From Bdellovibrionales bacterium (GTDB taxonomy: Bacteria; Bdellovibrionota; Bdellovibrionia; Bdellovibrionales; UBA1609), in contig JAHDFM010000004.1 of assembly GCA_020628165.1 (NCBI GenBank), positions 25,943 to 89,942 of the forward strand: a stretch of DNA of 64,000 nt, in the 5' to 3' direction. The translations under genes were made by a program, and so were the position numbers. The notes beneath the pieces were generated by a model. The model did no database searches, was not told where the DNA came from, and worked only from the letters and a program-made list of their open reading frames with translations. The first letter of the stretch is position 1. Each line of letters begins with the position of its first letter. Below are positions 1 to 64,000 of the stretch, in pieces.

Positions 1-729
1 CTGCAGTTGTTAGAGTTTGCATTTTAGGGTCGGTTTCTGTGAAAGATGTTAAAGGTGCTCCTGACAAACCACCTAAATAACCCCACTGCGTAGCGCTGAT
101 TGTTGTAGCCCCAATATTCTCTAATTGATCTACTTCTGCAGTTGTTAGAGTTTGCATTTTAGGGTCGGTTTCTGTGAAAGATGTTAAAGGCGCTCCTGAT
201 AAACCGCCTAAATACCCCCACTGAGCGGCACTGATTGTGGTCGATCCAATGTTTTCAATTTGATCTATCTCAGAGGTGGTCGTTGTGTTGTTGCCTAACA
301 CTGACCACTGCGATGCACTCACTGTGCTCGAACCGATATTTTCTAATTGATCCACTTCGGCAGATGTTAAAGTTTGCATCTTAGGATCAGTTTCAGTGAA
401 TGAGGTTAAAGGCGCTCCGGACAAACCACCTAAATACCCCCACTGAGCGGCACTGATTGTTGTGGCTCCAATGTTTTCAATTTGATCTATTTCTGCTGTG
501 GTCGTTGTGTTGCTGCCTAACACTGACCACTGCGATGCACTAACTGTGCTTGAGCCAATGTTTTCTAATTGATCCACTTCTGCAGTAGTTAAAGTTTGCA
601 TCTTAGGATCGGTTTCTGTGTAAGATGTTAAAGGTGCACCGGATAAACCACCTAAATAGCCCCACTGAGCGGCACTGATTGTCGTAACTCCTATGGCTTC
701 CAACTGATCGATCTCAGCTGATGTTAAGT
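1..729 (-). repeat. Tandem coding repeats of the fibre protein (135-bp unit, alternating with a shorter unit)
   Basis: The sequence starting at base 1 recurs from base 136 with few changes, a 135-bp (45-codon) period. Reading along the gene, two kinds of unit occur. The long one (AEIDQLENIG, ISAAQWGYLGG, FTETDPKMQT) has 45 residues. A shorter one carries ISASQW-like text as STVSASQWSVLG followed by NTTT. Four long units and two short ones are visible, and the array continues past the left edge. Differences are mostly third-position, so the copies are old enough to have drifted but remain recombinogenic. Confidence 0.9.
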
Positions 730-2707
730 CAGAAGTGTGCACGTTAACGTTGCTACTGTTAGTTAGTCGACCATCAGCGTCCACTGTGTATGTTGGAATT
801 TGTGTGGCCGAACCATAACTGCCTGCCGTCACTGACGTTGAAGCTAAGTCAGCGGCTCCAACTGCTCCTGTCGCTATTTTATCTGTAGTGATTGCGTTGG
901 CAGCTAGCTTTGCAGTTGTGATTCCTAAATCTTTAACACGCACAACGTCTGCTGCGATCTCAATGGTTGCATTATCGACATTGACATCTAAAGTTGGAGT
1001 GCCACTTGTACCACCACCAGTGAGTCCAGCTCCTGCCGTCACACCTTCAACATCACCGCTATCAGCAACGCAGCTCCAATTATAAGTAGGCCCTGCACTC
1101 ATTTGTAATTTTTGTGAAGCCGTACAGTTTGGAATCGTGCCAATATCAACAGCGCTGCCGGCAGTTGTTCCCAAGCCAGCTACGCTTAAAGCACTCCCTG
1201 CATTGGTCCAAATTTTTAACTCATTATCATCACTGTTGTACCAAACACTACCAACATCACCTGCACCTAATGTGCCCTCAAAAGCCGTCTCTTGAACATT
1301 GGTGTAACCACCCAAGCGTAAAACATTTTGGTCACTCATAGTAATATGACCTGAGTTGACGATGAACTGATTGTTCATATCTAAATCATCTGAACCAGGA
1401 GTGCCCACCAGGCTAATAGACTTCACTCCCGTTAAGTCATTAGTTCCCATGTTAATGTCACCCGTCATGGTGCCGCCAGCAAGCGGTAACTTATCATCGG
1501 CCTCTGATTTTAAATCAACCACAGCACCGCCGTCCCAAAATTTAAATGATGAGTCCGTAATGTTGTACCAAACCTTACCGGCATCAACACCGCCAAGCGT
1601 TCCTATATAAGTTGTTTCTTGAGCATCTGTGAACGAGCCCAAGTGTAAACTTCTTTCCGGCATCAAAGTAACAAAGCCAAGCTCCACTAAATGACTGCCA
1701 TTAAAGTCAGCCTGCCCTGACCCACTCAAGGTTAAATTATTTATGTCACCAAGGTCGTCAACATTAGTAATATCATTGCCACCCATATTTATATTTCCAG
1801 TCATGGTTCCACCAGCTAAAGGCAACTTTGTGGCATCGCCAGTTGGAGCCGTAGCAATGAAGGTTTGTGTGGTCTCATCCCAAACGAGTGTGTAACCATT
1901 CCCGGCGGAGCCTGTAAGACCTGAAACACTTGTAGAGTCGACTGTCTTTCCCGCTAAATGACCGTCGCTGTAATCTTTGTTGATGACAGAGTCGCCACTG
2001 ACCGGTGTGTCGCTTACGAGAATGTCTTGTCCACCGCCGCTCATGTTTAAAACACCAGCTGCAACGGGCAAATCACTCGCCTTTGCATAAGCCGCATGAG
2101 TTCCGTCGATGGCATCGATAATGAGTGGGTAATTTGTTGTTGTAAAAAGTGCATCGATGCTTGCTTGATTCAGCATCATTGAGCCACCGCTATTAACGTT
2201 AATAAAATCATCTTTGCCAAGGCCTTCTAAGCGAGAGGCGTACATAGAGTATGGAGCCGAAGACACTTCAGCAAAAGGCGTAATGGTCACAGGCCCAGCA
2301 CTGCCCGGATAATCGAAACTCACTTTTAACATTCGACCATCACTGGGACTTGGATTGTAATCAGTTCCAATCGAACAGGTGAGTCCTGTTTTAGATGTGT
2401 TATTATCAACAGTTCCTGTTAAACCCAGTCCAGGGTCAGAAACAGCAACAGTGCCCTTACCGATATCGAGACTAAATAATCCTTGAGTTCCGGTCATGTC
2501 TTTTAAATGAGTCTCCTCGTAAAGAACGCACTCTTCAGGGCCCGGAGATAAAATTTGTATAGTGAAAGTGACATTCGCAGATTCTAGCGGCAAAGTGGTT
2601 GGACTAATGATACGACCATGATAGGTGAACAAGCTAGGAGCCATAGCGGCCACTGCTGAAAAAGAAAACATAAGAGATAACGTACAGAAAATAAATTTTA
2701 TGCTCAT
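1..2707 (-). CDS. Large repetitive tail-fibre-like surface protein, partial (C-terminus beyond window)
   Basis: The frame is open from the ATG at 2707 to base 1 (902 codons seen, no stop), so the C-terminus lies outside the window. Residues 1-20 are a signal peptide ending in AVA. Residues about 21-190 form a domain with YHGR near its start. LPLAGGTMTG motifs, common in phage tail fibres, sit near residues 293 and 406. The last third seen is tandem repeats built on AEVDQLENIG, ISAAQWGYLGG and FTETDPKMQT. From family knowledge, Bdellovibrio secretes chimeric trimeric fibres of this kind (mosaic adhesive trimer proteins) that touch prey, and I infer this role. The missing C-terminus could hold an S74-type chaperone or a receptor-binding tip. 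A sigma28-type promoter ends 7 nt upstream and there is no Shine-Dalgarno. No other phage genes are nearby, so a prophage is unlikely. Confidence 0.8.
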   Translation of the reverse strand, partial: MSIKFIFCTLSLMFSFSAVAAMAPSLFTYHGRIISPTTLPLESANVTFTIQILSPGPEECVLYEETHLKDMTGTQGLFSLDIGKGTVAVSDPGLGLTGTVDNNTSKTGLTCSIGTDYNPSPSDGRMLKVSFDYPGSAGPVTITPFAEVSSAPYSMYASRLEGLGKDDFINVNSGGSMMLNQASIDALFTTTNYPLIIDAIDGTHAAYAKASDLPVAAGVLNMSGGGQDILVSDTPVSGDSVINKDYSDGHLAGKTVDSTSVSGLTGSAGNGYTLVWDETTQTFIATAPTGDATKLPLAGGTMTGNINMGGNDITNVDDLGDINNLTLSGSGQADFNGSHLVELGFVTLMPERSLHLGSFTDAQETTYIGTLGGVDAGKVWYNITDSSFKFWDGGAVVDLKSEADDKLPLAGGTMTGDINMGTNDLTGVKSISLVGTPGSDDLDMNNQFIVNSGHITMSDQNVLRLGGYTNVQETAFEGTLGAGDVGSVWYNSDDNELKIWTNAGSALSVAGLGTTAGSAVDIGTIPNCTASQKLQMSAGPTYNWSCVADSGDVEGVTAGAGLTGGGTSGTPTLDVNVDNATIEIAADVVRVKDLGITTAKLAANAITTDKIATGAVGAADLASTSVTAGSYGSATQIPTYTVDADGRLTNSSNVNVHTSDLTSAEIDQLEAIGVTTISAAQWGYLGGLSGAPLTSYTETDPKMQTLTTAEVDQLENIGSSTVSASQWSVLGSNTTTTAEIDQIENIGATTISAAQWGYLGGLSGAPLTSFTETDPKMQTLTSAEVDQLENIGSSTVSASQWSVLGNNTTTTSEIDQIENIGSTTISAAQWGYLGGLSGAPLTSFTETDPKMQTLTTAEVDQLENIGATTISATQWGYLGGLSGAPLTSFTETDPKMQTLTTA

Positions 2708-3035
2708 ATGTATTGTATCGGACCAAAGGCTAGTTACTTAAGCATAAAACTGTCAAATAACTGTCAAATTGTGCTTAAAAAGAAGAGCCTTCTCAAAATG
2801 AAACAAACATTTTATTTTAGGTTTAAAAGTTCTGATGCCCGCCTTAAATTTTATTTATACAGACTATCAAAAGTATAAAATAAGATAGTTTCAAATAATA
2901 GTTTTATAGGTAAAAAGTATTTTATTTTTTGTCTAAAATTTGTCATTGTATGAATAAATTATGATAAATGCATACTAACAGTGAATACTTAAAACTGATG
3001 ATTAAAAAAGATTTGCAATAACTAAAGGAGCAACA
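2708..3035. other. Divergent intergenic region between fibre gene and ferritin-like gene
   Basis: These 328 bp separate two divergent genes. The left end holds the sigma28-type promoter of the fibre gene. The rest is very AT-rich. No confident sigma70 promoter for the rightward gene was found; TTGTCA near 2940 is a possible -35 with a poor -10. No RNA gene or repeat was seen. Confidence 0.5.
2715..2741 (-). promoter_or_regulatory. Sigma28 (FliA)-type promoter of the fibre gene
   Basis: On the minus strand TTAA (2741-2738) is followed by 15 nt and TCCGATAC (2722-2715), close to the FliA consensus TAAA-N15-GCCGATAA. The -10 ends 7 nt before the ATG at 2707, so the transcript should be leaderless or nearly so. 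The same geometry recurs at 53750-53776. Confidence 0.65.
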
Positions 3036-3422
3036 ATGAAACTAGAAACTTTGATCACAAAAATGATGACTTTAAATGTACAAGCGCGTTTATGGCATTG
3101 GATGACAGACAAGGCCCAACATCACACAGCTTTTGAGCAGTTTCTCACTCAAAACGAAACTTTCACAGATAGCTTTGTTGAATCTGCTATGGGCAACGAC
3201 ATCAAAGTTGATTTATCGGCCATTAATATCAAAGACGGTCACTGCCAAGATTACAGCATTGAAACTGCAAAGTCGGAACTCAAAAACTATCGACTCAACA
3301 TAACTGAGGCCAAAGGGCAACTTGAAAAGAGCGATGTTTTTGGAACAGAAGAGCTCATCACTATTCTTGATGATGTGGTCGAACTCAGCTCAAAAACTTT
3401 GTACTTGTTAAAGCTCACGTAA
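3036..3422 (+). CDS. Small ferritin/Dps-like four-helix protein
   Basis: This 128-residue cytoplasmic protein has no signal peptide. It starts at an ATG with a clear Shine-Dalgarno (AAGGAG, 6-7 nt upstream). Near the N-terminus QARLWHWMTDKAQHH, followed by a helix containing DSFVESAMG, resembles the first two helices of ferritin-like Dps relatives (H/W-rich then D...E). Such short versions occur in phages and bacteria as DUF5856-like proteins. Two further predicted amphipathic helices (about 76-100 and 103-125) complete a four-helix bundle. If the assignment is right it could bind iron or protect DNA, but the ligand set is incomplete by eye and the function is inferred. It stands alone and is followed by a terminator. 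Confidence 0.55.
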   Translation: MKLETLITKMMTLNVQARLWHWMTDKAQHHTAFEQFLTQNETFTDSFVESAMGNDIKVDLSAINIKDGHCQDYSIETAKSELKNYRLNITEAKGQLEKSDVFGTEELITILDDVVELSSKTLYLLKLT

Positions 3423-3458
3423 TTTTTTTATCTTTAAACAAAACTGAAAACAAGATGC

Positions 3459-3495
3459 CTGTTTCATTTAATTTTTGAAACAGATATTTTTTTAT
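3459..3495 (+). terminator. Rho-independent terminator after the ferritin-like gene
   Basis: CTGTTTCA (3459-3466) pairs perfectly with TGAAACAG (3476-3483) across a 9-nt loop and is followed by a T-rich run (ATATTTTTTT). It lies 37 nt after the stop codon at 3422. Confidence 0.75.
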
Positions 3496-3550
3496 ATCAC
3501 TAAAACTTAACCTTTAAATACAACTAGAAAGAGCCTTAAAACAAAGCCTC

Positions 3551-3582
3551 AAAAAAACTAGAGTCTTTAAACTCTCTTTTTT
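3551..3582. terminator. Short bidirectional terminator-like hairpin
   Basis: AGAGT (3560-3564) pairs with ACTCT (3571-3575). A seven-A tract lies on one side and a T tract on the other, so it could stop transcription in both directions. It abuts the stop codon of the DUF1501-like gene. The stem is only 5 bp. Confidence 0.45.
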
Positions 3583-4978
3583 ATGTCAATAACCCATTTA
3601 TAATGGGTGCAGGAGTTGCCATACGATCATTGCTATTTTTTAAGTAATGACTGTTGGGAACACCAAACAAACTCATTAGTGTGTTGTTCACTGAATTCAT
3701 TGTCATGTATTCATTTAACTTGAAATCTTGATCCAACTCTTGAATTGGTTTTGAATTGGCAAAATCAAATCTTTTGCCCATGATTTTAAGTTTCTTAGAG
3801 TCCTTTCCAATATGAATTGGAGACAAGACTTCAGAAGATGAGCGCATATCACTCTCTCCTAATACAAGACCACCTTTGATTCCCTTACCACCAACTATGA
3901 GAGAGTTATTGAGAGGGTTGTGATCCGTTCCTGTTTGACTCACATCAATATCTGGCTGTGCCATGGTGCGAGTTGTGCGACTGAACTCAGATGCAAACAT
4001 AAATGTAGTGACATCGTACATACTATTTTTTTTGTCTATGTTTATATTTTTTAAGGCTTTAATGTAGTTTTTTATGCTTTGGACGATGGCCTTACAGTAA
4101 GTTGGTTGCAAACGAGCTAAATCAACAGAGTGGGAATCAATCCCAAATAAAGTGTCTGGTGGCAGGTGTGAAGAGACATCCACTTCAATGACTGCCAAGT
4201 TGGTTAAACCTGACTTGAAGTAAGCAGAAATCATATCGAGGGTGTTTTTCTCAGTGGTCTGAGATGGCACCTCTTGGTACTCCACTTGATTTAACTTTTT
4301 AAGAGCCTCTGGTGATAAGTTTAAAGCACTTAACAACCTATCTTTCGCCAACGACATTTGCCCTTTGCCTTTTGAGTTGCCATAAATTCTTTTTAAACTC
4401 TCAAAAACCATTTTATTTTGATAAATGTCTTTAGATTCTTTGATCATTTGACTCAAGCCTTGACCATCCCCTGTAGATACTGGCAAAACCGTTGACGTGT
4501 TAGGATAGTTAAAAAAAGAATTGAGCTTTAAACCAGCTAATAGTTTTTTTTCTCTTTTAGATTCACTGGTCAATTTAGGCAAAACAGCATCCGCACCAAA
4601 AGGGTTGCCTGTAAACATATAATTGTAGTTTTGCTCATGCCCGTCAAAACCGGTTTCCATCAAAACACCGTTTAAAATAGAAAAATCGGATCGAACCTCT
4701 TTTAATGGATAAACGATTGAGTTAGCCAATGTTGCTTGACCGTTAGAGCCTGTCCACTCAGCAGGCTCTTCACCTGTAAAATTGTGTATGACATTATTTG
4801 CTGTCATTTCTAAAGGGCGAGCATCAAACATATAAGACGGCTCCCATCCCCCAGTGATTGTAAACATAATGAAGTAATGTGGTTCTTGTTGTTTTGCTTG
4901 CAACGCCAGATAGGGATGTAAACAACTGTAAAAGCTAACTGTCGCCAATGATTTATTTAAAAAGTCTCTTCGTAACAA
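3581..4978 (-). CDS. DUF1501-family secreted protein with Tat-type signal
   Basis: This 465-residue protein begins MLRRDFLNKS, a twin-arginine-like signal followed by a short hydrophobic stretch. The body matches the DUF1501 family (sulfatase/alkaline-phosphatase-like fold, exported). It has an N-terminal ITGGWEPSYMFD segment, SEFSRTTR near residue 330, then GTDHNPLNNSLIVGGKGIKG, the usual SEFGRT / GTDH / GGxxxGG pattern. No enzymatic reaction is established for the family. It is the last gene of a three-gene minus-strand cluster behind a DUF1592/DUF1588-like protein, a pairing common in planctomycetes and also seen in Bdellovibrio relatives. The ATG at 4978 is the only sensible start because it places RR at positions 3-4. 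Confidence 0.8.
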   Translation of the reverse strand: MLRRDFLNKSLATVSFYSCLHPYLALQAKQQEPHYFIMFTITGGWEPSYMFDARPLEMTANNVIHNFTGEEPAEWTGSNGQATLANSIVYPLKEVRSDFSILNGVLMETGFDGHEQNYNYMFTGNPFGADAVLPKLTSESKREKKLLAGLKLNSFFNYPNTSTVLPVSTGDGQGLSQMIKESKDIYQNKMVFESLKRIYGNSKGKGQMSLAKDRLLSALNLSPEALKKLNQVEYQEVPSQTTEKNTLDMISAYFKSGLTNLAVIEVDVSSHLPPDTLFGIDSHSVDLARLQPTYCKAIVQSIKNYIKALKNINIDKKNSMYDVTTFMFASEFSRTTRTMAQPDIDVSQTGTDHNPLNNSLIVGGKGIKGGLVLGESDMRSSSEVLSPIHIGKDSKKLKIMGKRFDFANSKPIQELDQDFKLNEYMTMNSVNNTLMSLFGVPNSHYLKNSNDRMATPAPIINGLLT

Positions 4979-5011
4979 GGTGCCCCCTCTGATTAAAAGG
5001 AATTGAAGTGA

Positions 5012-5593
5012 TTAATTTTGGATTAAAAAATAGGGATGCATTAAGATTGTCATCAATGCATTGTAAATTCTTTGTTGCTGTGAATTGAAATTTGAACTCT
5101 GAAGTAAGTCTTTCCAAAACAAGTATTCACTTTCTGGGGCAAAGTATCCCATAAATAAAAACCACAACTCAAAATATTGCTCATCAGTGAACTCATTGTC
5201 TTGTTGACACATTTTTTCAATCAATTCGATAAAACGTGACTGATAAATTGTACGGTTGAAGGGATCATTAACTAGATCACAATTAGAAGCATGCTCAGAA
5301 AATTTATTAAAAAGAATATTGTAAACTAAAACATTGACTGCGTTCGGGTCACCATTGCTGATCTCTCCATCATTAAGACCGTCTGGATAGTAGCCAAGAA
5401 GCTGTAAAATACTTCCTCCATATGGACTCAAGGTTTCTCCGATATATGCACCTAGCTCAGGGTAAAACTCATTGGCATGCATCACCCGTTCAAACAGTTG
5501 GTGATTTAACTCAACATAGCCTTTGTATTTGGCAGGAAGTTGCTGAGCCTGCAAGCTGAATGGAACAATAAGCAAAAAAAGTAATTTATACAT
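5012..5593 (-). CDS. Secreted protein of unknown function in the DUF1592/DUF1501 cluster
   Basis: I do not recognise this 193-residue protein. Residues 1-16 form a signal peptide (hydrophobic core, then LQAQ), with no lipobox. The mature part is acidic and aromatic-rich with two cysteines (around residues 104 and 129) that could form a disulfide. Its C-terminal text FAPESEYLFWKDLL and ALMTILMHPYFL looks helical. It sits 9 nt after the DUF1592-like gene and 33 nt before the DUF1501-like gene, so all three are probably co-transcribed and may act together in the periplasm or at the outer membrane. Confidence 0.75.
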   Translation of the reverse strand: MYKLLFLLIVPFSLQAQQLPAKYKGYVELNHQLFERVMHANEFYPELGAYIGETLSPYGGSILQLLGYYPDGLNDGEISNGDPNAVNVLVYNILFNKFSEHASNCDLVNDPFNRTIYQSRFIELIEKMCQQDNEFTDEQYFELWFLFMGYFAPESEYLFWKDLLQSSNFNSQQQRIYNALMTILMHPYFLIQN

Positions 5594-5602
5594 GTTTACG
5601 CC

Positions 5603-7534
5603 TTAGTTATTTTGTTTTTGCACCCAATTATAAAGTTTTTCTCTATCTACGGGGTCCATGTGTTTATTCAGTGGCATTCTTTTGGTCGTGTCTGATGAGG
5701 ACAGTCTTTTTAATATGACAGAAAAAGTTTGCGCTGGTGTTTGTTGTTGATCACCTTTGAGATGTTCAAACGTGTATTGACCTTCAAACTGAATCCATTT
5801 TGATAAATTAAGCCCGGCAAAACTTGAAGAGTCCCCGTGGCACATATTGCAGTTTGTTTCAATGATGGAACGCACTTCACAAGGTGGACTGTTTTTAGAC
5901 TCTTGATCTTCTAGAGAGTCGTAACAAACAGACGTATCAGCGTCTGGTTGTACAAACGTATTGCTGAGAGCCACTTGCTTAAATAAAAACTTAACAGCGT
6001 CCCCAGCTTGTGTGCGTTCGCGCGATATGAACTCCTTGCCTATTTGTTCTAAATAACTAGGATCGAAGTTTTGCTTTTCATGAGTGGCATATCTAAACAC
6101 ACGCTCCACCATGCATTGTTTAACCTGATCACTGTTTTGCAAATACTTGACTAGGTCAGAGAAGCTTTCACCGTAATGGTTTTTAGAATCATCAGTGAGG
6201 GATTTTACAACTCCAATGTTCCACTTTCTCTTACCAGTTGTGTCGAGCCAAGCTTTTTGATAGTCATCCTTATCTACTTGAGCGTCATCATCAAAAATAA
6301 TTTTTTCAAAATCACTAAAATCAAAAAATCTATTTCCTAGATCTTTAAAAAATCCAGCCATAGGATCCAAACGATAATGACAGGAATAACAAGAGGGGCT
6401 GTTGCCATGCATGTCATCGGAGTGCTCATCAGGGATAGCAATATCAATAGGGGTTAAGTTATCACATAAAAACTGACTCAATACATGAGCGGCTCTTGTC
6501 CTGTTAAAATTGGTGGACGAGTTGGTTAATTCTCCACTTTCAATAAAGGCATAAGGAATAAAATTAAAATTTAATTTATCTGTAATCAACTTATTTTCTA
6601 TGGTTTGAATCTGACTGATATTCAATGAATACTGATAATCCAAAAAGTTTTTAGCGAGCTCAATGAAAGCGTCCACATATTCGTCATACTTGACCATGAG
6701 CTTTTTTAATTCATTTTTAGCAATATGAGTTTGTTTTTTAGTATTAAAGCGCAGGCACACATCTTCATAGGAGGCAATAAAACTAGTCAAGTAATAAGGA
6801 ATTCCCAACAAGTCGGAGTAAAAATACTGAAAACTAATATCAGGACTTCCAAACGAACACACCTTGGCCAGGTCGACAGGGTCTTCAAGAGTTTGGAACT
6901 GTTGTCTGAGGTAAGATCGTTGCGACTCAATCACTTTAACATTTTCTTCTAAGACTTTTTCTTTTGTAAGAGTCTCCTCTGTGTTATCACTCACTGGCAA
7001 TAAACTTATGCTTCCATTTTTAAATTCATAAGTGTTGCTTAATGTTAACTCCGGTAAATAGGGAGTTATGCCTTCACTGAAAATATTAAAGAAACTTTGA
7101 TTCTCTTCTACACTCTTGGCAGCAAGAATTGCTGGTTGATAGTAAAAAAGTTTATTTAAAAGTGTCTTCTCATCATTGATCCGCGGAAAACCAGCTCCTA
7201 AATAGTAGATTGAAAATTTAACAAGGCTGCGTAAAAAACCTTCCTCTTTCAGCCACTGATCAATGAGACTTTCTTTGTCCTTAGCAAGAACGTCTTTAAT
7301 TTCATCATTACTGACAAGCCTGCGGTCAGCGATCAACCCCAGTGACTTATCAGCCCACCTTAATTTACTCCAATCTTGTGAAGAAAAGTCACCAGATGTT
7401 AGTCCAGTTAAACTGAGTACAATATTTTCAGTCGATTTTTTGGTCTTTGACGAGTTCAGTTCAACAGATTGTGGCTTCTGTTTAGCACATCCACAAACTA
7501 AAAGTGTGATGAGTAAGTATTTTATTTTTTGCAT
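5603..7534 (-). CDS. DUF1592/DUF1588/DUF1585-like cytochrome-type lipoprotein
   Basis: This 643-residue lipoprotein has signal and lipobox VCGC with the lipidated Cys at 16. It holds two c-type haem-like CxxCH sites, C382-Y-S-C385-H386 and C562-N-M-C565-H566. The first lies in a DUF1588-like segment (CHYRLDPMAGF, normally CxxCHxxxDPLGF). It is followed by a DUF1585-like stretch (QCMVERVFRYATHEKQ) and then a C-terminal planctomycete-type cytochrome domain around the second site. Proteins of this family pair with DUF1501 or DUF1552 partners, and their substrates are unknown. It is first in the cluster. A -10 like CATAAT ends 6 nt before the ATG and no Shine-Dalgarno is present, so a leaderless message is possible. 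Confidence 0.8.
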   Translation of the reverse strand: MQKIKYLLITLLVCGCAKQKPQSVELNSSKTKKSTENIVLSLTGLTSGDFSSQDWSKLRWADKSLGLIADRRLVSNDEIKDVLAKDKESLIDQWLKEEGFLRSLVKFSIYYLGAGFPRINDEKTLLNKLFYYQPAILAAKSVEENQSFFNIFSEGITPYLPELTLSNTYEFKNGSISLLPVSDNTEETLTKEKVLEENVKVIESQRSYLRQQFQTLEDPVDLAKVCSFGSPDISFQYFYSDLLGIPYYLTSFIASYEDVCLRFNTKKQTHIAKNELKKLMVKYDEYVDAFIELAKNFLDYQYSLNISQIQTIENKLITDKLNFNFIPYAFIESGELTNSSTNFNRTRAAHVLSQFLCDNLTPIDIAIPDEHSDDMHGNSPSCYSCHYRLDPMAGFFKDLGNRFFDFSDFEKIIFDDDAQVDKDDYQKAWLDTTGKRKWNIGVVKSLTDDSKNHYGESFSDLVKYLQNSDQVKQCMVERVFRYATHEKQNFDPSYLEQIGKEFISRERTQAGDAVKFLFKQVALSNTFVQPDADTSVCYDSLEDQESKNSPPCEVRSIIETNCNMCHGDSSSFAGLNLSKWIQFEGQYTFEHLKGDQQQTPAQTFSVILKRLSSSDTTKRMPLNKHMDPVDREKLYNWVQKQNN

Positions 7535-7540
7535 ACATTA

Positions 7541-7570
7541 ATTATGTCCACACAAAATTAGTTGATACAA
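7541..7570 (-). promoter_or_regulatory. Possible promoter of the DUF1592-like cluster
   Basis: On the minus strand TTGTAT (7570-7565), 18 nt, then CATAAT (7546-7541), which is 6 nt before the ATG. The -10 is good (5/6) and the -35 weak (3/6). Confidence 0.35.
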
Positions 7571-7810
7571 GTTAATTTTTGTAAGGAAAATTAAAAGATT
7601 TCATTTTAAGCCCAACACTCACATGACATTTATTTAACACAAGAATAAAAATATGACTGCAGTAAATTCGTTCAACAAGTGTGCTAAAGATTTTACTGAT
7701 CTAGTTAGAGTTACATAGCTTAAGCTATTTTTTAAGCTCATACATATCTTACGACACCACCGCCTCAGCAGACACAGAAGTGTCGTATTTTACAAAATCA
7801 ATAATGAATC

Positions 7811-8782
7811 TTAAAAAGACTTACGCAATTTAAATTCAATTTTATAGGAAGCTCCCGAAGATTCTATATCGGTGTTTGGAGCAAAAGTGGTGTCTTTATG
7901 GTTATTGTCAGACAGCAAGTAATAAGTGAACTTTGGCAAAAAACTGGCATGATCACAAAAATCAACTTTACCGTAGAGATCAAACATAAAACCATTAGTA
8001 GCATACTCGTAGTTTTTATTTGAATTTTCACCATCATTGTTGTCATTCTTAGATATTAAGTCTTCAAAGCTCATATAAGTTACAGAGTAACCCAAAGTTG
8101 AGTCATCCGTCATGACATGCTCTAAAAAGAGACTTGCAAAGAGTCCATTCTCGCCCTCAAATTTAGACTTTGTCTCAACGCCGGCAGAATCAGTTGAAGT
8201 TTGTCTTTGCTCAAGAGCAATGAGGTAAGCTAATTTAGCACCATAAGTTAAACGACTTGTTTTATGCTCTAGGGCTAAGTATGGAGTCACTTCGTGACGG
8301 CCTTTGGATGCATTGTCTCGGCCATTGATTAAGCTTCCCGAACTTGCAAACTTATCTTGGCTGTACTCTTGATCTTCAAGTGAGAAATCGGCGTTCACTC
8401 CGTAATATAACTTCATTGCAGAAAAAGCATAACGTCCTTTAAAGGTTAATGAGACATCTTCTATTCCACTGATATGCCAATCAGCATACACAGAACTACT
8501 CAAATCAAATTCTAAATTACCATGAACGTAATCAATCCCCAGCCCCACACTCATATTTTTAGCAAAGCCCCATTCATAAGACAGACCGGCTTGTTGAAAG
8601 TTCCAATTCCATTCAAGCTGGGCAGCTGTTTCTTTAAAGTCAATTCCTAAAGCTCTGTACGAGTAGTCGAGCTCAATAACGTGCTCCCCTTTATCAGCTT
8701 GAAATAAATACTCTGAAGCCAAAGCATCAAAGCCAAAACCTAGAGTGAAAATACCTATCATTAAATTTTTAATCAACTTCAT
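7811..8782 (-). CDS. Outer-membrane beta-barrel protein, unknown function
   Basis: A 323-residue protein with a signal peptide (cleavage after about residue 22, ALA-S). It is then built of alternating aromatic/polar strands such as HVIELDYSYRALG and AGLSYEWGFAKNMSVGLGID. It ends in KIEFKLRKSF, the terminal Phe typical of BAM-inserted outer-membrane barrels. The length suggests about 12-14 strands. I see no FadL or porin-specific motif, so the cargo is unknown. The start at 8782 has a strong Shine-Dalgarno (GGGGGAG) two bases away. It is monocistronic, with about 280 bp to the next gene downstream. Confidence 0.75.
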   Translation of the reverse strand: MKLIKNLMIGIFTLGFGFDALASEYLFQADKGEHVIELDYSYRALGIDFKETAAQLEWNWNFQQAGLSYEWGFAKNMSVGLGIDYVHGNLEFDLSSSVYADWHISGIEDVSLTFKGRYAFSAMKLYYGVNADFSLEDQEYSQDKFASSGSLINGRDNASKGRHEVTPYLALEHKTSRLTYGAKLAYLIALEQRQTSTDSAGVETKSKFEGENGLFASLFLEHVMTDDSTLGYSVTYMSFEDLISKNDNNDGENSNKNYEYATNGFMFDLYGKVDFCDHASFLPKFTYYLLSDNNHKDTTFAPNTDIESSGASYKIEFKLRKSF

Positions 8783-8916
8783 AACTCCCCCGCACTCAAA
8801 TATTCACAATGAATTCAGTGAACTGCTTGTATTATTTTTATTACTTAAATGATAACCTAAAAAATACAGTTTCGTCGATCTTCAATCCAAAAACTTTTTC
8901 ACTTCAATAATCGCTG

Positions 8917-8945
8917 TTTACATATTACAACCTCTCGGGTACAGT
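8917..8945 (+). promoter_or_regulatory. Sigma70-type promoter of the HAD phosphatase gene
   Basis: TTTACA (8917-8922), a 17-nt spacer, then TACAGT (8940-8945). The GTG start at 8952 lies 6 nt after the -10, so the message would start at or next to the start codon. Confidence 0.5.
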
Positions 8946-8951
8946 GACGTA

Positions 8952-9599
8952 GTGAAAAGAGATGAGCTTCTAATTATATTTGATTGCGATGGCACTCTCG
9001 TTGACAGTGAAGGCTTGGCCCATCAGTTATTTGTTGATTTTTTACAAACAAAAGGTGTTGATGCTGACCCCAAAGAATTTGCCCAAAATATATTTGGCAA
9101 ATCCATGCAAGAGTCGTTAGATATTTTATCTGAAAAGTACCAAATTCAGTTTGCTAATGACTTTGTCGACAATTATCGTCGAGAGCTTTCCATGCATTAT
9201 TCCAACTCGCTCTGCCCTTTTCCTGGCATTTTAAATGTGCTCGGCAGATCACCTTACAAAATATGTGTTGCCTCCAACGGACCTCAAGTGATGATCCAAC
9301 ACGCTCTTAAAACATGCCAGCTCTCGAGCTACTTTCTGCCGCAAACCATTTTTAGTGCCTATGACATTCAAAAATGGAAACCAGATCCTGACCTCTTTTT
9401 ATTTGCGGCAAAATCTCTGGGTCACACTCCAGAAAATTGCATCGTCATTGAAGACAGTGACACCGGGCTCATCGCAAGCAACCGTGCTGGCATGACCACA
9501 TATTTTTTCAACCCGGCCAGAAGGCAAACAAACGTTCCTGTCGACAAAGAAATATATAACTACAAAAATTTACTGACCATTATTGAAAGTGAGTTTTAA
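8952..9599 (+). CDS. HAD-superfamily phosphatase (phosphoglycolate phosphatase / beta-phosphoglucomutase type)
   Basis: This 215-residue cytoplasmic enzyme has all four HAD motifs. Motif I is D11-C-D13-G-T with the nucleophile and acid/base Asp. Motif II is the Ser in CVASNGP, motif III the Lys in KWKPDPDLF, and motif IV the acidic pair in VIEDSDTG. The helical cap after motif I is the C1 type found in phosphoglycolate phosphatases and YqaB-like sugar-phosphate phosphatases. The substrate cannot be read from the sequence. The start is a GTG with no Shine-Dalgarno. A promoter -10 only 6 nt upstream supports it and implies a leaderless message. The gene stands alone between two minus-strand genes. 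Confidence 0.85.
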   Translation: MKRDELLIIFDCDGTLVDSEGLAHQLFVDFLQTKGVDADPKEFAQNIFGKSMQESLDILSEKYQIQFANDFVDNYRRELSMHYSNSLCPFPGILNVLGRSPYKICVASNGPQVMIQHALKTCQLSSYFLPQTIFSAYDIQKWKPDPDLFLFAAKSLGHTPENCIVIEDSDTGLIASNRAGMTTYFFNPARRQTNVPVDKEIYNYKNLLTIIESEF

Positions 9600-9674
9600 T
9601 TGCTTATTTAAAACTGGTAATGCTAAATAAAGGTTATTACAGCTCTGAAAGACTTAATTTAATATATGATTGCT

Positions 9675-10190
9675 TTAAGCGATGAACTTATTTCTTAAAG
9701 CATCGATCTGTGCTAACCAAGTTTTTTCGTTGTGCAGATCAAAGCCAATACTTTCACCGCCCAAGATCACGCTCTTAAAAACTTTTTTAAGTACATCCAC
9801 TTCTATGTTTGATGTGTAATCATTTTCCATACTATCTTCGATGGCTTCGAAAACACTGATCAAATCTGGCGTGGTGACCACTTTAGGTAACTTGGTCATA
9901 TCCAGGCCTTTGCAGGCGACAGGCTTAAAGCCTATTAAATTATTTGTAAGTAGTAGCTTTTTGCCGTTACTGAGGTTCAGTTGTAAAAACTGTTTCCCCG
10001 TGGGATCAACTCTTTCAATCACATCTTCAACCCATTCGTAGTTCAATAGAATTGATTTTTGATCAACGGATTGTTTAATTTTAACTGAGTTGAGCTCTTT
10101 GTCCGATAATGACAAACCTTCAGATTCACCTATGAACTTATCTATTTTATCCTGCAAATTTTCTTCGACGCTAACAACTGAATCTGACAA
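9675..10190 (-). CDS. Conserved-looking hypothetical protein
   Basis: I do not recognise this 171-residue protein. It has no signal peptide or membrane segment and is acidic at the N-terminus. The middle is predicted beta-rich (LLNYEWVEDVIERVDPTGKQ, LQLNLSNGKKLLLTNN) and the C-terminal half helical, ending WLAQIDALRNKFIA. The start is a TTG, decided by a strong Shine-Dalgarno (TAGGAG) 7 nt upstream. No in-frame ATG gives a full-length protein. It is a single gene with no informative neighbours. Confidence 0.7.
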   Translation of the reverse strand: MSDSVVSVEENLQDKIDKFIGESEGLSLSDKELNSVKIKQSVDQKSILLNYEWVEDVIERVDPTGKQFLQLNLSNGKKLLLTNNLIGFKPVACKGLDMTKLPKVVTTPDLISVFEAIEDSMENDYTSNIEVDVLKKVFKSVILGGESIGFDLHNEKTWLAQIDALRNKFIA

Positions 10191-10197
10191 TTTCTAT

Positions 10198-10203
10198 CTC
10201 CTA
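10198..10203 (-). promoter_or_regulatory. Shine-Dalgarno that fixes a TTG start
   Basis: TAGGAG on the minus strand sits 7 nt before the TTG at 10190. It is the main reason for accepting the rare start codon of the hypothetical gene. Confidence 0.65.
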
Positions 10204-10453
10204 ACTAAATGGTCACATTTTTATGAACCACACTTATTTTATTTATCGACGAGTCCCCGATATTTTTTAGTTCAGAAGCCCATTTTTATTCGATTGTCTT
10301 GGAAATTTCTTAAGGATTCCATATGGTTGCCTCAAAAACTGACACTATTTTGCCAATAGTGACTGGAAAGTTGACGTTCTAGACTAAACGCGTGTAGCAA
10401 ATAAAAGCGTTTAATTGTAGCCTGTTACACTCAAGTTAAACAAAAGGTTCGTA

Positions 10454-10756
10454 ATGATCATTGAACGCTGGCAAGCACCCCTCATACCTGACAAGAAGCT
10501 TATATATATCCTTTTTAAGCGTGAAGGACTGGAGCCTTTTGAAGAGAGCCTCGAACCACAACAGACCATCAAAACCCACCGTCACCCTTTTGATGAAGTT
10601 AGGATGATTTTAAGTGGAGAGCTCAAGCTCGATATCTCCGGCAATCAACTGCTACTGCGAGCCGGTGACAAGATCACGATTCCAAGCAACACCAAGCACT
10701 CAAAAACAGTGAACGGTGATGAGCCTTGCGTGTGCATCTGCGCCCAGAAAATTTAG
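10454..10756 (+). CDS. Small cupin-domain protein
   Basis: This 100-residue single-domain cupin has the first cupin motif (HRHPFDEVRMILSGEL) with two His and Glu as likely metal ligands. The second motif (GDKITIPSNTKHS) supplies the third His. It could be a metal-dependent enzyme, a sugar-binding protein or a stress protein; the family is too diverse to say more. A Shine-Dalgarno-like AAAGG lies about 6 nt before the ATG. A fragment of a dispersed repeat follows the stop codon at 10762-10777. Confidence 0.85.
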   Translation: MIIERWQAPLIPDKKLIYILFKREGLEPFEESLEPQQTIKTHRHPFDEVRMILSGELKLDISGNQLLLRAGDKITIPSNTKHSKTVNGDEPCVCICAQKI

Positions 10757-10761
10757 TTTGT

Positions 10762-10777
10762 AGCACTGTCATCCTGA
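10762..10777. repeat. Fragment of the dispersed hairpin repeat
   Basis: These 16 bp differ at one position from the outer arm of the hairpin repeat at 20803-20891 (AGCACTGTCATCCTGA here, with TTAT instead of TCAT there). It lies just after a stop codon, as the other copies do. The inner part and opposite arm are missing. Confidence 0.4.
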
Positions 10778-10854
10778 TTGATAACTTATTAGGTTGAACA
10801 TTTGTCGTGAATGTAAAGTAAATTTAAAACCAATAAGCCAATTTATCTTTCAAC

Positions 10855-10884
10855 TTGCTTTTGCCTCTTTAACGGCTTTATATC
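10855..10884 (+). promoter_or_regulatory. Possible promoter of rarA
   Basis: TTGCTT (10855-10860), 18 nt, then TATATC (10879-10884). The ATG follows after 6 nt without a Shine-Dalgarno, again suggesting a leaderless message. The -35 match is modest. Confidence 0.4.
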
Positions 10885-10890
10885 CATATT

Positions 10891-12201
10891 ATGGATTTAT
10901 TTTTAAGCAATGAAGACTCCATAGAAGACAAGCCTCTCGCCGAACAGATGAGGCCACAGAGCTTTGCAGACTTTGTCGGTCAGAAGCACTTATTTGGTGA
11001 TCGCTCTGTTTTCCGCAAGATGCTAGATAAAGGTTTACTCTCTAATATCCTGCTATGGGGCCCACCAGGAACGGGCAAAACCACATTTGCACTTTTACTG
11101 TCGCAAAAGTTTGATAGTGAATTCATAAAGGTCAATGCCATTGAAACAGGTGCTAAAAAACTTCGTGAAATTGGCAACCAGGCGCAACTCGACAAAAGAG
11201 TGCGACAAAAAAGCACCATCCTATTTATAGATGAGATCCATCGTCTAAATAAATCACAACAAGATGTGCTGCTCCCCTTCACCGAACAAGGTGATTTTAC
11301 CTTAGTTGGGGCCACCACTGAAAACCCAAGCTATGAAGTGAACTCAGCTTTGCTGAGCCGAGTGAAGGTTCTGCTATTTAAACCACTGAACGACGCTGAT
11401 ATATTGTCGTTGCTGCAAAAGGTGTTAGAAAAAAAACAAATTACAAAAGCATCCTTATTAAGCGAAGAGTGTTTACAGCAGCTCATTCAAATGGCCAGCG
11501 GAGATGCTCGAAAATTTTTATTACTCATTGAACCATTACTGCAAGCCTACTCTGAAACAGATGATATGAACATTGATTGGCCACTGTCCTTAGAAAATTA
11601 CAATGAACAATTCCTATCGCACAGTGCACTTTATTACGACAAATCGAGTGACCATCACTATGACACTATCTCAGCTTTTATAAAGAGCATTCGTGGCAGT
11701 GATCCCGACGCTGCTCTTTATTACTTAGCACGGATGGTTAAGGGTGGAGAAGACCCTGTGTTTATTGCCAGGAGACTTGTCATCCTAGCTTCTGAAGACG
11801 TGGGCAATGCCGACCCCAAAGCTTTGCCCCTGGCCACCAGTGGGCTAGAGGCTGTAAAGGCGATCGGTTTGCCGGAGGCCGGAATTAACTTAGCGCAAGT
11901 CACGACCTACCTGGCTTCTGCTCCTAAATCTAACCGTTCTTACAAGGGCTACAAAGAGGCCCTAAAGTTTGTAGAAAAAACAGGGCAGCTGCCAGTGCCT
12001 ATGGCGCTGCGATCAGCACAAACTCAATTCGTAAAAAAACTTGGTTACGGCAAAGATTATAAGTACTCACACACGGGACAAAAGGGCTGGGTCAAACAAA
12101 GGTTTTTGCCTGAGGGAATTGCTGACGTCACCTTCTACGAACCCAGCGACAGAGGATTTGAAAAAAACATCAAAGCTTATTTAGAGTGGATGAAATCGTA
12201 A
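10891..12201 (+). CDS. rarA: Replication-associated recombination protein A (AAA+ ATPase)
   Basis: This 436-residue cytoplasmic AAA+ ATPase is clamp-loader-like and acts at stalled replication forks as a tetramer. The Walker A motif is at residues 57-65 (GPPGTGKTT), Walker B and box at LFIDEIHRLN, sensor 1 at VGATTENPS, and the arginine-finger region at LLSRVKV. The C-terminal half has the RarA/MgsA signature text (KSIRGSDPDAALYYLARM, GGEDPVFIARRL, ASEDVGNADP). Length is normal for the family. It is convergent with the lipoprotein gene that ends at 12259, with 57 bp between them. Confidence 0.95.
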   Translation: MDLFLSNEDSIEDKPLAEQMRPQSFADFVGQKHLFGDRSVFRKMLDKGLLSNILLWGPPGTGKTTFALLLSQKFDSEFIKVNAIETGAKKLREIGNQAQLDKRVRQKSTILFIDEIHRLNKSQQDVLLPFTEQGDFTLVGATTENPSYEVNSALLSRVKVLLFKPLNDADILSLLQKVLEKKQITKASLLSEECLQQLIQMASGDARKFLLLIEPLLQAYSETDDMNIDWPLSLENYNEQFLSHSALYYDKSSDHHYDTISAFIKSIRGSDPDAALYYLARMVKGGEDPVFIARRLVILASEDVGNADPKALPLATSGLEAVKAIGLPEAGINLAQVTTYLASAPKSNRSYKGYKEALKFVEKTGQLPVPMALRSAQTQFVKKLGYGKDYKYSHTGQKGWVKQRFLPEGIADVTFYEPSDRGFEKNIKAYLEWMKS

Positions 12202-12258
12202 TAAACAGGATTTGCAACCAATTGTTATCCCAAGCTCATTAATATCAATGACGTTTCT

Positions 12259-12924
12259 TTAGTTGAATTTCTCAAAATAAGTGATTCTTTTATAAGGACC
12301 TTCATTCTTTAAGAAAGGATCATCTGGAGAAACTGGGCTTGGCGCACCAGTACCATCTTGAGTGCAGTTAGTATCTGAGTCAGCCACAAAGTCTGCTGGA
12401 GTGGCACTTGTAAAAAAGCCAGTGACTGTCACTAGTACTTTTAACTGATAACCTCCAAAGGCTTCTCCTTCTTTAACGTTATCAATATAAAAAAGAGAGC
12501 GATCAAAATTTCCAATCGTAACTGTCTTGCCAGGAGCCATGAATGAGAAAAAGCGTCCACTAGAAATTTGATCGGGAACCACAAGCAAACAGTGAGTGAA
12601 TGTTTGCGGTGCATACGAAAAGGTACTCACAGCCCCGTTATTATTAAGATCTGTAACTTCAGCCACCACGTTGGTGATCACCACCGATTTTGTATTGTTG
12701 TTTTGTAATTGAACTGAAAAGTAAAAAAAGTCTCCAATCAGATTTTTAAAGCCTTCTGGGTCTAGTGGATCTGGAACCTGCGTACCTTCTTCTGAACCTT
12801 TAGTGATCGTGCTTGCAAATGAATTCACAGGAACGGTCTCAGATTCTTTATCAATCTCGCCACAAGAAATAACACAGAAACTTGTCAGCATAAAAACTGC
12901 AAACATAATAAGATTAAACTTCAT
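12259..12924 (-). CDS. Lipoprotein of unknown function, last gene of the pil cluster
   Basis: A 221-residue predicted lipoprotein, lipobox VISC with Cys at 21. The mature part is beta-rich, with Ig-like text (FFYFSVQLQNNNTKSVVITN, then LKVLVTVTGFF) and two cysteines that may bridge. Its start overlaps the end of pilQ by 11 bp, so translation is probably coupled and the protein may help PilQ insertion or act at the pilus pore. I see no TPR motifs, so it is not a PilF/PilW-type pilotin. Function is unknown. Confidence 0.7.
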   Translation of the reverse strand: MKFNLIMFAVFMLTSFCVISCGEIDKESETVPVNSFASTITKGSEEGTQVPDPLDPEGFKNLIGDFFYFSVQLQNNNTKSVVITNVVAEVTDLNNNGAVSTFSYAPQTFTHCLLVVPDQISSGRFFSFMAPGKTVTIGNFDRSLFYIDNVKEGEAFGGYQLKVLVTVTGFFTSATPADFVADSDTNCTQDGTGAPSPVSPDDPFLKNEGPYKRITYFEKFN

Positions 12925-15178
12925 TGTTATCTCCCATCACTTTTGGTGTTAGAAAAATTAACAGTTCATTTTTAGTGTTCTCTTTAACTTTACTTTTAAA
13001 CAACCATCCTATGATTGGAATTTTGCGTAAGCCCGCAGGCCCTGTTTCACCTTTTAGTCCAAGGCTGTCATAAATTCCACCTATCACAGCTGTCTCACCA
13101 CTTTTGACAATAACCTTTGACTTAGCTGCTCTTTCGTTCACCGCACGAGCTAAGGTTTGTGTATTTTCAATGGCACCAGGGAAGGCTCGACTCACGTTGA
13201 AGTCCATCAACACATCATTGTTGTTGGTGATCTGCGGAGTCACTTGCAGTCTTAAAGTGACGGGCTTTCTTTCAACTTTTTCAGAGACAACACCATTGTC
13301 TACGGTTGATGTGATGGTCAGCACCTCTGCTTTTTGAGAAATTTCAGCTCGCTCTTTATTCATTGCTAAAATTCTTGGTTGCGATAAAATCTTAGTTAAG
13401 TTTTCATTTTCTGAAAGAGCCAAACTTGCAGTTAGGTCACCGATACTTTTTAAGGTTCCGATAGTTAAACTTGCAAACCCTGAAGCTGCTGAAATTTGTG
13501 AAAAGTTGGAGGAATTCATTTCAACTCTTGGCTGAATCAAAATAGGTGATCCAAATGGCCCTCCCGATTGATCAACTATGGAACTGCCATTTTTAGCTCC
13601 CCACTGAACTCCAATATTTTGCGTGAACTTCTCTTGGGCCTCAACAATTTTGCCTTCAATCAAAACCTGCTTTGGCTTGATATCAAGAAGCTTAATAATT
13701 TTTGCAACTTTTGATTGAACCTCTTGAGAGTCGGTGATGATCATGGTGTTGGTTCTTGTATCCATGATCGCACGCCCTTTATTTGGCGTGAGTACCAATT
13801 TAATATTACCAACAATCTGACCTGGGTCGGCATAATTGATTGTGTATGTTTTCACAAGGGCAGGTTGTAACTGACTGATGTTATCGTGGGTCTTCTTAAT
13901 AGCCGTTGCTAAGCCTTCAAGCTCTTTCAAGGTGGCAATTCTAAGCACGTTGCCCTCACGTACGTACCCAAGAGAGTTCGACTTCATAATCGTTACTAAA
14001 GCTTGATCCCAAGGAACTTGTCTTAGTTTTAAAGAAATTTGCCCCTTAACATCTTTTGATACAATAATATTAGCACCACTTTCTTCTGAGATAAAATTCA
14101 ACAAATCACGAATATTGACATTGTTCGCTTGAATAGAGATGGGCTTTCCATAGTAGTTCGCATTGCCAATAAGAAACTCATAAAAGTTGTTTGCAGACAG
14201 AATCCCCTTATTCATTGGTGCTTTCGGTATGTAAGTTTGACTTTCTTCAGGAGCTTCATTGCTTGCAACTGGGCTAATAGCACCAGAGCTTGCCATTGCT
14301 AAAATGGAATTTCCTTCTTGCTGTATTTGTGGCATGGATGTTCCTGGACGCATCTGTATAACAACACTCGTTGTCGTGCCATTATCTTGCTGATAAGCGT
14401 TTAAGCCAGCAAATGGAGTTCCATTAAAATCTTTCATTATAAAAGGTCTTTTTAAACTTTCAGGAATTGTGGTGTTGAAAATATCGATCACCATTTGACG
14501 TTGATCATTGTTCACTCGCTGTGAAATTTCAGCAGGAGAAGCCGTTTTTATAACAATAACTCCGGTATTCCCCTCTACAGAATCAAAATCAATAGAGCTC
14601 ACTGCATTGTTAGCTACACTTTGCTCAATGGGCTCCTCGATGATCGGCTCTTCTTCGATAGCCACCTGTTCGATCTCTTCAATAGGCTCTGTGATGGCCT
14701 CCTCAATGGCTTCATCTTGATTCACAGACTCACTGATAGCTCCTTCTTCAGCAAAGTCATCGAAATCGTCGTCATTGACCGCTACTTCTTCACCAAAGCC
14801 GTCATCCTCTGCATCAGCAAAATCATCTCCGCCTTCGTCTCCAAAGTCATCGTCGCCAAAGTCATCGCCTTCATCGTCTCCAAAACCTTCATCTCCAGAG
14901 TCGGCAAAATCATCGCCACCCTCATCATCAAAGCCCTCGTCGGCAAAGTCGTCATCTTCCCCTTCATCTCCAAAGCCTTCGTCATCAGAATCAGCAAAGT
15001 CATCGCCTTCTTCATCATCAAAACCTTCATCGTCTTCAAGCTCTTCATCGATAGCTTCCTCAACTTCCGTGAGGACATCGGAACCATCATCAAAGCCATC
15101 ATCTGTCGACGTACAGCTTGTAAATAATGTGAGTGAAAGTAAGCAAATCACCATCCATAGCAGATTTCTCATTTTCAT
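12914..15178 (-). CDS. pilQ: Type IV pilus secretin PilQ with acidic N-terminal insert and a lipobox
   Basis: PilQ (754 residues) forms the outer-membrane ring through which the type IV pilus passes. Order: signal peptide with lipobox FTSC (Cys 22); a strongly acidic, repetitive Asp/Glu/Gly/Phe region (about 26-190); an AMIN-like domain (about 200-300); an STN/N0 domain (ANNVNIRDLLNFISEESG); secretin N1 (LVKTYTINYADPGQIVGNIK); and the secretin core (about 500-750) with VLIEGKIVEAQ and VIGGIYDS. The lipobox and the acidic insert are unusual for PilQ. A good Shine-Dalgarno (AAGGAG) precedes the ATG. It is the fifth gene of pilMNOPQ, 95 bp after pilP, so a separate promoter is possible. Confidence 0.95.
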   Translation of the reverse strand: MKMRNLLWMVICLLSLTLFTSCTSTDDGFDDGSDVLTEVEEAIDEELEDDEGFDDEEGDDFADSDDEGFGDEGEDDDFADEGFDDEGGDDFADSGDEGFGDDEGDDFGDDDFGDEGGDDFADAEDDGFGEEVAVNDDDFDDFAEEGAISESVNQDEAIEEAITEPIEEIEQVAIEEEPIIEEPIEQSVANNAVSSIDFDSVEGNTGVIVIKTASPAEISQRVNNDQRQMVIDIFNTTIPESLKRPFIMKDFNGTPFAGLNAYQQDNGTTTSVVIQMRPGTSMPQIQQEGNSILAMASSGAISPVASNEAPEESQTYIPKAPMNKGILSANNFYEFLIGNANYYGKPISIQANNVNIRDLLNFISEESGANIIVSKDVKGQISLKLRQVPWDQALVTIMKSNSLGYVREGNVLRIATLKELEGLATAIKKTHDNISQLQPALVKTYTINYADPGQIVGNIKLVLTPNKGRAIMDTRTNTMIITDSQEVQSKVAKIIKLLDIKPKQVLIEGKIVEAQEKFTQNIGVQWGAKNGSSIVDQSGGPFGSPILIQPRVEMNSSNFSQISAASGFASLTIGTLKSIGDLTASLALSENENLTKILSQPRILAMNKERAEISQKAEVLTITSTVDNGVVSEKVERKPVTLRLQVTPQITNNNDVLMDFNVSRAFPGAIENTQTLARAVNERAAKSKVIVKSGETAVIGGIYDSLGLKGETGPAGLRKIPIIGWLFKSKVKENTKNELLIFLTPKVMGDNNEV

Positions 15179-15273
15179 AGTCTTTTCTCCTTAGCTACCT
15201 CTCAAAAAAAATATTTTGAAGTCAGTAGCATTTAAAACAAACAATATATTTCAACAAAAACCACACAAAAATT

Positions 15274-15858
15274 TTAACGTTTCAAGTACATGTACTTGGT
15301 GTAGACCAAAGTTTTACCCTTAGCTTTAAACTTTTGGATGATCACAACTTCACCTTCTCGAACAGCTGCAATGTAACCACCACCATTTCCTATTTTGTCA
15401 TTAATACTTAATATGTGTTGTCTTTCAGTAGGGTCTTCTATGATCACCCTAGGTTTTTTGACATCCCAAAGAATGGCTTTCAAATTGAGTTGTTGCAAAT
15501 TGTAATTCAAGATCGACGATTTGCTAATCTCTGGCTTTTTCTCTTCATCGTCTTCTTCATTATTTTCTTGCAACTCAAACAATCCACTTGGGACATCATC
15601 AATAAACTTAAATGGCTGAAAGGGATCTCTCCGCCCTTCCACATCATAGGCATAAGGCTCTAAATAAGAGAGGATCTCTGCTTCTAGCTGATCAAACTCA
15701 TCTTCCACCTTAGTTTGAAAGTTCGGATCTTTTTGAGGAGTTTGCTGCTGTTGTTGAGCAGAAATATCTTCAGGTGAAGCCTTCGGATCAATCTTTGGCT
15801 GTTGACCCTCAACAGTGGTATAGAACATAGTCATAAATAGAATTAAAACTAATTTCAT
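15274..15858 (-). CDS. pilP: Type IV pilus assembly protein PilP
   Basis: A 194-residue exported protein with a signal peptide (cleaved near VEG-Q). A Gln/Pro-rich linker follows (residues 20-45), then the PilP beta domain: GRRDPFQPF is the family hallmark, with LNLKAILWDVKKPRVIIED next to it. PilP joins the PilN/PilO inner-membrane complex to PilQ. Many family members are lipoproteins, but here no lipobox Cys is present. It lies 5 nt after pilO and upstream of pilQ. Confidence 0.92.
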   Translation of the reverse strand: MKLVLILFMTMFYTTVEGQQPKIDPKASPEDISAQQQQQTPQKDPNFQTKVEDEFDQLEAEILSYLEPYAYDVEGRRDPFQPFKFIDDVPSGLFELQENNEEDDEEKKPEISKSSILNYNLQQLNLKAILWDVKKPRVIIEDPTERQHILSINDKIGNGGGYIAAVREGEVVIIQKFKAKGKTLVYTKYMYLKR

Positions 15859-15863
15859 TTTAC

Positions 15864-16436
15864 CTACTTAACCTCATCAATAACAGACTTATATTTATAC
15901 CCAATAAATGTTGCCGCAAATGAAATCATCCCCTCATTGGTTCGCGACTTTGACTTAATAACAAATTTTTTCATCGTTACAATATTTTCTAACTCGGTGA
16001 GCTTCGCTATGAACACCATGATTTGAGTAAAGTTTCCTTCGAGATTAATATTTACAGGAACTTCTTCATACAGTTCAGAAGAATTATTTTTACGACCCCT
16101 TGTCTCTGAAACACCAATGATGTTCACACCAGCCAGCTTTGCTGAGTCAGTTAGACTTTTCATCATTTTTGAAGACGACATATCTTTAGGTATGTATTTA
16201 ATCACCTTATTGATGGTGTTCCCCAAACTTTCTAATTGCTTTTTATAGGCCTTAGCTTCTTCTATCAGTGTGTCGGCCTCACTGTTTTTTTTGTAGAGTT
16301 GTGATTTTTTATTTTTTAAAGTCTTGATCTGCTTATCTTGACTGAGACCTTTAAAAACAAATACAAAAGCAATGCCGGCAATGAATAAGCCAATCAAACA
16401 AGCCTGCACTGGAGACATTTCTTTTAAAAAGTTCAT
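15864..16436 (-). CDS. pilO: Type IV pilus assembly protein PilO
   Basis: A 190-residue bitopic inner-membrane protein: short cytoplasmic N-terminus, one membrane helix (about 12-30), a periplasmic coiled coil (32-75) and a ferredoxin-like domain (ending FAATFIGYKYK). It pairs with PilN to form the alignment subcomplex of the pilus machine. Its start follows the pilN stop with no gap, so the genes are translationally coupled. Confidence 0.92.
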   Translation of the reverse strand: MNFLKEMSPVQACLIGLFIAGIAFVFVFKGLSQDKQIKTLKNKKSQLYKKNSEADTLIEEAKAYKKQLESLGNTINKVIKYIPKDMSSSKMMKSLTDSAKLAGVNIIGVSETRGRKNNSSELYEEVPVNINLEGNFTQIMVFIAKLTELENIVTMKKFVIKSKSRTNEGMISFAATFIGYKYKSVIDEVK

Positions 16437-17063
16437 CTATATCACCTTTAACCTTGCTTGAACTTCAAAAATAACTTCTGTTCCTCGAGCTGTTTTTTCT
16501 TCAATAGATTTTCTAATTTGTATGTCATGAAAAAAATTGCTATTTTCCATTTCAATTAAAAAATCAGAGAAGGCCTTTTGCTCTAAAGCAGCTCCCTCTA
16601 GTACAAAAATTCTGTCTTCATAATTAACATTTTTAAACCATAACTTTTCAGGAATGATCTCTTGCAAATAATCAAGAGCTTTTAATTCATGCAAACGGAA
16701 GCGAGAAAGCTCTTTCACCGCCATGATTTTTCGTTTGAACTCATCCCCTTCAACTTTGTACTTTGAAAACTCTTTGACTAAGTCTTTTTTAGATTTTATT
16801 TCTTTTTCAATTTGAACGATGTTTGCCTGTAATTTTTTTCGAAGCTTACGTTCACTAGATTTTGACGTGTCTGTGTACATTTTCGCTAAAAAGGTAAACA
16901 GAGCCATCAGCAAAAGGTTTATCAAAACCTTTTTACCCTCTTCTTGACTCACTCCCATTTTTTTTAAATGTATAGAGCTATCCAGGACCGTTCCACCAAA
17001 CCCGGTTTGTGTGCTATTTAAAGCATCTGATTTAACTCTGGTTTTAAGTAGGTTCACGTCCAT
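16437..17063 (-). CDS. pilN: Type IV pilus assembly protein PilN
   Basis: A 208-residue bitopic inner-membrane protein. The N-terminal VNLLKTR resembles the INLLP-like peptide with which PilN docks into PilM. A membrane helix (about 45-62) is followed by a coiled coil and a small alpha/beta domain. It shares one base with the pilM stop (TAATG-type junction). Length is normal for the family. Confidence 0.92.
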   Translation of the reverse strand: MDVNLLKTRVKSDALNSTQTGFGGTVLDSSIHLKKMGVSQEEGKKVLINLLLMALFTFLAKMYTDTSKSSERKLRKKLQANIVQIEKEIKSKKDLVKEFSKYKVEGDEFKRKIMAVKELSRFRLHELKALDYLQEIIPEKLWFKNVNYEDRIFVLEGAALEQKAFSDFLIEMENSNFFHDIQIRKSIEEKTARGTEVIFEVQARLKVI

Positions 17064-18106
17064 TATTTCATCATCCCCACAGCTAAGCCTATCGAAACCG
17101 CAGCAAAATCAAGAGCATTGTTAACCATGCTCTCTGACTTTCCACTGGTGTTTATATTCAGTTTTAAAAATGGATCCAATCTTTTCACACGATATGTCTT
17201 CACCATTTTTTCGTAAAGACCAAACACTTTAAGGCCACCACCAGTGACGTAACTGGCAGAAAACCCAGAGCTCTCTGTTGTATTTAAGTAATATTCAATG
17301 GTGGTATTGATCTCTTCACAGAAAAACTCATGAGCCATGTTAATGGTGTTCATCACCTCTTCGGGGACTTCTTCACCATTTGATGCACTAATCTTGAGTG
17401 CCTCTGCCTCTTCGTAACTGATACCAAGTGCATTTTCAATTTCTTGAGTGTAGCTTCTACCGCCCACAGGAATATCTCGGCAAAATACAATTTCTTTATT
17501 TTCGACAACAACAAACTGAGTGAATTCGGCACCTATACTAAATAAAACAATGCGGTCACTGTCATTATAGTCATAGTTGGCATTAAAAACATTGAAAAGA
17601 GCAACACTGCTCACATCAATCCCTGCTAAATTTAATTTAGTTTCTTGGGCCATCTCAATATTTTTAGTGATGCCCTCTCTAAGAGCAGCAACAATAAAGA
17701 CCGCCATAGACTCTGGGTCTTCACATTTTTTTAAAACATTGTAATCGATATTCACTTCGTCAAGCTCGTAGGGAATGTACTGTTCTGCTTCCCACTTCAA
17801 TTGCTCTGGCAAAAGTTTAAGATCCATCTTTGGAATGACAATGCGTTTGGAAATTACTTGTGCACCGAACATTGAAACAACAACATTTTTTTTATTGATG
17901 CGAAACTTATCAAAAAGCTTTTTAATTTGCTCAACCACTTCTTCCATATTAATGACTTCACCATTAGCGAAAGAATTTTCTGGAGTCTGTAATATACCTA
18001 TTTTATCAAGAGCGTATTTTTTTTTCTTCTTGGTGATTTGTACTACTTTGATACAGTTTGAACCAATATCTAATCCGACATAAGTTTTAGGTCCAAATAA
18101 TTGCAT
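17063..18106 (-). CDS. pilM: Type IV pilus assembly ATPase-like protein PilM
   Basis: A 347-residue actin/FtsA-like cytoplasmic protein. It shows the N-terminal nucleotide-binding pattern (VGLDIGSNCIKVVQ), the PilM-typical AEQYIPYELDEV and the second phosphate loop (VTGGGLKVFG). It binds the N-terminal peptide of PilN and couples the pilus platform to cytoplasmic motors. It is the first gene of pilMNOPQ, with a good Shine-Dalgarno (AAGGAAG) and its own probable promoter upstream, separate from the prepilin peptidase gene 191 bp away. Confidence 0.95.
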   Translation of the reverse strand: MQLFGPKTYVGLDIGSNCIKVVQITKKKKKYALDKIGILQTPENSFANGEVINMEEVVEQIKKLFDKFRINKKNVVVSMFGAQVISKRIVIPKMDLKLLPEQLKWEAEQYIPYELDEVNIDYNVLKKCEDPESMAVFIVAALREGITKNIEMAQETKLNLAGIDVSSVALFNVFNANYDYNDSDRIVLFSIGAEFTQFVVVENKEIVFCRDIPVGGRSYTQEIENALGISYEEAEALKISASNGEEVPEEVMNTINMAHEFFCEEINTTIEYYLNTTESSGFSASYVTGGGLKVFGLYEKMVKTYRVKRLDPFLKLNINTSGKSESMVNNALDFAAVSIGLAVGMMK

Positions 18107-18157
18107 AGTGTATCTTCCTTGATGTAACTCTTCTAGACGAAGTGTTTAGGTCCGCTA

Positions 18158-18185
18158 CTTATAGAGTATTTACAAGGGCTTACAA
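18158..18185 (-). promoter_or_regulatory. Probable promoter of pilMNOPQ
   Basis: On the minus strand TTGTAA (18185-18180), a 16-nt spacer, then TATAAG (18163-18158). It lies about 50 nt before the pilM start. Confidence 0.45.
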
Positions 18186-18297
18186 AAAGTCAATTCACCG
18201 GACTTTTATCATAAAAAACAAGACTTTATTAGAGGTCCTTCAATTATAAATTTAAAAAATCTAGACTTAATGATTGCTCGAAAAAAATAAAAAAATT

Positions 18298-19074
18298 TTA
18301 TATTCTAAATAACTGTAGGTAACTTTCTATGATGACATCACCCCAAAACAAATACACCAATGCCGCAAGTGAAATGTACGGACCAAAGGCTAACTTCTGA
18401 TTAAGTCCATTTTTACTTTTTAACATCAAAGTTATGCCCACTAGACTTCCGACTAGACTTGAACACATGATAATAAAAGGGACAGACATAACTCCTAACA
18501 AACCACCACACCAGGCAATTAATTTAATATCTCCTCCACCAAGCCCAACTTTTTTTCTAAGTACATAGTAAAGGTAAGAAACAAAATATAAAAAGCCTCC
18601 ACCAATTAGAATACCAAGCAAACTGCTTTGCCAAGTGCGGTCTGGGTTTATTAAGGACCCCAAAAATACAATAATTATTCCCGAGTAAGTAAATACATTT
18701 GGAATGATGTAATGATCAAAATCAATCATACTGATCACAACCAAGCCAAATATAAACAACAGTGATTCATAAAAAGTGATTGAAAGACCAAACTTTTGAA
18801 AGGCCAATGTAAAGAGAGTTGCCATCATCACTTCAACAATAAAATAACGTATTGAGATTTTTGTCCCACAATAACGACAATGACCTCTTAAAAACAACCA
18901 AGAAATAATGGGAATGTTAAAGTAAAAAGGGATCATTGTCTTACAGGAGTAGCAATGACTTCGAGGGAAAACTACACTTTCTTTTTTTGGCAAGCGGTAG
19001 ATAACGACATTGGCAAAACTTCCAAACAGAGCACCAACCACAAAAATAAAAACTTGAAGAATTTCATAACTCAT
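18298..19074 (-). CDS. pilD: Prepilin peptidase / N-methyltransferase
   Basis: A 258-residue polytopic inner-membrane aspartate protease that cuts and N-methylates type IV prepilins. It has the N-terminal methylase domain with two CxxC pairs (CYSCKT, CRYCGT), the first catalytic Asp in MIDFDHYIIP and the second in GGGDIKLIAW, with about 7-8 membrane helices. The start shares a base with the stop of the upstream ABC permease gene, so it belongs to the transporter operon and its product serves the adjacent pilus cluster. Confidence 0.93.
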   Translation of the reverse strand: MSYEILQVFIFVVGALFGSFANVVIYRLPKKESVVFPRSHCYSCKTMIPFYFNIPIISWLFLRGHCRYCGTKISIRYFIVEVMMATLFTLAFQKFGLSITFYESLLFIFGLVVISMIDFDHYIIPNVFTYSGIIIVFLGSLINPDRTWQSSLLGILIGGGFLYFVSYLYYVLRKKVGLGGGDIKLIAWCGGLLGVMSVPFIIMCSSLVGSLVGITLMLKSKNGLNQKLAFGPYISLAALVYLFWGDVIIESYLQLFRI

Positions 19075-19841
19075 TAAGTGATGTCCTTATTTGAAAAGGT
19101 AAATAATGAAATTAGATTAAAAATCAAACACCACATCATCGTATAAACAATCACTTTTAAAAGGAAAACTGGGTCGACGCTTGCCTTCGTCGTTAATATC
19201 CCCTTCCAGTTCATAAGTTCAAGGTTTGGCACAACTACATTGGCTGTGTTGTAAATGTAATTTAAAAACTGTCCATCGATGCGCTCAGCAAAGAATTTAA
19301 TATTTTCTATAAAATGACCAATCAAATAAACAAAAAAAGTGATCGACACCGACAAAGACACCTTTAAAAAAGTACTTAAGCAAATCGTCAGCGACAGTAT
19401 GATTAACGACTCCAGTAAAATACCTAACATGGGGTAAAGCAATAGATCCTTATGAGGGTACTGATAATACCAAGCCTGTATAAAAATGATCAGGGTAAAT
19501 ATCAGTGCCAGTATTAAATTGATATAAAATAGACCAACTATCTTACCCAACAAAAATTGCATACGACTGACTGGGTGAGTGAGAAGAGTCAGTAACGATT
19601 TGTTTTCAATCTCTCGGTAAAAAAGCTGAGCACCAAGGAAAATAGAAATCACCACTGTTGAGATGTTTAAAGCAAAGAGAGAAAAGTCCATGGTGATTTT
19701 AGCTTGCTCGGCAAAGCTCAACTGCGCCATGGCTGTCGACACCAACAAAAGAATCAAAGTGACAAAAATGAGACCGTACAAAATTTTATCTCGTATGATT
19801 TCCCAAAATGTGATGTTGGCTATATCAAGGATTGTTTTCAT
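19074..19841 (-). CDS. ABC-2-type transporter permease
   Basis: A 255-residue inner-membrane protein with six predicted helices. The N-terminal text (ANITFWEIIRDKILYGLIF) and the loop with YREIENKSLLTLLTHPVSR are typical of the ABC-2/NosY-like permease family. Its start overlaps the end of the ATPase gene by 17 bp. The pair forms an exporter or a membrane-remodelling complex with unknown substrate. Location beside pilD suggests co-expression rather than a proven role in pilus assembly. Confidence 0.88.
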   Translation of the reverse strand: MKTILDIANITFWEIIRDKILYGLIFVTLILLLVSTAMAQLSFAEQAKITMDFSLFALNISTVVISIFLGAQLFYREIENKSLLTLLTHPVSRMQFLLGKIVGLFYINLILALIFTLIIFIQAWYYQYPHKDLLLYPMLGILLESLIILSLTICLSTFLKVSLSVSITFFVYLIGHFIENIKFFAERIDGQFLNYIYNTANVVVPNLELMNWKGILTTKASVDPVFLLKVIVYTMMWCLIFNLISLFTFSNKDIT

Positions 19842-20742
19842 TATTAATGATACTCACGTAGGCTTCTTCAAGTGTTTTCGTTTTTCTGCGAACATTGATG
19901 ATTTTAACTTGTTCTTTATTCAATTGATCTATTTTTAAGGTCAAATCTTTTTGATCATCACACGAGAGGCTTAAGTTCTTGTTGTTTTTGATATAATTCA
20001 CTAAATAACCTTCATCGCCTGATGTGATTAAATTTTGCATGCTGCCATCAAAAGTAATACGACCTTTTTTTATAATAACAATATGATCACATATTTTTTC
20101 AGTGTCGTCTAAAAGGTGACTGCTAAACAGTATGCTCGTTCCAAGTTGAGTGGCTGCACGCACTATAATTTGACTGAGCTCAAAACGTCCGTCGGGGTCA
20201 AGACCTGAAAGTGGCTCATCTAACACTATGAACTCCGGCCGATGTAAGATCGCTTGCGCAATGCCAACTCTTTGATTCATACCTTTAGAGTAGCTACCAA
20301 TGAGCTGATCTTTAAAATCAAACAAGCCAACTTCTTTGAGAACATCAAGAACTCGTTGCTTCAGTTCAGCGCCCTTAAAACATTTAGAAAGCTTGCCGTA
20401 ATAGATAAGAAATTCATATCCGGATAAAAACTTATAAAACTGTGGACGTTCAGGCAAAAAACCAATCTTTTTAAAATGATTTTTAGAGTACTTTTGCCCA
20501 CCAAAATAAAGTACATTTCCAGAATCTGGCTTGATCAAACCTAACATGGTTTTCATTGTTGTTGACTTACCTGCTCCATTACCACCAATGAAGCCAACCA
20601 CAGATCCCTTTTTGACTGAAAAGCTTACGTCAAAAAGAATCTGTTTTTTTTGGGACAAGAACCCTGAGCGAAACCCCTTATTCACATTTTTTAAAGATAT
20701 AATTTCATCACTCATACTATTATTATGAACAATGATTGCCAT
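19825..20742 (-). CDS. ABC transporter ATP-binding protein
   Basis: A 305-residue ATPase with Walker A (GGNGAGKST), signature (YSKGMNQRVGIAQAI), Walker B (FIVLDEPLSGLDP) and H-loop (SSHLLDD). The C-terminal 80 residues form the extra domain found in ABC-2 ATPases of the NosF/CcmA-like class. The start at 20742 is chosen because an AAGAG lies 9 nt upstream, while the ATG at 20715 has none. It is the first gene of the ABC-permease-pilD unit. Confidence 0.9.
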   Translation of the reverse strand: MAIIVHNNSMSDEIISLKNVNKGFRSGFLSQKKQILFDVSFSVKKGSVVGFIGGNGAGKSTTMKTMLGLIKPDSGNVLYFGGQKYSKNHFKKIGFLPERPQFYKFLSGYEFLIYYGKLSKCFKGAELKQRVLDVLKEVGLFDFKDQLIGSYSKGMNQRVGIAQAILHRPEFIVLDEPLSGLDPDGRFELSQIIVRAATQLGTSILFSSHLLDDTEKICDHIVIIKKGRITFDGSMQNLITSGDEGYLVNYIKNNKNLSLSCDDQKDLTLKIDQLNKEQVKIINVRRKTKTLEEAYVSIINNENNP

Positions 20743-20802
20743 TTAAGAAACTCTTTTTTGAAGGAAAGATGAGACGATTTGAGCTCATAGACATCTTGAG
20801 AG

Positions 20803-20891
20803 AAGCACTGTTATCCTGAGCGGAGCGAAGGACCTAAACAAATAATAAGTGCTTTGCAAAGAGATCCTTCGCTAAACTCAGGATGACAGAA
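20803..20891. repeat. Dispersed inverted repeat (REP-like hairpin) downstream of carB
   Basis: The left arm (about 20808-20835, TATCCTGAGCGGAGCGAAGG) and right arm (about 20862-20891) are inverted copies that match at most positions over about 29 bp. A loop of about 26 nt separates them. The CCTGAG...GCGAAGGA core is a well-known type of small mobile intergenic repeat. A weaker relative lies at 62098-62136 and a fragment at 10762-10777. Confidence 0.7.
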
Positions 20892-20943
20892 CTGTGTTCA
20901 GGATATCGGAGCTGTACTCAAATGGATGCAGCTCTCTCTTATC

Positions 20944-23900
20944 TTATAAGCTTCTTTCTAGTGGGTAGACGTCGAAGTGACCCGTCTTATGTTTTTTGAG
21001 GGCGAGCATAAATGCTTTTACGGCATCACTCTCAGTCAAACAAGGAATGGAGTACTCAGTGCAACTTCTGCGGATGCCAAAACTAGCTTCAATGGACTGC
21101 TTGCCGGATGTTGTGTTCACAACAATGGCCACTTGGCCTGAGCGCATGCGATCAACACAGTTAGGTCGCCCTTCGTGCACCTTTTTTACTTTCGTGCAAT
21201 CAAGGTTGTTATCAATTAAGTAATCAGCCGTTCCACCAGTTGCTGACAAAGTGTAACCCAAATCAATGAATGTTTTGGCCGACTCTAAAAGCTCATCTTT
21301 GTCTTTATCTCTGAGAGACATAAACACTTCGCCCTCTTTTGGTAAAGTGAAGCGACTAGAGACCAATGCTTTTAGCAAGGCTTCTGAGTAATCATCTCCG
21401 CGCCCCATGCTTTCCCCGGTGGATTTCATCTCCGGACCCAAGATCGGGTCTGACTCTAAGAACTTTTTAAATGGAAAAACCACGCCCTTAACAGCTGTTT
21501 TCTGACCGTTGTTCCATTTATACTTTGCTAGCTGCTCATCAGTTAGCTCTTTACCAAGAATTGCCTGCACTCCTAAACTCACTAACGGAATGCCTGTGGC
21601 CTTACAAATAAAAGGCACACTTCGTGAGCTTCTTGGGTTCGCTTCAATCATGTAAATCTCGTCATCTTTGATCGCCAACTGTAAATTTAAAAAGCCAATG
21701 ATGCCCAAACGATCAGCCAAAGCAAGACTCAAACTCTCTAGCTTTTCACAAACGTCTTTTTTAAGTCGTTGTGGTGGAATCACACCCATACTATCACCAC
21801 TGTGAACACCAGCGGCTTCAATGTGCTCTAACACGCCACCCACCAGTGACCATTTTTGTGAACGCACAAGATCCACATCGACCTCTAAAGCGCGCTCTAA
21901 AAATTGATCAATCAAACATGGCGATGACTCGCTGATGTAGTTGGCGTGACGAGTGAAGTAACTTTTAAGCTCTTCTTCGTTTTCAACAATCTCCATTCTG
22001 CGCCCACCTAAGACATAGCTTGGGCGACAGATCACTGGGTAACCAAAACCCTCAATGCCATCGATCGCTTGTGAGTAATTAGCTGCCATCAACGATTTAG
22101 GAATTTTAAAACCAAATTCTTTACAAACGGCGATGAACTGACCTCTGTCTTCAGCGAGGTCCATGGTTTTTTGAGTGGAGCCCAACATTTCAAAACCAGC
22201 AGCTAACAAATGCGGCGCAATGTTGATTGGCGTTTGTCCACCAAGTTGCGCGATAAACCCTTTAGGGTTGATTTGTTTTAATATCTCAATAACAGGCTCT
22301 TGGTGAATCGACTCAAAAAATAAAATGTTCGAAGTGTCGTAGTCAGTCGAAACGGTCTCAGGATTTGAGTTCACCATGGCCACTTTGTAACCCTGGTTTT
22401 GCAATTCAAACACACTGCGCACACAACTGTAATCAAACTCGATCCCTTGACCAATTCGGTTGGGGCCGCTCCCCAACATCACAACGGTGTCTTCGTTAAA
22501 AGTGGGAGCATCTGGATCTGACCAATAAGTGGAATACAAGTAAGGCGTGTTAGAAGCAAACTCCGCAGCACAAGTATCGACTTGATAGTATTTAGGGCGC
22601 ACATCCAACTGCCAGCGGGCTTTTCGAACAGCCTCTACACTTAAACCAATTTGCTCAGCGATCACGGCATCCGATAAGCCAAATCGCTTGGCTTTTCTTA
22701 AAGTGATTTTGTCTTGCAAACAGTTGGGCTTGAGCGCGTTTTTCATGTCGACGACATCTTTGAACTGCTCGATGTACCATGGATTGATCATAGTCATCTT
22801 GCTCACTTGCTCAACGCTGTAACCTTTATTTAAGGCAGCAAACAAATAATACATGCGCTGACTGTTGGGATAGCTCACTTTTTTCTCGTCAAAAGCGACA
22901 TCGTCAAAAAGAGTTTGATCGACCTCCAAGGAAAGAAAGCACTTCATGAATGACTCTTTAAACGTGCGACCAATGCCCATAACTTCACCTACACTCTTCA
23001 TCTGTGTAGTCAGTTGATCTTTGGCACCGTGAAATTTTTCAAAAGCGAACTTTGGCACTTTGGTGACAACGTAATCTAAAGCCGGCTCGTAACAGGAAAG
23101 AGTTGTTTTCGTGATGTCATTTTGAAGTTCATCTAATGTGTAACCAATCGAAAGTAAGGCAGCGATCTTAGCAATTGGAAAACCTGTGGCTTTACTGGCC
23201 AGTGCCGAGGAACGACTCACCCTTGGGTTCATTTCAATGACCACGCGGTCACCGTTGGCCGGGTTCACAGCAAACTGTATGTTAGCTCCACCAGTTTCAA
23301 CGCCAACTTCATTCACGATCTTCTGAGCTTCGTCGCGCATGGCCTGGTACTCGCGGTCAGAAAGAGTCTGCTGAGGTGCTACAGTGATACTATCACCTGT
23401 GTGAACACCGCAAGGGTCGATGTTTTCGATCGAACAAATCACCACAAAGGTTCCATCTTTGTCGCGCATCACTTCGAGTTCGTACTCTTTCCAGCCTAAA
23501 ATACTTTCTTCAACCAGCACTTCACTACTTGGACTTTCATGTAGAGCTGTCGCAAGCTTCACTTTGTACTCTTCCATGGAGTAGGCAACACCACCTCCTC
23601 CACCACCAAGGGTGTAGTTCGGGCGAAGGATGATCGGAAAGCCTAAATCATCGGCAGCGTCTATGCCCTGCTTGAAGCTTTTTGCCATAACACTTTTTGG
23701 ATAATGAGCACCAACTCGGTCCAACACTTCGCTAAACTTAGCTCTGTCTTCAGCAGCCTCAATCACATGCGACTTTGCTCCTAACAACTCAACATTCAAG
23801 CGCTCAAGAATTCCTTGAGAGTCGAGCTCTAAGGCTAAGTTCAATGCCGTTTGCCCACCCAAAGTTGGAATCAAAGCATCTGGTTTTTCTTTTTCGAGAA

Positions 23901-24129
23901 TCTTTTCAACGTAGGGCACTTTTAAAGGTTCGACATAAACTCGTGTGGCCAGTTCTGAATCGGTCATGATGGTTGCTGGATTTGAGTTGATCAAGATCAC
24001 CTCAAGCCCCTCTTTCATGAGTGCTTTACAAGCTTGTGTGCCTGAGTAATCAAACTCACATGCCTGCCCAATGTTAATGGGACCACTTCCTAACAAAACT
24101 ACTTTCTTGATATCGTTTCTTTTTGCCAT
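20944..24129 (-). CDS. carB: Carbamoyl-phosphate synthase large subunit
   Basis: A 1061-residue cytoplasmic enzyme that makes carbamoyl phosphate from bicarbonate, ammonia delivered by CarA and two ATP. The two homologous ATP-grasp halves are visible. The first begins [20 protein letters not shown] and carries [12 protein letters not shown]; the second begins [20 protein letters not shown] and carries [12 protein letters not shown]. The C-terminal MGS-like allosteric domain (about 930-1061) contains ATGGTADYL. Length is normal. It starts 3 nt after an unknown gene that separates it from carA. Confidence 0.97.
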
Positions 24130-24132
24130 AGC

Positions 24133-24792
24133 CTACACTTTCACTTTTGAGTTATCACAGTATATGTCTTCAATTTTAATGTGCTTATACTGATCTGTTT
24201 TAAATTTCATTCTAAATAATTTATTAATTAATTGCTTTCTTTCGTTTTGAATGACCTCTTCACTTTCTTTTTTGGTTCTTTTCTTTAACGCCTTCACTTC
24301 TTTTAATATGTATTTGCTCGCTTGTGGTGGGTGAAAGCAAAAAGAGCCAGTGAACAAAAGCTTCTCATCAAACTCTATGACTCGCGCTTCAAAAAACTGC
24401 TCCTTAGTGAAAGCACTCAAGATGGTGAAGTCAGAAATCAAGTATTTCTGCCCATCAAAAAGATCTTTGATGTAAAGTTTGTCTTTTTTAGTCTTTAAAA
24501 ATTCAAAAACACTGTGTTTGCATTCTTGCAGGCTACTAATAAGACCTTGTTCGTTATCTGGCAGCTGCATATCTTCACTGTTCATTTTAAAAATCGGAGC
24601 TGAGCCATCTGAGTACGGACGATCGAGTAAGTACCAATCAGTGAACAACGACATTTTCACTTCAAAGTCATGAGAGGATTCATCAAATTGACCAGCCCAC
24701 TCAAAGAATTGAGTTCTTGCCTTGTGCAATTCAATGCGATTCTTACCTTCCGTGTAGACTTTCATAGCCCTCTCATAAAAACTGTCTAACAT
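24133..24792 (-). CDS. Unknown protein inserted between carA and carB
   Basis: A 219-residue cytoplasmic protein. Its start overlaps the carA stop by 7 bp and its end is 3 nt from carB, so it is firmly part of the pyrimidine operon. The text KMSLFTDWYLLDRPYSDGSA, then KHSVFEFLKTKKDKLYIKDL, recalls the N-terminal region of some SEC-C-type proteins (an F-x-x-W-x-L-x-D-R pattern). I see no SEC-C metal site. The C-terminus (about 165-200) is a basic predicted helix. A role in CPSase assembly or regulation is conceivable but not shown. Confidence 0.75.
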   Translation of the reverse strand: MLDSFYERAMKVYTEGKNRIELHKARTQFFEWAGQFDESSHDFEVKMSLFTDWYLLDRPYSDGSAPIFKMNSEDMQLPDNEQGLISSLQECKHSVFEFLKTKKDKLYIKDLFDGQKYLISDFTILSAFTKEQFFEARVIEFDEKLLFTGSFCFHPPQASKYILKEVKALKKRTKKESEEVIQNERKQLINKLFRMKFKTDQYKHIKIEDIYCDNSKVKV

Positions 24793-25859
24793 TTCTGTGC
24801 CTGTTCTATAAAGTAATCAAACAAGTTCACAGCGTCGTGTGGCCCAGGGTGACTTTCTGGGTGAAACTGCACACTGGCGCAGTTGAACTTTTCACTTTTT
24901 AAACCGGAAACAACATTATCATTCAAGTTCAAGTGAGTGATTTCAGTGTCGCTGGGCATTGATTTCTCGTCGACGGCGTAACCGTGGTTCTGTGACGACA
25001 TATAAACTTTGTCACTGATATAATCTTTAATTGGGTGGTTCGCTCCACGGTGACCAAACTTTAACTTAAATGTTTTACCACCTAAGGCTTGTGCCAAGAT
25101 TTGATGGCCCATACAAATGCCGTAAATGTATTTATAACCAACCAGTTCTTTCACTGTAGCTGTGCCTTCGCGAACGAAAGATGGGTCGCCAGGACCGTTA
25201 CTTAAAAAGATGGCATCTGGTTCGTAAGATTTTATTACGGCCGCTTTTGTGTCTGATGGAAAAACTTTTATTTCGCGACAACGAGTTTGTAGCTCACGCA
25301 AAATATTTTTCTTACAACCAAAATCGAGCAAGGCCACTTTTAAACCGAGCTTATCTTTACCTTCTAAAGTGTAAGGAGTTGAACAGGAAGCCTCTTTAGT
25401 CCAATCGCCAGCGCTTGGTTTTTTGTTTGCAAAAAAGTCTTGAGCTTTGCTTTTTGCTTCAGACTCTGTGTCACTTTTTACGATGCAACCGTAAACCGTG
25501 CCCTGGTCGCGCAAGGTCAGCGTGAGCTTGCGTGTGTCCACCTCGCTCAAAACGGGGCAGCCATCATTAATGAGCTTGTTTAACCAGCTAGCATCTCTTT
25601 CGGTGTTTTGAATTTCTAAGCAAATAAAGCCTTTGATCCAAATTTTTTCTGACTCCCAAAACTCATTGCTTTCACCGTAGTTGCCCATCATGGCGGCTGT
25701 CATCACAATCATTTGGTTGTGATAAGAAGGGTCGGTAGCGATCTCTTCATAACCGGTGTTGGATGTGTTGAATACTACTTCGCCAACTGTTTCGGCATCA
25801 CCGTGAAGAACTCCTTCAAAGGCTTCACCACTTTCTAGAACTAAAAATCCTGTTTTCAT
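24786..25859 (-). CDS. carA: Carbamoyl-phosphate synthase small (glutaminase) subunit
   Basis: A 357-residue class I glutamine amidotransferase subunit that hydrolyses glutamine and feeds ammonia to CarB. The N-terminal CarA domain shows FNTSNTGYEEIATDPSY. The catalytic triad is Cys249 (GICMGHQ), His333 and Glu335 (FHPESHPG). Its start overlaps the pyrB stop by 4 bp. Length is slightly below the usual 370-385 but complete. Confidence 0.96.
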   Translation of the reverse strand: MKTGFLVLESGEAFEGVLHGDAETVGEVVFNTSNTGYEEIATDPSYHNQMIVMTAAMMGNYGESNEFWESEKIWIKGFICLEIQNTERDASWLNKLINDGCPVLSEVDTRKLTLTLRDQGTVYGCIVKSDTESEAKSKAQDFFANKKPSAGDWTKEASCSTPYTLEGKDKLGLKVALLDFGCKKNILRELQTRCREIKVFPSDTKAAVIKSYEPDAIFLSNGPGDPSFVREGTATVKELVGYKYIYGICMGHQILAQALGGKTFKLKFGHRGANHPIKDYISDKVYMSSQNHGYAVDEKSMPSDTEITHLNLNDNVVSGLKSEKFNCASVQFHPESHPGPHDAVNLFDYFIEQAQKC

Positions 25860-26770
25860 ACTAACCCCAATATCGCTGACATCAATGCCATACGAATGTA
25901 AACACCATTGTTAACTTGCTTGCGCACAAAACACCTTGGATCCTCCAAAACACTTTGTTCAAAATCTAACCCTGGGACATGTGGCCCTGGGTGTAAAATC
26001 ATCGCATCCTCGTGCAAATGAGCCTGCACTCGCTCACTCGTGATTTGATAATTTCGTCGGTAATCTTCAAGTGAAAACTCACTGTCTGAGTGACGTTCTT
26101 TTTGCAACCTCAAACCCATACATATATCACACCAAGAAAGAGCTTCATCAAGGCTTTCAAAATATTTAAACTGCGAAAATTCTTTTTGCTCTGGCAACAG
26201 CTCTTGTGGACCACAAAAGCCAAATTGAATGTTCTCAAATTTTGATAACAAACGAATATTTGACTGTACCACCCTTGAGTGCCTTGAGTCCCCTACAAAT
26301 AGAACTTTTAAATTTTTAAGGTTGTACTTTTCTTTAATCGTAAAGGCATCGGTCAAAGCCTGTGTTGGGTGACCGACAGCACCGCAGCCAGCATTGATGA
26401 TTGGCAAGGTGTATCGATTGATTGTTTCTAACTCATTGTGTGTGGTGTTGGCTCTGAGAATCAATAGGTCCGGCTGCATGCTCTCGATAGTTCTTACGGT
26501 TTCAGAAAATGACTCTCCTTTGGACATACTGGAGTCAGACAGTGTCCCTAGGTCTGCAGACAACAAACCCAAACGGCCCATGGCCACTTGGAAGCTCATC
26601 TTAGTGCGCGTGCTCGGCTCAAAAAAAGCGAGCGAAACAAGCTTGCCAGATGACTTATCAATGTGAGTGTTCTTATTGCTTTTGAATGTTGAGGAAATGA
26701 AGAAAAGGCCCTCAATATCTTTGAGTGACCAATTTTTTAACGAGACTAATGAGCGCCCTACTAACGACAT
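25856..26770 (-). CDS. pyrB: Aspartate carbamoyltransferase catalytic chain
   Basis: A 304-residue enzyme that condenses carbamoyl phosphate and aspartate, the first committed step of pyrimidine synthesis. The carbamoyl-phosphate loop is at residues 51-60 (EPSTRTKMSF, with S53-T-R-T56) and the HPTQALTDAF motif is present. No pyrI regulatory chain or pyrC follows; instead carA, an unknown gene and carB do. A sigma70 promoter ends 9 nt before the ATG, leaving no room for an attenuator or Shine-Dalgarno. Confidence 0.95.
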   Translation of the reverse strand: MSLVGRSLVSLKNWSLKDIEGLFFISSTFKSNKNTHIDKSSGKLVSLAFFEPSTRTKMSFQVAMGRLGLLSADLGTLSDSSMSKGESFSETVRTIESMQPDLLILRANTTHNELETINRYTLPIINAGCGAVGHPTQALTDAFTIKEKYNLKNLKVLFVGDSRHSRVVQSNIRLLSKFENIQFGFCGPQELLPEQKEFSQFKYFESLDEALSWCDICMGLRLQKERHSDSEFSLEDYRRNYQITSERVQAHLHEDAMILHPGPHVPGLDFEQSVLEDPRCFVRKQVNNGVYIRMALMSAILGLV

Positions 26771-26779
26771 TAGATAAAA

Positions 26780-26808
26780 ACTATAGACGCTTCATATGCC
26801 CGTGTCGA
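26780..26808 (-). promoter_or_regulatory. Sigma70 promoter of the pyrB-carA-carB operon
   Basis: On the minus strand TCGACA (26808-26803), exactly 17 nt, then TATAGT (26785-26780), each one mismatch from consensus. The ATG at 26770 is 9 nt from the -10, so the leader is at most a few nucleotides. Confidence 0.65.
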
Positions 26809-26916
26809 GCAAATATTGAATTTGTTTACTTTTTGTAATTATTTACTAAAAAACACAGTTATATGTAGGTTTTAGAGTCATATTGAATGGCCTCCCCTCT
26901 ATAGTGAGGCAAATGA

Positions 26917-27633
26917 TTACTTAATTTTATGAAAAAAGCGATTCAAGCGTAGTGTATTTGGTAAGCAAATTCGAGACAGCACTGTCTCCTGACAACTTAA
27001 CCAAATGTGGCTCGCTTCACCGATGAGGTACTTTTTATCCACTGGGCCCCAGTAACGACTGTCAGACGAGTTGTCCCTGTTATCACCCATCACAAACAAA
27101 TGATCTTGTGGTACTAAAGCTTCAAAAGGCTCACGGAAGGAGTTTTTGTTAAACATGGTTAAATAATTATTCTTACCGGTTTTTTGCTCGTAAAAAAGCA
27201 CACCCTCAGGGTTGGTTTCTAAATCTTTTGTATCGACATCGTAATAATCATTTGGTTTTAGGATTTCAGAGTAAGCAAAATCACGGCGCTCCCAATCTTC
27301 ACCATTCACAGTCAGCCTACCCGCCTCATCCATTTTAATGGTGTCACCAGGAAGACCCACGACCCTTTTGATCATAAAGTAGCCTTCACCAGGTTTTTTA
27401 AAAACAATGATGTCACCACGTTCAGGTAACTTGGTTTGTTTGATCCACTTTTGAGTGAAGGGAATTCGTACTCCGTAGGCATACTTTTTAACCAGTATAT
27501 GATCATGAATGAGCAATGATGGAATCATGCTGCCTGAAGGAATGACAAATGGCTCAAAAGCCACCCAACGCACACATAAAATCATTATTAAAATGCCCCA
27601 AAAAGAAAATATACTTTTAAATAAGTCTTTCAT
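26917..27633 (-). CDS. lepB: Signal peptidase I, second copy
   Basis: A 238-residue inner-membrane serine/lysine protease that removes signal peptides from exported proteins. It has one N-terminal membrane helix (about 8-24), the nucleophile Ser35 in IPSGSM, the general base Lys89 in IKRVVGLPGD and the box VMGDNRDNSSDSRYWG. It begins 6 nt after the first copy ends, so the two are co-transcribed paralogues. Both keep the full catalytic dyad. Confidence 0.94.
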   Translation of the reverse strand: MKDLFKSIFSFWGILIMILCVRWVAFEPFVIPSGSMIPSLLIHDHILVKKYAYGVRIPFTQKWIKQTKLPERGDIIVFKKPGEGYFMIKRVVGLPGDTIKMDEAGRLTVNGEDWERRDFAYSEILKPNDYYDVDTKDLETNPEGVLFYEQKTGKNNYLTMFNKNSFREPFEALVPQDHLFVMGDNRDNSSDSRYWGPVDKKYLIGEASHIWLSCQETVLSRICLPNTLRLNRFFHKIK

Positions 27634-27639
27634 AATACC

Positions 27640-28380
27640 TTATCTGACGGAGTGAAATAATCGCTTCCATCTAACTGTTAAAGGGTTGCATAACATTGTT
27701 AACACAGGCAAAGTTTTATCGCAACTAAGCCACACTGAGCCCGCTCTTCCAACAAGGTAACTGCGCGGAACGAAACGCTTTTCTGCCGTCCAAAAACGAC
27801 TGTCTTGCGAGCTGTCACGATTGTCACCCATAACAAAATAACTATCTTTAGGAACGTAAAAAGGTCCCGAAGAAATCTCTGTTCGCTGTTTGTTGGTCAT
27901 AATACTGTGAGACTTCTCACCAATGATCTCCTGCCAGTGAACCACATCTGATTTATTGATGTACTTACCGAGATCATCATCAGTGACCCAGGCAAAATCT
28001 TTTTTTAAAGTTGTTGGTTGTGTTTTTTCAATGAGGCGATCGTTGATGTACAAACTATTATTTTCATAAAACACTTTGTCACCGGGAACACCTATGACTC
28101 TTTTGACATAAAACAGTTTGTTATTTTCAGGATACTTAAACACAATGACGTCACCACGCTCGGGCTCGGCCCCTTGGTAGATCCATTTTTCCGTAAAGGG
28201 ATAGCGCAAACCATAAACGAGCTTATTAACAAAAATGTGATCGCGGATGAGAAGGGTCGGCAACATGCTCCCCGTTGGGATCTGATAAGGCTCCACAAAA
28301 GCCCATCTCACCGTCAATGCAATTAAAATTGCAATAACATATGATCCAGCTCCCTCAGTCCAAAATATTTTTTTGCGCAC
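27640..28380 (-). CDS. lepB: Signal peptidase I, first copy
   Basis: A 246-residue signal peptidase I. It has one N-terminal membrane helix, catalytic Ser38 in IPTGSM, Lys93 in VKRVIGVPGD and the box VMGDNRDSSQDSRFW. It lies 20 nt after lepA, a conserved lepA-lepB neighbourhood in many proteobacteria. It is clearly diverged from its tandem partner outside the boxes, so the duplication is not recent. The two may differ in substrate preference, which would suit an organism exporting many envelope proteins. Confidence 0.94.
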   Translation of the reverse strand: MRKKIFWTEGAGSYVIAILIALTVRWAFVEPYQIPTGSMLPTLLIRDHIFVNKLVYGLRYPFTEKWIYQGAEPERGDVIVFKYPENNKLFYVKRVIGVPGDKVFYENNSLYINDRLIEKTQPTTLKKDFAWVTDDDLGKYINKSDVVHWQEIIGEKSHSIMTNKQRTEISSGPFYVPKDSYFVMGDNRDSSQDSRFWTAEKRFVPRSYLVGRAGSVWLSCDKTLPVLTMLCNPLTVRWKRLFHSVR

Positions 28381-28400
28381 AGGTCAGACTCCCAAATTGA

Positions 28401-30212
28401 TTAATCATCGACCTTAAGAACCGCCAAGAATGCCTCCTGAGGAACATCGACGCGACCAATTTGTTTCATCTTTTTCTTACCTTCTTTTTGACGCTCAAGA
28501 AGTTTACGCTTACGAGTGATATCACCACCATAACATTTGGCCGTCACGTCTTTACGAAGAGCCCCTAGAGTTTCACGAGCAATGATCTTAGAACCAACGG
28601 CCGCTTGAATAGCCACCTGGAACTGCTGTCTCGGGATAAGTTCTTTGAGTTTTTTAGTGAGCTGACGTCCCATATGAGTGGCTTTGTCTCTGTGAACAAT
28701 CACTGACAAGGCATCAACTGGCTCACCGTTAATGAGCAAGTCCATTTTAACAAGCTTGCCCTCTTCATAATCAAGAAGTTCATACTCCATAGAGGCATAG
28801 CCCTTAGAGATCGATTTTAACTTGTCATAGAAGTCCATCACCATTTCGTTGAGTGGAATTTTATATTCTATGATGACTTTGACATCCGAAATGTAATCCA
28901 TCTTTATTTGAGTGCCTCGGCGATCTTGACAAAGCTTTAACAAACCACCAATGAACTCCGAAGGAGTATGAATGGTTAACTTTGCATAAGGCTCTTTGAT
29001 GCTGGCAATTTGTGATGGATCTGGAAGCTCAGATGGATTTTCAAGCTTCATAGTTTCTTCATTGGTTTTTTGCACTTCATAAACAACAGTCGGAGCTGTT
29101 GAAATGAGATCCAAGTTGAACTCTCTCTCTAAGCGTTCACGGATGATCTCCATATGCAACAACCCCAAGAAACCACAACGGTAACCAAAACCTAGGGCTG
29201 CTGATTTTTCTTTTTCGTAACTCAAGCTAGCGTCGTTTAAGACCAACTTTTCCATGGCCTCTTTAAGAAGCTCGTAATCGGAAGACACAACGGGAAAGAT
29301 CCCTGCAAAGACCATGGGAACTACTTTTTTAAAACCACCGAGTGGCTCTGAAGCTTCTACTTTATTGTGTTTTTTAACATGAGTGATGGTGTCACCCACT
29401 TGCACGTCTCTAATGTCTTTAATACCACAAGTGATAAAGCCCACTTCGCCAGCTTCTAATGTTTTGAGCTGCTCCTCAAATGGAGAAAACACACCGAGCT
29501 TTAAAACTTCGTAGTCTTTGTCTGTGGCCATAAAGCGAATGCGATCGCCTTTTTGAATTTTACCGTCGACGACTCGACATAGAATGATCACCCCTTGATA
29601 AATATCAAACCATGAATCAAAAATCAGAGCGCGCAATGGCTTTTCTCGGTCAGCGACCGGTGGTGGCACAAGCTTCACCACCTCTTCTAGAATTTCTTTG
29701 ATGCCCTTTTTTTCTTTGGCACTGGCTAAAATAGCGTTGCTTGCATCCAAACCAATGGAGTCTTCAATCTGTTGTTTGACGCCGTCGGGATCAGCAGCTG
29801 GAAGATCAATTTTATTTAGCACAGGGATGATTTCTAAATCATTTTCTACTGCCAAGTAAACGTTGGCTAAGGTTTGTGCCTCCACTCCTTGGGCTGCATC
29901 CACAACGAGAACGGCACCCTCGCAAGCTGCAAGTGACCTCGAAACCTCATAGGAAAAGTCAACGTGTCCGGGAGTATCAATCAAGTTGATTTGATAAGTT
30001 TCGCCATCATCAGCTTTGTAGTTCAAGCGAACAGTTTGGGCTTTGATTGTGATCCCACGTTCGCGTTCTAAATCCATATTGTCGAGAAACTGATCTTTTT
30101 CTTCGCGAGCACTCAAAGCGCCCGTCTCGCGCAATAAGCCATCGGCAAGTGTCGACTTGCCGTGATCAATATGCGCTATGATCGAAAAATTACGGATGTT
30201 CTCTGGTTTCAT
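28401..30212 (-). CDS. lepA: Elongation factor 4 (ribosome back-translocating GTPase)
   Basis: A 603-residue translational GTPase. G1 is [15 protein letters not shown] (G-x4-GKS type as in EF-G/LepA), followed by G2 ([12 protein letters not shown]), G3 ([12 protein letters not shown]) and G4 (NKID). The LepA-specific C-terminal domain ends [17 protein letters not shown]. Length and domain order are normal. It lies between metK and the signal peptidase genes with short gaps (45 and 20 nt), so one operon is likely. Confidence 0.97.
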
Positions 30213-30257
30213 ATGATGTCTTAAATATAAGTTAAAATTAATTGTCTGTCTTGCAAA

Positions 30258-31418
30258 TTATGACAATGTTTTAACTACATCCTTAAGAGCATCTACTTTT
30301 GTTGTTTGTTCCCATGTGAACTCGGCATCTTTGCGACCAAAGTGACCGTAAGCTGCTGTTTTCAAAAATCTTGGCTCGAGTAATTTAAACTCTTTGATGA
30401 TTTCTGACGGCTTTAAATTCCAAATCTCTTTTACGGCTTGAGTTAACTTTTCTGAACCCACAGAGCTTGTACCGTAATCTTCGATCATTAAGCTCACAGG
30501 ATCAGCAACACCGATAGCGTAAGAGGCTTGCACTAAACATTTCTTGGCTAAACCAGCTGCAACGATGTTTTTAGCAACGTGGCGGCAAGCGTAAGCTGCA
30601 GAGCGATCCACTTTTGTGGAGTCTTTTCCAGAAAAAGCACCACCACCGTGAGCTCCGTGACCACCGTAAGTGTCGACAATGATTTTACGACCAGTCAAAC
30701 CACAATCTCCTTGTGGGCCACCAATGATGAACTGACCAGTTGGGTTAATGAAGTACTTTGTATTGTTATCTAGTAAGTTTGCTGGAATGGTTTTTTTGAT
30801 CACTTCTTCGCGAATGAAATCAGCAAGCTCATCTTGTTTTACATCAGGAGAATGTTGAGTTGAAATCACGACAGCATCAACACGCTTGATGGCACCATCG
30901 GCGTACTCAACGGTCACTTGGCTTTTGCTGTCAGGGCGTAAATAGTTCACTTTGTTTTGCTTGCGAAGTTGAGCTAGGTTTTCAACAAGCCTGTGTGAAA
31001 GATCAATACTTAGTGGCATCTGCTCTTCAGTTTCATCGATGGCGTAACCAAACATGATTCCTTGGTCACCAGCACCTTGCTCGTGCTTGTCATCGTCAAC
31101 ACCCATAGCGATGTCTGGACTTTGTTTATCGAGTGATGAAAATACGGCGCACGTTTTGTAATCAAAACCCTTGTCGCTTGAGTCATAGCCAATATTTTTT
31201 ACTGTGTTTCTGACTATGTCAGGAATGTTGATTTGAGCTTCAGAGGTCACTTCACCAGCAACGGTTACAAAACCGGTAGAAATCATGGTTTCACAGGCTA
31301 CGCGACTTTTTGGATCTTGCTTTAATAACTCATCCAAAACGGCATCACTGATTTGATCGGCCATTTTATCTGGATGACCTTCGGAAACGGACTCACTGGT
31401 AAATAAATAGTTCTTCAT
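30258..31418 (-). CDS. metK: S-adenosylmethionine synthetase
   Basis: A 386-residue enzyme making S-adenosylmethionine from methionine and ATP. It begins with the GHPDK motif (residues 14-18) and carries [24 protein letters not shown] (phosphate loop) and TAAYGHFGR near the C-terminus, all family hallmarks. A Shine-Dalgarno (GGGAG) precedes the ATG. No recognisable SAM riboswitch was found in the 320 bp upstream. It appears to be the first gene of the metK-lepA-lepB-lepB unit. Confidence 0.97.
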
Positions 31419-31739
31419 AATTTAAGCTCCCTAGTAAAACGTATGATTTTGTACCGAATAATCGCGAACTTAGCAAGGATTGGGTCAGAAAGCTGTCACA
31501 AGTTAGGATCATTATTGATTGAGTCCAAATAGGCACCAATATAATCAATAAAGTTAATAACTTACCCACGCGCAACCGGGCTATTTCTTAACCCCAAATA
31601 CGAAGTCAACAGATGTTTGGCTTATTAATAAGGCATTACTTTGACAATGCCACTAACAAGCACTCACAAAAAAAGTCCAAGGTTCCAAGTTGCAAAAATG
31701 GCAATGCCAAATAAAGGCTAGAACTTCTTTGCAGAAGAT
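31419..31739. other. Intergenic region upstream of metK
   Basis: These 321 bp lie between the end of a small lipoprotein gene and metK, both on the minus strand. They contain a near-perfect palindrome (GGCTTATTAATAAGGC, 31619-31634) and a possible T-rich terminator region around 31650-31700. No SAM-I, SAM-II, SAM-IV or SAH riboswitch core was recognised. No convincing -35/-10 pair was found. Confidence 0.4.
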
Positions 31740-32198
31740 TTAGTTGACGCAGTCAATGTAGGCGGCGTCGATGGCGCTCCATGAGGCTTCAAAAGAGTCG
31801 AGCTCTGTTAGGTAAGTGGCGCTGCCGGCGGAGTAATGACCTGGATCCAAGGCGTTGGCTCGCAATTGGTTTTTGGCGTCTGTGGCTCGCCCGGAACCTA
31901 TCGGCACACTGGATATGAGCAAAAAGTTTTCAAAAGAAACTGAAGCATCGGCAAGTGCGAATTGATGACTGACAGCTGGAGTGTTGTGACAGTTGGTGCA
32001 GGACCTCGGCAAAGTTCTAACAAAGTTATGAAAGGTTGTTGTGAAAGCGGCTTCGTAAAGGTACTCACACGTTGTCAACGAATTAGACCCCGTGCTCGAG
32101 GTGTCTCGTGTGGGAGAGCATGCAAAAATAAAAGATGACAACAATACAATTGCCAAACAGTGATTCGTACGTGCTTCTATTTTCCATCGATTCATCAT
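31740..32198 (-). CDS. Small lipoprotein with one CxxCH site
   Basis: A 152-residue predicted lipoprotein (lipobox IFAC, Cys27 from the first Met; two Met codons open the frame). The mature protein holds one haem-c-type motif, RSCTNCHNTP, and is otherwise unrecognised. It lies 24 nt after the gene at 32223 that also has a single CxxCH, and the two probably form a small operon. They resemble the many single-motif cytochrome-like lipoproteins of Bdellovibrio relatives. The electron partner, if any, is unknown, and the sixth haem ligand cannot be assigned. Confidence 0.7.
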   Translation of the reverse strand: MMNRWKIEARTNHCLAIVLLSSFIFACSPTRDTSSTGSNSLTTCEYLYEAAFTTTFHNFVRTLPRSCTNCHNTPAVSHQFALADASVSFENFLLISSVPIGSGRATDAKNQLRANALDPGHYSAGSATYLTELDSFEASWSAIDAAYIDCVN

Positions 32199-32222
32199 AA
32201 TTTATAAACGTAAAAACAAGAC

Positions 32223-32690
32223 TTACTGTGAACTCTCACTTTGAATACAGGCTTCGTAATTGTCAGTATAAGTGACCAAATCATTTCTGATTTGCGTGGC
32301 ACCAGCTGTGTTTAAATTATCATGAAAACCATTCTGAGTACTGCCGTTCTCCAAACGGTCGGCCACTCTATTCACAGCCACTGTGGTTCGTTGCAAAATC
32401 GTTCCGGCACCACCTAGAGCACTAAGTAATTTGAAATAACTTCCACGGAATTCTTGAGCGCCTAATGAGCCATCTTCATGGCAGGTTGCACAAGCGGTGT
32501 TATTATCAATTGAGTTTGCATAGATGGGCTCTAATTCTTTATCACAAACGTCTAAAGAACCACCACCAGGACCAACACTACCAATTCCTATAGATCCTTC
32601 ATGCACTGGGCTGCAGTTCGTGTAAGCTACACTGATAACGAAAGCTAGGACGATAAATCCTAATGTGGTTAACGACTTCTTCAAGTTCAT
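32223..32690 (-). CDS. Small lipoprotein with one CxxCH site and F/Y-T-N-C lipobox
   Basis: A 155-residue predicted lipoprotein starting at the ATG at 32690, chosen over the ATG at 32711 because a strong Shine-Dalgarno (AAAGGGGA) lies 7 nt upstream and inside the longer frame. Cys26 sits in VAYTNCSP, an unusual lipobox with Asn at -1. A single haem-c-type motif (ACATCHEDGS) follows near residue 70. It is the first of two cytochrome-like lipoprotein genes. The strong terminator at 32831 separates it from the coiled-coil gene. Confidence 0.75.
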   Translation of the reverse strand: MNLKKSLTTLGFIVLAFVISVAYTNCSPVHEGSIGIGSVGPGGGSLDVCDKELEPIYANSIDNNTACATCHEDGSLGAQEFRGSYFKLLSALGGAGTILQRTTVAVNRVADRLENGSTQNGFHDNLNTAGATQIRNDLVTYTDNYEACIQSESSQ

Positions 32691-32697
32691 AAAACAA

Positions 32698-32705
32698 TCC
32701 CCTTT
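32698..32705 (-). promoter_or_regulatory. Shine-Dalgarno that fixes the start at 32690
   Basis: AAAGGGGA on the minus strand is 7 nt before the ATG at 32690. No comparable site precedes the upstream in-frame ATG at 32711. Confidence 0.6.
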
Positions 32706-32830
32706 GACCATTTCACTATTCGGAACAACACTCTTAATTATAAATCAAATGAGGGCAGAAATGTGATTAATCTTATTATGAGACACACTTGTGTATTGAT
32801 ATGAGACTATGGATCGTCAGAGCGATAAGT

Positions 32831-32868
32831 AAAAAAAGCTCCGCTTTTTGAGGGCGGAGCTTTTTTTG
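32831..32868. terminator. Strong bidirectional Rho-independent terminator
   Basis: AGCTCCGC (32837-32844) pairs perfectly with GCGGAGCT (32854-32861), flanked by an A run on one side and a T run on the other. It lies 23 nt after the stop of the 1084-residue gene and serves that minus-strand transcript. Confidence 0.9.
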
Positions 32869-32890
32869 ATTTTTTTAAATTTTCTTGAGC

Positions 32891-35800
32891 TTATATTGAT
32901 TCGCTGTCACTTCCTGGGTCGTAACATTGTTGGATTGGAATCTCGTAGTTCGTTGGTGCGAACACAGTTCTAAAGAAGCCTGATGAGTGTGACTCTGGAC
33001 CTGTTCCAATGATTGGACGTGTCTTACTGAATGGAGTGTCCCCTTTTCCGTAAACAATCGCGTTGTCTTTGTACTGCCAGTATGATCTCGTTAACTGAGT
33101 CACAGAGTTTGTGTTCGTTTGAACCGTTTGTAATGGCGAATCTAGATCTCCACCAATGAAAGTTCTCATGTGAGCCTTTTCATCTTGTGTAAGTGCCCTT
33201 GACTTAGTGACATAACCTGCACCTGACTGAGTACAGTAAGCTTGGACTTTGCTCTCAGTAAATCCGTTTAAGTAATGCATGATATTTGATGTAGGACTCA
33301 CCCCTGCTTGATAAGTCCAATCATTCGCTTTAGGCACACATCGGAAGTAGTATCTGCGACACTGAGGCTTGCCGTGAGTGCGCGAATAAGGTTTCCAGTA
33401 TGTATACACCAAACGACCACGCAAATGAGTGTTTGGCATACCAAATCTGTGCACAATCTTATTGTTCAAGCGATTGCCACAGTAACCAAAGTTTCCTTCT
33501 TGCACATCGGCTTCACTCTTAGCAATCGGCAAATGACCTGATTGATGATGGTGGTAGTAGGCATGCATGTGCTCTGTAGCACCACGACGACGAGAATAAT
33601 GGATTCTATAAGAGTAAAACTTTCCGTCTGTGCCTTTTGAAATAATGTGATCGGCATGCACTGGGCACTGACTCACTGGGTCCTCAGGATAACTAAAATA
33701 CTTTTTACCACCACGAGTGGTGATATTTCTAGCTTGCACCTTATAGCCACAGTCTAAACAAGAGCCTTTTAATTCAAGATCTTTGAGTCGAGCTAAGTAA
33801 GAAGTCGCCGCTGAATTAATTTGAGCGTGAGTCTGTACTTTATCGAGACCCGCCACCTTTTGCGGTATCTTTGACATTTCGTATATGTATCGTCCTTGCG
33901 GATCACGCAATCTGTTCTTTACGTAGTTATTGACGAACACTCTCTCAACTTGTCCATACAAAGTGTCCCAGTTTTTATCAGATGTCGGATCGTAGTCTTC
34001 AAAGAATAAAATATCAGACGCCGGAACTCGATCGACCGTTTTGTAAAGGTACATCAAGCTAACAATTTTTGATTTTCTTGACATGTACTCAACGTTTCTA
34101 AAGTCAGGTCCCAATTTATTTTGAATGGCAACCACTTGCATGATCATAGACTTTGCAAGCACAGGACCTGTTTTACACTTTTCAAAAATTTGTCGGAACG
34201 TGGTTGGGTGCCTTGTGTCTTCAATATCGAACTGACTCACAGGCACTGCTGTTCCCGTATCTGGGTTGACAACTGTCGCGGTACAAGCCTTATCTACGTT
34301 GATCGAAGCTAAACCATTGGCATAACTTTTCGCCACATGAATGAGTTCTTTCGCACGAGTTAACTGCTCAAGCTTTTCAACACAGTAATCATGATTCTGT
34401 CTTGCAACAGAGTAATCGGACTTATTAAAGGCTTGATTAGCTCGTTTGATACAGAACTGATTTCTGATGTCAGCATATCTGCGCGTAATCCATGCTAAGT
34501 AATGATCATTTCTTTCGTTAAGAGCAGCGACTGCTTCAGAGCGAGCTGATTTAAACTCTTCTAAAAGTAAACGTTGATCTAAGCTAGAAAGTGTTCTTGC
34601 CACCTCTTTCAAACTGTCTTGTGTAGACTCAACCGCCTTTGTGATCTCTTCAATGCTAGCTGTGATTTGATCCACAGATTGTGATAGATTTTTCACATCT
34701 TCTAACAATCCTGCAATCATAGTGTTTTGATTCTCATCCACTTCTTTGATGGCTTTTAACTGCTCATCGTGATTTCTTAACGTCATTAATATAACGTTGC
34801 ATTGATTTCTCGCCGTAACTTGAGTGGAGTCAGCAAACATGGCTTCACAACTTAAGTTGGCTAATGAAATACAGCAGTCTGCCGTTAAATCAGCTTCATT
34901 GCCAGAGCAAGTTGTTCTTGTGTCATTGGCTTTACACATTTTATTTTGTAAATCACTCACTTCGCGTTGCGAATCTAACAAGCTTTGAAAAGCTGTTTCT
35001 TGCTCACTGATTTTTTGCTTAAGCTCTAGGTTGAGTTTTTTAAGCTCAAGAATCTGAGACTCAGTGTCTGCTCTAACATCAAGGATACTTTGTTTTAAAC
35101 TTTGGATGGAAGCGGCCGTCGTTCTTTGAAGGTCTCTCACTGTGTCATTCACTTCAGTGATTCTGTTATCTAGCAGTAAGACAGTGTCATCAATTGTGGA
35201 CAAACGACTTTCAAGCACTGTGATTCTTTTTTCAATTTTATCAAAACGTGCATTCACTTCTGATTTAAAAGTTATAAAATTTTCGGCAAGCTCATTGTGC
35301 TGCTGAGTTAATGAGTTTAAATTGGCATTGAGCTGTACGTTTTCACTTTGAAGCTTTGCAATCTCTGCTGCTAACGCTGCTTTGTCTTTTTGCAACTGAG
35401 CAATCAACTCAGCATTGTTATTATTAATCGCTTCAAGCAACGATTTTTCAACTTCTTCAAGCTGATCTCTGTTGTTTTGTATTTGCTTTTTGTTTTCATC
35501 GACATCATTTCTTAAGCCAGTGATAAGAGTCATGGCTTGAGCATCAGCCGCTTTCAAAGCATCTATTTGAGCATTCACAGTTTTCAACTGATCTTGAATG
35601 TATTGTTTATTTTCTGCGTCACCAGCAGCAATCTTTTGCTCAAGCTCTTGTTTGACCTTGTCGAGCTCTGATGACAATTTACTTTCCAGGTTGTCGATTT
35701 TACCTTCGAGCTCAATGTCTTTTTGCTTAAGTTTTGCTATTTCAGTATCAAAATCAAGACGCAAGATCAAATCACCACCATCAGCATAAGACGCATCTAA

Positions 35801-36145
35801 ATAGTCTCTTACCCCTAGAACAGCGGTGTGATGATGAGGTAAGTTCTTACCTGTGGGATCAATCATATCTTCAATTTTTGCAATGTTAGTTTCTAACTCT
35901 TCAGCGAGAGAGTTCGATTCTGGAGTGTTGACTTCTCTTAATTCAGCCGCTCGCTTTTTATAGCGATCGAGCCAGATTAAAAAATCGGCTTCACTCTCTA
36001 ATTGACTTTGTGTGGATTCGTCACCTTGTGTAAACTCCTGGTTGCCACAATTGGTAAACATGAACATTGGCCCTAATAGTGCTATGGCGATAACACCAAT
36101 ATAATACTTTGCCATCTTTCCCCCAAAAACGTTCGCAGATTTCAT
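32891..36145 (-). CDS. Large coiled-coil lipoprotein with His/Cys-rich C-terminal region
   Basis: I do not recognise this 1084-residue protein. The signal ends in MFMFTNCG with Cys33 (Cys23 if the second Met, at 36115, is used; both starts have a G-rich Shine-Dalgarno), the same odd TNC lipobox as at 32223. Residues about 115-430 are one long heptad-rich coiled coil rich in Glu, Lys, Gln and Asn. Residues about 440-480 hold five cysteines, and 490-560 a second coiled coil. The C-terminal third has a CxxC (CLDCGY), a segment with clustered His (HMHAYYHHHQ) and many Arg/Tyr, possibly metal-binding. It probably extends from the outer membrane like a stalk with a folded tip. It stands alone and ends at a strong terminator. 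Confidence 0.75.
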   Translation of the reverse strand: MKSANVFGGKMAKYYIGVIAIALLGPMFMFTNCGNQEFTQGDESTQSQLESEADFLIWLDRYKKRAAELREVNTPESNSLAEELETNIAKIEDMIDPTGKNLPHHHTAVLGVRDYLDASYADGGDLILRLDFDTEIAKLKQKDIELEGKIDNLESKLSSELDKVKQELEQKIAAGDAENKQYIQDQLKTVNAQIDALKAADAQAMTLITGLRNDVDENKKQIQNNRDQLEEVEKSLLEAINNNNAELIAQLQKDKAALAAEIAKLQSENVQLNANLNSLTQQHNELAENFITFKSEVNARFDKIEKRITVLESRLSTIDDTVLLLDNRITEVNDTVRDLQRTTAASIQSLKQSILDVRADTESQILELKKLNLELKQKISEQETAFQSLLDSQREVSDLQNKMCKANDTRTTCSGNEADLTADCCISLANLSCEAMFADSTQVTARNQCNVILMTLRNHDEQLKAIKEVDENQNTMIAGLLEDVKNLSQSVDQITASIEEITKAVESTQDSLKEVARTLSSLDQRLLLEEFKSARSEAVAALNERNDHYLAWITRRYADIRNQFCIKRANQAFNKSDYSVARQNHDYCVEKLEQLTRAKELIHVAKSYANGLASINVDKACTATVVNPDTGTAVPVSQFDIEDTRHPTTFRQIFEKCKTGPVLAKSMIMQVVAIQNKLGPDFRNVEYMSRKSKIVSLMYLYKTVDRVPASDILFFEDYDPTSDKNWDTLYGQVERVFVNNYVKNRLRDPQGRYIYEMSKIPQKVAGLDKVQTHAQINSAATSYLARLKDLELKGSCLDCGYKVQARNITTRGGKKYFSYPEDPVSQCPVHADHIISKGTDGKFYSYRIHYSRRRGATEHMHAYYHHHQSGHLPIAKSEADVQEGNFGYCGNRLNNKIVHRFGMPNTHLRGRLVYTYWKPYSRTHGKPQCRRYYFRCVPKANDWTYQAGVSPTSNIMHYLNGFTESKVQAYCTQSGAGYVTKSRALTQDEKAHMRTFIGGDLDSPLQTVQTNTNSVTQLTRSYWQYKDNAIVYGKGDTPFSKTRPIIGTGPESHSSGFFRTVFAPTNYEIPIQQCYDPGSDSESI

Positions 36146-36261
36146 TTTTTCCCCTGAAGTCTTACCGAAGTAAAACTTGCTTTCAATGTATCAAATTTTT
36201 ATCAAATTTGTTAAAATACAACTAATTATCCTAACTTGAGACATTAAATTCAATTTATTGT

Positions 36262-37491
36262 TTAAAAACTGTACCCCAGTGAGACGGACGGATGTCCTCC
36301 ATATTCGATGCTATAAGCGTATCTGATATAAGCACCTAGACCATAGTTAAATAAGAACTGTACTTCTGGTGACACGGCAAAATCTATGGTTGTTAACTCG
36401 AGAATCGAAGGCTCTTCTGTGAGTTTGTTACCACCTATTCTACGCACCACTTCAATCTTATCATTGAGCACATAGTTGATATTTAAATTTGCACCGACTA
36501 AAGTCTTAATTGAGCTTGTCAAAGCAAAAGAGTAATAAGCTCCCCCACTGATAGTCACCGTCGAAAGATCCACTGCTATCTCCGTATCTTCCAGACTATC
36601 GAGTCTAACGACACTCAAAGCTGTCGCTGGATTCTTTTTTCCTTTCATTGCGTATTGAGCAAAGCGGTACCCCAAACCGACATCCCAAAAAATTCTGCTA
36701 TTAAAAATATTCCGGCGATAATGAGCTTCTAATTGCGGAGCTGTGCCGTCGACAACCTCAGTGATGATTGGGTTAGGATCTGTTTTGACATTGCCTGGGT
36801 TAGAAATGCTATCGATGAATGGAGTCAAAAACTCAGCACTCATCACCGGGTTATAACCAAGATGAAAATAGAAATTGGATGTCATCTTTTCAGGAGTTTC
36901 AATTTCGCGTTGATCGTCTAGACTTTGTTGATCAATCTCGTCGGGAGTTTCCATGTAGTCATCGAGCTGATCAATGCTCGGCTCAGCAGGCTCTAAATCA
37001 TCAAGACTGTCGCCGGAAGAGCTGCCATCGCATCCTTGTTCGAACAACCTCGTTTTTTGTTTTTCACTGATCCATAAAAAATTATCAGCACCGTTATCTA
37101 ACCGGTAATAATTTTTACCTCTTTTCTTTAAGACAGAAAGAATGACCAGCTCTTGTCCGCTTGCAACACTGACTTTTTTATGCTTTTTTAAAACTGAGTC
37201 TCTCAAATTCAGATCATTTTTGGCAACCAGGCACTGATTGATTTCTTCTGAACAAGAAACTGTTTCTTTTTTAACTTTGTTTCTATAAATCAAATAATTA
37301 TTATCGTTAAAGTTTATTTTATAAAACTTTCTGTTGCCTTTGAATTTTTGCAATTGCTCACCTTTAAAAATAAGACTTATTTTTTTAGTGTCCGTATTTT
37401 TTATTTTGGTGTGTTTTGCAACCTGCAAACACTCATTGGCAAATGCGCCTGAAGATATAAAAAGTAAGATATAAACATAGATGTAGTGCAC
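36262..37491 (-). CDS. SH3-like plus outer-membrane beta-barrel protein
   Basis: A 409-residue exported protein with signal peptide (cleaved near AFA-N). It has two bacterial SH3-like segments (about 20-75 and 88-145, the second with NLRDSVLKKHKKVSVASGQE), an acidic Asp/Glu linker (150-200) and a C-terminal barrel (about 205-409) ending SVSLGYSF, with the terminal Phe of outer-membrane proteins. The SH3-like part may bind peptidoglycan, linking wall to outer membrane as OmpA-type proteins do by other means. The start is a GTG, since no in-frame ATG allows the signal peptide. It lies between the coiled-coil lipoprotein and the giant operon. Confidence 0.7.
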   Translation of the reverse strand: MHYIYVYILLFISSGAFANECLQVAKHTKIKNTDTKKISLIFKGEQLQKFKGNRKFYKINFNDNNYLIYRNKVKKETVSCSEEINQCLVAKNDLNLRDSVLKKHKKVSVASGQELVILSVLKKRGKNYYRLDNGADNFLWISEKQKTRLFEQGCDGSSSGDSLDDLEPAEPSIDQLDDYMETPDEIDQQSLDDQREIETPEKMTSNFYFHLGYNPVMSAEFLTPFIDSISNPGNVKTDPNPIITEVVDGTAPQLEAHYRRNIFNSRIFWDVGLGYRFAQYAMKGKKNPATALSVVRLDSLEDTEIAVDLSTVTISGGAYYSFALTSSIKTLVGANLNINYVLNDKIEVVRRIGGNKLTEEPSILELTTIDFAVSPEVQFLFNYGLGAYIRYAYSIEYGGHPSVSLGYSF

Positions 37492-37671
37492 CTTTTTATT
37501 TTCTTAAACTTTTGCCGCAAAGGTCAACTTAATACTGATATCTATATAAATTGACTGACTTTTTTAATTGCTCAACTGATAAAACTAGACTTACAGAACC
37601 TTCATTCAACAAACCTGCTTGATCGATGTTGTCAGAAACGGTTTATAAATCAGTGATATATAAGTAAATGC

Positions 37672-37707
37672 CTTTGAACTGAAAAACGAAATCACTTCAG
37701 TTCAAAG
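37672..37707 (-). terminator. Perfect 12-bp hairpin at the end of the giant operon
   Basis: CTTTGAACTGAA (37672-37683) and TTCAGTTCAAAG (37696-37707) are perfect inverted copies around a 12-nt loop. The hairpin includes the last codons and the stop of the 2103-residue gene. Only a weak T-rich stretch follows on the minus strand, so it may protect the mRNA end as much as terminate. Confidence 0.5.
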
Positions 37708-40700
37708 ATCTTGTTGAGTGTTCTATTGATAATTAAAGAAGTCCCTGTCTCTTTGAAATTCATCACTGAATCCATGGCAGCTGGATACGAATGCACACTA
37801 ACATTATTGCCATAAGCAGGGTTCACTGTAAAGATCTGACTTCCCTCACGACTGATTCCCATAAGAAGGTCATCTTTGGTATTATAAAACAAACGATAAC
37901 CTGAAGATGGTAAATCTGTTGGAGACGGAGAAATCTTATCTAACCCCAAGTAATTGGCATCAGAGGTGCTTGGCAAACCAGTACCATTGTCATTAAAGTA
38001 AAATACGCCACCAACATTAGCTAAGAAAACATAGCCCGTGTTCGAACTCTCTTCAAACACTATGTCGGTAGGACCGGCAGACACACTGGTATATGGCGCT
38101 GGAAGGCTCAAGGTCATACGACCCACTAAGCTTGGCACTGCTGAGCCTGAATCTGATGTTTTAGTTCCTAGTGGTGACAGATCATAAATGTGCACATAAC
38201 TTTTGCCGTTACTGTTATCGCGGGTAGCAATGTACAACCTTTTTAAAGAGTCACTCACTTCTAGACCAAGAATGCTATCATCAGAGCCATCGGCATCGTA
38301 ATTGAAAAAATCAGTGACTGTGAGCAAATTTCCAGCGTTGTAATCAAATTTGAGTTCTTTACCAGTGTCATCAACCCAGAAAAGATAACTTCCCCAAGTT
38401 TTTGACAAACGATGCCCATAACCACCTGGGCCTAAGTACAATTGACTGGCACAGGTTCCGACACACTTAAAACCACCGGCAAGAGGAGTGGAAATATTGC
38501 TCATATTTCCAGAAAGTTTAACAGCATCTTGAGTGGTTGTGTAAGGACCATCTCTATCAGACAGAGCTCCTGCCAAGAAATTCAAAGAACTTCCTGTATA
38601 GTAGTAAGATAACCTTTGTGTGCGATCACCATCACGCCAAGGTAAATTCTCATAAAGACTCCATGGCGACCCCACAGGTTCTTGGGTCACTTGACCTTCA
38701 AAAAGTTTTAAATCCCATAGGAAGTTCTTTTTAACCACGCCCACTTTATAAGACCCACTGATCATCACATGATTCATGAAAAACTCTGTCCCTCCAGCAC
38801 CGTAAAGAGTTTGCTCGTGTGGCAACTCAAGACTCCAATCAACATCGGTGACCGTCACATTGTCCACTTGCTTTCTTGCGGAGACAAGATCAAAAATTTC
38901 AAATGGCACTAAATATGTATTGTTCACCTTAACAGTCCACTCTTGCGTTTCTCTAAAGTTACCGTCACTGACGACCACTTTGATCTTATGCTCCCCTTTT
39001 GCTAGAGGGCCCGTGCCGTCAACATCGATCCCCCCTTGAATTTTGTCTGGAACATATTCAAAAGTGTTGCTACGATCGTAAACTAAGATATCATTCACAA
39101 ACCAACTGTAATGAAGAACAGGCGCTGGAAACGCATCCGCATCAGTCACATCAACAGATAAGGTCAATAAATCTAATTCATTCATTGTTTGATTCGCAGC
39201 CACTGGTAAAAAGCTATCAATGCTTGGACGATTTAGATTGGAGCCTGCTGGGTTCACTTGTAAGAAGAAATGCACAATGTCTTCTTCGTTAGTCACAGTA
39301 TCAAGAACTCTGAGTTCAATTCGGTGCCAAGTAGCAGGGTCTGTGGTCGTGATGTCGTCAGGATATTTAGGGTGCCAAGTCAAAGTGAACGACTCGTTGT
39401 TTTCATCACTTTCAACACAAACACCATTTGCAACTTCACAAGCGCGAGGAGCGTCTAAAATTTGCACCTCGATGGGGTTCCCTTTCGAGTTACTAATGAG
39501 CAATGGATATGTGAATTGATCGACGCCACCACGGTTAGTTGTTTGAACCATATGGTGATCTGGCTGCATAGAGTATTCGGCAGGAACGCGTCCAGCGATC
39601 TCTTGTAACGATAGTTTCGGACTTTCAAAGAAAACAGGACTGATCACATTGACCTGCAAAGAAATAGCACCGTACTTGAGGTCAAGTGCATTGTTTAAAC
39701 GGTCAACATCACCATTATCAGTTAAAACGATATCAACGCCAAAGTCGGCTATTTGACCTTCCTGCGGACACCACTCTAATTTGTAATCATAGGCAATTTT
39801 GCCATCAATGAAATAGGGGCCATTCACTCGAGAGAATTTCGGAACCGCTAAGTCTTGATTGAGATCATTGTCAGACCCCGAAATGAGTCGACATTCTGCT
39901 ACGGCTGAGTTTCCAGAATAATCTGGATCAAATTGAGTGTATTTGTGCCCCCATAGTGATGAATGAGCATGGCAGTTAACTGGGTCAGTTTCTAAAGGGT
40001 CATCGAGAGCTGGAGAGGTAGGATCTCCAACCTCGTTTAAGCCGTCGTGTGGCATCGCATTCCCAAACTTATCTTTACACAAATTGAGCTCTGTTTGGAA
40101 CGAACCAAACAATGGCGTTGCTTCATCTTCATCAACCACTGTGATCACTTGTGAAAAGTAAGTATTCACTTGTGGCTCCAATGTATCTGATAGGTTGTTA
40201 AATGAAGGAATGTTGTTAACATTCTCTACTTCTAGTTTAAAGAACCTTTCGATGAATAAGCTACTGTCTGGCTGTAAAATATTATCAAAGATTTTAAGTT
40301 TAACAATAATGCCACCAGCTCCAGAGTATTTTTTGATGTCCTCGTCATCAGGTGTCCACTTAATACCACCTTCAGTTTGCGAACCCACTCCAGAAACATC
40401 ATAGTTTTGCTCAAGAATAACAGCTTCGATTCGCTCCGGTACGGGAATTACAGCGTTTCCTTGACTGACATCGTAAGCTTCAGTGATCTCAAAAGCCACT
40501 TTTTTAAGTTCAAGAGTCTTATCGCCATCTGAAGCATGAACCTTAAACAAGCCAGGAATGTTTTCAATGAACTTTTGCGAGACCACTATTGGATTAGCCA
40601 GGGTTTCACCACCCGCAATCGGAGTGCCGTTTTCATCAGTCAACTGTGGTGGTTCGTTGTCTTCGATCACAGAAATGTTCATCGGTAAAATGGTTTTGGT

Positions 40701-43700
40701 TGAACCGGATGGATACCCATAACCATTGTCGTTGACTTCAATCTTCATAATGTATGTTTCAGCCGTATCAGCCGTGTCTGGTGCATAATTGACATGGCAT
40801 ATGCGCGAGCCATGATACTTAATGCCTGACTGCAGGGTGTTGCACGGAATGCAAGTGGCAGGGTTACTACTCTCAGCATAAGAGCTCACCTCGTTGCGAC
40901 AGAAGTTCACTTGTCCAGTTGGAACTATGGCTTGAGGCAAGTTGGTGAAAATGTAACGATCACTTGGGTCTTTGGCCAAGTACTGATTGGTGTCGTCTTT
41001 CATGATGATTTTATAATTTAATAATTCAGTTCCTTCTTGCAAAACGATGTTTAAATTGTCGTTATGTAGAAGCGGTCTGTAGTTATAATCTCTAAAGCGG
41101 TAACGAACCACTTGATGATTGGGTGATCTTTCAAGCTGTCTTTGCACCTTGGCCGTGACTGTTTGCAAACCGGCAGGAATCACCACTTCTTCTTCTGTTA
41201 AATATCTTTTGCCGTTAGGTAAACCCAGAGGCACTACTAAACTAAGGGCTTCCAATGAAGTTCCAGCAGGGATCGTTAAATTACTTCCAGAGTTAGAAAG
41301 TGATCTCTCAAAAGTCACCTCACCAAACTCATAAAAAGAATTTGAATTTGTCACAGTCAAAGTTGTTGCAGGGTCACCGAGTGGCCCGTTGATTTGACCA
41401 ATCTCTCCAACGAGTGTTTGAGCACCATCATTGGCAATGAATTTTTGCTCATATTGAACCCAATTTTTATAAGGAGCTAATGAAAAGCCAATATGGTCGC
41501 GAGGTGATGTTGGCAAACTTAAAGTAATGCTAGGGTCTCCTAGAGCATGATTAATAGCACTGCCTGCAGGAAAGCTTCGTTTGTATCTATAAGTCGGAAC
41601 CGTCACTGAGCTTACGCCACTGGCCATGAAGAAATCACCGGCCACGCGAAATTCAAAAGACGTATTCCCAGGAGCATTTGTGAAGCGAGTGTCTTCTGGG
41701 ATCATCACATCTAAGTCTGTCGTCCCTGGGCCACGAGTTAAAGTGACCCAAAGAAAGTCACTGCTCACGGCTGCATGAGAAGTAGTTATCGTACCATCAG
41801 ATAATGGATCTGCTATGACTGATAATGCATTGGCAGGAACCTCTCTATTAATGGCAATGATTGGAACGTAGACTTCTTGATCATCCTCTGCGACAGTCAC
41901 GTCGTAAGCCGTTTCAAACTCAACAAAGTGACCTGTCGACGCCTCAACTAAATTCAATTGAAACCCTTTTGGCACTGTGTTGCTTGAAGCACCTACCACA
42001 GAGCGTTCTAATTTTAAAACTCCTGAATATTTAGAAACAGCATAAACGCGGTTGCCTTGCCATTTGTATGAGAATTTTGTTTTGCGGGTGAGACCAATAT
42101 CATCAAACTTTCTCGATAAAATTACTGGTTGATTGTTGTAATAATTGGTTGTGAATGGCAATACATTCACATCGGTGTCTTCACGAACCACTTGTGGAAT
42201 GTCACCGTCGCCATCTTTGGTCCAATGTGGATAACGCCTAAAGGTACGAATGCCTTCATCTAACCACCAGTACCATGCGTTGGTGTTCCAACCCATGCAA
42301 GAACGTTGGTTAATGTCTTGGGCCACTAAGTTTTTGATAACTACAGGGGCAACACCACCATGGTCATCTGTAATAATGAAATTAATATCGACAATGCGAG
42401 TGTTGTGATCTGGTTTCCACTGATAATGGTAAGTCACTTTATTATTGACATTGTCTTCAACTCGATTGGTCTCAGTAATATTCTGTGTGCCCGCACCAAC
42501 GATTCTTAAACTGATGTTGTCTTTTGGGCTCGCACCAGCAACGTTATCTGGGTCTTCTAATTCAACAGAAAAAGTAAAAGCGCCATTGCTCGGTGCCGAA
42601 TCATCAGCTAAACCATAGACATCTTTATTGAGACAAGAGTCCCATTCTCTCGGAACCATATGAAGCGGGTTGGTCGCAACGATATCACCCAATAAAACTG
42701 GAGGGTCATTCAGGTCGGTCACTGCAATGGTGTGCAACAAGATATCTGCACCACCACTGCCATCATTAAGACTGAGCTCAAAAGTTGCAGACCTTCGTTT
42801 GCCGTCTGCATTGTTAGGGGTGAACACAATCTCAACATTGTCACCCGTTACCGTCGTTCCCGGAGCTTGTCCGTTAAGAGTTGATGGGCCGTAGTGTCCC
42901 GACCCACCGAGCACCCAAGTATAATTAGTTGTTCCATCTGGATCACTGGCAGAGAATTGACAACGATACTCATCGTTTTCAATCACTGTATTATCCGTAC
43001 AAACTACCGTGATTTCAGGAGGTCTATTGACATCAAGTACCTGAAACTCCCAGTCCACTTGTAAAATTTGACCACCATCAGAAACAATGGCGCTCACAGG
43101 ATAAGTCGTTGGCCTATGGCCTGTGTAGTCAGGAGTCCAAGAAAAACTAGAAGTCCCTGCATCGTGAAAGGCTCCTTCAAAAGTCCAAACGTAGAAAACT
43201 AAATCTCCATCAGGATCAAGAGCAACAGCTTTCAAACGGCCCTCTTGCTGTTCTTGCACAATACGTAAACCTGGTCTCGTAGAAGCTTGCTCATTGAGAA
43301 CGGGTGGAGTGTTGGCCGCTCCAAATGGAAATGGTGACATTGCAATATTGCCAGCTAAGTCATAATCAAAATCCACATTGTGATCAGCCTCTAACATACT
43401 TAAAAATGCATAGTTAGAAGACAATGTGTTTTTCATGAATTTGTACAACAAATCCATTTTCACAGTGAAATCGATTTCAAAAAAGTCCATGCGATCAAGA
43501 ACAATTTGTTTAATTGTGCTTTGAATTTTTAAGATTTCTGCTTTTGAATAACTCTTGATGGATCGACCTGGATAATTTGATAACAAATCGTAAGTAAGAC
43601 TTGAATAAAAGTCTGGCTTCACAGTGGTTTCACTATCAAAGATAAAACCATAAAAATGAGTGTCGTGATACTCCATTTCCACTTCAAGAATTAAAAAACC

Positions 43701-44003
43701 GTCAAGGCTTGAGCCTTTTGGGACGATTTTTTTATGGACGACACCTTCATCTAGTCGCTCCCCTTCATCCGGAGTCACTTCTAACAGGGTTTGAAGAGAT
43801 TGGTTGGTATCTCCAACCTTTCTCACCACAACTGCGTAGTTGTCATCGGAATGGTCTAAAAACTCATCCGTTGAAAATTGCACTTGATCCCCAGGTGGGA
43901 TCACAATAGAAAAGTCCTCAGCATCACTGCCCGTCTCAATACACGAAACGAGCGATGCTCCAAAGAAAATTAAAATAAGAAAACGTACAACATATAATTT
44001 CAT
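37692..44003 (-). CDS. Giant lipoprotein with cadherin/Ig-like repeats (2103 residues)
   Basis: A 2103-residue predicted outer-membrane lipoprotein, lipobox LVSC with Cys near 21. After an N-terminal helical region (about 130-235) come many Ig/cadherin-like units recognisable by phrases such as SDPDGTTNYTW, TDLNDPPVL, EDNEPPQL and VTDADAFPAP. A middle stretch (about 700-1000) has repeated Ser/Thr-rich Calx-beta-like units, and the last 300 residues look like a beta-propeller-like lipoprotein tail ending INRTLNKIFELK. Third gene of a three-gene operon, 13 nt after the FG-GAP gene. Probable surface adhesin or scaffold; partner and orientation are not known. Confidence 0.8.
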   Translation of the reverse strand: MKLYVVRFLILIFFGASLVSCIETGSDAEDFSIVIPPGDQVQFSTDEFLDHSDDNYAVVVRKVGDTNQSLQTLLEVTPDEGERLDEGVVHKKIVPKGSSLDGFLILEVEMEYHDTHFYGFIFDSETTVKPDFYSSLTYDLLSNYPGRSIKSYSKAEILKIQSTIKQIVLDRMDFFEIDFTVKMDLLYKFMKNTLSSNYAFLSMLEADHNVDFDYDLAGNIAMSPFPFGAANTPPVLNEQASTRPGLRIVQEQQEGRLKAVALDPDGDLVFYVWTFEGAFHDAGTSSFSWTPDYTGHRPTTYPVSAIVSDGGQILQVDWEFQVLDVNRPPEITVVCTDNTVIENDEYRCQFSASDPDGTTNYTWVLGGSGHYGPSTLNGQAPGTTVTGDNVEIVFTPNNADGKRRSATFELSLNDGSGGADILLHTIAVTDLNDPPVLLGDIVATNPLHMVPREWDSCLNKDVYGLADDSAPSNGAFTFSVELEDPDNVAGASPKDNISLRIVGAGTQNITETNRVEDNVNNKVTYHYQWKPDHNTRIVDINFIITDDHGGVAPVVIKNLVAQDINQRSCMGWNTNAWYWWLDEGIRTFRRYPHWTKDGDGDIPQVVREDTDVNVLPFTTNYYNNQPVILSRKFDDIGLTRKTKFSYKWQGNRVYAVSKYSGVLKLERSVVGASSNTVPKGFQLNLVEASTGHFVEFETAYDVTVAEDDQEVYVPIIAINREVPANALSVIADPLSDGTITTSHAAVSSDFLWVTLTRGPGTTDLDVMIPEDTRFTNAPGNTSFEFRVAGDFFMASGVSSVTVPTYRYKRSFPAGSAINHALGDPSITLSLPTSPRDHIGFSLAPYKNWVQYEQKFIANDGAQTLVGEIGQINGPLGDPATTLTVTNSNSFYEFGEVTFERSLSNSGSNLTIPAGTSLEALSLVVPLGLPNGKRYLTEEEVVIPAGLQTVTAKVQRQLERSPNHQVVRYRFRDYNYRPLLHNDNLNIVLQEGTELLNYKIIMKDDTNQYLAKDPSDRYIFTNLPQAIVPTGQVNFCRNEVSSYAESSNPATCIPCNTLQSGIKYHGSRICHVNYAPDTADTAETYIMKIEVNDNGYGYPSGSTKTILPMNISVIEDNEPPQLTDENGTPIAGGETLANPIVVSQKFIENIPGLFKVHASDGDKTLELKKVAFEITEAYDVSQGNAVIPVPERIEAVILEQNYDVSGVGSQTEGGIKWTPDDEDIKKYSGAGGIIVKLKIFDNILQPDSSLFIERFFKLEVENVNNIPSFNNLSDTLEPQVNTYFSQVITVVDEDEATPLFGSFQTELNLCKDKFGNAMPHDGLNEVGDPTSPALDDPLETDPVNCHAHSSLWGHKYTQFDPDYSGNSAVAECRLISGSDNDLNQDLAVPKFSRVNGPYFIDGKIAYDYKLEWCPQEGQIADFGVDIVLTDNGDVDRLNNALDLKYGAISLQVNVISPVFFESPKLSLQEIAGRVPAEYSMQPDHHMVQTTNRGGVDQFTYPLLISNSKGNPIEVQILDAPRACEVANGVCVESDENNESFTLTWHPKYPDDITTTDPATWHRIELRVLDTVTNEEDIVHFFLQVNPAGSNLNRPSIDSFLPVAANQTMNELDLLTLSVDVTDADAFPAPVLHYSWFVNDILVYDRSNTFEYVPDKIQGGIDVDGTGPLAKGEHKIKVVVSDGNFRETQEWTVKVNNTYLVPFEIFDLVSARKQVDNVTVTDVDWSLELPHEQTLYGAGGTEFFMNHVMISGSYKVGVVKKNFLWDLKLFEGQVTQEPVGSPWSLYENLPWRDGDRTQRLSYYYTGSSLNFLAGALSDRDGPYTTTQDAVKLSGNMSNISTPLAGGFKCVGTCASQLYLGPGGYGHRLSKTWGSYLFWVDDTGKELKFDYNAGNLLTVTDFFNYDADGSDDSILGLEVSDSLKRLYIATRDNSNGKSYVHIYDLSPLGTKTSDSGSAVPSLVGRMTLSLPAPYTSVSAGPTDIVFEESSNTGYVFLANVGGVFYFNDNGTGLPSTSDANYLGLDKISPSPTDLPSSGYRLFYNTKDDLLMGISREGSQIFTVNPAYGNNVSVHSYPAAMDSVMNFKETGTSLIINRTLNKIFELK

Positions 44004-44016
44004 AATTTAACTTTTG

Positions 44017-47000
44017 TTAATAGAATATAAAAAACACCCCTACATTAATTCCTCGATTATCTCCAAGGCCATCATGCCAATAACTTGGAACGAGCAAATC
44101 AGCAGTTCCATCGTTGTTGTAATCACCCATAGAAAATAAGTTTGCAAAGAAATAAGACGCTGCTTGCGCTGTTGGCGACTGCAACGAATACGGACGCAGG
44201 AAGCCATCGCTGTTGGTCACAACGTTCACACTCGGAAAGTCTTCGGTGAATAAACCTTGATCACTACCAAAGTAAATCACACCGCGTCCGATGTTAGAGA
44301 CACCGTTAAAGTCATCATCCCAGTACGGGTTACCAATGACAACATCATCATAGCCATCACCATTGAAGTCAGCCAGTCCTTTTCTATTTGACTGAATGGA
44401 TGCACCTGCATACAGATCAGATGTACCCGCAGCCCCTTTGACATAAAACTTTTGCCAAGGGAGCTTTCCGGCTGAAACATTGCAAGTGCTGTCAAAGGTC
44501 ACTGATCCAGACACATCGCCCACTGTTAATTGTTTGTTAAGATTTGCCGTGTCTTGGGCAAAGACATCTGAGTAAGTTGTATTGTTGTCTGTGTTACAAA
44601 TAGGTCCGTAGTAGAGATACATAGCTCCAGCATTAGCAGTGTCACTTGAGTCTTCATACGGAGCTGAAACTAATAAGTCTTCAAAGCCATCGCCATTGAC
44701 ATCACCGGCTTCAGTCATGTTATATGCAAACTCTCGGCCCTTTCTTTCTGTCACCGTTGTTGCTGGCGACTCTACTCGAGTAGGCATTAAAGCTCTCACC
44801 GTAGTGCTTGTCAAAGCTGTGTCGTTAGTCGACGGACAAGCAGAAGCGATATTAGCTTCAAAGTAAGATTCTGCACTGGCTGCCACCAAACCTTTGTTTG
44901 TCCCTTTAAAAATATAAATTCGACCATAATTTAGTGGTGTCGAATCAGCATCCGGATTGACATAACATCCGAGATCTTCAAAGTTAGGTGCTCCCAAGAA
45001 TAAGTCATCATAACCATTGTTATCAGTATCTAGAACAGCAGAGCTCATTGAGAACCTATGTGAAAGACGCTGAAAACCATATTCTAAATTGGCAAAGCCT
45101 GGTAAGCCAGGAAACACTGGGTTTCTGATAAGAGTAGGTTTACAAACATTGTTGGTATCACATGGATCTGTTCCTGACTCCGTCCCGTAAATATCAAGAT
45201 AAGTAGCCGCATTTGAAAAACTGATATCAGTTCCATAGCTAAAGTTCGCCGTATCTAATGACGGAGTTTGTAACCCGTTAGATGAGCCGTAAATTAATAA
45301 TGCATAACCATGATACTCAACTGCTGCACCATCGTTACATTCTGCTTGAGTTTTAGCATCATCGGGGTCTGGAACTGGATTTGTACAGTCCCAAGCAAAT
45401 GGTAACGTAGGACTTGAGCCATACGGATTTGTAATCACTATATCACTAAAGCCATCATTGTTGAAATCACCATGTTTGATCATATCGCGGTTATCTGCCC
45501 ATCTTGATATTGGTGAGTTAACACTAGTTTCGCCATAAACTTGGTCAAAATTTTCAGTCACAATTTGTGGGTTGCCCGACGAAGGAATCCATTGCGGTTG
45601 ATCTGTACTGATCACTCCCGCAGAGGACCCGAAAAATAATTCGTAGCGACTCTCTCTACTAAAGAAAAGCACATCAGCGAAGCCATCTCCATTGACATCA
45701 CCAGCAGGCCTTGCATAATCGGCCCAATAATTACTTTGAGTTTCAAACTTAGGGATCAATTGAGGTAATATGATGCCCTCTCTCACAACACTGGTGTCAC
45801 GCGATGCCCTCGGGTAGCAGTGAGCAGGGTCACTATCTGTTACAAAATCACCTGGATTTTCTAAACAAAGGGAACTTGTTACTAAGCCGTGTTCTTCAGA
45901 GCCAAAAAAGATAATACCGTCATATATAATACCACCTTGGCTATTGTAACGGACCGAATGAGCGGCAGCGTCGTCATAACCATCTCCGTTGACATCACCA
46001 ACGATAGACGCTCTTTGGTAACCTAGCTGTTGTGGTGACCCTAAGTTGTCATAAATTTGCTTATCAGAATCACTTTTAAAAGATGCAATATGGTAGCCAT
46101 TACTTAAGAACAAATGAGTCGATCCACTTCCTGCTCTAAAGGTGTCATCACCCGGGCCACCGGCAGCCACATCATTGTAATCTTCACTGGACCCATTGAG
46201 ATCACCATCGAAGTTACCAATTGCTACGGAGTAACCAATTTCAGTGTCGTCACCACCCGCTGTGCTGTAAAGTTTTTTATAGTTAGATGTCAACCCGCGA
46301 GTCGAATCACTTGTAAATAATAAAACGGCACCGGCACTTGTTCCGTTGGCATTATCATAAGGAGCACCAATAGCTAAATCTAGTAAACCATCATTAGTGA
46401 TTTGCCCCACTGTGATGGTTTCATTGCTATACCCCATTCTAGCGCCACCTCGAAATGAGTTGGACTGAAGAAGAGTCGGACGACAGTTCAATCTGTTGTC
46501 AGGATCATTGGCTATATTGCTGCTAAAATTGGCGCATGTAGAAGCCCCTAACAAGTATTGATCTGCTGCTGTAGTAACGCCTTGACCAGCGTAATTGTGT
46601 TCGTAATATTTTTGATTGTTTCCAAAATATTGCCACAACACTCCGGAGCTAGTTAAACTTGAGCCTTGCGGTTTTCCTCTTGAGGCTGCAACAACAATTT
46701 CCCCGTAACCATCACCATTTGAATCAATAGCTGGAACTTGCAGTGTACTGTTGTCATCATAAAAAGAAGGTGCACCCAATATAGCAACAGAACTTCCGAA
46801 ATCCTGACTTTCATTGTTCCTTGGAAATAAAATTCTGGAGTCACTAGCACTTGTTAAACACGAGTAATGATTTTCTTTTGACCCCAAAGAACGCGAGTTA
46901 CAGTTCCAAAAAGAGTGACTGCTCGGCGTTTCTTCAACAAGTGGACGAGTGGCCGCATCTCTACCGTAATAAAGGAAGGCCGCACCGGTCACTTGTGCTG

Positions 47001-49101
47001 GGTCATTTTGTGGAAAGCCATAAAAGCTCGTGCCTGACGTGTAGTTATCGGTCCAACCTCCGTCAACGGGAGTTTGTGCATTGTAAGTTGATGGAAGCTT
47101 GGTTGGGTTTGGATAATAAAACCCTGGAGCACCAACAACAAAGTCGGAGCCACCGTGATACTTGCCATCAGACATTAAAATTCTGTGATTGCCATTAACA
47201 TCAGCCCCATTAGAAATGGACATACCGAAGTACATATTTTCATGTGGAATGGGTGGAAAGACCTTAACAAATGGAAATCTTTTAGTAGTTTCTGTTGAGT
47301 CCACTTCATCATAGCCAAGGCCATATTTAGAACCAAAATAAATCGCAACAAATCCAACATTTTGAATGTAGGCCTTTTCTCCCGGAGCACCAACATGCAC
47401 TTCTCCGTCGTACTCGGCATAAGGAGCTCCTACGGCAATGTCATCATAACCATCAGCATTGAAGTCACCAATAAAGTTGAGGGCGTAACCAAACTGTATA
47501 GTTGTGTGTTGCCAACCAACAGAGCCGGGGCCTTCGTTATAAACATTTTGATACCCATTTGGAAAGATCTCACTTGGCCATTTGGCATAATCTGGCCACA
47601 GTCTCACTGGGCTACAAGAGCTGTCTTCAAGTAAACCATCACAAGTTCCAATATTATCCTGGATATTAGAGTAAGTCTGTGATGAAGACAGTCCGTTTTT
47701 ATTGCCAAAGAAAACAAAAGCAGCACCTGTGCGATACTGATTGCTAATTCCTGTGCGCATATAAGGAGCACCCACGATCAAATCTTCACAATCGTTGCCA
47801 CCCAATTTGTCGCCGTTAAAGTTACCACCACTCGAAAGTGAAAAGCCAAAGCGCTCATAGCCGGCAGAGTCTGAAAAAGTAATGATCTGAGGATCTTTTC
47901 CTGGACGAACAGGGTTAATACTCGGCTCTATATCTGTGTAAAGACTTGTGACGCCAGCTTCGGTGACAGAGTAGTAAACGTAGATGGCACCAGCATAGTT
48001 TGAAGAAACTCCTAAACTTCCTATTGAAGTCTCTGGCATGCCCATGGCTAAATCTTTAAAACCATCGCAGTTAAAATCACCTGAGGCCATAGCTTGACCA
48101 AGTTTTGCAGCACCTTTAGTAAAACCGTCTTCAGAAACAGGCTGATCTAACACTGGACTCTTACCTTTGATATAGGTTTCGAGACCACTTTGAACATAGG
48201 TTTCGTTCGTCACCCCGTCATCATAAGTCACTTTTAATGTAATGTTATCAATTTTTCCAAGTCCCAAATTGTTAGAGTCTAAGAAGCTCACAACACCTTG
48301 ACCGACAAGCGGATCCGACAACGCTGTCACACCATGAAAAAACTGTGAGGTGTAATTGGGTTCTAAAAAGTCCGCATTCACCACTGGAGTGATCGTTGCA
48401 AAAGGAAGGGATCCAATGGTCACTTCCGGCAAGTCAAAAAGTGGATCTGGGAAAGATGTTGGTGTCGACTCTGTGATTTCTTGATCTGGTCTTTCAAACT
48501 CACCGGGACGGTACTCGGCATGCACCTGAAAATAAAACTGAGTTGAACCTTCTAAGTTTGTGAAAGTATAACTCTGTTGATTAGCACTCAATGTGACAGC
48601 TGCATTGTCCCAATTGTTGGTTGTTGCAGCTGTTGGCTTGCTAAATGAATTTGTATAAATATGGTATCTATAAACTGAGTGAGGAAAATCCCAACTCAAA
48701 ACAATATTGCCATCAATGTCTTTTTCAATAGCAGTGATGCCTGAAAACCTGGGATAAGTTCTTATACGGACTTCTTTATCACCACCATAGCTCTCATTAT
48801 CACCATCAATAGCAATCACTTTAAATACATACTCTGTATCGGCCGTTAAACCTGTCACTGTGTAAGTGTCAAAAATAGAAACTTCAATGGGGTCTGATTG
48901 ACCCAATTCAAACACTTGGTATTCACTGTATTTATCTTGCTGCAACCAATCTAATTTTACAGCGGTCGGTGAAAGCACCTGATACGTATCTAGCCCTTGA
49001 AAGGACTGAATTATATTACCACCAGTGACCCCCTCTTTACAGGAGGATAAAGTCAATGAGATAAATAGTAATAACGTTCCAATTAATATCTTGTTCATCA
49101 T
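44017..49101 (-). CDS. Giant FG-GAP (integrin-alpha-like) lipoprotein, 1694 residues
   Basis: A 1694-residue predicted lipoprotein (lipobox LSSC, Cys near 21). Two fibronectin-III-like domains follow (about 35-115 and 118-215, with TYTVTGLTADTEYVFKV). Residues about 335-1694 hold 14 FG-GAP-like units with the Ca-binding DxNxDGxxD loop, for example GDFNADGYDDIAVGAP and GDVNGDGFEDLLVSAP. Fourteen units fit two seven-bladed propellers. It ends in a beta strand (VGVFFIFY). Known FG-GAP proteins mediate adhesion. Neighbour and paralogue at 49111 share the whole layout. The start has AGGGA upstream. It lies 9 nt after the paralogue's stop. Confidence 0.88.
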   Translation of the reverse strand: MMNKILIGTLLLFISLTLSSCKEGVTGGNIIQSFQGLDTYQVLSPTAVKLDWLQQDKYSEYQVFELGQSDPIEVSIFDTYTVTGLTADTEYVFKVIAIDGDNESYGGDKEVRIRTYPRFSGITAIEKDIDGNIVLSWDFPHSVYRYHIYTNSFSKPTAATTNNWDNAAVTLSANQQSYTFTNLEGSTQFYFQVHAEYRPGEFERPDQEITESTPTSFPDPLFDLPEVTIGSLPFATITPVVNADFLEPNYTSQFFHGVTALSDPLVGQGVVSFLDSNNLGLGKIDNITLKVTYDDGVTNETYVQSGLETYIKGKSPVLDQPVSEDGFTKGAAKLGQAMASGDFNCDGFKDLAMGMPETSIGSLGVSSNYAGAIYVYYSVTEAGVTSLYTDIEPSINPVRPGKDPQIITFSDSAGYERFGFSLSSGGNFNGDKLGGNDCEDLIVGAPYMRTGISNQYRTGAAFVFFGNKNGLSSSQTYSNIQDNIGTCDGLLEDSSCSPVRLWPDYAKWPSEIFPNGYQNVYNEGPGSVGWQHTTIQFGYALNFIGDFNADGYDDIAVGAPYAEYDGEVHVGAPGEKAYIQNVGFVAIYFGSKYGLGYDEVDSTETTKRFPFVKVFPPIPHENMYFGMSISNGADVNGNHRILMSDGKYHGGSDFVVGAPGFYYPNPTKLPSTYNAQTPVDGGWTDNYTSGTSFYGFPQNDPAQVTGAAFLYYGRDAATRPLVEETPSSHSFWNCNSRSLGSKENHYSCLTSASDSRILFPRNNESQDFGSSVAILGAPSFYDDNSTLQVPAIDSNGDGYGEIVVAASRGKPQGSSLTSSGVLWQYFGNNQKYYEHNYAGQGVTTAADQYLLGASTCANFSSNIANDPDNRLNCRPTLLQSNSFRGGARMGYSNETITVGQITNDGLLDLAIGAPYDNANGTSAGAVLLFTSDSTRGLTSNYKKLYSTAGGDDTEIGYSVAIGNFDGDLNGSSEDYNDVAAGGPGDDTFRAGSGSTHLFLSNGYHIASFKSDSDKQIYDNLGSPQQLGYQRASIVGDVNGDGYDDAAAHSVRYNSQGGIIYDGIIFFGSEEHGLVTSSLCLENPGDFVTDSDPAHCYPRASRDTSVVREGIILPQLIPKFETQSNYWADYARPAGDVNGDGFADVLFFSRESRYELFFGSSAGVISTDQPQWIPSSGNPQIVTENFDQVYGETSVNSPISRWADNRDMIKHGDFNNDGFSDIVITNPYGSSPTLPFAWDCTNPVPDPDDAKTQAECNDGAAVEYHGYALLIYGSSNGLQTPSLDTANFSYGTDISFSNAATYLDIYGTESGTDPCDTNNVCKPTLIRNPVFPGLPGFANLEYGFQRLSHRFSMSSAVLDTDNNGYDDLFLGAPNFEDLGCYVNPDADSTPLNYGRIYIFKGTNKGLVAASAESYFEANIASACPSTNDTALTSTTVRALMPTRVESPATTVTERKGREFAYNMTEAGDVNGDGFEDLLVSAPYEDSSDTANAGAMYLYYGPICNTDNNTTYSDVFAQDTANLNKQLTVGDVSGSVTFDSTCNVSAGKLPWQKFYVKGAAGTSDLYAGASIQSNRKGLADFNGDGYDDVVIGNPYWDDDFNGVSNIGRGVIYFGSDQGLFTEDFPSVNVVTNSDGFLRPYSLQSPTAQAASYFFANLFSMGDYNNDGTADLLVPSYWHDGLGDNRGINVGVFFIFY

Positions 49102-49110
49102 CTTTCCCTG

Positions 49111-52100
49111 TTAATACATAATATAAAACACACCCGTTGCAGTGGCCTGCCCAGAAGGGTGGTGTCGCCCTCTAGCACCTAATAATAAATCACTCACTCC
49201 ATCACCGTTCACATCTCCGCTACACGATTGACTTAAATAACTTCTTTCTTTTACAATTCGAGATGGCAAATGCAGTTGATAAGGTGCACATTCTTCTGGC
49301 TGATCACTGTACACACACTTTGGTGATGTGCTTTCTTCTTTGTCGATTTGAGCTCCCATGTCTGAGCCAAAGTAAATCAAGGCCATACCGGCATCTTCTA
49401 AGTTCACTTCTTGCAAATAATCACCAAGAGCTACATTGACCACGAAATCATCAAAGCCATCGGAGTTAAAATCGCCAACACTGGCGACACCATTGGCAAA
49501 CAAATCTCTGTCATCAATATTGATTGGTTGTAAAATTTGTGGTTTTGGTTGGGCTATCAAAGTGTACTTCTGATTGATATTTAATGAACTTGGGCCCCAG
49601 AAATCACCCTGCCCTAATGATGTCTCCCCTATGAAGGAGTAATCAACACCATTTAATCCCCCATAAAAAATATAGAGATGTCCTTTTGTTGCAATACCAC
49701 CAGGGGACGCAATTATAGCATCAGGATAGTCATCACCGTTGACATCACCAACACTCGCTATATGTTTACCAAAATGCTCTCCGCTAAAATCTGTCGGATC
49801 ACCACCGAATGTGGATAGGTTTGGTCTTAAAGCTTGATAGTAAGAGTTGACTATTCCAGATGGACTTCCTTCAAAAACATAAACAACACCATTGTTTGAA
49901 TTCTCGTATGGGTCACTGATCAATAGCTCACTGGTGAGCTCACCATTGCGCTCAGCTATAGACGAGACCCCAGCAATGTCATACCCAAAACTTTGTCCCC
50001 ACTGAGGTGCTGCTAAATTCGGCCCAGGTGATGCAATCATCTGAACATTACAAACTCCGGCATTACAAGGGCTCCCGGCCACAATATTACCACGTGACCC
50101 ATCATTATTATTGAGTCTTAAAAAGCCATCAGGATCACCAATCTGCAACCCACCATTGCTTCCGTAAATAATTAAAACGCGTCCTTCATTATTATTTGTG
50201 TAATCGTTACTTGGGTCTAAGTTAAGCTCTGCAATGTCACCAGAAACAGTAACACCGTTGAAGTTGTAATTACCTCTAATACCAATCGCCACATCATTGC
50301 AACCATCACCATTGAAGTCTCCATGCCCAACACTTTGATTGGAGTCATCATAACTTCCTTCTTCATAGCCACCTAAAATTTGATTGTAATTCATGGCCAC
50401 CATACTATTTGCACCCCAATGCTTTCCAAACCAGAGAGGGTTTTTACCCACTGGAGTTGGAACTGGCTGAGCAGAAGTGATCAAACCTGTCGATGAACCG
50501 TAATACACATAAGCTCCACGATTACCAATCAGTAAGACATCATCAAAGGGGTCACAATTTAAACTTCCCACTTCGTGAAACATGATTCCCATTTCATCGT
50601 CATCATTATTAAAAATTATTCTAGGGTTCAAACCCACAGAGCTGACCGAAGGATCAGCAGCTTTGTTCAAACCATTCGCCGTTCCATAATACAATATAGA
50701 AGTGACTTTCGTGCCAATTTCAATCTTTGAAATAACATCGTCGTAACCATCACCATTGACATCGCCAACAATCTTGGCGTTTTCAAAACGGTAATTGAGT
50801 TCTTTTGAAATGTTTTCTCCAATAAAGTTATCCACCTGTTTTTCGACGGCAGAAAAGTTACCGTCGTTAGAGTAAAAACCAAACAAAGCGCCATTGCTTT
50901 CGATAGGAGTTGCGTAGCCCTCAGCCCCTGAAAATAAATCACCGAAATTATCAGCGTTAAAGTCTCCGCCAACAACGCCACCTTTGGCGAATAAACTCCC
51001 GTTATTTAAATTATCTGGATAGATAACAACCGGCCCAAAAGGACTCACACCACCACTGTACCAAGTGCACTCAACTGTGCACGCTAAGCTCATATTACCG
51101 CGTTGAGAAATGGTGACCTGCTGACCATTATCAACACCAAAAGTCGATATGTCTGGTCCGTACAAGAAAATAGAACCAGCATCATAAATGGTGGAGTTTC
51201 CGTCTGAACTTGGCACATCTCTGTAAGGAGCAGAAATAGCCAAGGAAGGTAGCCCCGTGCTGCCGCCAATGTCTTCAACGCTCGATATTGTATGACCAAA
51301 TTGAGCACCGACTTGCGGTGGGCTGTTCACAATTTTTTGGTTTTCACAAGATGTGTTCTTAGCATCACATGCTACGGTGTTCACTGCATTGACGGAGTGA
51401 TCCGCCTGCGCAGTTCCAAGTAAACTTTGAACGCCGCCAGAATTATGGTCATCCTGAGTTGGTGTTAAATAATATGCATACACAGCACCAGCATTGCTCA
51501 ATGTGCTTTCTGTTTTACCAGGAGCTCCAACAAACAAAGCACCCGTTACATCTGGAAATCCAGCGTCGTAAATTCTTGGATCTGACAAAGGGTATCCATT
51601 TTGGTTTTCAACACTCAACAAACTAAAACCATATTGTGCATTGTCTGAACCTAACTCCGTTGGGTAGTGCTCTGCACAGGTCCAACTTTGAATTCTCTCA
51701 TCATCTGTGACAGAATCTTTAGCAGGTAAAATGCCCTTACAAGTGTATATAGAACCACGAGAAGATGCCGTTTCTGGCGCACCGATAACGACATCATCGC
51801 ATTTGGTAAAATCATAACCATAGCTTTGAGCTGGACCTTCTCGTCGATACTCAAAGCCTCCTCCAACGTCACAAACTCTAGAATTATAAAAAGCACTCAA
51901 GGCATGACCAAAATCATCAGCCAGCGTTGGAACATTTGACAAATATAATGCATTGTTTGCCGTTGTGATTGGCTCAAAAGAGCTTGGGTGCCCTATTGGA
52001 GTGATACCTTGATTACTTCCGCGCAACACATAAACCACTCGGTGGTTCACTGAACTGATCTCTCGTGTGGCGCTCAATAATAAATCATCGTAACCATCGT

Positions 52101-53742
52101 TATTAAAATCACCAGCTCCTAAATCAATCGCAAAATAAGTGGTGTCTGACTCTGCATTGATTTTTACTGAACGACAACTTGAAGAGGCCGCATCACACGT
52201 GTATTCATCTATACCATAGTTGCTACCACCTGAACCACTGACAATTCCACTCAAAGGATCACCAAAAGCTGCAAACACTTGGCGAGAGCTAATTGTCCCT
52301 GCCATAACTAAATCATCACATTTATAAATTTTTTCTAAATCTGACGGAGAAGCTTTGTGGGTTTCATACAATGAGCTGCACGAACCTCCAGTTGGATTAG
52401 CTACGTCTCTGTAAAAGCAATCTCCATTGAAGTTACCCACCTGAAGCTGAGTCCCCAAGCGAGCTTGCGTGCTGATTGGAAAATGAATCAAATGAGGGTT
52501 TGGAAAAACAGCATCAGGAGCCGGAGTCACATCTGCTTTTAAATAAGGAGGAGGGTCTGTTGCCGTCACATTGTCAAAAGGAGGATCATAACTGTAGTAT
52601 ATAGTTATAGCACCTGTTTCATATATGAGGTCTTCATTATCCACTGGAGACGCTAAAGGTGAAGCAACTGCAACATCTTTAAGACCATCACAGTTAAAAT
52701 CACCAGACACAACTTGCTCTCCCATCTTTTGAACACCCTTACCGTCATTAATAAGTGGCGGATGAACAGCACCAAAAGTGGCATCATCAAAAAAGTTACG
52801 AACACTTAAATCAAGTTTTGATGAATCTGAGTAAGTTAACTCAACGCGAGCTTGTACACCCGTGCTCGTGTCTTTAACGATAGCAAAAAGGTCATACTTT
52901 GCCGGTGACAAAAATGTTGAAGCTCTGAAAGCGCCATCACCTGTATTTGTTGTTGCAATCGGGTTCGTTTTGTCGACTTCATTAAAAATTTCAATTCTAT
53001 ATAGTGGATTGCCACCGCTTGCATTGAACCAAACGTAGTTCCCCGGAGAATTACTCCCGGCATAGATGGTTGGTAAATTTAATAAATCTGTATAAGTGGT
53101 GTCGCACACCGTTGGCTGATCGGCATCAGATGGTAAGTAGGTGCCGTCTATGTATCTAGCACGAACTCGGATACAATATTCAGTGCCACCGAGAAGTCCA
53201 GTGACAGCGTCTGTGATCAAAGCTGTCGAAGTCGCAGACACAGATTTAAACTCAGTCCACACTGTTTCAGATTGCTCTTTGAAAAAGACATCATAAGTGA
53301 CATTGTTACCAGCATTGGTCCACTCTAAATCAATTCGAGTGGCTGAAACCACATTGATGTCATCATCAGCAAGTCCAGTAAAAACATTGTAAGTTCTTGT
53401 AGCTAAAAAATCCTGTTGGAAATCTTCACTGATATCACCTTCACCCGTTCCGCTGACAGAAAACTCATAAGGTGTGTCAGGATTCAAACCACTCACAACA
53501 TATTCAGAGAACGTGGAACTGCCAATTGGTATGCTGTTCCCCTTCACATAAATGTTATAATTTAAGTACTTTGAATCTTTCGTCCAAAAAACCTTCACTG
53601 AGGTTGGACTGATAACTACAATTCTTTCGATACCAGTGAATGCGATATCGACCTTACCACCCTGAACACCAAACTCCTTGCAGGAAAGAAGCAACGTACT
53701 AAGAGAAAATATAAAACTTAATTTTATTAGAGCTTTAACCAT
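49111..53742 (-). CDS. Giant FG-GAP (integrin-alpha-like) lipoprotein, 1543 residues
   Basis: A 1543-residue predicted lipoprotein with lipobox LLSC. The ATG at 53742 is preferred over the upstream TTG at 53799 because the signal peptide then begins at the N-terminus and the sigma28 promoter lies just upstream. Two fibronectin-III-like domains (about 30-210) are followed by 14 FG-GAP-like units (about 350-1540), for example GDFNNDGYDDLLLSA and GDVNGDGVSDLLLGARG, although some lack the full Ca loop. It ends VFYIMY. N-terminal text VISPTSVKVFW parallels VLSPTAVKLDW of the 1694-residue gene, so they arose by duplication. First gene of the giant operon; no Shine-Dalgarno is visible. Confidence 0.87.
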   Translation of the reverse strand: MVKALIKLSFIFSLSTLLLSCKEFGVQGGKVDIAFTGIERIVVISPTSVKVFWTKDSKYLNYNIYVKGNSIPIGSSTFSEYVVSGLNPDTPYEFSVSGTGEGDISEDFQQDFLATRTYNVFTGLADDDINVVSATRIDLEWTNAGNNVTYDVFFKEQSETVWTEFKSVSATSTALITDAVTGLLGGTEYCIRVRARYIDGTYLPSDADQPTVCDTTYTDLLNLPTIYAGSNSPGNYVWFNASGGNPLYRIEIFNEVDKTNPIATTNTGDGAFRASTFLSPAKYDLFAIVKDTSTGVQARVELTYSDSSKLDLSVRNFFDDATFGAVHPPLINDGKGVQKMGEQVVSGDFNCDGLKDVAVASPLASPVDNEDLIYETGAITIYYSYDPPFDNVTATDPPPYLKADVTPAPDAVFPNPHLIHFPISTQARLGTQLQVGNFNGDCFYRDVANPTGGSCSSLYETHKASPSDLEKIYKCDDLVMAGTISSRQVFAAFGDPLSGIVSGSGGSNYGIDEYTCDAASSSCRSVKINAESDTTYFAIDLGAGDFNNDGYDDLLLSATREISSVNHRVVYVLRGSNQGITPIGHPSSFEPITTANNALYLSNVPTLADDFGHALSAFYNSRVCDVGGGFEYRREGPAQSYGYDFTKCDDVVIGAPETASSRGSIYTCKGILPAKDSVTDDERIQSWTCAEHYPTELGSDNAQYGFSLLSVENQNGYPLSDPRIYDAGFPDVTGALFVGAPGKTESTLSNAGAVYAYYLTPTQDDHNSGGVQSLLGTAQADHSVNAVNTVACDAKNTSCENQKIVNSPPQVGAQFGHTISSVEDIGGSTGLPSLAISAPYRDVPSSDGNSTIYDAGSIFLYGPDISTFGVDNGQQVTISQRGNMSLACTVECTWYSGGVSPFGPVVIYPDNLNNGSLFAKGGVVGGDFNADNFGDLFSGAEGYATPIESNGALFGFYSNDGNFSAVEKQVDNFIGENISKELNYRFENAKIVGDVNGDGYDDVISKIEIGTKVTSILYYGTANGLNKAADPSVSSVGLNPRIIFNNDDDEMGIMFHEVGSLNCDPFDDVLLIGNRGAYVYYGSSTGLITSAQPVPTPVGKNPLWFGKHWGANSMVAMNYNQILGGYEEGSYDDSNQSVGHGDFNGDGCNDVAIGIRGNYNFNGVTVSGDIAELNLDPSNDYTNNNEGRVLIIYGSNGGLQIGDPDGFLRLNNNDGSRGNIVAGSPCNAGVCNVQMIASPGPNLAAPQWGQSFGYDIAGVSSIAERNGELTSELLISDPYENSNNGVVYVFEGSPSGIVNSYYQALRPNLSTFGGDPTDFSGEHFGKHIASVGDVNGDDYPDAIIASPGGIATKGHLYIFYGGLNGVDYSFIGETSLGQGDFWGPSSLNINQKYTLIAQPKPQILQPINIDDRDLFANGVASVGDFNSDGFDDFVVNVALGDYLQEVNLEDAGMALIYFGSDMGAQIDKEESTSPKCVYSDQPEECAPYQLHLPSRIVKERSYLSQSCSGDVNGDGVSDLLLGARGRHHPSGQATATGVFYIMY

Positions 53743-53749
53743 AGAAACT

Positions 53750-53776
53750 CTATCGGACCAATATGCCTCGACTTTA
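53750..53776 (-). promoter_or_regulatory. Sigma28 (FliA)-type promoter of the giant lipoprotein operon
   Basis: On the minus strand TAAA (53776-53773, within TAAAGTCG), 15 nt, then TCCGATAG (53757-53750). The -10 ends 7 nt before the ATG at 53742. Both boxes, the spacing and the distance to the start mirror the promoter at 2715-2741, including the shared TTGGTCCGATA text. Confidence 0.75.
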
Positions 53777-53870
53777 AGACTAAACCGCCATATTCTCAAA
53801 ATAATATACTGAATTTATTGATTTTTTCTTAAACTGAAACAAAAAGCGAAAATCATTTTTTTGTATTACT

Positions 53871-53899
53871 TTGAGACATTTTAGTTAAGCATGTATAAT
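53871..53899 (+). promoter_or_regulatory. Strong sigma70 promoter of the barrel gene at 53983
   Basis: TTGAGA (53871-53876), exactly 17 nt, then a perfect TATAAT (53894-53899). It gives a leader of about 77 nt for the rightward barrel gene and diverges from the sigma28 promoter of the giant operon. Confidence 0.65.
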
Positions 53900-53982
53900 T
53901 AGCTAAGGTTTTCAATTTTTAAAAAAATGTTAAACTTTTTAACAAAGACTGTTTTTAAACATTACAACCATTGAGTTACAAA

Positions 53983-54579
53983 ATGAGACGCACGCTTTTT
54001 CTTTTATTTCTATTTTTTTTATCTCCAACTTCGCAGGCCTATTTAACCTCTGACTTTGACACCAGCCTGGGATACGCATCTTTAGACCTCGAAGCTGGTG
54101 AAAGCTTTATTGCAAGTCTTGAAGAGGTTATTTTTGAGTTCAATTACAACTTAAATTATGCCGGCCCAGATGTTGCTTTTAATATTAACTTTTCTGAAAT
54201 CGTCAAAGACGGCTTTAGTAACATTGCTTACACACGCTTTGGTGTTGGTGTTAAATGGTTCTTTTTTGGGTTTAATGGTGAACAACTCATCATTGACAAC
54301 AAAACTAAAGGCCTCGTTCTTAGACCGACCCCCTTCATTGGCATGGTGGCTGGCCTTACAAATTTATCGATCACTGACGAAAGTTCCATTGGTGACTTTA
54401 ACACCTCAAATTATGAAATGATCTTTAACACAGGACTTGAAGTTCCCATTACTCCAACGTTTTTATTTCTAGCACAATTACAAGGATTGTTGAGTATAAG
54501 CTCTAATAGCGAAACTGAAAAAAATGTTTCCTACACAGGATTTTCTATTCTCGCAGGAATCAAGGTCAGTCGCTTCTAA
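53983..54579 (+). CDS. Outer-membrane beta-barrel-like protein near the motor locus
   Basis: A 198-residue exported protein starting at the ATG at 53983, with Arg-Arg then a Leu/Phe-rich signal peptide cleaved near SQA-Y. The TTG at 53971 is a less likely start. The mature part is strand-rich (VIFEFNYNLNYAGPDVAFNI, RFGVGVKWFFFG) and ends ILAGIKVSRF, a terminal Phe like that of outer-membrane barrels of 8 strands. No specific family recognised. Its stop overlaps the convergent stop of the FliF-FliG-like gene by 4 bp, so it may belong functionally to that locus, as the barrel at 58191 may. Confidence 0.7.
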   Translation: MRRTLFLLFLFFLSPTSQAYLTSDFDTSLGYASLDLEAGESFIASLEEVIFEFNYNLNYAGPDVAFNINFSEIVKDGFSNIAYTRFGVGVKWFFFGFNGEQLIIDNKTKGLVLRPTPFIGMVAGLTNLSITDESSIGDFNTSNYEMIFNTGLEVPITPTFLFLAQLQGLLSISSNSETEKNVSYTGFSILAGIKVSRF

Positions 54580-56372
54580 GCGCCCTTCTTGTCGACATCA
54601 AAGTCTATGACAGTCCTGAGCTCCTCACCCGATTTAGTGATGATTTGTTCAATTTTAGTCACGACCTCACGTCTTAAAATTGCCACCTCATCTTTGGTTG
54701 GAGAGATGTGCCCCTGTAAGTCAGAGCTCACCATACGAGCTTTGTTTTTGGGCAAAATATTTAACACAAACTGTTGTGTTAGTTCATCCAAACCGTAAAT
54801 GAGCTTGGCAATTTGATCTGAATCCATTGATTCATAAATGGCCTCTTGGTACCTGAGTGGAATCCCTCTGATTTTAGCAAACTGTAGGTTGAAATGATTG
54901 ATTTGGTCCGCCATGCCTTTATCTGTTTGCTCAATGTAAGTGAAGATTTCTTGCTCTTTCACTGGAGGTAAGCTTCTCAAGACCTTGGCTGCCACTTCTA
55001 AACCATTGGCAGATATCCCACCACTGGTTTTAATATTATTTAAATTTTCAACCAATTGGTTGCGTAACATTTTGATTTCCATGTCAGATAACTTCTGAAA
55101 CTCAGCAATTTTAAGGACCACATCTTTTTTGCGCTCTGCTGTTAAGAAGGTAAAAATGTCTTGTAGATCTGCTGAGTTTGAAAACAAACAAATGATAGCA
55201 ACGTTGGCAACATCTTCGTTTTCATAGAGCTCTTTTTTCTGAGTGTATGGAAGAGTGAATATAAAACTGAAAGGGTTGTCTTTATCCTCGTTGATACCGT
55301 GAGAAATGACCTTTGCGACAAGCTCTTTATGACAAGACTCTAAAGCTCTTTCATATTGCTCTTTTGTTGGAGTGGCTTCTCGTTTTTTTAACACTGCACC
55401 CAATGTTCCCCACTGTTTGATTGGCAGGTTTGACATCAATCGCCGAGAGTCATCCCAGCCAATGGTTTCAAAAAAGGCTATGATATTAGCACTTTTATTC
55501 TCTCGCACCATTTCTGATATGGCATCAACACATAGGTTTGGATACTCTGTCATCAAAGACAAACTTTCTTTTTTAATGGATTCAAGGTAATTCTTGCGTA
55601 TCTCTTTTAAGCGTTCTTGTTCTAATAATGCAGCTTCCTGCTCTTTACTTTCAGAGGACTCTTCTTCCGGCTTTTCTTCCTTGAACGTGTAATTCATATT
55701 ATTATCAAAAGTTTTATTTATAGAGTCTTCATATGGCTCAAAAGCAGCAACAGGTCTAACAGCCTTGTTGTTGTCATTTTCTTTTGATTTTCTATTTGGA
55801 CGGAACAGCCACAAGCAGAAAGCTAAAAAGGCCAGCCCTGCTAGCAAACTATAAAACAAACGATTGTCTTTCGGAATGACTTTTTCTTGCTTCACTTCTG
55901 GCTTTTTTTCTGGTTTCTTATCGACGATCGAACCAGGCATAAGTGTTTTGATAATATTTATTGTATCACCATCATCAAGATCTAAATGCAACTTAGATAC
56001 GAGTAACTTTCTGACCAAAGCTTCTTTTGAGGTGTCGACATCTTTGTTTAGAATCACATTGATATCGATGCTTTCTTTGAGTGAGTGCAGCTCATTAGTC
56101 GCAGGCGAGAGGTCATTTTGTGCTTCAATTGGCAAACCTGGAAGGAAGCGCATCTCAAGATCTTCTCGAAACTGTTCAAGCTCCGTTTGATCCTCATTGA
56201 TTTTAGCTGAAATAACGATCGAGTAATCTTTTGGACGTAAAATGGTATTTAAAACAGCTCTTGCTTTGGCCTCATAAATACTTTCTAAAGTGGCCTGTTC
56301 ACCGACATAAGTGGTCGCGTACGAGTTGAATGAATACATTAAAATAATAGCCAGTGAAATTAAAACTTTCAT
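54576..56372 (-). CDS. FliF-FliG-like fusion protein (inner-membrane ring plus rotor-like domain)
   Basis: A 598-residue protein. Signal peptide 1-19; residues 27-61 (YEAKARAVLNTILRP then YSIVISAKI) look like the FliF E-x-x-I-x-x-L-L-x-P...V-x-V-S-A region; 103-145 (INVILNK, then LDLDDGDTINI) match the FliF segment that ends R-G-D-x-V. A membrane helix (about 172-190) is followed by RPNRK. A cytoplasmic linker leads to a FliG-like helical region (about 270-585). Residues 507-585 align with the FliG C-terminal domain (LIYGLDELTQQFVLNIL against ALKGAEQPLREKFLRNM). The MotA-contact charges are only partly kept: Tyr526 replaces the Lys, with Asp551 retained. It is the third of three genes and shares a base with the one before. 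Confidence 0.7.
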   Translation of the reverse strand: MKVLISLAIILMYSFNSYATTYVGEQATLESIYEAKARAVLNTILRPKDYSIVISAKINEDQTELEQFREDLEMRFLPGLPIEAQNDLSPATNELHSLKESIDINVILNKDVDTSKEALVRKLLVSKLHLDLDDGDTINIIKTLMPGSIVDKKPEKKPEVKQEKVIPKDNRLFYSLLAGLAFLAFCLWLFRPNRKSKENDNNKAVRPVAAFEPYEDSINKTFDNNMNYTFKEEKPEEESSESKEQEAALLEQERLKEIRKNYLESIKKESLSLMTEYPNLCVDAISEMVRENKSANIIAFFETIGWDDSRRLMSNLPIKQWGTLGAVLKKREATPTKEQYERALESCHKELVAKVISHGINEDKDNPFSFIFTLPYTQKKELYENEDVANVAIICLFSNSADLQDIFTFLTAERKKDVVLKIAEFQKLSDMEIKMLRNQLVENLNNIKTSGGISANGLEVAAKVLRSLPPVKEQEIFTYIEQTDKGMADQINHFNLQFAKIRGIPLRYQEAIYESMDSDQIAKLIYGLDELTQQFVLNILPKNKARMVSSDLQGHISPTKDEVAILRREVVTKIEQIITKSGEELRTVIDFDVDKKGA

Positions 56373-57274
56373 TACAGTTTCTCCAATAAATTCTTAGCTC
56401 GTTTTTTAATCCATGGAACGTTTGTGCCCCTGGCAATTTTTACTAATTTACTTTTTTCTTGTTTGATCAGAGCAAAGCGTTCAATGATATTGAGCTGTAG
56501 CTCTTGCCACTCAAGGCCCTCTTCTTTCAAAAATAATTTAAAATCGTCCACTTTTAGCTGCAAAACTTTATGGTTTGTGAGATTAATTGTATGGAAAAAA
56601 CTTTTGTTTTTAGATGATAACTTATTTTCTAAAGACTTAATAGTTTTATAGATTTTCACTTTGTTGTCGTTGTTCTTTACTTGAGAATAAAATGCAAGAG
56701 CACTGTGATGCATATGACTGTCATCTGAATCAAATAAATTCAGAGCGTAATCAATAATAAAATCTGGGTTTTTGGTTCGATTTCTTAGTTCAGATAAGAT
56801 CACTAAATTCTTATCTCGATCATTTTCTTCGACAAGGCTTTTATAGATCTTTAGCAACTCTTCGTCCTTAACGTCATAAAACAAAGATGCAAAGATTCTC
56901 ACACGAAATAAATCGACGTATTTATTTTTAGACTCATAGCCTTTAAGTAAATTAAAAAACCTTATTTTATTGTCTTTACTTAAGTCTCTAAGTTTTGATT
57001 TTGACAATAGAATATTTTTAAATGAATCCACCTCTTGTTTTTTAGTTAAGCTTTCTAAATGCTTTTCTAAAGTGACCATATCGCCTTCTAAAATAGCTTT
57101 GTATTCAAGAGAATTTTTTCTTTTGTTTTTCTTAAAATTAATGGCTGTTTCTAAAACATTTTTTTGACTCAGTTTTTTTTGAGCCATTTGCTCTTTGTCC
57201 ATGTTGTGAAGAAAAGCAACTCCACCAGCAACGATAAAAAGTAAAACTATAAGGGCTGTTAAGTTTGCGTTCAT
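56372..57274 (-). CDS. Membrane-anchored helical-repeat protein of the motor locus
   Basis: I do not recognise this 300-residue protein. One N-terminal membrane helix (about 7-22) anchors it, and the rest is Lys/Glu/Leu-rich helices suggestive of an alpha-solenoid (repeats of about 35-40 residues from 60 to 300), probably periplasmic. Its first and last bases are shared with the flanking genes (stop-start overlaps at 57274 and 56372), so all three proteins are likely made in fixed proportion. The position between a PEGA/TPR lipoprotein and a FliF-FliG-like fusion suggests it bridges them across the periplasm. Confidence 0.75.
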   Translation of the reverse strand: MNANLTALIVLLFIVAGGVAFLHNMDKEQMAQKKLSQKNVLETAINFKKNKRKNSLEYKAILEGDMVTLEKHLESLTKKQEVDSFKNILLSKSKLRDLSKDNKIRFFNLLKGYESKNKYVDLFRVRIFASLFYDVKDEELLKIYKSLVEENDRDKNLVILSELRNRTKNPDFIIDYALNLFDSDDSHMHHSALAFYSQVKNNDNKVKIYKTIKSLENKLSSKNKSFFHTINLTNHKVLQLKVDDFKLFLKEEGLEWQELQLNIIERFALIKQEKSKLVKIARGTNVPWIKKRAKNLLEKL

Positions 57275-58137
57275 TATCTGTTTCTCTTCTCTATTTCAAT
57301 TTGTGAGGCTGGGTATCTTAATGCCGCAGGTTTGTTTGGCAATTTCTTAATGCCTATCTTTGCGTAAACTTTATTCAAGTACCTGTATGCAATTTTATCA
57401 TGTGGGTTGATTTGTAAACAACGCTCCCAAGCTCTTTTTGCTAGTGAGTAACTCCCCATGAGGTAATAGGTAGAACCTTTAAGAAGCCAAGCATTCGAAT
57501 TGTACTCGTCTGTTTTAATGACCTTGTTAATTTCACGCATTGCTTGTTTGTATTTTTTTGCAGAAATTAGTTTTTGAGCTTGAAATAAGTTTTCAACCAC
57601 TCGGTCACTGCGATCTCTGTCAAACTTTGCCATGCCCCCTTGAAATCTTGGTGAGAACATCGCATCTTTATAGAAAGTCACTGTGTTTTCTAAGAGCGCC
57701 ACTCTTAACTTCACGTCATCTAATTCTTTTTTTAACTCATCGTCATCTTTCTTTTTCTTTTTCTCTGGAGGTTTTCCACCTTGCGGCTTTTGATCATCTT
57801 TTTTATTGTCTGCTAAATTTTCAGTTTTCTTGTCTTCCTCTAACAAAGGATCAAGTCGCGTTGCAATTGTTAAACTTTCCCCTTCATTCACTTTGACCAT
57901 TACTTCTTTTGGTTTGTAATTTTCTTTCTCGAAAACTAAAAAGAAAACATCGCCGAGTTCTGACTCTTCATTGATTTTAACAGGGCTCATACCCACTAAT
58001 CTTTTATCTTTTGATTCAATATTCTTAATGTAAACTTTCGCTTTCGGAGGGTATGTTTTCACAGTGTACTTCCCTGAACAGGCCGACACTAAACACAATA
58101 AACAAACGATAAATAATAATCTGTCTAAAATTTTCAT
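57274..58137 (-). CDS. PEGA/TPR lipoprotein of the motor locus
   Basis: A 287-residue predicted lipoprotein (lipobox VSAC, Cys20). It has a PEGA-like beta domain (about 24-95, with TYPPKAKVYI and FEKENYKPKEV), a Lys/Asp-rich linker (100-135), a short coiled coil (135-155) and TPR-like helices (about 185-255, with AWLLKGSTYYLMGSYSLAKR). Such proteins hold envelope machines together. A Shine-Dalgarno (GGAGAA) precedes the ATG. It is the first gene of the three-gene unit ending in the FliF-FliG-like fusion, and a sigma28-like site lies about 25 nt upstream. Confidence 0.8.
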   Translation of the reverse strand: MKILDRLLFIVCLLCLVSACSGKYTVKTYPPKAKVYIKNIESKDKRLVGMSPVKINEESELGDVFFLVFEKENYKPKEVMVKVNEGESLTIATRLDPLLEEDKKTENLADNKKDDQKPQGGKPPEKKKKKDDDELKKELDDVKLRVALLENTVTFYKDAMFSPRFQGGMAKFDRDRSDRVVENLFQAQKLISAKKYKQAMREINKVIKTDEYNSNAWLLKGSTYYLMGSYSLAKRAWERCLQINPHDKIAYRYLNKVYAKIGIKKLPNKPAALRYPASQIEIEKRNR

Positions 58138-58161
58138 AGATTCTCCATCTTTCTATTGACT

Positions 58162-58189
58162 CAATCGGCTTAAAATGAAACGATCTTTA
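58162..58189 (-). promoter_or_regulatory. Sigma28-like promoter of the lipoprotein-FliF/FliG unit
   Basis: On the minus strand TAAAG (58189-58185, within TAAAGATC), then GCCGATTG (58169-58162). The -10 has the exact GCCGAT core; the spacer from TAAA is 16 nt, one longer than consensus. It overlaps the start region of the divergent gene at 58191. Confidence 0.45.
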
Positions 58190-58190
58190 T

Positions 58191-58808
58191 ATGTTTATGA
58201 AATTACTTGTCTTTGGTTGTGCTATGATGTCTAGCCTCTCATTTGCAATTAATAAAACACCTGATGTTCGCATAAAAGTTGGTTACATCCTCACCACTTT
58301 CAGTTCCGGTGACAGTTACATCGATGAAAGCCTTGGCACGCTTATGGCTCTGCAGCCTTCAGTCATGTGGTCCTTTCCAAACTTTAGATCTCGCCTAGGT
58401 ATCCATATGCACTTTGAGTTTGGCAGTGAATTTGGCTTAACTCCTATTTCAGGGATAGGCATCAGTGCCTATGTTTACCCTTGGGGAATATCAAGCTCTC
58501 ACCAAAAAGTTGATAACGATACAATCATACAAAAGTCTAAGTCGGGTCCATTTATTTTTGCTGCCCTCACCCCATCAAACTTTAACATTAACAGTGTCGA
58601 AGAAGAAAACAACAACCGCACTTTCAGCGCTTTCATATACGACACCCAACTTGGTGCTGGTTATGATTATGCCTTTAGACAAAATATGATCCTTTCTGGA
58701 GAATTGTTATATCGCTTTGGTTCTGCCGAGAATGACAACCAAGGTTTGAATGGAGTTAATTATAGCGGCTTTGGATTTATGCTCTCCATTCTCACCAGTT
58801 ACTATTAA
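58191..58808 (+). CDS. Outer-membrane beta-barrel-like protein, divergent in the motor locus
   Basis: A 205-residue exported protein, signal peptide cleaved near SFA-I (start at Met1 or Met3). The mature part is strand-rich with aromatic girdles (VRIKVGYILTTF, LGAGYDYAFRQNMILSGELL), ends SGFGFMLSILTSYY and looks like an 8-10 strand outer-membrane barrel. No family recognised. It is on the opposite strand, enclosed between motB and the lipoprotein gene. There is no Shine-Dalgarno; TTGACT at 58156 with a poor -10 could give a leaderless message. Confidence 0.7.
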   Translation: MFMKLLVFGCAMMSSLSFAINKTPDVRIKVGYILTTFSSGDSYIDESLGTLMALQPSVMWSFPNFRSRLGIHMHFEFGSEFGLTPISGIGISAYVYPWGISSSHQKVDNDTIIQKSKSGPFIFAALTPSNFNINSVEEENNNRTFSAFIYDTQLGAGYDYAFRQNMILSGELLYRFGSAENDNQGLNGVNYSGFGFMLSILTSYY

Positions 58809-58818
58809 TCTATTACTT

Positions 58819-59820
58819 TTATTCAATCAGACTATTGAGCTCATCACTGGACTCTTGATTTTTCTTTTCAAGCTCTTCTATCTTTTTAAGCATTTTTTGC
58901 CTTTTGGCTTCTTGCTTTTTTAAAGACTGTATTTTACGCAACTTTTTATTTGTCGCCTTTAGCCTTTCTTGAGCTTGCTGATACCTTTTTTCAATCTCTT
59001 CATCACTCAACTCTTTAACTTGTTTTTGCTGCGAGGAAGGATCTCTTTGATCGTTATCATTTTCTTTGTCAGGCTCCAGAAAAGAAAAAATAGATTTTTT
59101 CTTGAAGCTTTTAATATTAGTGTTTCTAGCAAGCTTCACCTCAACTTCCACTCTTCGATTCACTCTTAAGTTTTCTTTAATGTACTGCCCTTGTTTATCT
59201 TGATTGGGCAAAATGGGATGCATGCCAGCATGTCCGATTGCTCTTAAAAGTTTGCCAGAGACACCTTGTTTGTTGAAGTGCCTGACAATGGTCGAGGCTC
59301 TTGCTGACGACAATTCCCAGTTACTTGGATAGTATCTCGATTTAATAGGCACAGAGTCCGTGTGACCGTTGACCTTGATCTCTTCAATGCCTTTGATCTT
59401 AGAAAGCACTTGTCCAACTGACTGAATTGCAGTGCGTGCCTTAGGAGTCAAATAAGGACTTCCCGACTTAAACAATATTTCATTTGCAAATTTTATATAA
59501 ATTTTGCCATTTTTCTTTTCAACGTGAGCAAATTTATCTAATTCATTTGATTTTAAAACATGATCCACTTTAGCTTGGGCATCTTTAATGCGTGGATCTT
59601 CTTGCAAAGGACCACCAAAGTAATGAGCCACTTGCTTACTGACAGCATTGAACTTTTCTTCATCTTCAATAGACATAGAATACATCAAGATAAAGAATCC
59701 CATAAGTAAAGTCATCATATCTGCATAACTGACTAACCAGTTGGATTCATCATGATGAACGGCTTCATCATGATCATCAAATGCTACTGCTGCTTTGCTT
59801 TTACGCTGCTTTTTGTCCAC
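58819..59820 (-). CDS. motB: MotB-family stator protein
   Basis: A 333-residue inner-membrane protein. The single helix SYADMMTLLMGFFILMYSM carries Asp34, the ion-binding Asp of MotB (Asp32 in E. coli). The OmpA/MotB peptidoglycan-binding domain (about 105-225) shows NGHTDSVPI and NWELSSARAS. A long Lys/Glu-rich coiled tail (about 265-333) is extra compared with typical MotB. It starts with GTG and overlaps motA by 20 bp. This is probably one of several stator pairs in the genome and, given its neighbours, may power the FliF-FliG-like rotor rather than the flagellum. Confidence 0.93.
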   Translation of the reverse strand: MDKKQRKSKAAVAFDDHDEAVHHDESNWLVSYADMMTLLMGFFILMYSMSIEDEEKFNAVSKQVAHYFGGPLQEDPRIKDAQAKVDHVLKSNELDKFAHVEKKNGKIYIKFANEILFKSGSPYLTPKARTAIQSVGQVLSKIKGIEEIKVNGHTDSVPIKSRYYPSNWELSSARASTIVRHFNKQGVSGKLLRAIGHAGMHPILPNQDKQGQYIKENLRVNRRVEVEVKLARNTNIKSFKKKSIFSFLEPDKENDNDQRDPSSQQKQVKELSDEEIEKRYQQAQERLKATNKKLRKIQSLKKQEAKRQKMLKKIEELEKKNQESSDELNSLIE

Positions 59821-60616
59821 CAGAATAATTCCCTTGTGACGATGTCATTTTCTTTTTTATCGCTGGCGATAAAAATGATTTTAAATACTCTTCAATAAAT
59901 AATGGATGTTCTTTTTGATGAATTAAAAGAATGCCCTCATGGATGATGCTTCTTAAAATAATATCTTCCTTACCTACCTCTGTTAATTTTTCACTGATTG
60001 GTATTAAGAAGAAGTTTGCTAAAACCAAACCATAAAAGGTTGCAACGAGAGCGGTTGCCATAGCTGGGCCAATGCGGTCTTGGGCCCCTTCAGAACCGAT
60101 AGTCTGAAGTAAAGCAATCATACCGACCGTTGCTCCAAGGAGACCAAAGGCTGGCGGGAACCTAGAAACTGTCTGCCATACTTTGGCATTCTCATTGTTT
60201 CTAATTTTCTGTCCCTTCACAGAATTAGAAAGAATGTCGTCTAACTTTTCATAGTTAAAGCCAAAATCAACTAAAAGAGCAACTCCATCTTTTAATAGCG
60301 GATGCGCTTTTGGTGGAAGCTTAGCTGCCAAATTTTTTGGATCAGTCCTGTAGGACTCAGATAAGCTCACAATCATTTTAATAGTTTTTTCATAGTCGAC
60401 TTTTTGTTTAAAAAACATGTTTCGTAGAAAAACTTTAAATGAAGTGAAAAGCTGCTTAAATGGAAAACATAAAAGCGCCACAGTAATAGTACCACCAATC
60501 ACAATAACAATACCATGCTCATCTAAAAAGACAGCCCGGTCATCCGCTGACGTTAAAATCGCGTAAGCTGTGATGGCAAAACTAAATACAAAACCTAATA
60601 ATACGCCAAAATTCAT
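59801..60616 (-). CDS. motA: MotA-family stator protein
   Basis: A 271-residue inner-membrane protein with four helices. Helix 3 includes PPAFGLLGATVGMIALLQ with the conserved Pro, and helix 4 MATALVATFYGLVLANFF, both MotA signatures. The cytoplasmic loop (about 70-160) contains the region that meets FliG. It forms an ion channel with MotB. Good Shine-Dalgarno (AAGGAAGG) before the ATG. Overlaps motB by 20 bp. A degenerate sigma28-like site lies upstream. Confidence 0.93.
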   Translation of the reverse strand: MNFGVLLGFVFSFAITAYAILTSADDRAVFLDEHGIVIVIGGTITVALLCFPFKQLFTSFKVFLRNMFFKQKVDYEKTIKMIVSLSESYRTDPKNLAAKLPPKAHPLLKDGVALLVDFGFNYEKLDDILSNSVKGQKIRNNENAKVWQTVSRFPPAFGLLGATVGMIALLQTIGSEGAQDRIGPAMATALVATFYGLVLANFFLIPISEKLTEVGKEDIILRSIIHEGILLIHQKEHPLFIEEYLKSFLSPAIKKKMTSSQGNYSGGQKAA

Positions 60617-60637
60617 AACATATCCTTCCTTTGTGAG

Positions 60638-60666
60638 TTATTCGGACTTCTACCCTTTTAGTTTTA
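60638..60666 (-). promoter_or_regulatory. Degenerate sigma28-like site before motA
   Basis: On the minus strand TAAA (60666-60663), 16 nt, then TCCGAATAA (60646-60638), the FliA -10 with one inserted A. Placement and spacing parallel the site before the lipoprotein-FliF/FliG unit, but the match is poor. Confidence 0.3.
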
Positions 60667-60779
60667 TACATTTTACTTTTTCTAGACCAAAAGCTTAGAT
60701 AGAGGTTTTAATTAATAAAACTAGACCCTACTCGTAAAAAAAAATTAAGGTTATATCAAAATAAGACGAAACGTTTGTT

Positions 60780-61160
60780 GTGAAAAAGTTAAAAAGCAAG
60801 AAAAAAAACAAGTCACTTTTAATGGACCCAGTTCACACTGCAAAGAACCAAGTCATAGATTGGGGCGATCTCGAAGAGTTAAACTTTGCAACACCACCTA
60901 AGACTTTAAAAAAAGTTCTAACTGAGACAGTAACTCCCCCACCGATTCCAAAAGATTTTAAAACTAAAAAAATAAAACCTATCAAAAGTTCACCTAACAA
61001 AATTTCCACAAAGCCATCAGACAATGATTTCTTAAAGGTTCGCCTTGTAGAAAAGAACAAACAACTCTACAAAGAGCTTCAGCTGATTAATTACCTTTGG
61101 AAAGTCAGCCAAAAGAAAACCAACGAACTGAAAGAGCTCATTGCAAAGCAATCGAGCTGA
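60780..61160 (+). CDS. Small basic hypothetical protein upstream of motA
   Basis: I do not recognise this 126-residue protein. It starts with GTG, has a Lys-rich N-terminus, a Pro-rich middle (TVTPPPIPKDF) and a predicted C-terminal helix (about 90-125). No signal peptide or membrane segment. It is divergent from motA. Shine-Dalgarno is not evident. The basic nature suggests binding to nucleic acid or an acidic partner; nothing firmer can be said. Confidence 0.55.
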   Translation: MKKLKSKKKNKSLLMDPVHTAKNQVIDWGDLEELNFATPPKTLKKVLTETVTPPPIPKDFKTKKIKPIKSSPNKISTKPSDNDFLKVRLVEKNKQLYKELQLINYLWKVSQKKTNELKELIAKQSS

Positions 61161-61239
61161 ACACTCATTTACTATCAATTAAATTATTCTTATAAAATTT
61201 TACGATTTGAAGTACAAATAATATCATTAAAAACACACA

Positions 61240-61836
61240 TTACCAGTCTTGATGGTAGTAGACCCATCTATTGTCTTCTATTTCTCTAGCCTCAAAAATA
61301 TAAGGTGTTTCGTGCCATAACAAAACTTGATCAGAATCCTGATCCAATACATAAGTTCCAAATTGTGTTTCGACCAAAAGGATTGCATGAGCATAAAATT
61401 TGTCCCGATGAAATGCAGTTGCCATAGACATAGCCCCTTTTGGTATTTCTATTAACTTTAACAACAACCTTTTTTGTAATGCATTGTCTTCGCAATCACC
61501 ATAGCCGTTTGTAGGTAAAGTCCAAGCCTCTTCTTTGTCATAATTGATCTCATCTAATGAGAAAAAGACACTCGTATTTACTAGTCGATTGATTGTGTTT
61601 AATGCTTTTAATGTTTCCGTTTTAGAGCTTTTTTTAAAAATTTCTTTTTGAGAAAAGTTGCATTCCATGGGCCAACGACTACAGAACTCCTCATACTCAG
61701 GCCGAAACTCTTTGACCTTTCGAACTTCTAAGTTCAACGTGTCTGAATTGATTGTCTCTGGAACACTTTCAATAGCAAAGATATGTTGTTGTACAAAACA
61801 AAGAAACAATAAAATTAATTGAAGATAAATTTGCAT
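61240..61836 (-). CDS. LapG-like periplasmic cysteine protease (BTLCP family)
   Basis: A 198-residue exported protein with signal peptide (cleaved near IFA-I). It matches the bacterial transglutaminase-like cysteine proteinase family: PTNGYGDCEDNALQKR with Cys115, HAILLVE with His150, and YVLDQD with Asp165 make the triad, and VLLWHETPYIF follows as usual. LapG, the best-known member, cuts surface adhesins such as LapA near the N-terminus under control of c-di-GMP via LapD. No lapD gene is seen here. The substrate is unknown; nearby giant surface proteins are candidates only by proximity. A perfect TATAAT (61861-61866) lies 24 nt upstream. Confidence 0.85.
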   Translation of the reverse strand: MQIYLQLILLFLCFVQQHIFAIESVPETINSDTLNLEVRKVKEFRPEYEEFCSRWPMECNFSQKEIFKKSSKTETLKALNTINRLVNTSVFFSLDEINYDKEEAWTLPTNGYGDCEDNALQKRLLLKLIEIPKGAMSMATAFHRDKFYAHAILLVETQFGTYVLDQDSDQVLLWHETPYIFEAREIEDNRWVYYHQDW

Positions 61837-62165
61837 GAATAATTTAATAACAAAATATTAATTATAAAGTCTAAAGCTTTACAGCTCTTGCACTTATTTC
61901 TAGGTACATCGAAATAACCCTCATAACACCTGTAAGAAAAGCTTATGTCGCTGCATAGCAAAACACCATCTACCTAAACTTAGCCTAATGCTCTCTATGC
62001 ATATTTCTTCACTTGAAGAGTAATATATACAGTGTATTACAGCTTATTGCTTGTAAATCTTATCTAATCTTTTTTTAAAGTATTGAGTGTGCGTTATATC
62101 CTTCGGCTTTGCCTCAGAGTGACAGTACTAGCTTAGGATGATGGGTTTTGCATATTCCGGGTGTT
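61837..62165. other. Intergenic region between vWA gene and LapG-like gene
   Basis: These 329 bp hold a TATAAT -10-like box for the LapG-like gene (61861-61866, poor -35) and a degenerate relative of the dispersed hairpin repeat (62098-62136). No RNA gene or further open frame of note was seen. Confidence 0.45.
62098..62136. repeat. Degenerate copy of the dispersed hairpin repeat
   Basis: The first arm (62098-62125, minus-strand core CTCTGAGGC...CGAAGGAT) matches the arm consensus of the repeat at 20803-20891. The opposite arm is only partly kept (CTTAGGATGA near 62131). It lies 30 nt after the stop of the vWA gene, again next to a stop codon. Confidence 0.45.
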
Positions 62166-63572
62166 TTAGTCTGTTTTTTTGTCGTTGGTTTGCATACTAC
62201 AATAAATATCTTTGTATTCGTCTTCAGATTTAAATCTTACTTTTTCAATATCGCAGTCTTTGTCTAAATAAAAACGATACACACCTTTTTTTATGACACC
62301 AGGGGCATTCGTGATGTACTTTCCCAAAAGTTCATTCGTACCTTTGTAAACATGAAACCCTTTGAGTTTTTTATTTTTAAACCGGTAACTAGTGCCATCC
62401 GTGATGTTATAAATCTTTTTTTCATTGGGATTAAGAAAAAAAGACGGAATCTTATACTCATAAAAAGGATTGTGATAAATCCTAACCTCATACTGCCCCA
62501 TAGGCATAATAATGTTTTTATTACTTGGAGCTGATTTCACCACCTTGCCGTGAACATCAATAACATCAACGGTGAGGAGTTCATCATAATACTTAGCTTT
62601 AATAAGCCCCTTACCATTCACTTTCAATATAGTTCGTCTGTTTTTTTTAATTTTAAAAGACTTAAACACAAACTTTGGATCTAAATTAACCTCAGCTGAA
62701 TACACACCTGGCTCTAACCTAATCTTTTCGTTAGCTGGAAAAGTTCTTATAAGAACTTTTTTACCTTCTTGCATTTGATAAACTCTGACTTTAGAGGTTT
62801 CTCCAGGGCTGATCACTTGTAGATTTTTAAACTCCGAAAAAATATCTTGATCCACCCTCTCAAGACCTTCTTTTAACTCCTCTTCGTTATCAGCACTTAA
62901 AACAGGACCTAAACAGTTCATGCTCTTAAGGTTGAAATTTCCACCCGCAAACCCTATTCCAATGGTATAAAACTTTAAGTTCATTTCAGGGTGCTGCTTT
63001 AAAAATTCTGCTGTTTTACAGGGATCTCCTCCACAGGTGTCCTCCCCATCTGTCAAAATAACCACCCGCTTTGGCCCCCCATAGCCTTTCAAATCTTCTA
63101 CGGCTTTTTTGATCGATTTATGCAAAGGAGTCATCCCTAGTGGCCCTAAATTTTTAATTTTATTTTCTATTTTATAAATGCTTTTTTCCTGGAAATTGAT
63201 CATGAGCTTGGTGTCGTTGCAGTCTTTTTTGCGTTGTGATCCGTACACCCTCAATCCAACCAAAGCTTTTTCTTGCCATTGTTCTTTCAGGTAATTTTTT
63301 AAAATCTCTTTAGAAACGTACATTTTTGATTTTTTATCAGAGAGCATTTGCCCCATTGAACCAGAGCCATCAAAAATGATTTCTACTTTAGGTGGCAACC
63401 CCAAGTTATCTTGCTTCTGATAGAAAACTTTGCTCTTTTTATCTTTGAGCTTCTCAATGACTTTTTTATCTTTTTCATTGCTCTGTGTTTCTGGTAAAAA
63501 GTTTTCAAGCTCTGTTGCTTGAACAATTAAGGGTAAAAATACGATGCAATAAATGAGTTTTACTAATTTCAT
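62166..63572 (-). CDS. Secreted von Willebrand factor A domain protein
   Basis: A 468-residue exported protein (signal peptide about 1-20, cleaved near VQA-T, no lipobox). A von Willebrand A domain (about 62-235) has the metal site D68-G-S-G-S72, a Thr in GMTPLHKS and an Asp in LTDGEDTCGG. The rest (about 245-468) is built of small beta domains (PEGA-like, with VYSAEVNLDPKF and QYEVRIYHNPFY). Such proteins bind partner proteins via Mg. It starts right after the barrel gene's stop (2 nt), with the Shine-Dalgarno AAGGTGAT formed by that stop region, so the two are co-transcribed. Cys pairs suggest periplasmic disulfides. Confidence 0.85.
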   Translation of the reverse strand: MKLVKLIYCIVFLPLIVQATELENFLPETQSNEKDKKVIEKLKDKKSKVFYQKQDNLGLPPKVEIIFDGSGSMGQMLSDKKSKMYVSKEILKNYLKEQWQEKALVGLRVYGSQRKKDCNDTKLMINFQEKSIYKIENKIKNLGPLGMTPLHKSIKKAVEDLKGYGGPKRVVILTDGEDTCGGDPCKTAEFLKQHPEMNLKFYTIGIGFAGGNFNLKSMNCLGPVLSADNEEELKEGLERVDQDIFSEFKNLQVISPGETSKVRVYQMQEGKKVLIRTFPANEKIRLEPGVYSAEVNLDPKFVFKSFKIKKNRRTILKVNGKGLIKAKYYDELLTVDVIDVHGKVVKSAPSNKNIIMPMGQYEVRIYHNPFYEYKIPSFFLNPNEKKIYNITDGTSYRFKNKKLKGFHVYKGTNELLGKYITNAPGVIKKGVYRFYLDKDCDIEKVRFKSEDEYKDIYCSMQTNDKKTD

Positions 63573-63573
63573 A

Positions 63574-64000
63574 TCACCTTGGCTTGAAAAACTGTCCTAT
63601 GTAATCTTGTATTCTAAATCCGAACATAATCTTAAAAGTATCTTGTTGCTCAGTTGTTTCTGTACCTATAGGCATTGGGTAAAATCCATCAGGAGCGCTG
63701 CGGACATCACCAGAAAACTTAACATCGTAGACCGTTGTTTGATACTCAAGACTCAAAAACCATTGTTTGATGTATGGTATCTTATCCCAGTAAATCGAAG
63801 CCTCTAAGCCAGCAAAATACGAATATGAGAACTGAGATTCTGAGGAGGTTCCACGCGACGTTTCTAAATCTGTCACATCAACGATAGGAAAATATATAAA
63901 CCCCAAATAAGCTTTGTTCAATAACAGATGAAAACCAGTGCGCTCAATTAAATCCGGCGTCCATTCGTAGTTTAGCTTTAATCCTGCACCAAGAAGGTCA
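63574..64000 (-). CDS. Outer-membrane beta-barrel protein, partial (N-terminus beyond window)
   Basis: The frame is open from the right edge to the stop at 63574, with 142 residues visible; the TTG at 63921 is internal, not a start. Strands such as LGAGLKLNYEWTPDL, LLLNKAYLGFIYFP and AGLEASIYWD have the alternating pattern of an outer-membrane barrel. The C-terminus is KPR, so there is no terminal Phe. It precedes the vWA gene by 2 nt and is presumably transcribed with it. Confidence 0.7.
   Translation of the reverse strand, partial: DLLGAGLKLNYEWTPDLIERTGFHLLLNKAYLGFIYFPIVDVTDLETSRGTSSESQFSYSYFAGLEASIYWDKIPYIKQWFLSLEYQTTVYDVKFSGDVRSAPDGFYPMPIGTETTEQQDTFKIMFGFRIQDYIGQFFKPR

Follow-up and report, generated by a model that had tools for sequence, protein, structure and literature searches.

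What could three giant lipoproteins, encoded side by side in a bacterium of the order Bdellovibrionales, be doing for the cell? Their genes lie in the 64,000-nucleotide stretch of DNA analysed here (the window), and a preliminary description, made from the letters alone, had read them as a 16-kb operon whose products might recognise prey. The question touches on gliding, since a 2026 review described the gliding machinery of Bdellovibrio as unidentified, with its motor, adhesins and force transmission as a major open challenge (PMC13104615). The Agl/Glt genes Bd0828-0838 were proposed for gliding (PMC3169522), and attachment was found to need AglS (PMC6561027). Our analysis showed the main point that the preliminary description had missed, a genetic tie between the giants and a FliF-FliG/MotAB motor of their own, and we consider it rather probable that they are the surface output of a flagellum-independent, ion-driven envelope motor.

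Three giant lipoproteins with adhesin-like folds

Giant 1 (49111-53742, minus strand) encodes 1543 residues, although an alternative TTG start giving 1562 residues is also possible. It is followed on the same strand by giant 2 (44017-49101, 1694 residues) and giant 3 (37692-44003, 2103 residues), with gaps of 9 bp between giants 1 and 2 and 13 bp between giants 2 and 3. All three proteins begin with a signal peptide and a lipobox (LLSC-K, LSSC-K and LVSC-I, respectively), and a lipobox was recognisable in the orthologues examined, the single variant being NSSC in the giant 1 orthologue of genome G002. The orthologues of giant 2 were full-length with 41-60% identity and those of giant 3 shared 32-48%; such full-length orthologues exclude that the giant genes are chance open reading frames. 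The tight packing of three large lipoprotein genes, as first described, was thus confirmed.

Pfam scans of giants 1 and 2 revealed two fn3 domains and FG-GAP repeats in each (E 1e-34 to 4e-57), which upheld the earlier view of these two proteins as FG-GAP/fibronectin-III paralogues. The FG-GAP repeats were multiple, with 11 stretches in giant 2, and passed the gathering score; their propeller fold is of the integrin type. For giant 1, a structure was predicted from residue 344 to 1543 (mean pLDDT 67, pTM 0.60) and compared with the PDB; integrin alpha chains made up all of the top 50 matches, the best with an E value of 4e-12. Giant 3 probably consists of Ig/cadherin-like repeats. Its orthologues and repeats gave weak signals in this direction, namely Big_9 in one orthologue (E 1e-4), protocadherin sequences (E 0.01-0.1) and repeated D-x-N-x-PP linkers, whereas the Pfam scan of the window protein itself gave no match, so the cadherin/Ig assignment made earlier is weakly supported.

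The 12-bp hairpin with which the operon was said to end is present (37672-37707, minus strand; arms 37672-37683 and 37696-37707), with a minimum free energy of -17.5 kcal/mol and a z score of -3.8. As a canonical terminator it was rejected, because it reaches into the final part of the coding sequence and lacks a U tract. Immediately downstream of the giants, positions 36262-37491 encode a secreted protein of 409 aa whose C-terminal end is barrel-like (SVSLGYSF); nothing in the G002 and G037 modules matched it. A 1084-aa protein encoded at 32891-36145 gave only weak Pfam matches, of coiled-coil-like type, and belongs to no clear family. A tandem pair of adjacent signal peptidase I genes (Peptidase_S26) was seen at 26917-28380.

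The giants are half of a conserved module with stator and rotor-like genes

The 16-kb boundary drawn at first proved too small, as the conserved unit extends beyond position 63574 and the giants account for half of a module of about 28 kb. Upstream of the giants, a 228-bp divergent intergenic region (53743-53970) with promoter-like sites (plus strand, 11/12) separates them from the gene of a 202-aa secreted protein, probably an outer-membrane beta protein and a conserved module member (53971-54579, plus strand). Beyond this region the minus strand carries the genes of a 598-aa rotor-like protein (54576-56372), a weakly conserved 300-aa module member with one N-terminal membrane helix (56372-57274), a well conserved (about 49-77%) TPR lipoprotein with an N-terminal PEGA-like domain (57274-58137), a MotB-like stator protein (58819-59820) and a MotA-like stator protein of the flagellar (FIT) type (59801-60616). 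A secreted beta protein of 205 aa that ends in TSYY (58191-58808, plus strand) is conserved despite its opposite strand. The module continues on the minus strand with a secreted VWA-domain protein (62166-63572), a conserved member that also lies near the giants in Bdellovibrio bacteriovorus HD100, and a secreted, barrel-like protein of 392 aa, whose gene runs over the window edge (63574-64000) and whose orthologue directly follows the giants in HD100.

Between the MotA and VWA genes, a LapG-type protease gene (Peptidase_C93) was observed at 61240-61836; it had no matched counterpart in the modules of G002, G037 or HD100. LapG enzymes elsewhere release LapA-type adhesins. A few kb past the window edge (G000:C15 96855-104998; L112: 8855-16998) there are two ExbD-like genes, one ExbB-like gene and genes for 716-, 252- and 1043-aa proteins, a cluster near the module that resembles an Agl-Glt-type core complex.

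The 598-aa protein is best read as a FliF-FliG fusion-like rotor protein

The 598-aa protein matched FliG_C (E 3e-9) and FliG_M (E 2e-6) in Pfam, and a profile search against the PDB found FliG at 4e-17; the same profile search gave no sequence-level match to FliF. Foldseek placed FliG first, from E 8e-8 onward, and then the RBM3/S-ring of FliF, with a probability of 1.00 but E values of 0.04-0.1. The model had a mean pLDDT of 74 and a pTM of 0.30, which is too low to fix the domain arrangement. Behind the signal peptide, its order of elements was a helix to residue 44, a strand at 50-58, an inserted helix, a strand at 99-109, a helix at 114-127 and a strand at 137-143, that is, the alpha-beta-beta-alpha-beta order of a ring-building motif. 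Residues 168-189 form a helix that could span the membrane, and the cytoplasmic part behind it is all-helical. The protein is therefore best read as FliF-FliG fusion-like, its FliF half being predicted from fold and not from sequence. Some charged residues of the FliG torque helix are lost, whereas the DL-motif aspartate is largely retained. We rejected this protein as the flagellar FliG of its genome, as intact FliF and FliG are encoded elsewhere both in the genome of the window and in HD100.

In the f22 genomes and G319, a second protein resembles the N-terminal part of the fusion, with the RBM-like half and the membrane helix but without the FliG part (L128: 15849-17021; G315:C4 74474-75505), perhaps a second ring subunit. 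A HAMP-SpoIIE phosphatase gene adjoins the fusion gene tail to tail in HD100 (L079: 2673-4424) and was also seen inside a diverged module of G010 (L097: 4278-5744); its product is possibly a regulator.

Motor and giant genes are inherited together

Across the 141 genomes of the order, the genes of the fusion, giant 2 and giant 3 occurred in exactly the same 16, which represent five genera of three families. When the survey was widened to 369 genomes of the phylum, fragmented assemblies among them, a full-length fusion was found in 24 of 24 genomes with giant 2 and in 18 of 18 with giant 3. Two genomes, G310 and G312, had the fusion without a giant 2 match at the cut-off used, and in G312 the contig stops just past the fusion gene, where relatives carry the giants. 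Counted by genus, all sets fell in the same 7 of 182, with a chance of 9e-13 that assumes independent genera, which they are not, and serves as a guide only. Pairwise distances of the module genes correlated with those of the fusion at r 0.94-0.99, values to be expected of any genes with one shared history. These statements on distribution hold within the phylum, and a contig scan beyond it with one short motif returned six loci.

Gene order was shuffled across lineages while the gene set stayed together. In G100, the fusion gene ends 2 bp before giant 1, and the giants, a 391-aa barrel-like protein, the VWA protein, the TPR protein, MotA and MotB then follow in one run. In G305, which belongs to another family outside the order, an FG-GAP giant, giant 3, a 328-aa protein, a 390-aa RBM-like protein, the fusion, MotA and MotB are encoded with gaps of at most 36 bp. 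HD100 carries the module as well, with the giants followed by genes for 390-aa, VWA and 407-aa proteins at small gaps or overlaps. The giants and the motor of G319 are on different contigs, so linkage is not readable there. This co-inheritance, the conserved order and the integrin-alpha propellers bear out the earlier idea that the giants are adhesin-like lipoproteins acting together.

A diverged module, type B, was seen in about ten genomes (loci L097, L111 and L136-L143) and contains MotA, MotB, a PEGA-TPR lipoprotein, a fusion of about 590-630 aa and a small barrel. Several of its loci have other giant proteins, about 1400-2300 aa long, as neighbours, which suggests that a motor next to giants is a recurring arrangement in Bdellovibrionota.

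The stator is of flagellar class and almost certainly corresponds to MotAB2 of HD100

Along its entire length, the module MotA aligned with the flagellar stator proteins PomA, MotP and MotA (E 1e-42 to 3e-34), whereas its similarity to TolQ/ExbB was weak. In a MotA tree, the module proteins stood beside the flagellar ones and were split from ExbB/TolQ (100/100); the flagellar branches are long, so the exact position of the module MotAs is unsure. The module MotB has a plug and membrane segment with the channel aspartate (VSYADMMTLL) and an OmpA peptidoglycan-binding domain.

In the relative G042, which we take to be HD100, MotA/MotB pairs occur at three sites (0.128, 2.919 and 3.171 Mb), and the module MotA is orthologous to the one at 2.919 Mb (MotA2). 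Three pairs were also published for HD100, with MotA2 as Bd3021, MotB2 as Bd3020 and MotA3 as Bd3254 (PMC11323537). Judged by position and strand order instead of a locus-tag look-up, the module pair of HD100 is almost certainly MotAB2 (Bd3021/Bd3020). In two-hybrid assays, FliL-Bd1076 gave no interaction with MotB2 and a signal with MotB3 (PMC11323537). The title of Morehouse et al. 2011, as cited in PMC11323537, has all three MotAB pairs of HD100 serve the motility of the single flagellum. Literature searches found no paper for Bd3015-Bd3027 (guessed locus tags) and nothing relevant for FG-GAP with Bdellovibrio, and the main text of the Tn-seq paper named none of Bd301x/Bd302x.

A candidate motor for surface adhesins

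A motor working surface adhesins is the simplest account of the locus, because stator, export-less rotor, linkers and giants are inherited as a unit. In such a machine, MotA and MotB would form a stator anchored to peptidoglycan and drive the cytoplasmic FliG domain of the fusion, which would build a ring in the inner membrane and hand the movement on through its periplasmic RBM3-like domain. The PEGA-TPR lipoprotein, the VWA protein and the small barrel-like proteins may link or anchor the device across the periplasm and outer membrane. The giants, with their FN3 domains and integrin-type propellers and with Ig/cadherin-like rods, would then be surface adhesins moved by the motor or pulling against a substrate, and surface translocation (gliding) or active contact would be the likeliest use. 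Several points were counted against this reading, namely that Agl/Glt are the published gliding candidates (PMC3169522), that all three MotAB pairs are assigned to the flagellum in the title cited above, and that the fusion has lost part of the torque-helix charges and its model has a low pTM.

The strongest competitor, which we judge unlikely, is that the motor supplies the energy for moving the giants across the outer membrane or placing them on the surface, in a TonB/Tol- or T9SS-like manner, and that the giants are static adhesins afterwards. No other very large cargo is linked to the motor, its gene neighbours include small barrel-like proteins and a lipoprotein, the type B motors adjoin other giant proteins, and the T9SS rotary motor couples to both export and gliding (PMC12239597). 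However, the module has no visible barrel of SprA size and no usher, its barrel-like proteins being of about 200-390 aa. Moreover, surface lipoproteins of other bacteria are delivered by other routes. We give a still lower probability to MotAB2 as a third flagellar stator, with the fusion as an accessory flagellar part and the giants as adhesins adjacent through common regulation. This would agree with the flagellar class of the module MotA/MotB and with the assignment in the Morehouse title, but it leaves the exact co-occurrence with the giants unaccounted for, as well as the absence of the module from most relatives that have a FliG of their own; the single gene run of motor and giants in G100 and G305 and the negative two-hybrid result for MotB2, against the positive one for MotB3, also speak against it.

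Prey recognition by the giants without mechanical work, as first proposed, found no support and now seems very improbable. The adhesin-like folds and the predators in the group fit it, but the module is missing in 125 of the 141 Bdellovibrionales genomes, including many in the genus of HD100 and one that may be B. exovorus, and the partners of the giants are motor genes, not predation genes. This patchy distribution means that the module is not a general predation tool and not essential for predation. Being absent from most species searched, it cannot be the machine on which all of them rely for gliding or predation, and it may have an accessory or alternative role. A Zorya-type defence or sensing device, in which the stator signals to cytoplasmic effectors, is the least credible reading of all and was rejected: MotB matches ZorB models, but MotA has no ZorA match, and a FliG-like rotor and giant surface proteins are alien to Zorya. 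A PADLOC scan of four module proteins returned ZorB matches alone, with no ZorA, ZorC/D or ZorE.

Taken together, our results suggest that Bdellovibrio and related bacteria have an apparently unrecognised machine by which adhesins on the cell surface would be moved or powered. They offer a concrete gliding candidate, with motor, envelope parts and adhesins, in HD100, a laboratory model in which the genes can be deleted one at a time. If this is true, flagellar rotor and stator parts were reused without type III export, which bears on the origin and repurposing of the flagellar motor, and the module puts the flagellar assignment of MotAB2 in question. The full proposal is held more tentatively, at somewhat less than even chances: the module would be an entirely new kind of machine for motility or contact, and the first case in which a true flagellar-class stator and a fused FliF-FliG rotor work independently of a flagellum. 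It would drive giant integrin-like lipoproteins on the cell surface in several Bdellovibrionota lineages, HD100 MotAB2 would be reassigned to it from the flagellum, and it would serve gliding or the handling of prey.

Comparison with known systems

The module shares with the flagellar motor a FIT-type MotA/MotB with the channel aspartate and peptidoglycan-binding domain and the M and C domains of FliG, and, judged by fold, it may also share an RBM3-like part of FliF. In contrast to that motor, the rotor parts form a single polypeptide with one RBM, only the f22 genomes and G319 having another RBM-like protein, and the module carries giants and outer-envelope proteins while the ordinary flagellar genes are elsewhere. 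FliM/FliN, the type III export apparatus, rod, hook and filament were not recognised by Pfam in the window module or by homology at the loci of relatives. Zorya has a MotB-like subunit in common with the module, which differs in its FliG-like rotor and in the missing ZorA match.

The Agl-Glt system of Myxococcus (Bd0828-0838 in Bdellovibrio) is likewise envelope-spanning and motor-driven and is present in the same phylum. Its motors are TolQ/ExbB-like with ExbD partners, whereas the module has MotA and an OmpA-bearing MotB, a FliG rotor and a separate locus; we found no AglR-type TolQ/ExbB with AglQ/S-type ExbD as its stator, and its MotA separated from ExbB/TolQ (100/100). With integrin alpha chains and other FG-GAP adhesins, the giants share FG-GAP beta-propellers, Ca-binding loops and FN3 domains, a likeness in fold and not in system; the giants differ in being lipoproteins of bacteria, about 1500-1800 residues long, with a link to a motor. 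Scans of the module proteins with Pfam and NCBIfam gave no match to GldK/L/M/N or SprA of the Bacteroidota gliding/T9SS machinery, and the module differs from it in its flagellar-type MotAB stator, its FliF/FliG-derived rotor and the lipoprotein nature of its giants. What the module has in common with that machinery (GldLM, SprB) is the genetic link between an ion-driven motor and giant surface adhesins.
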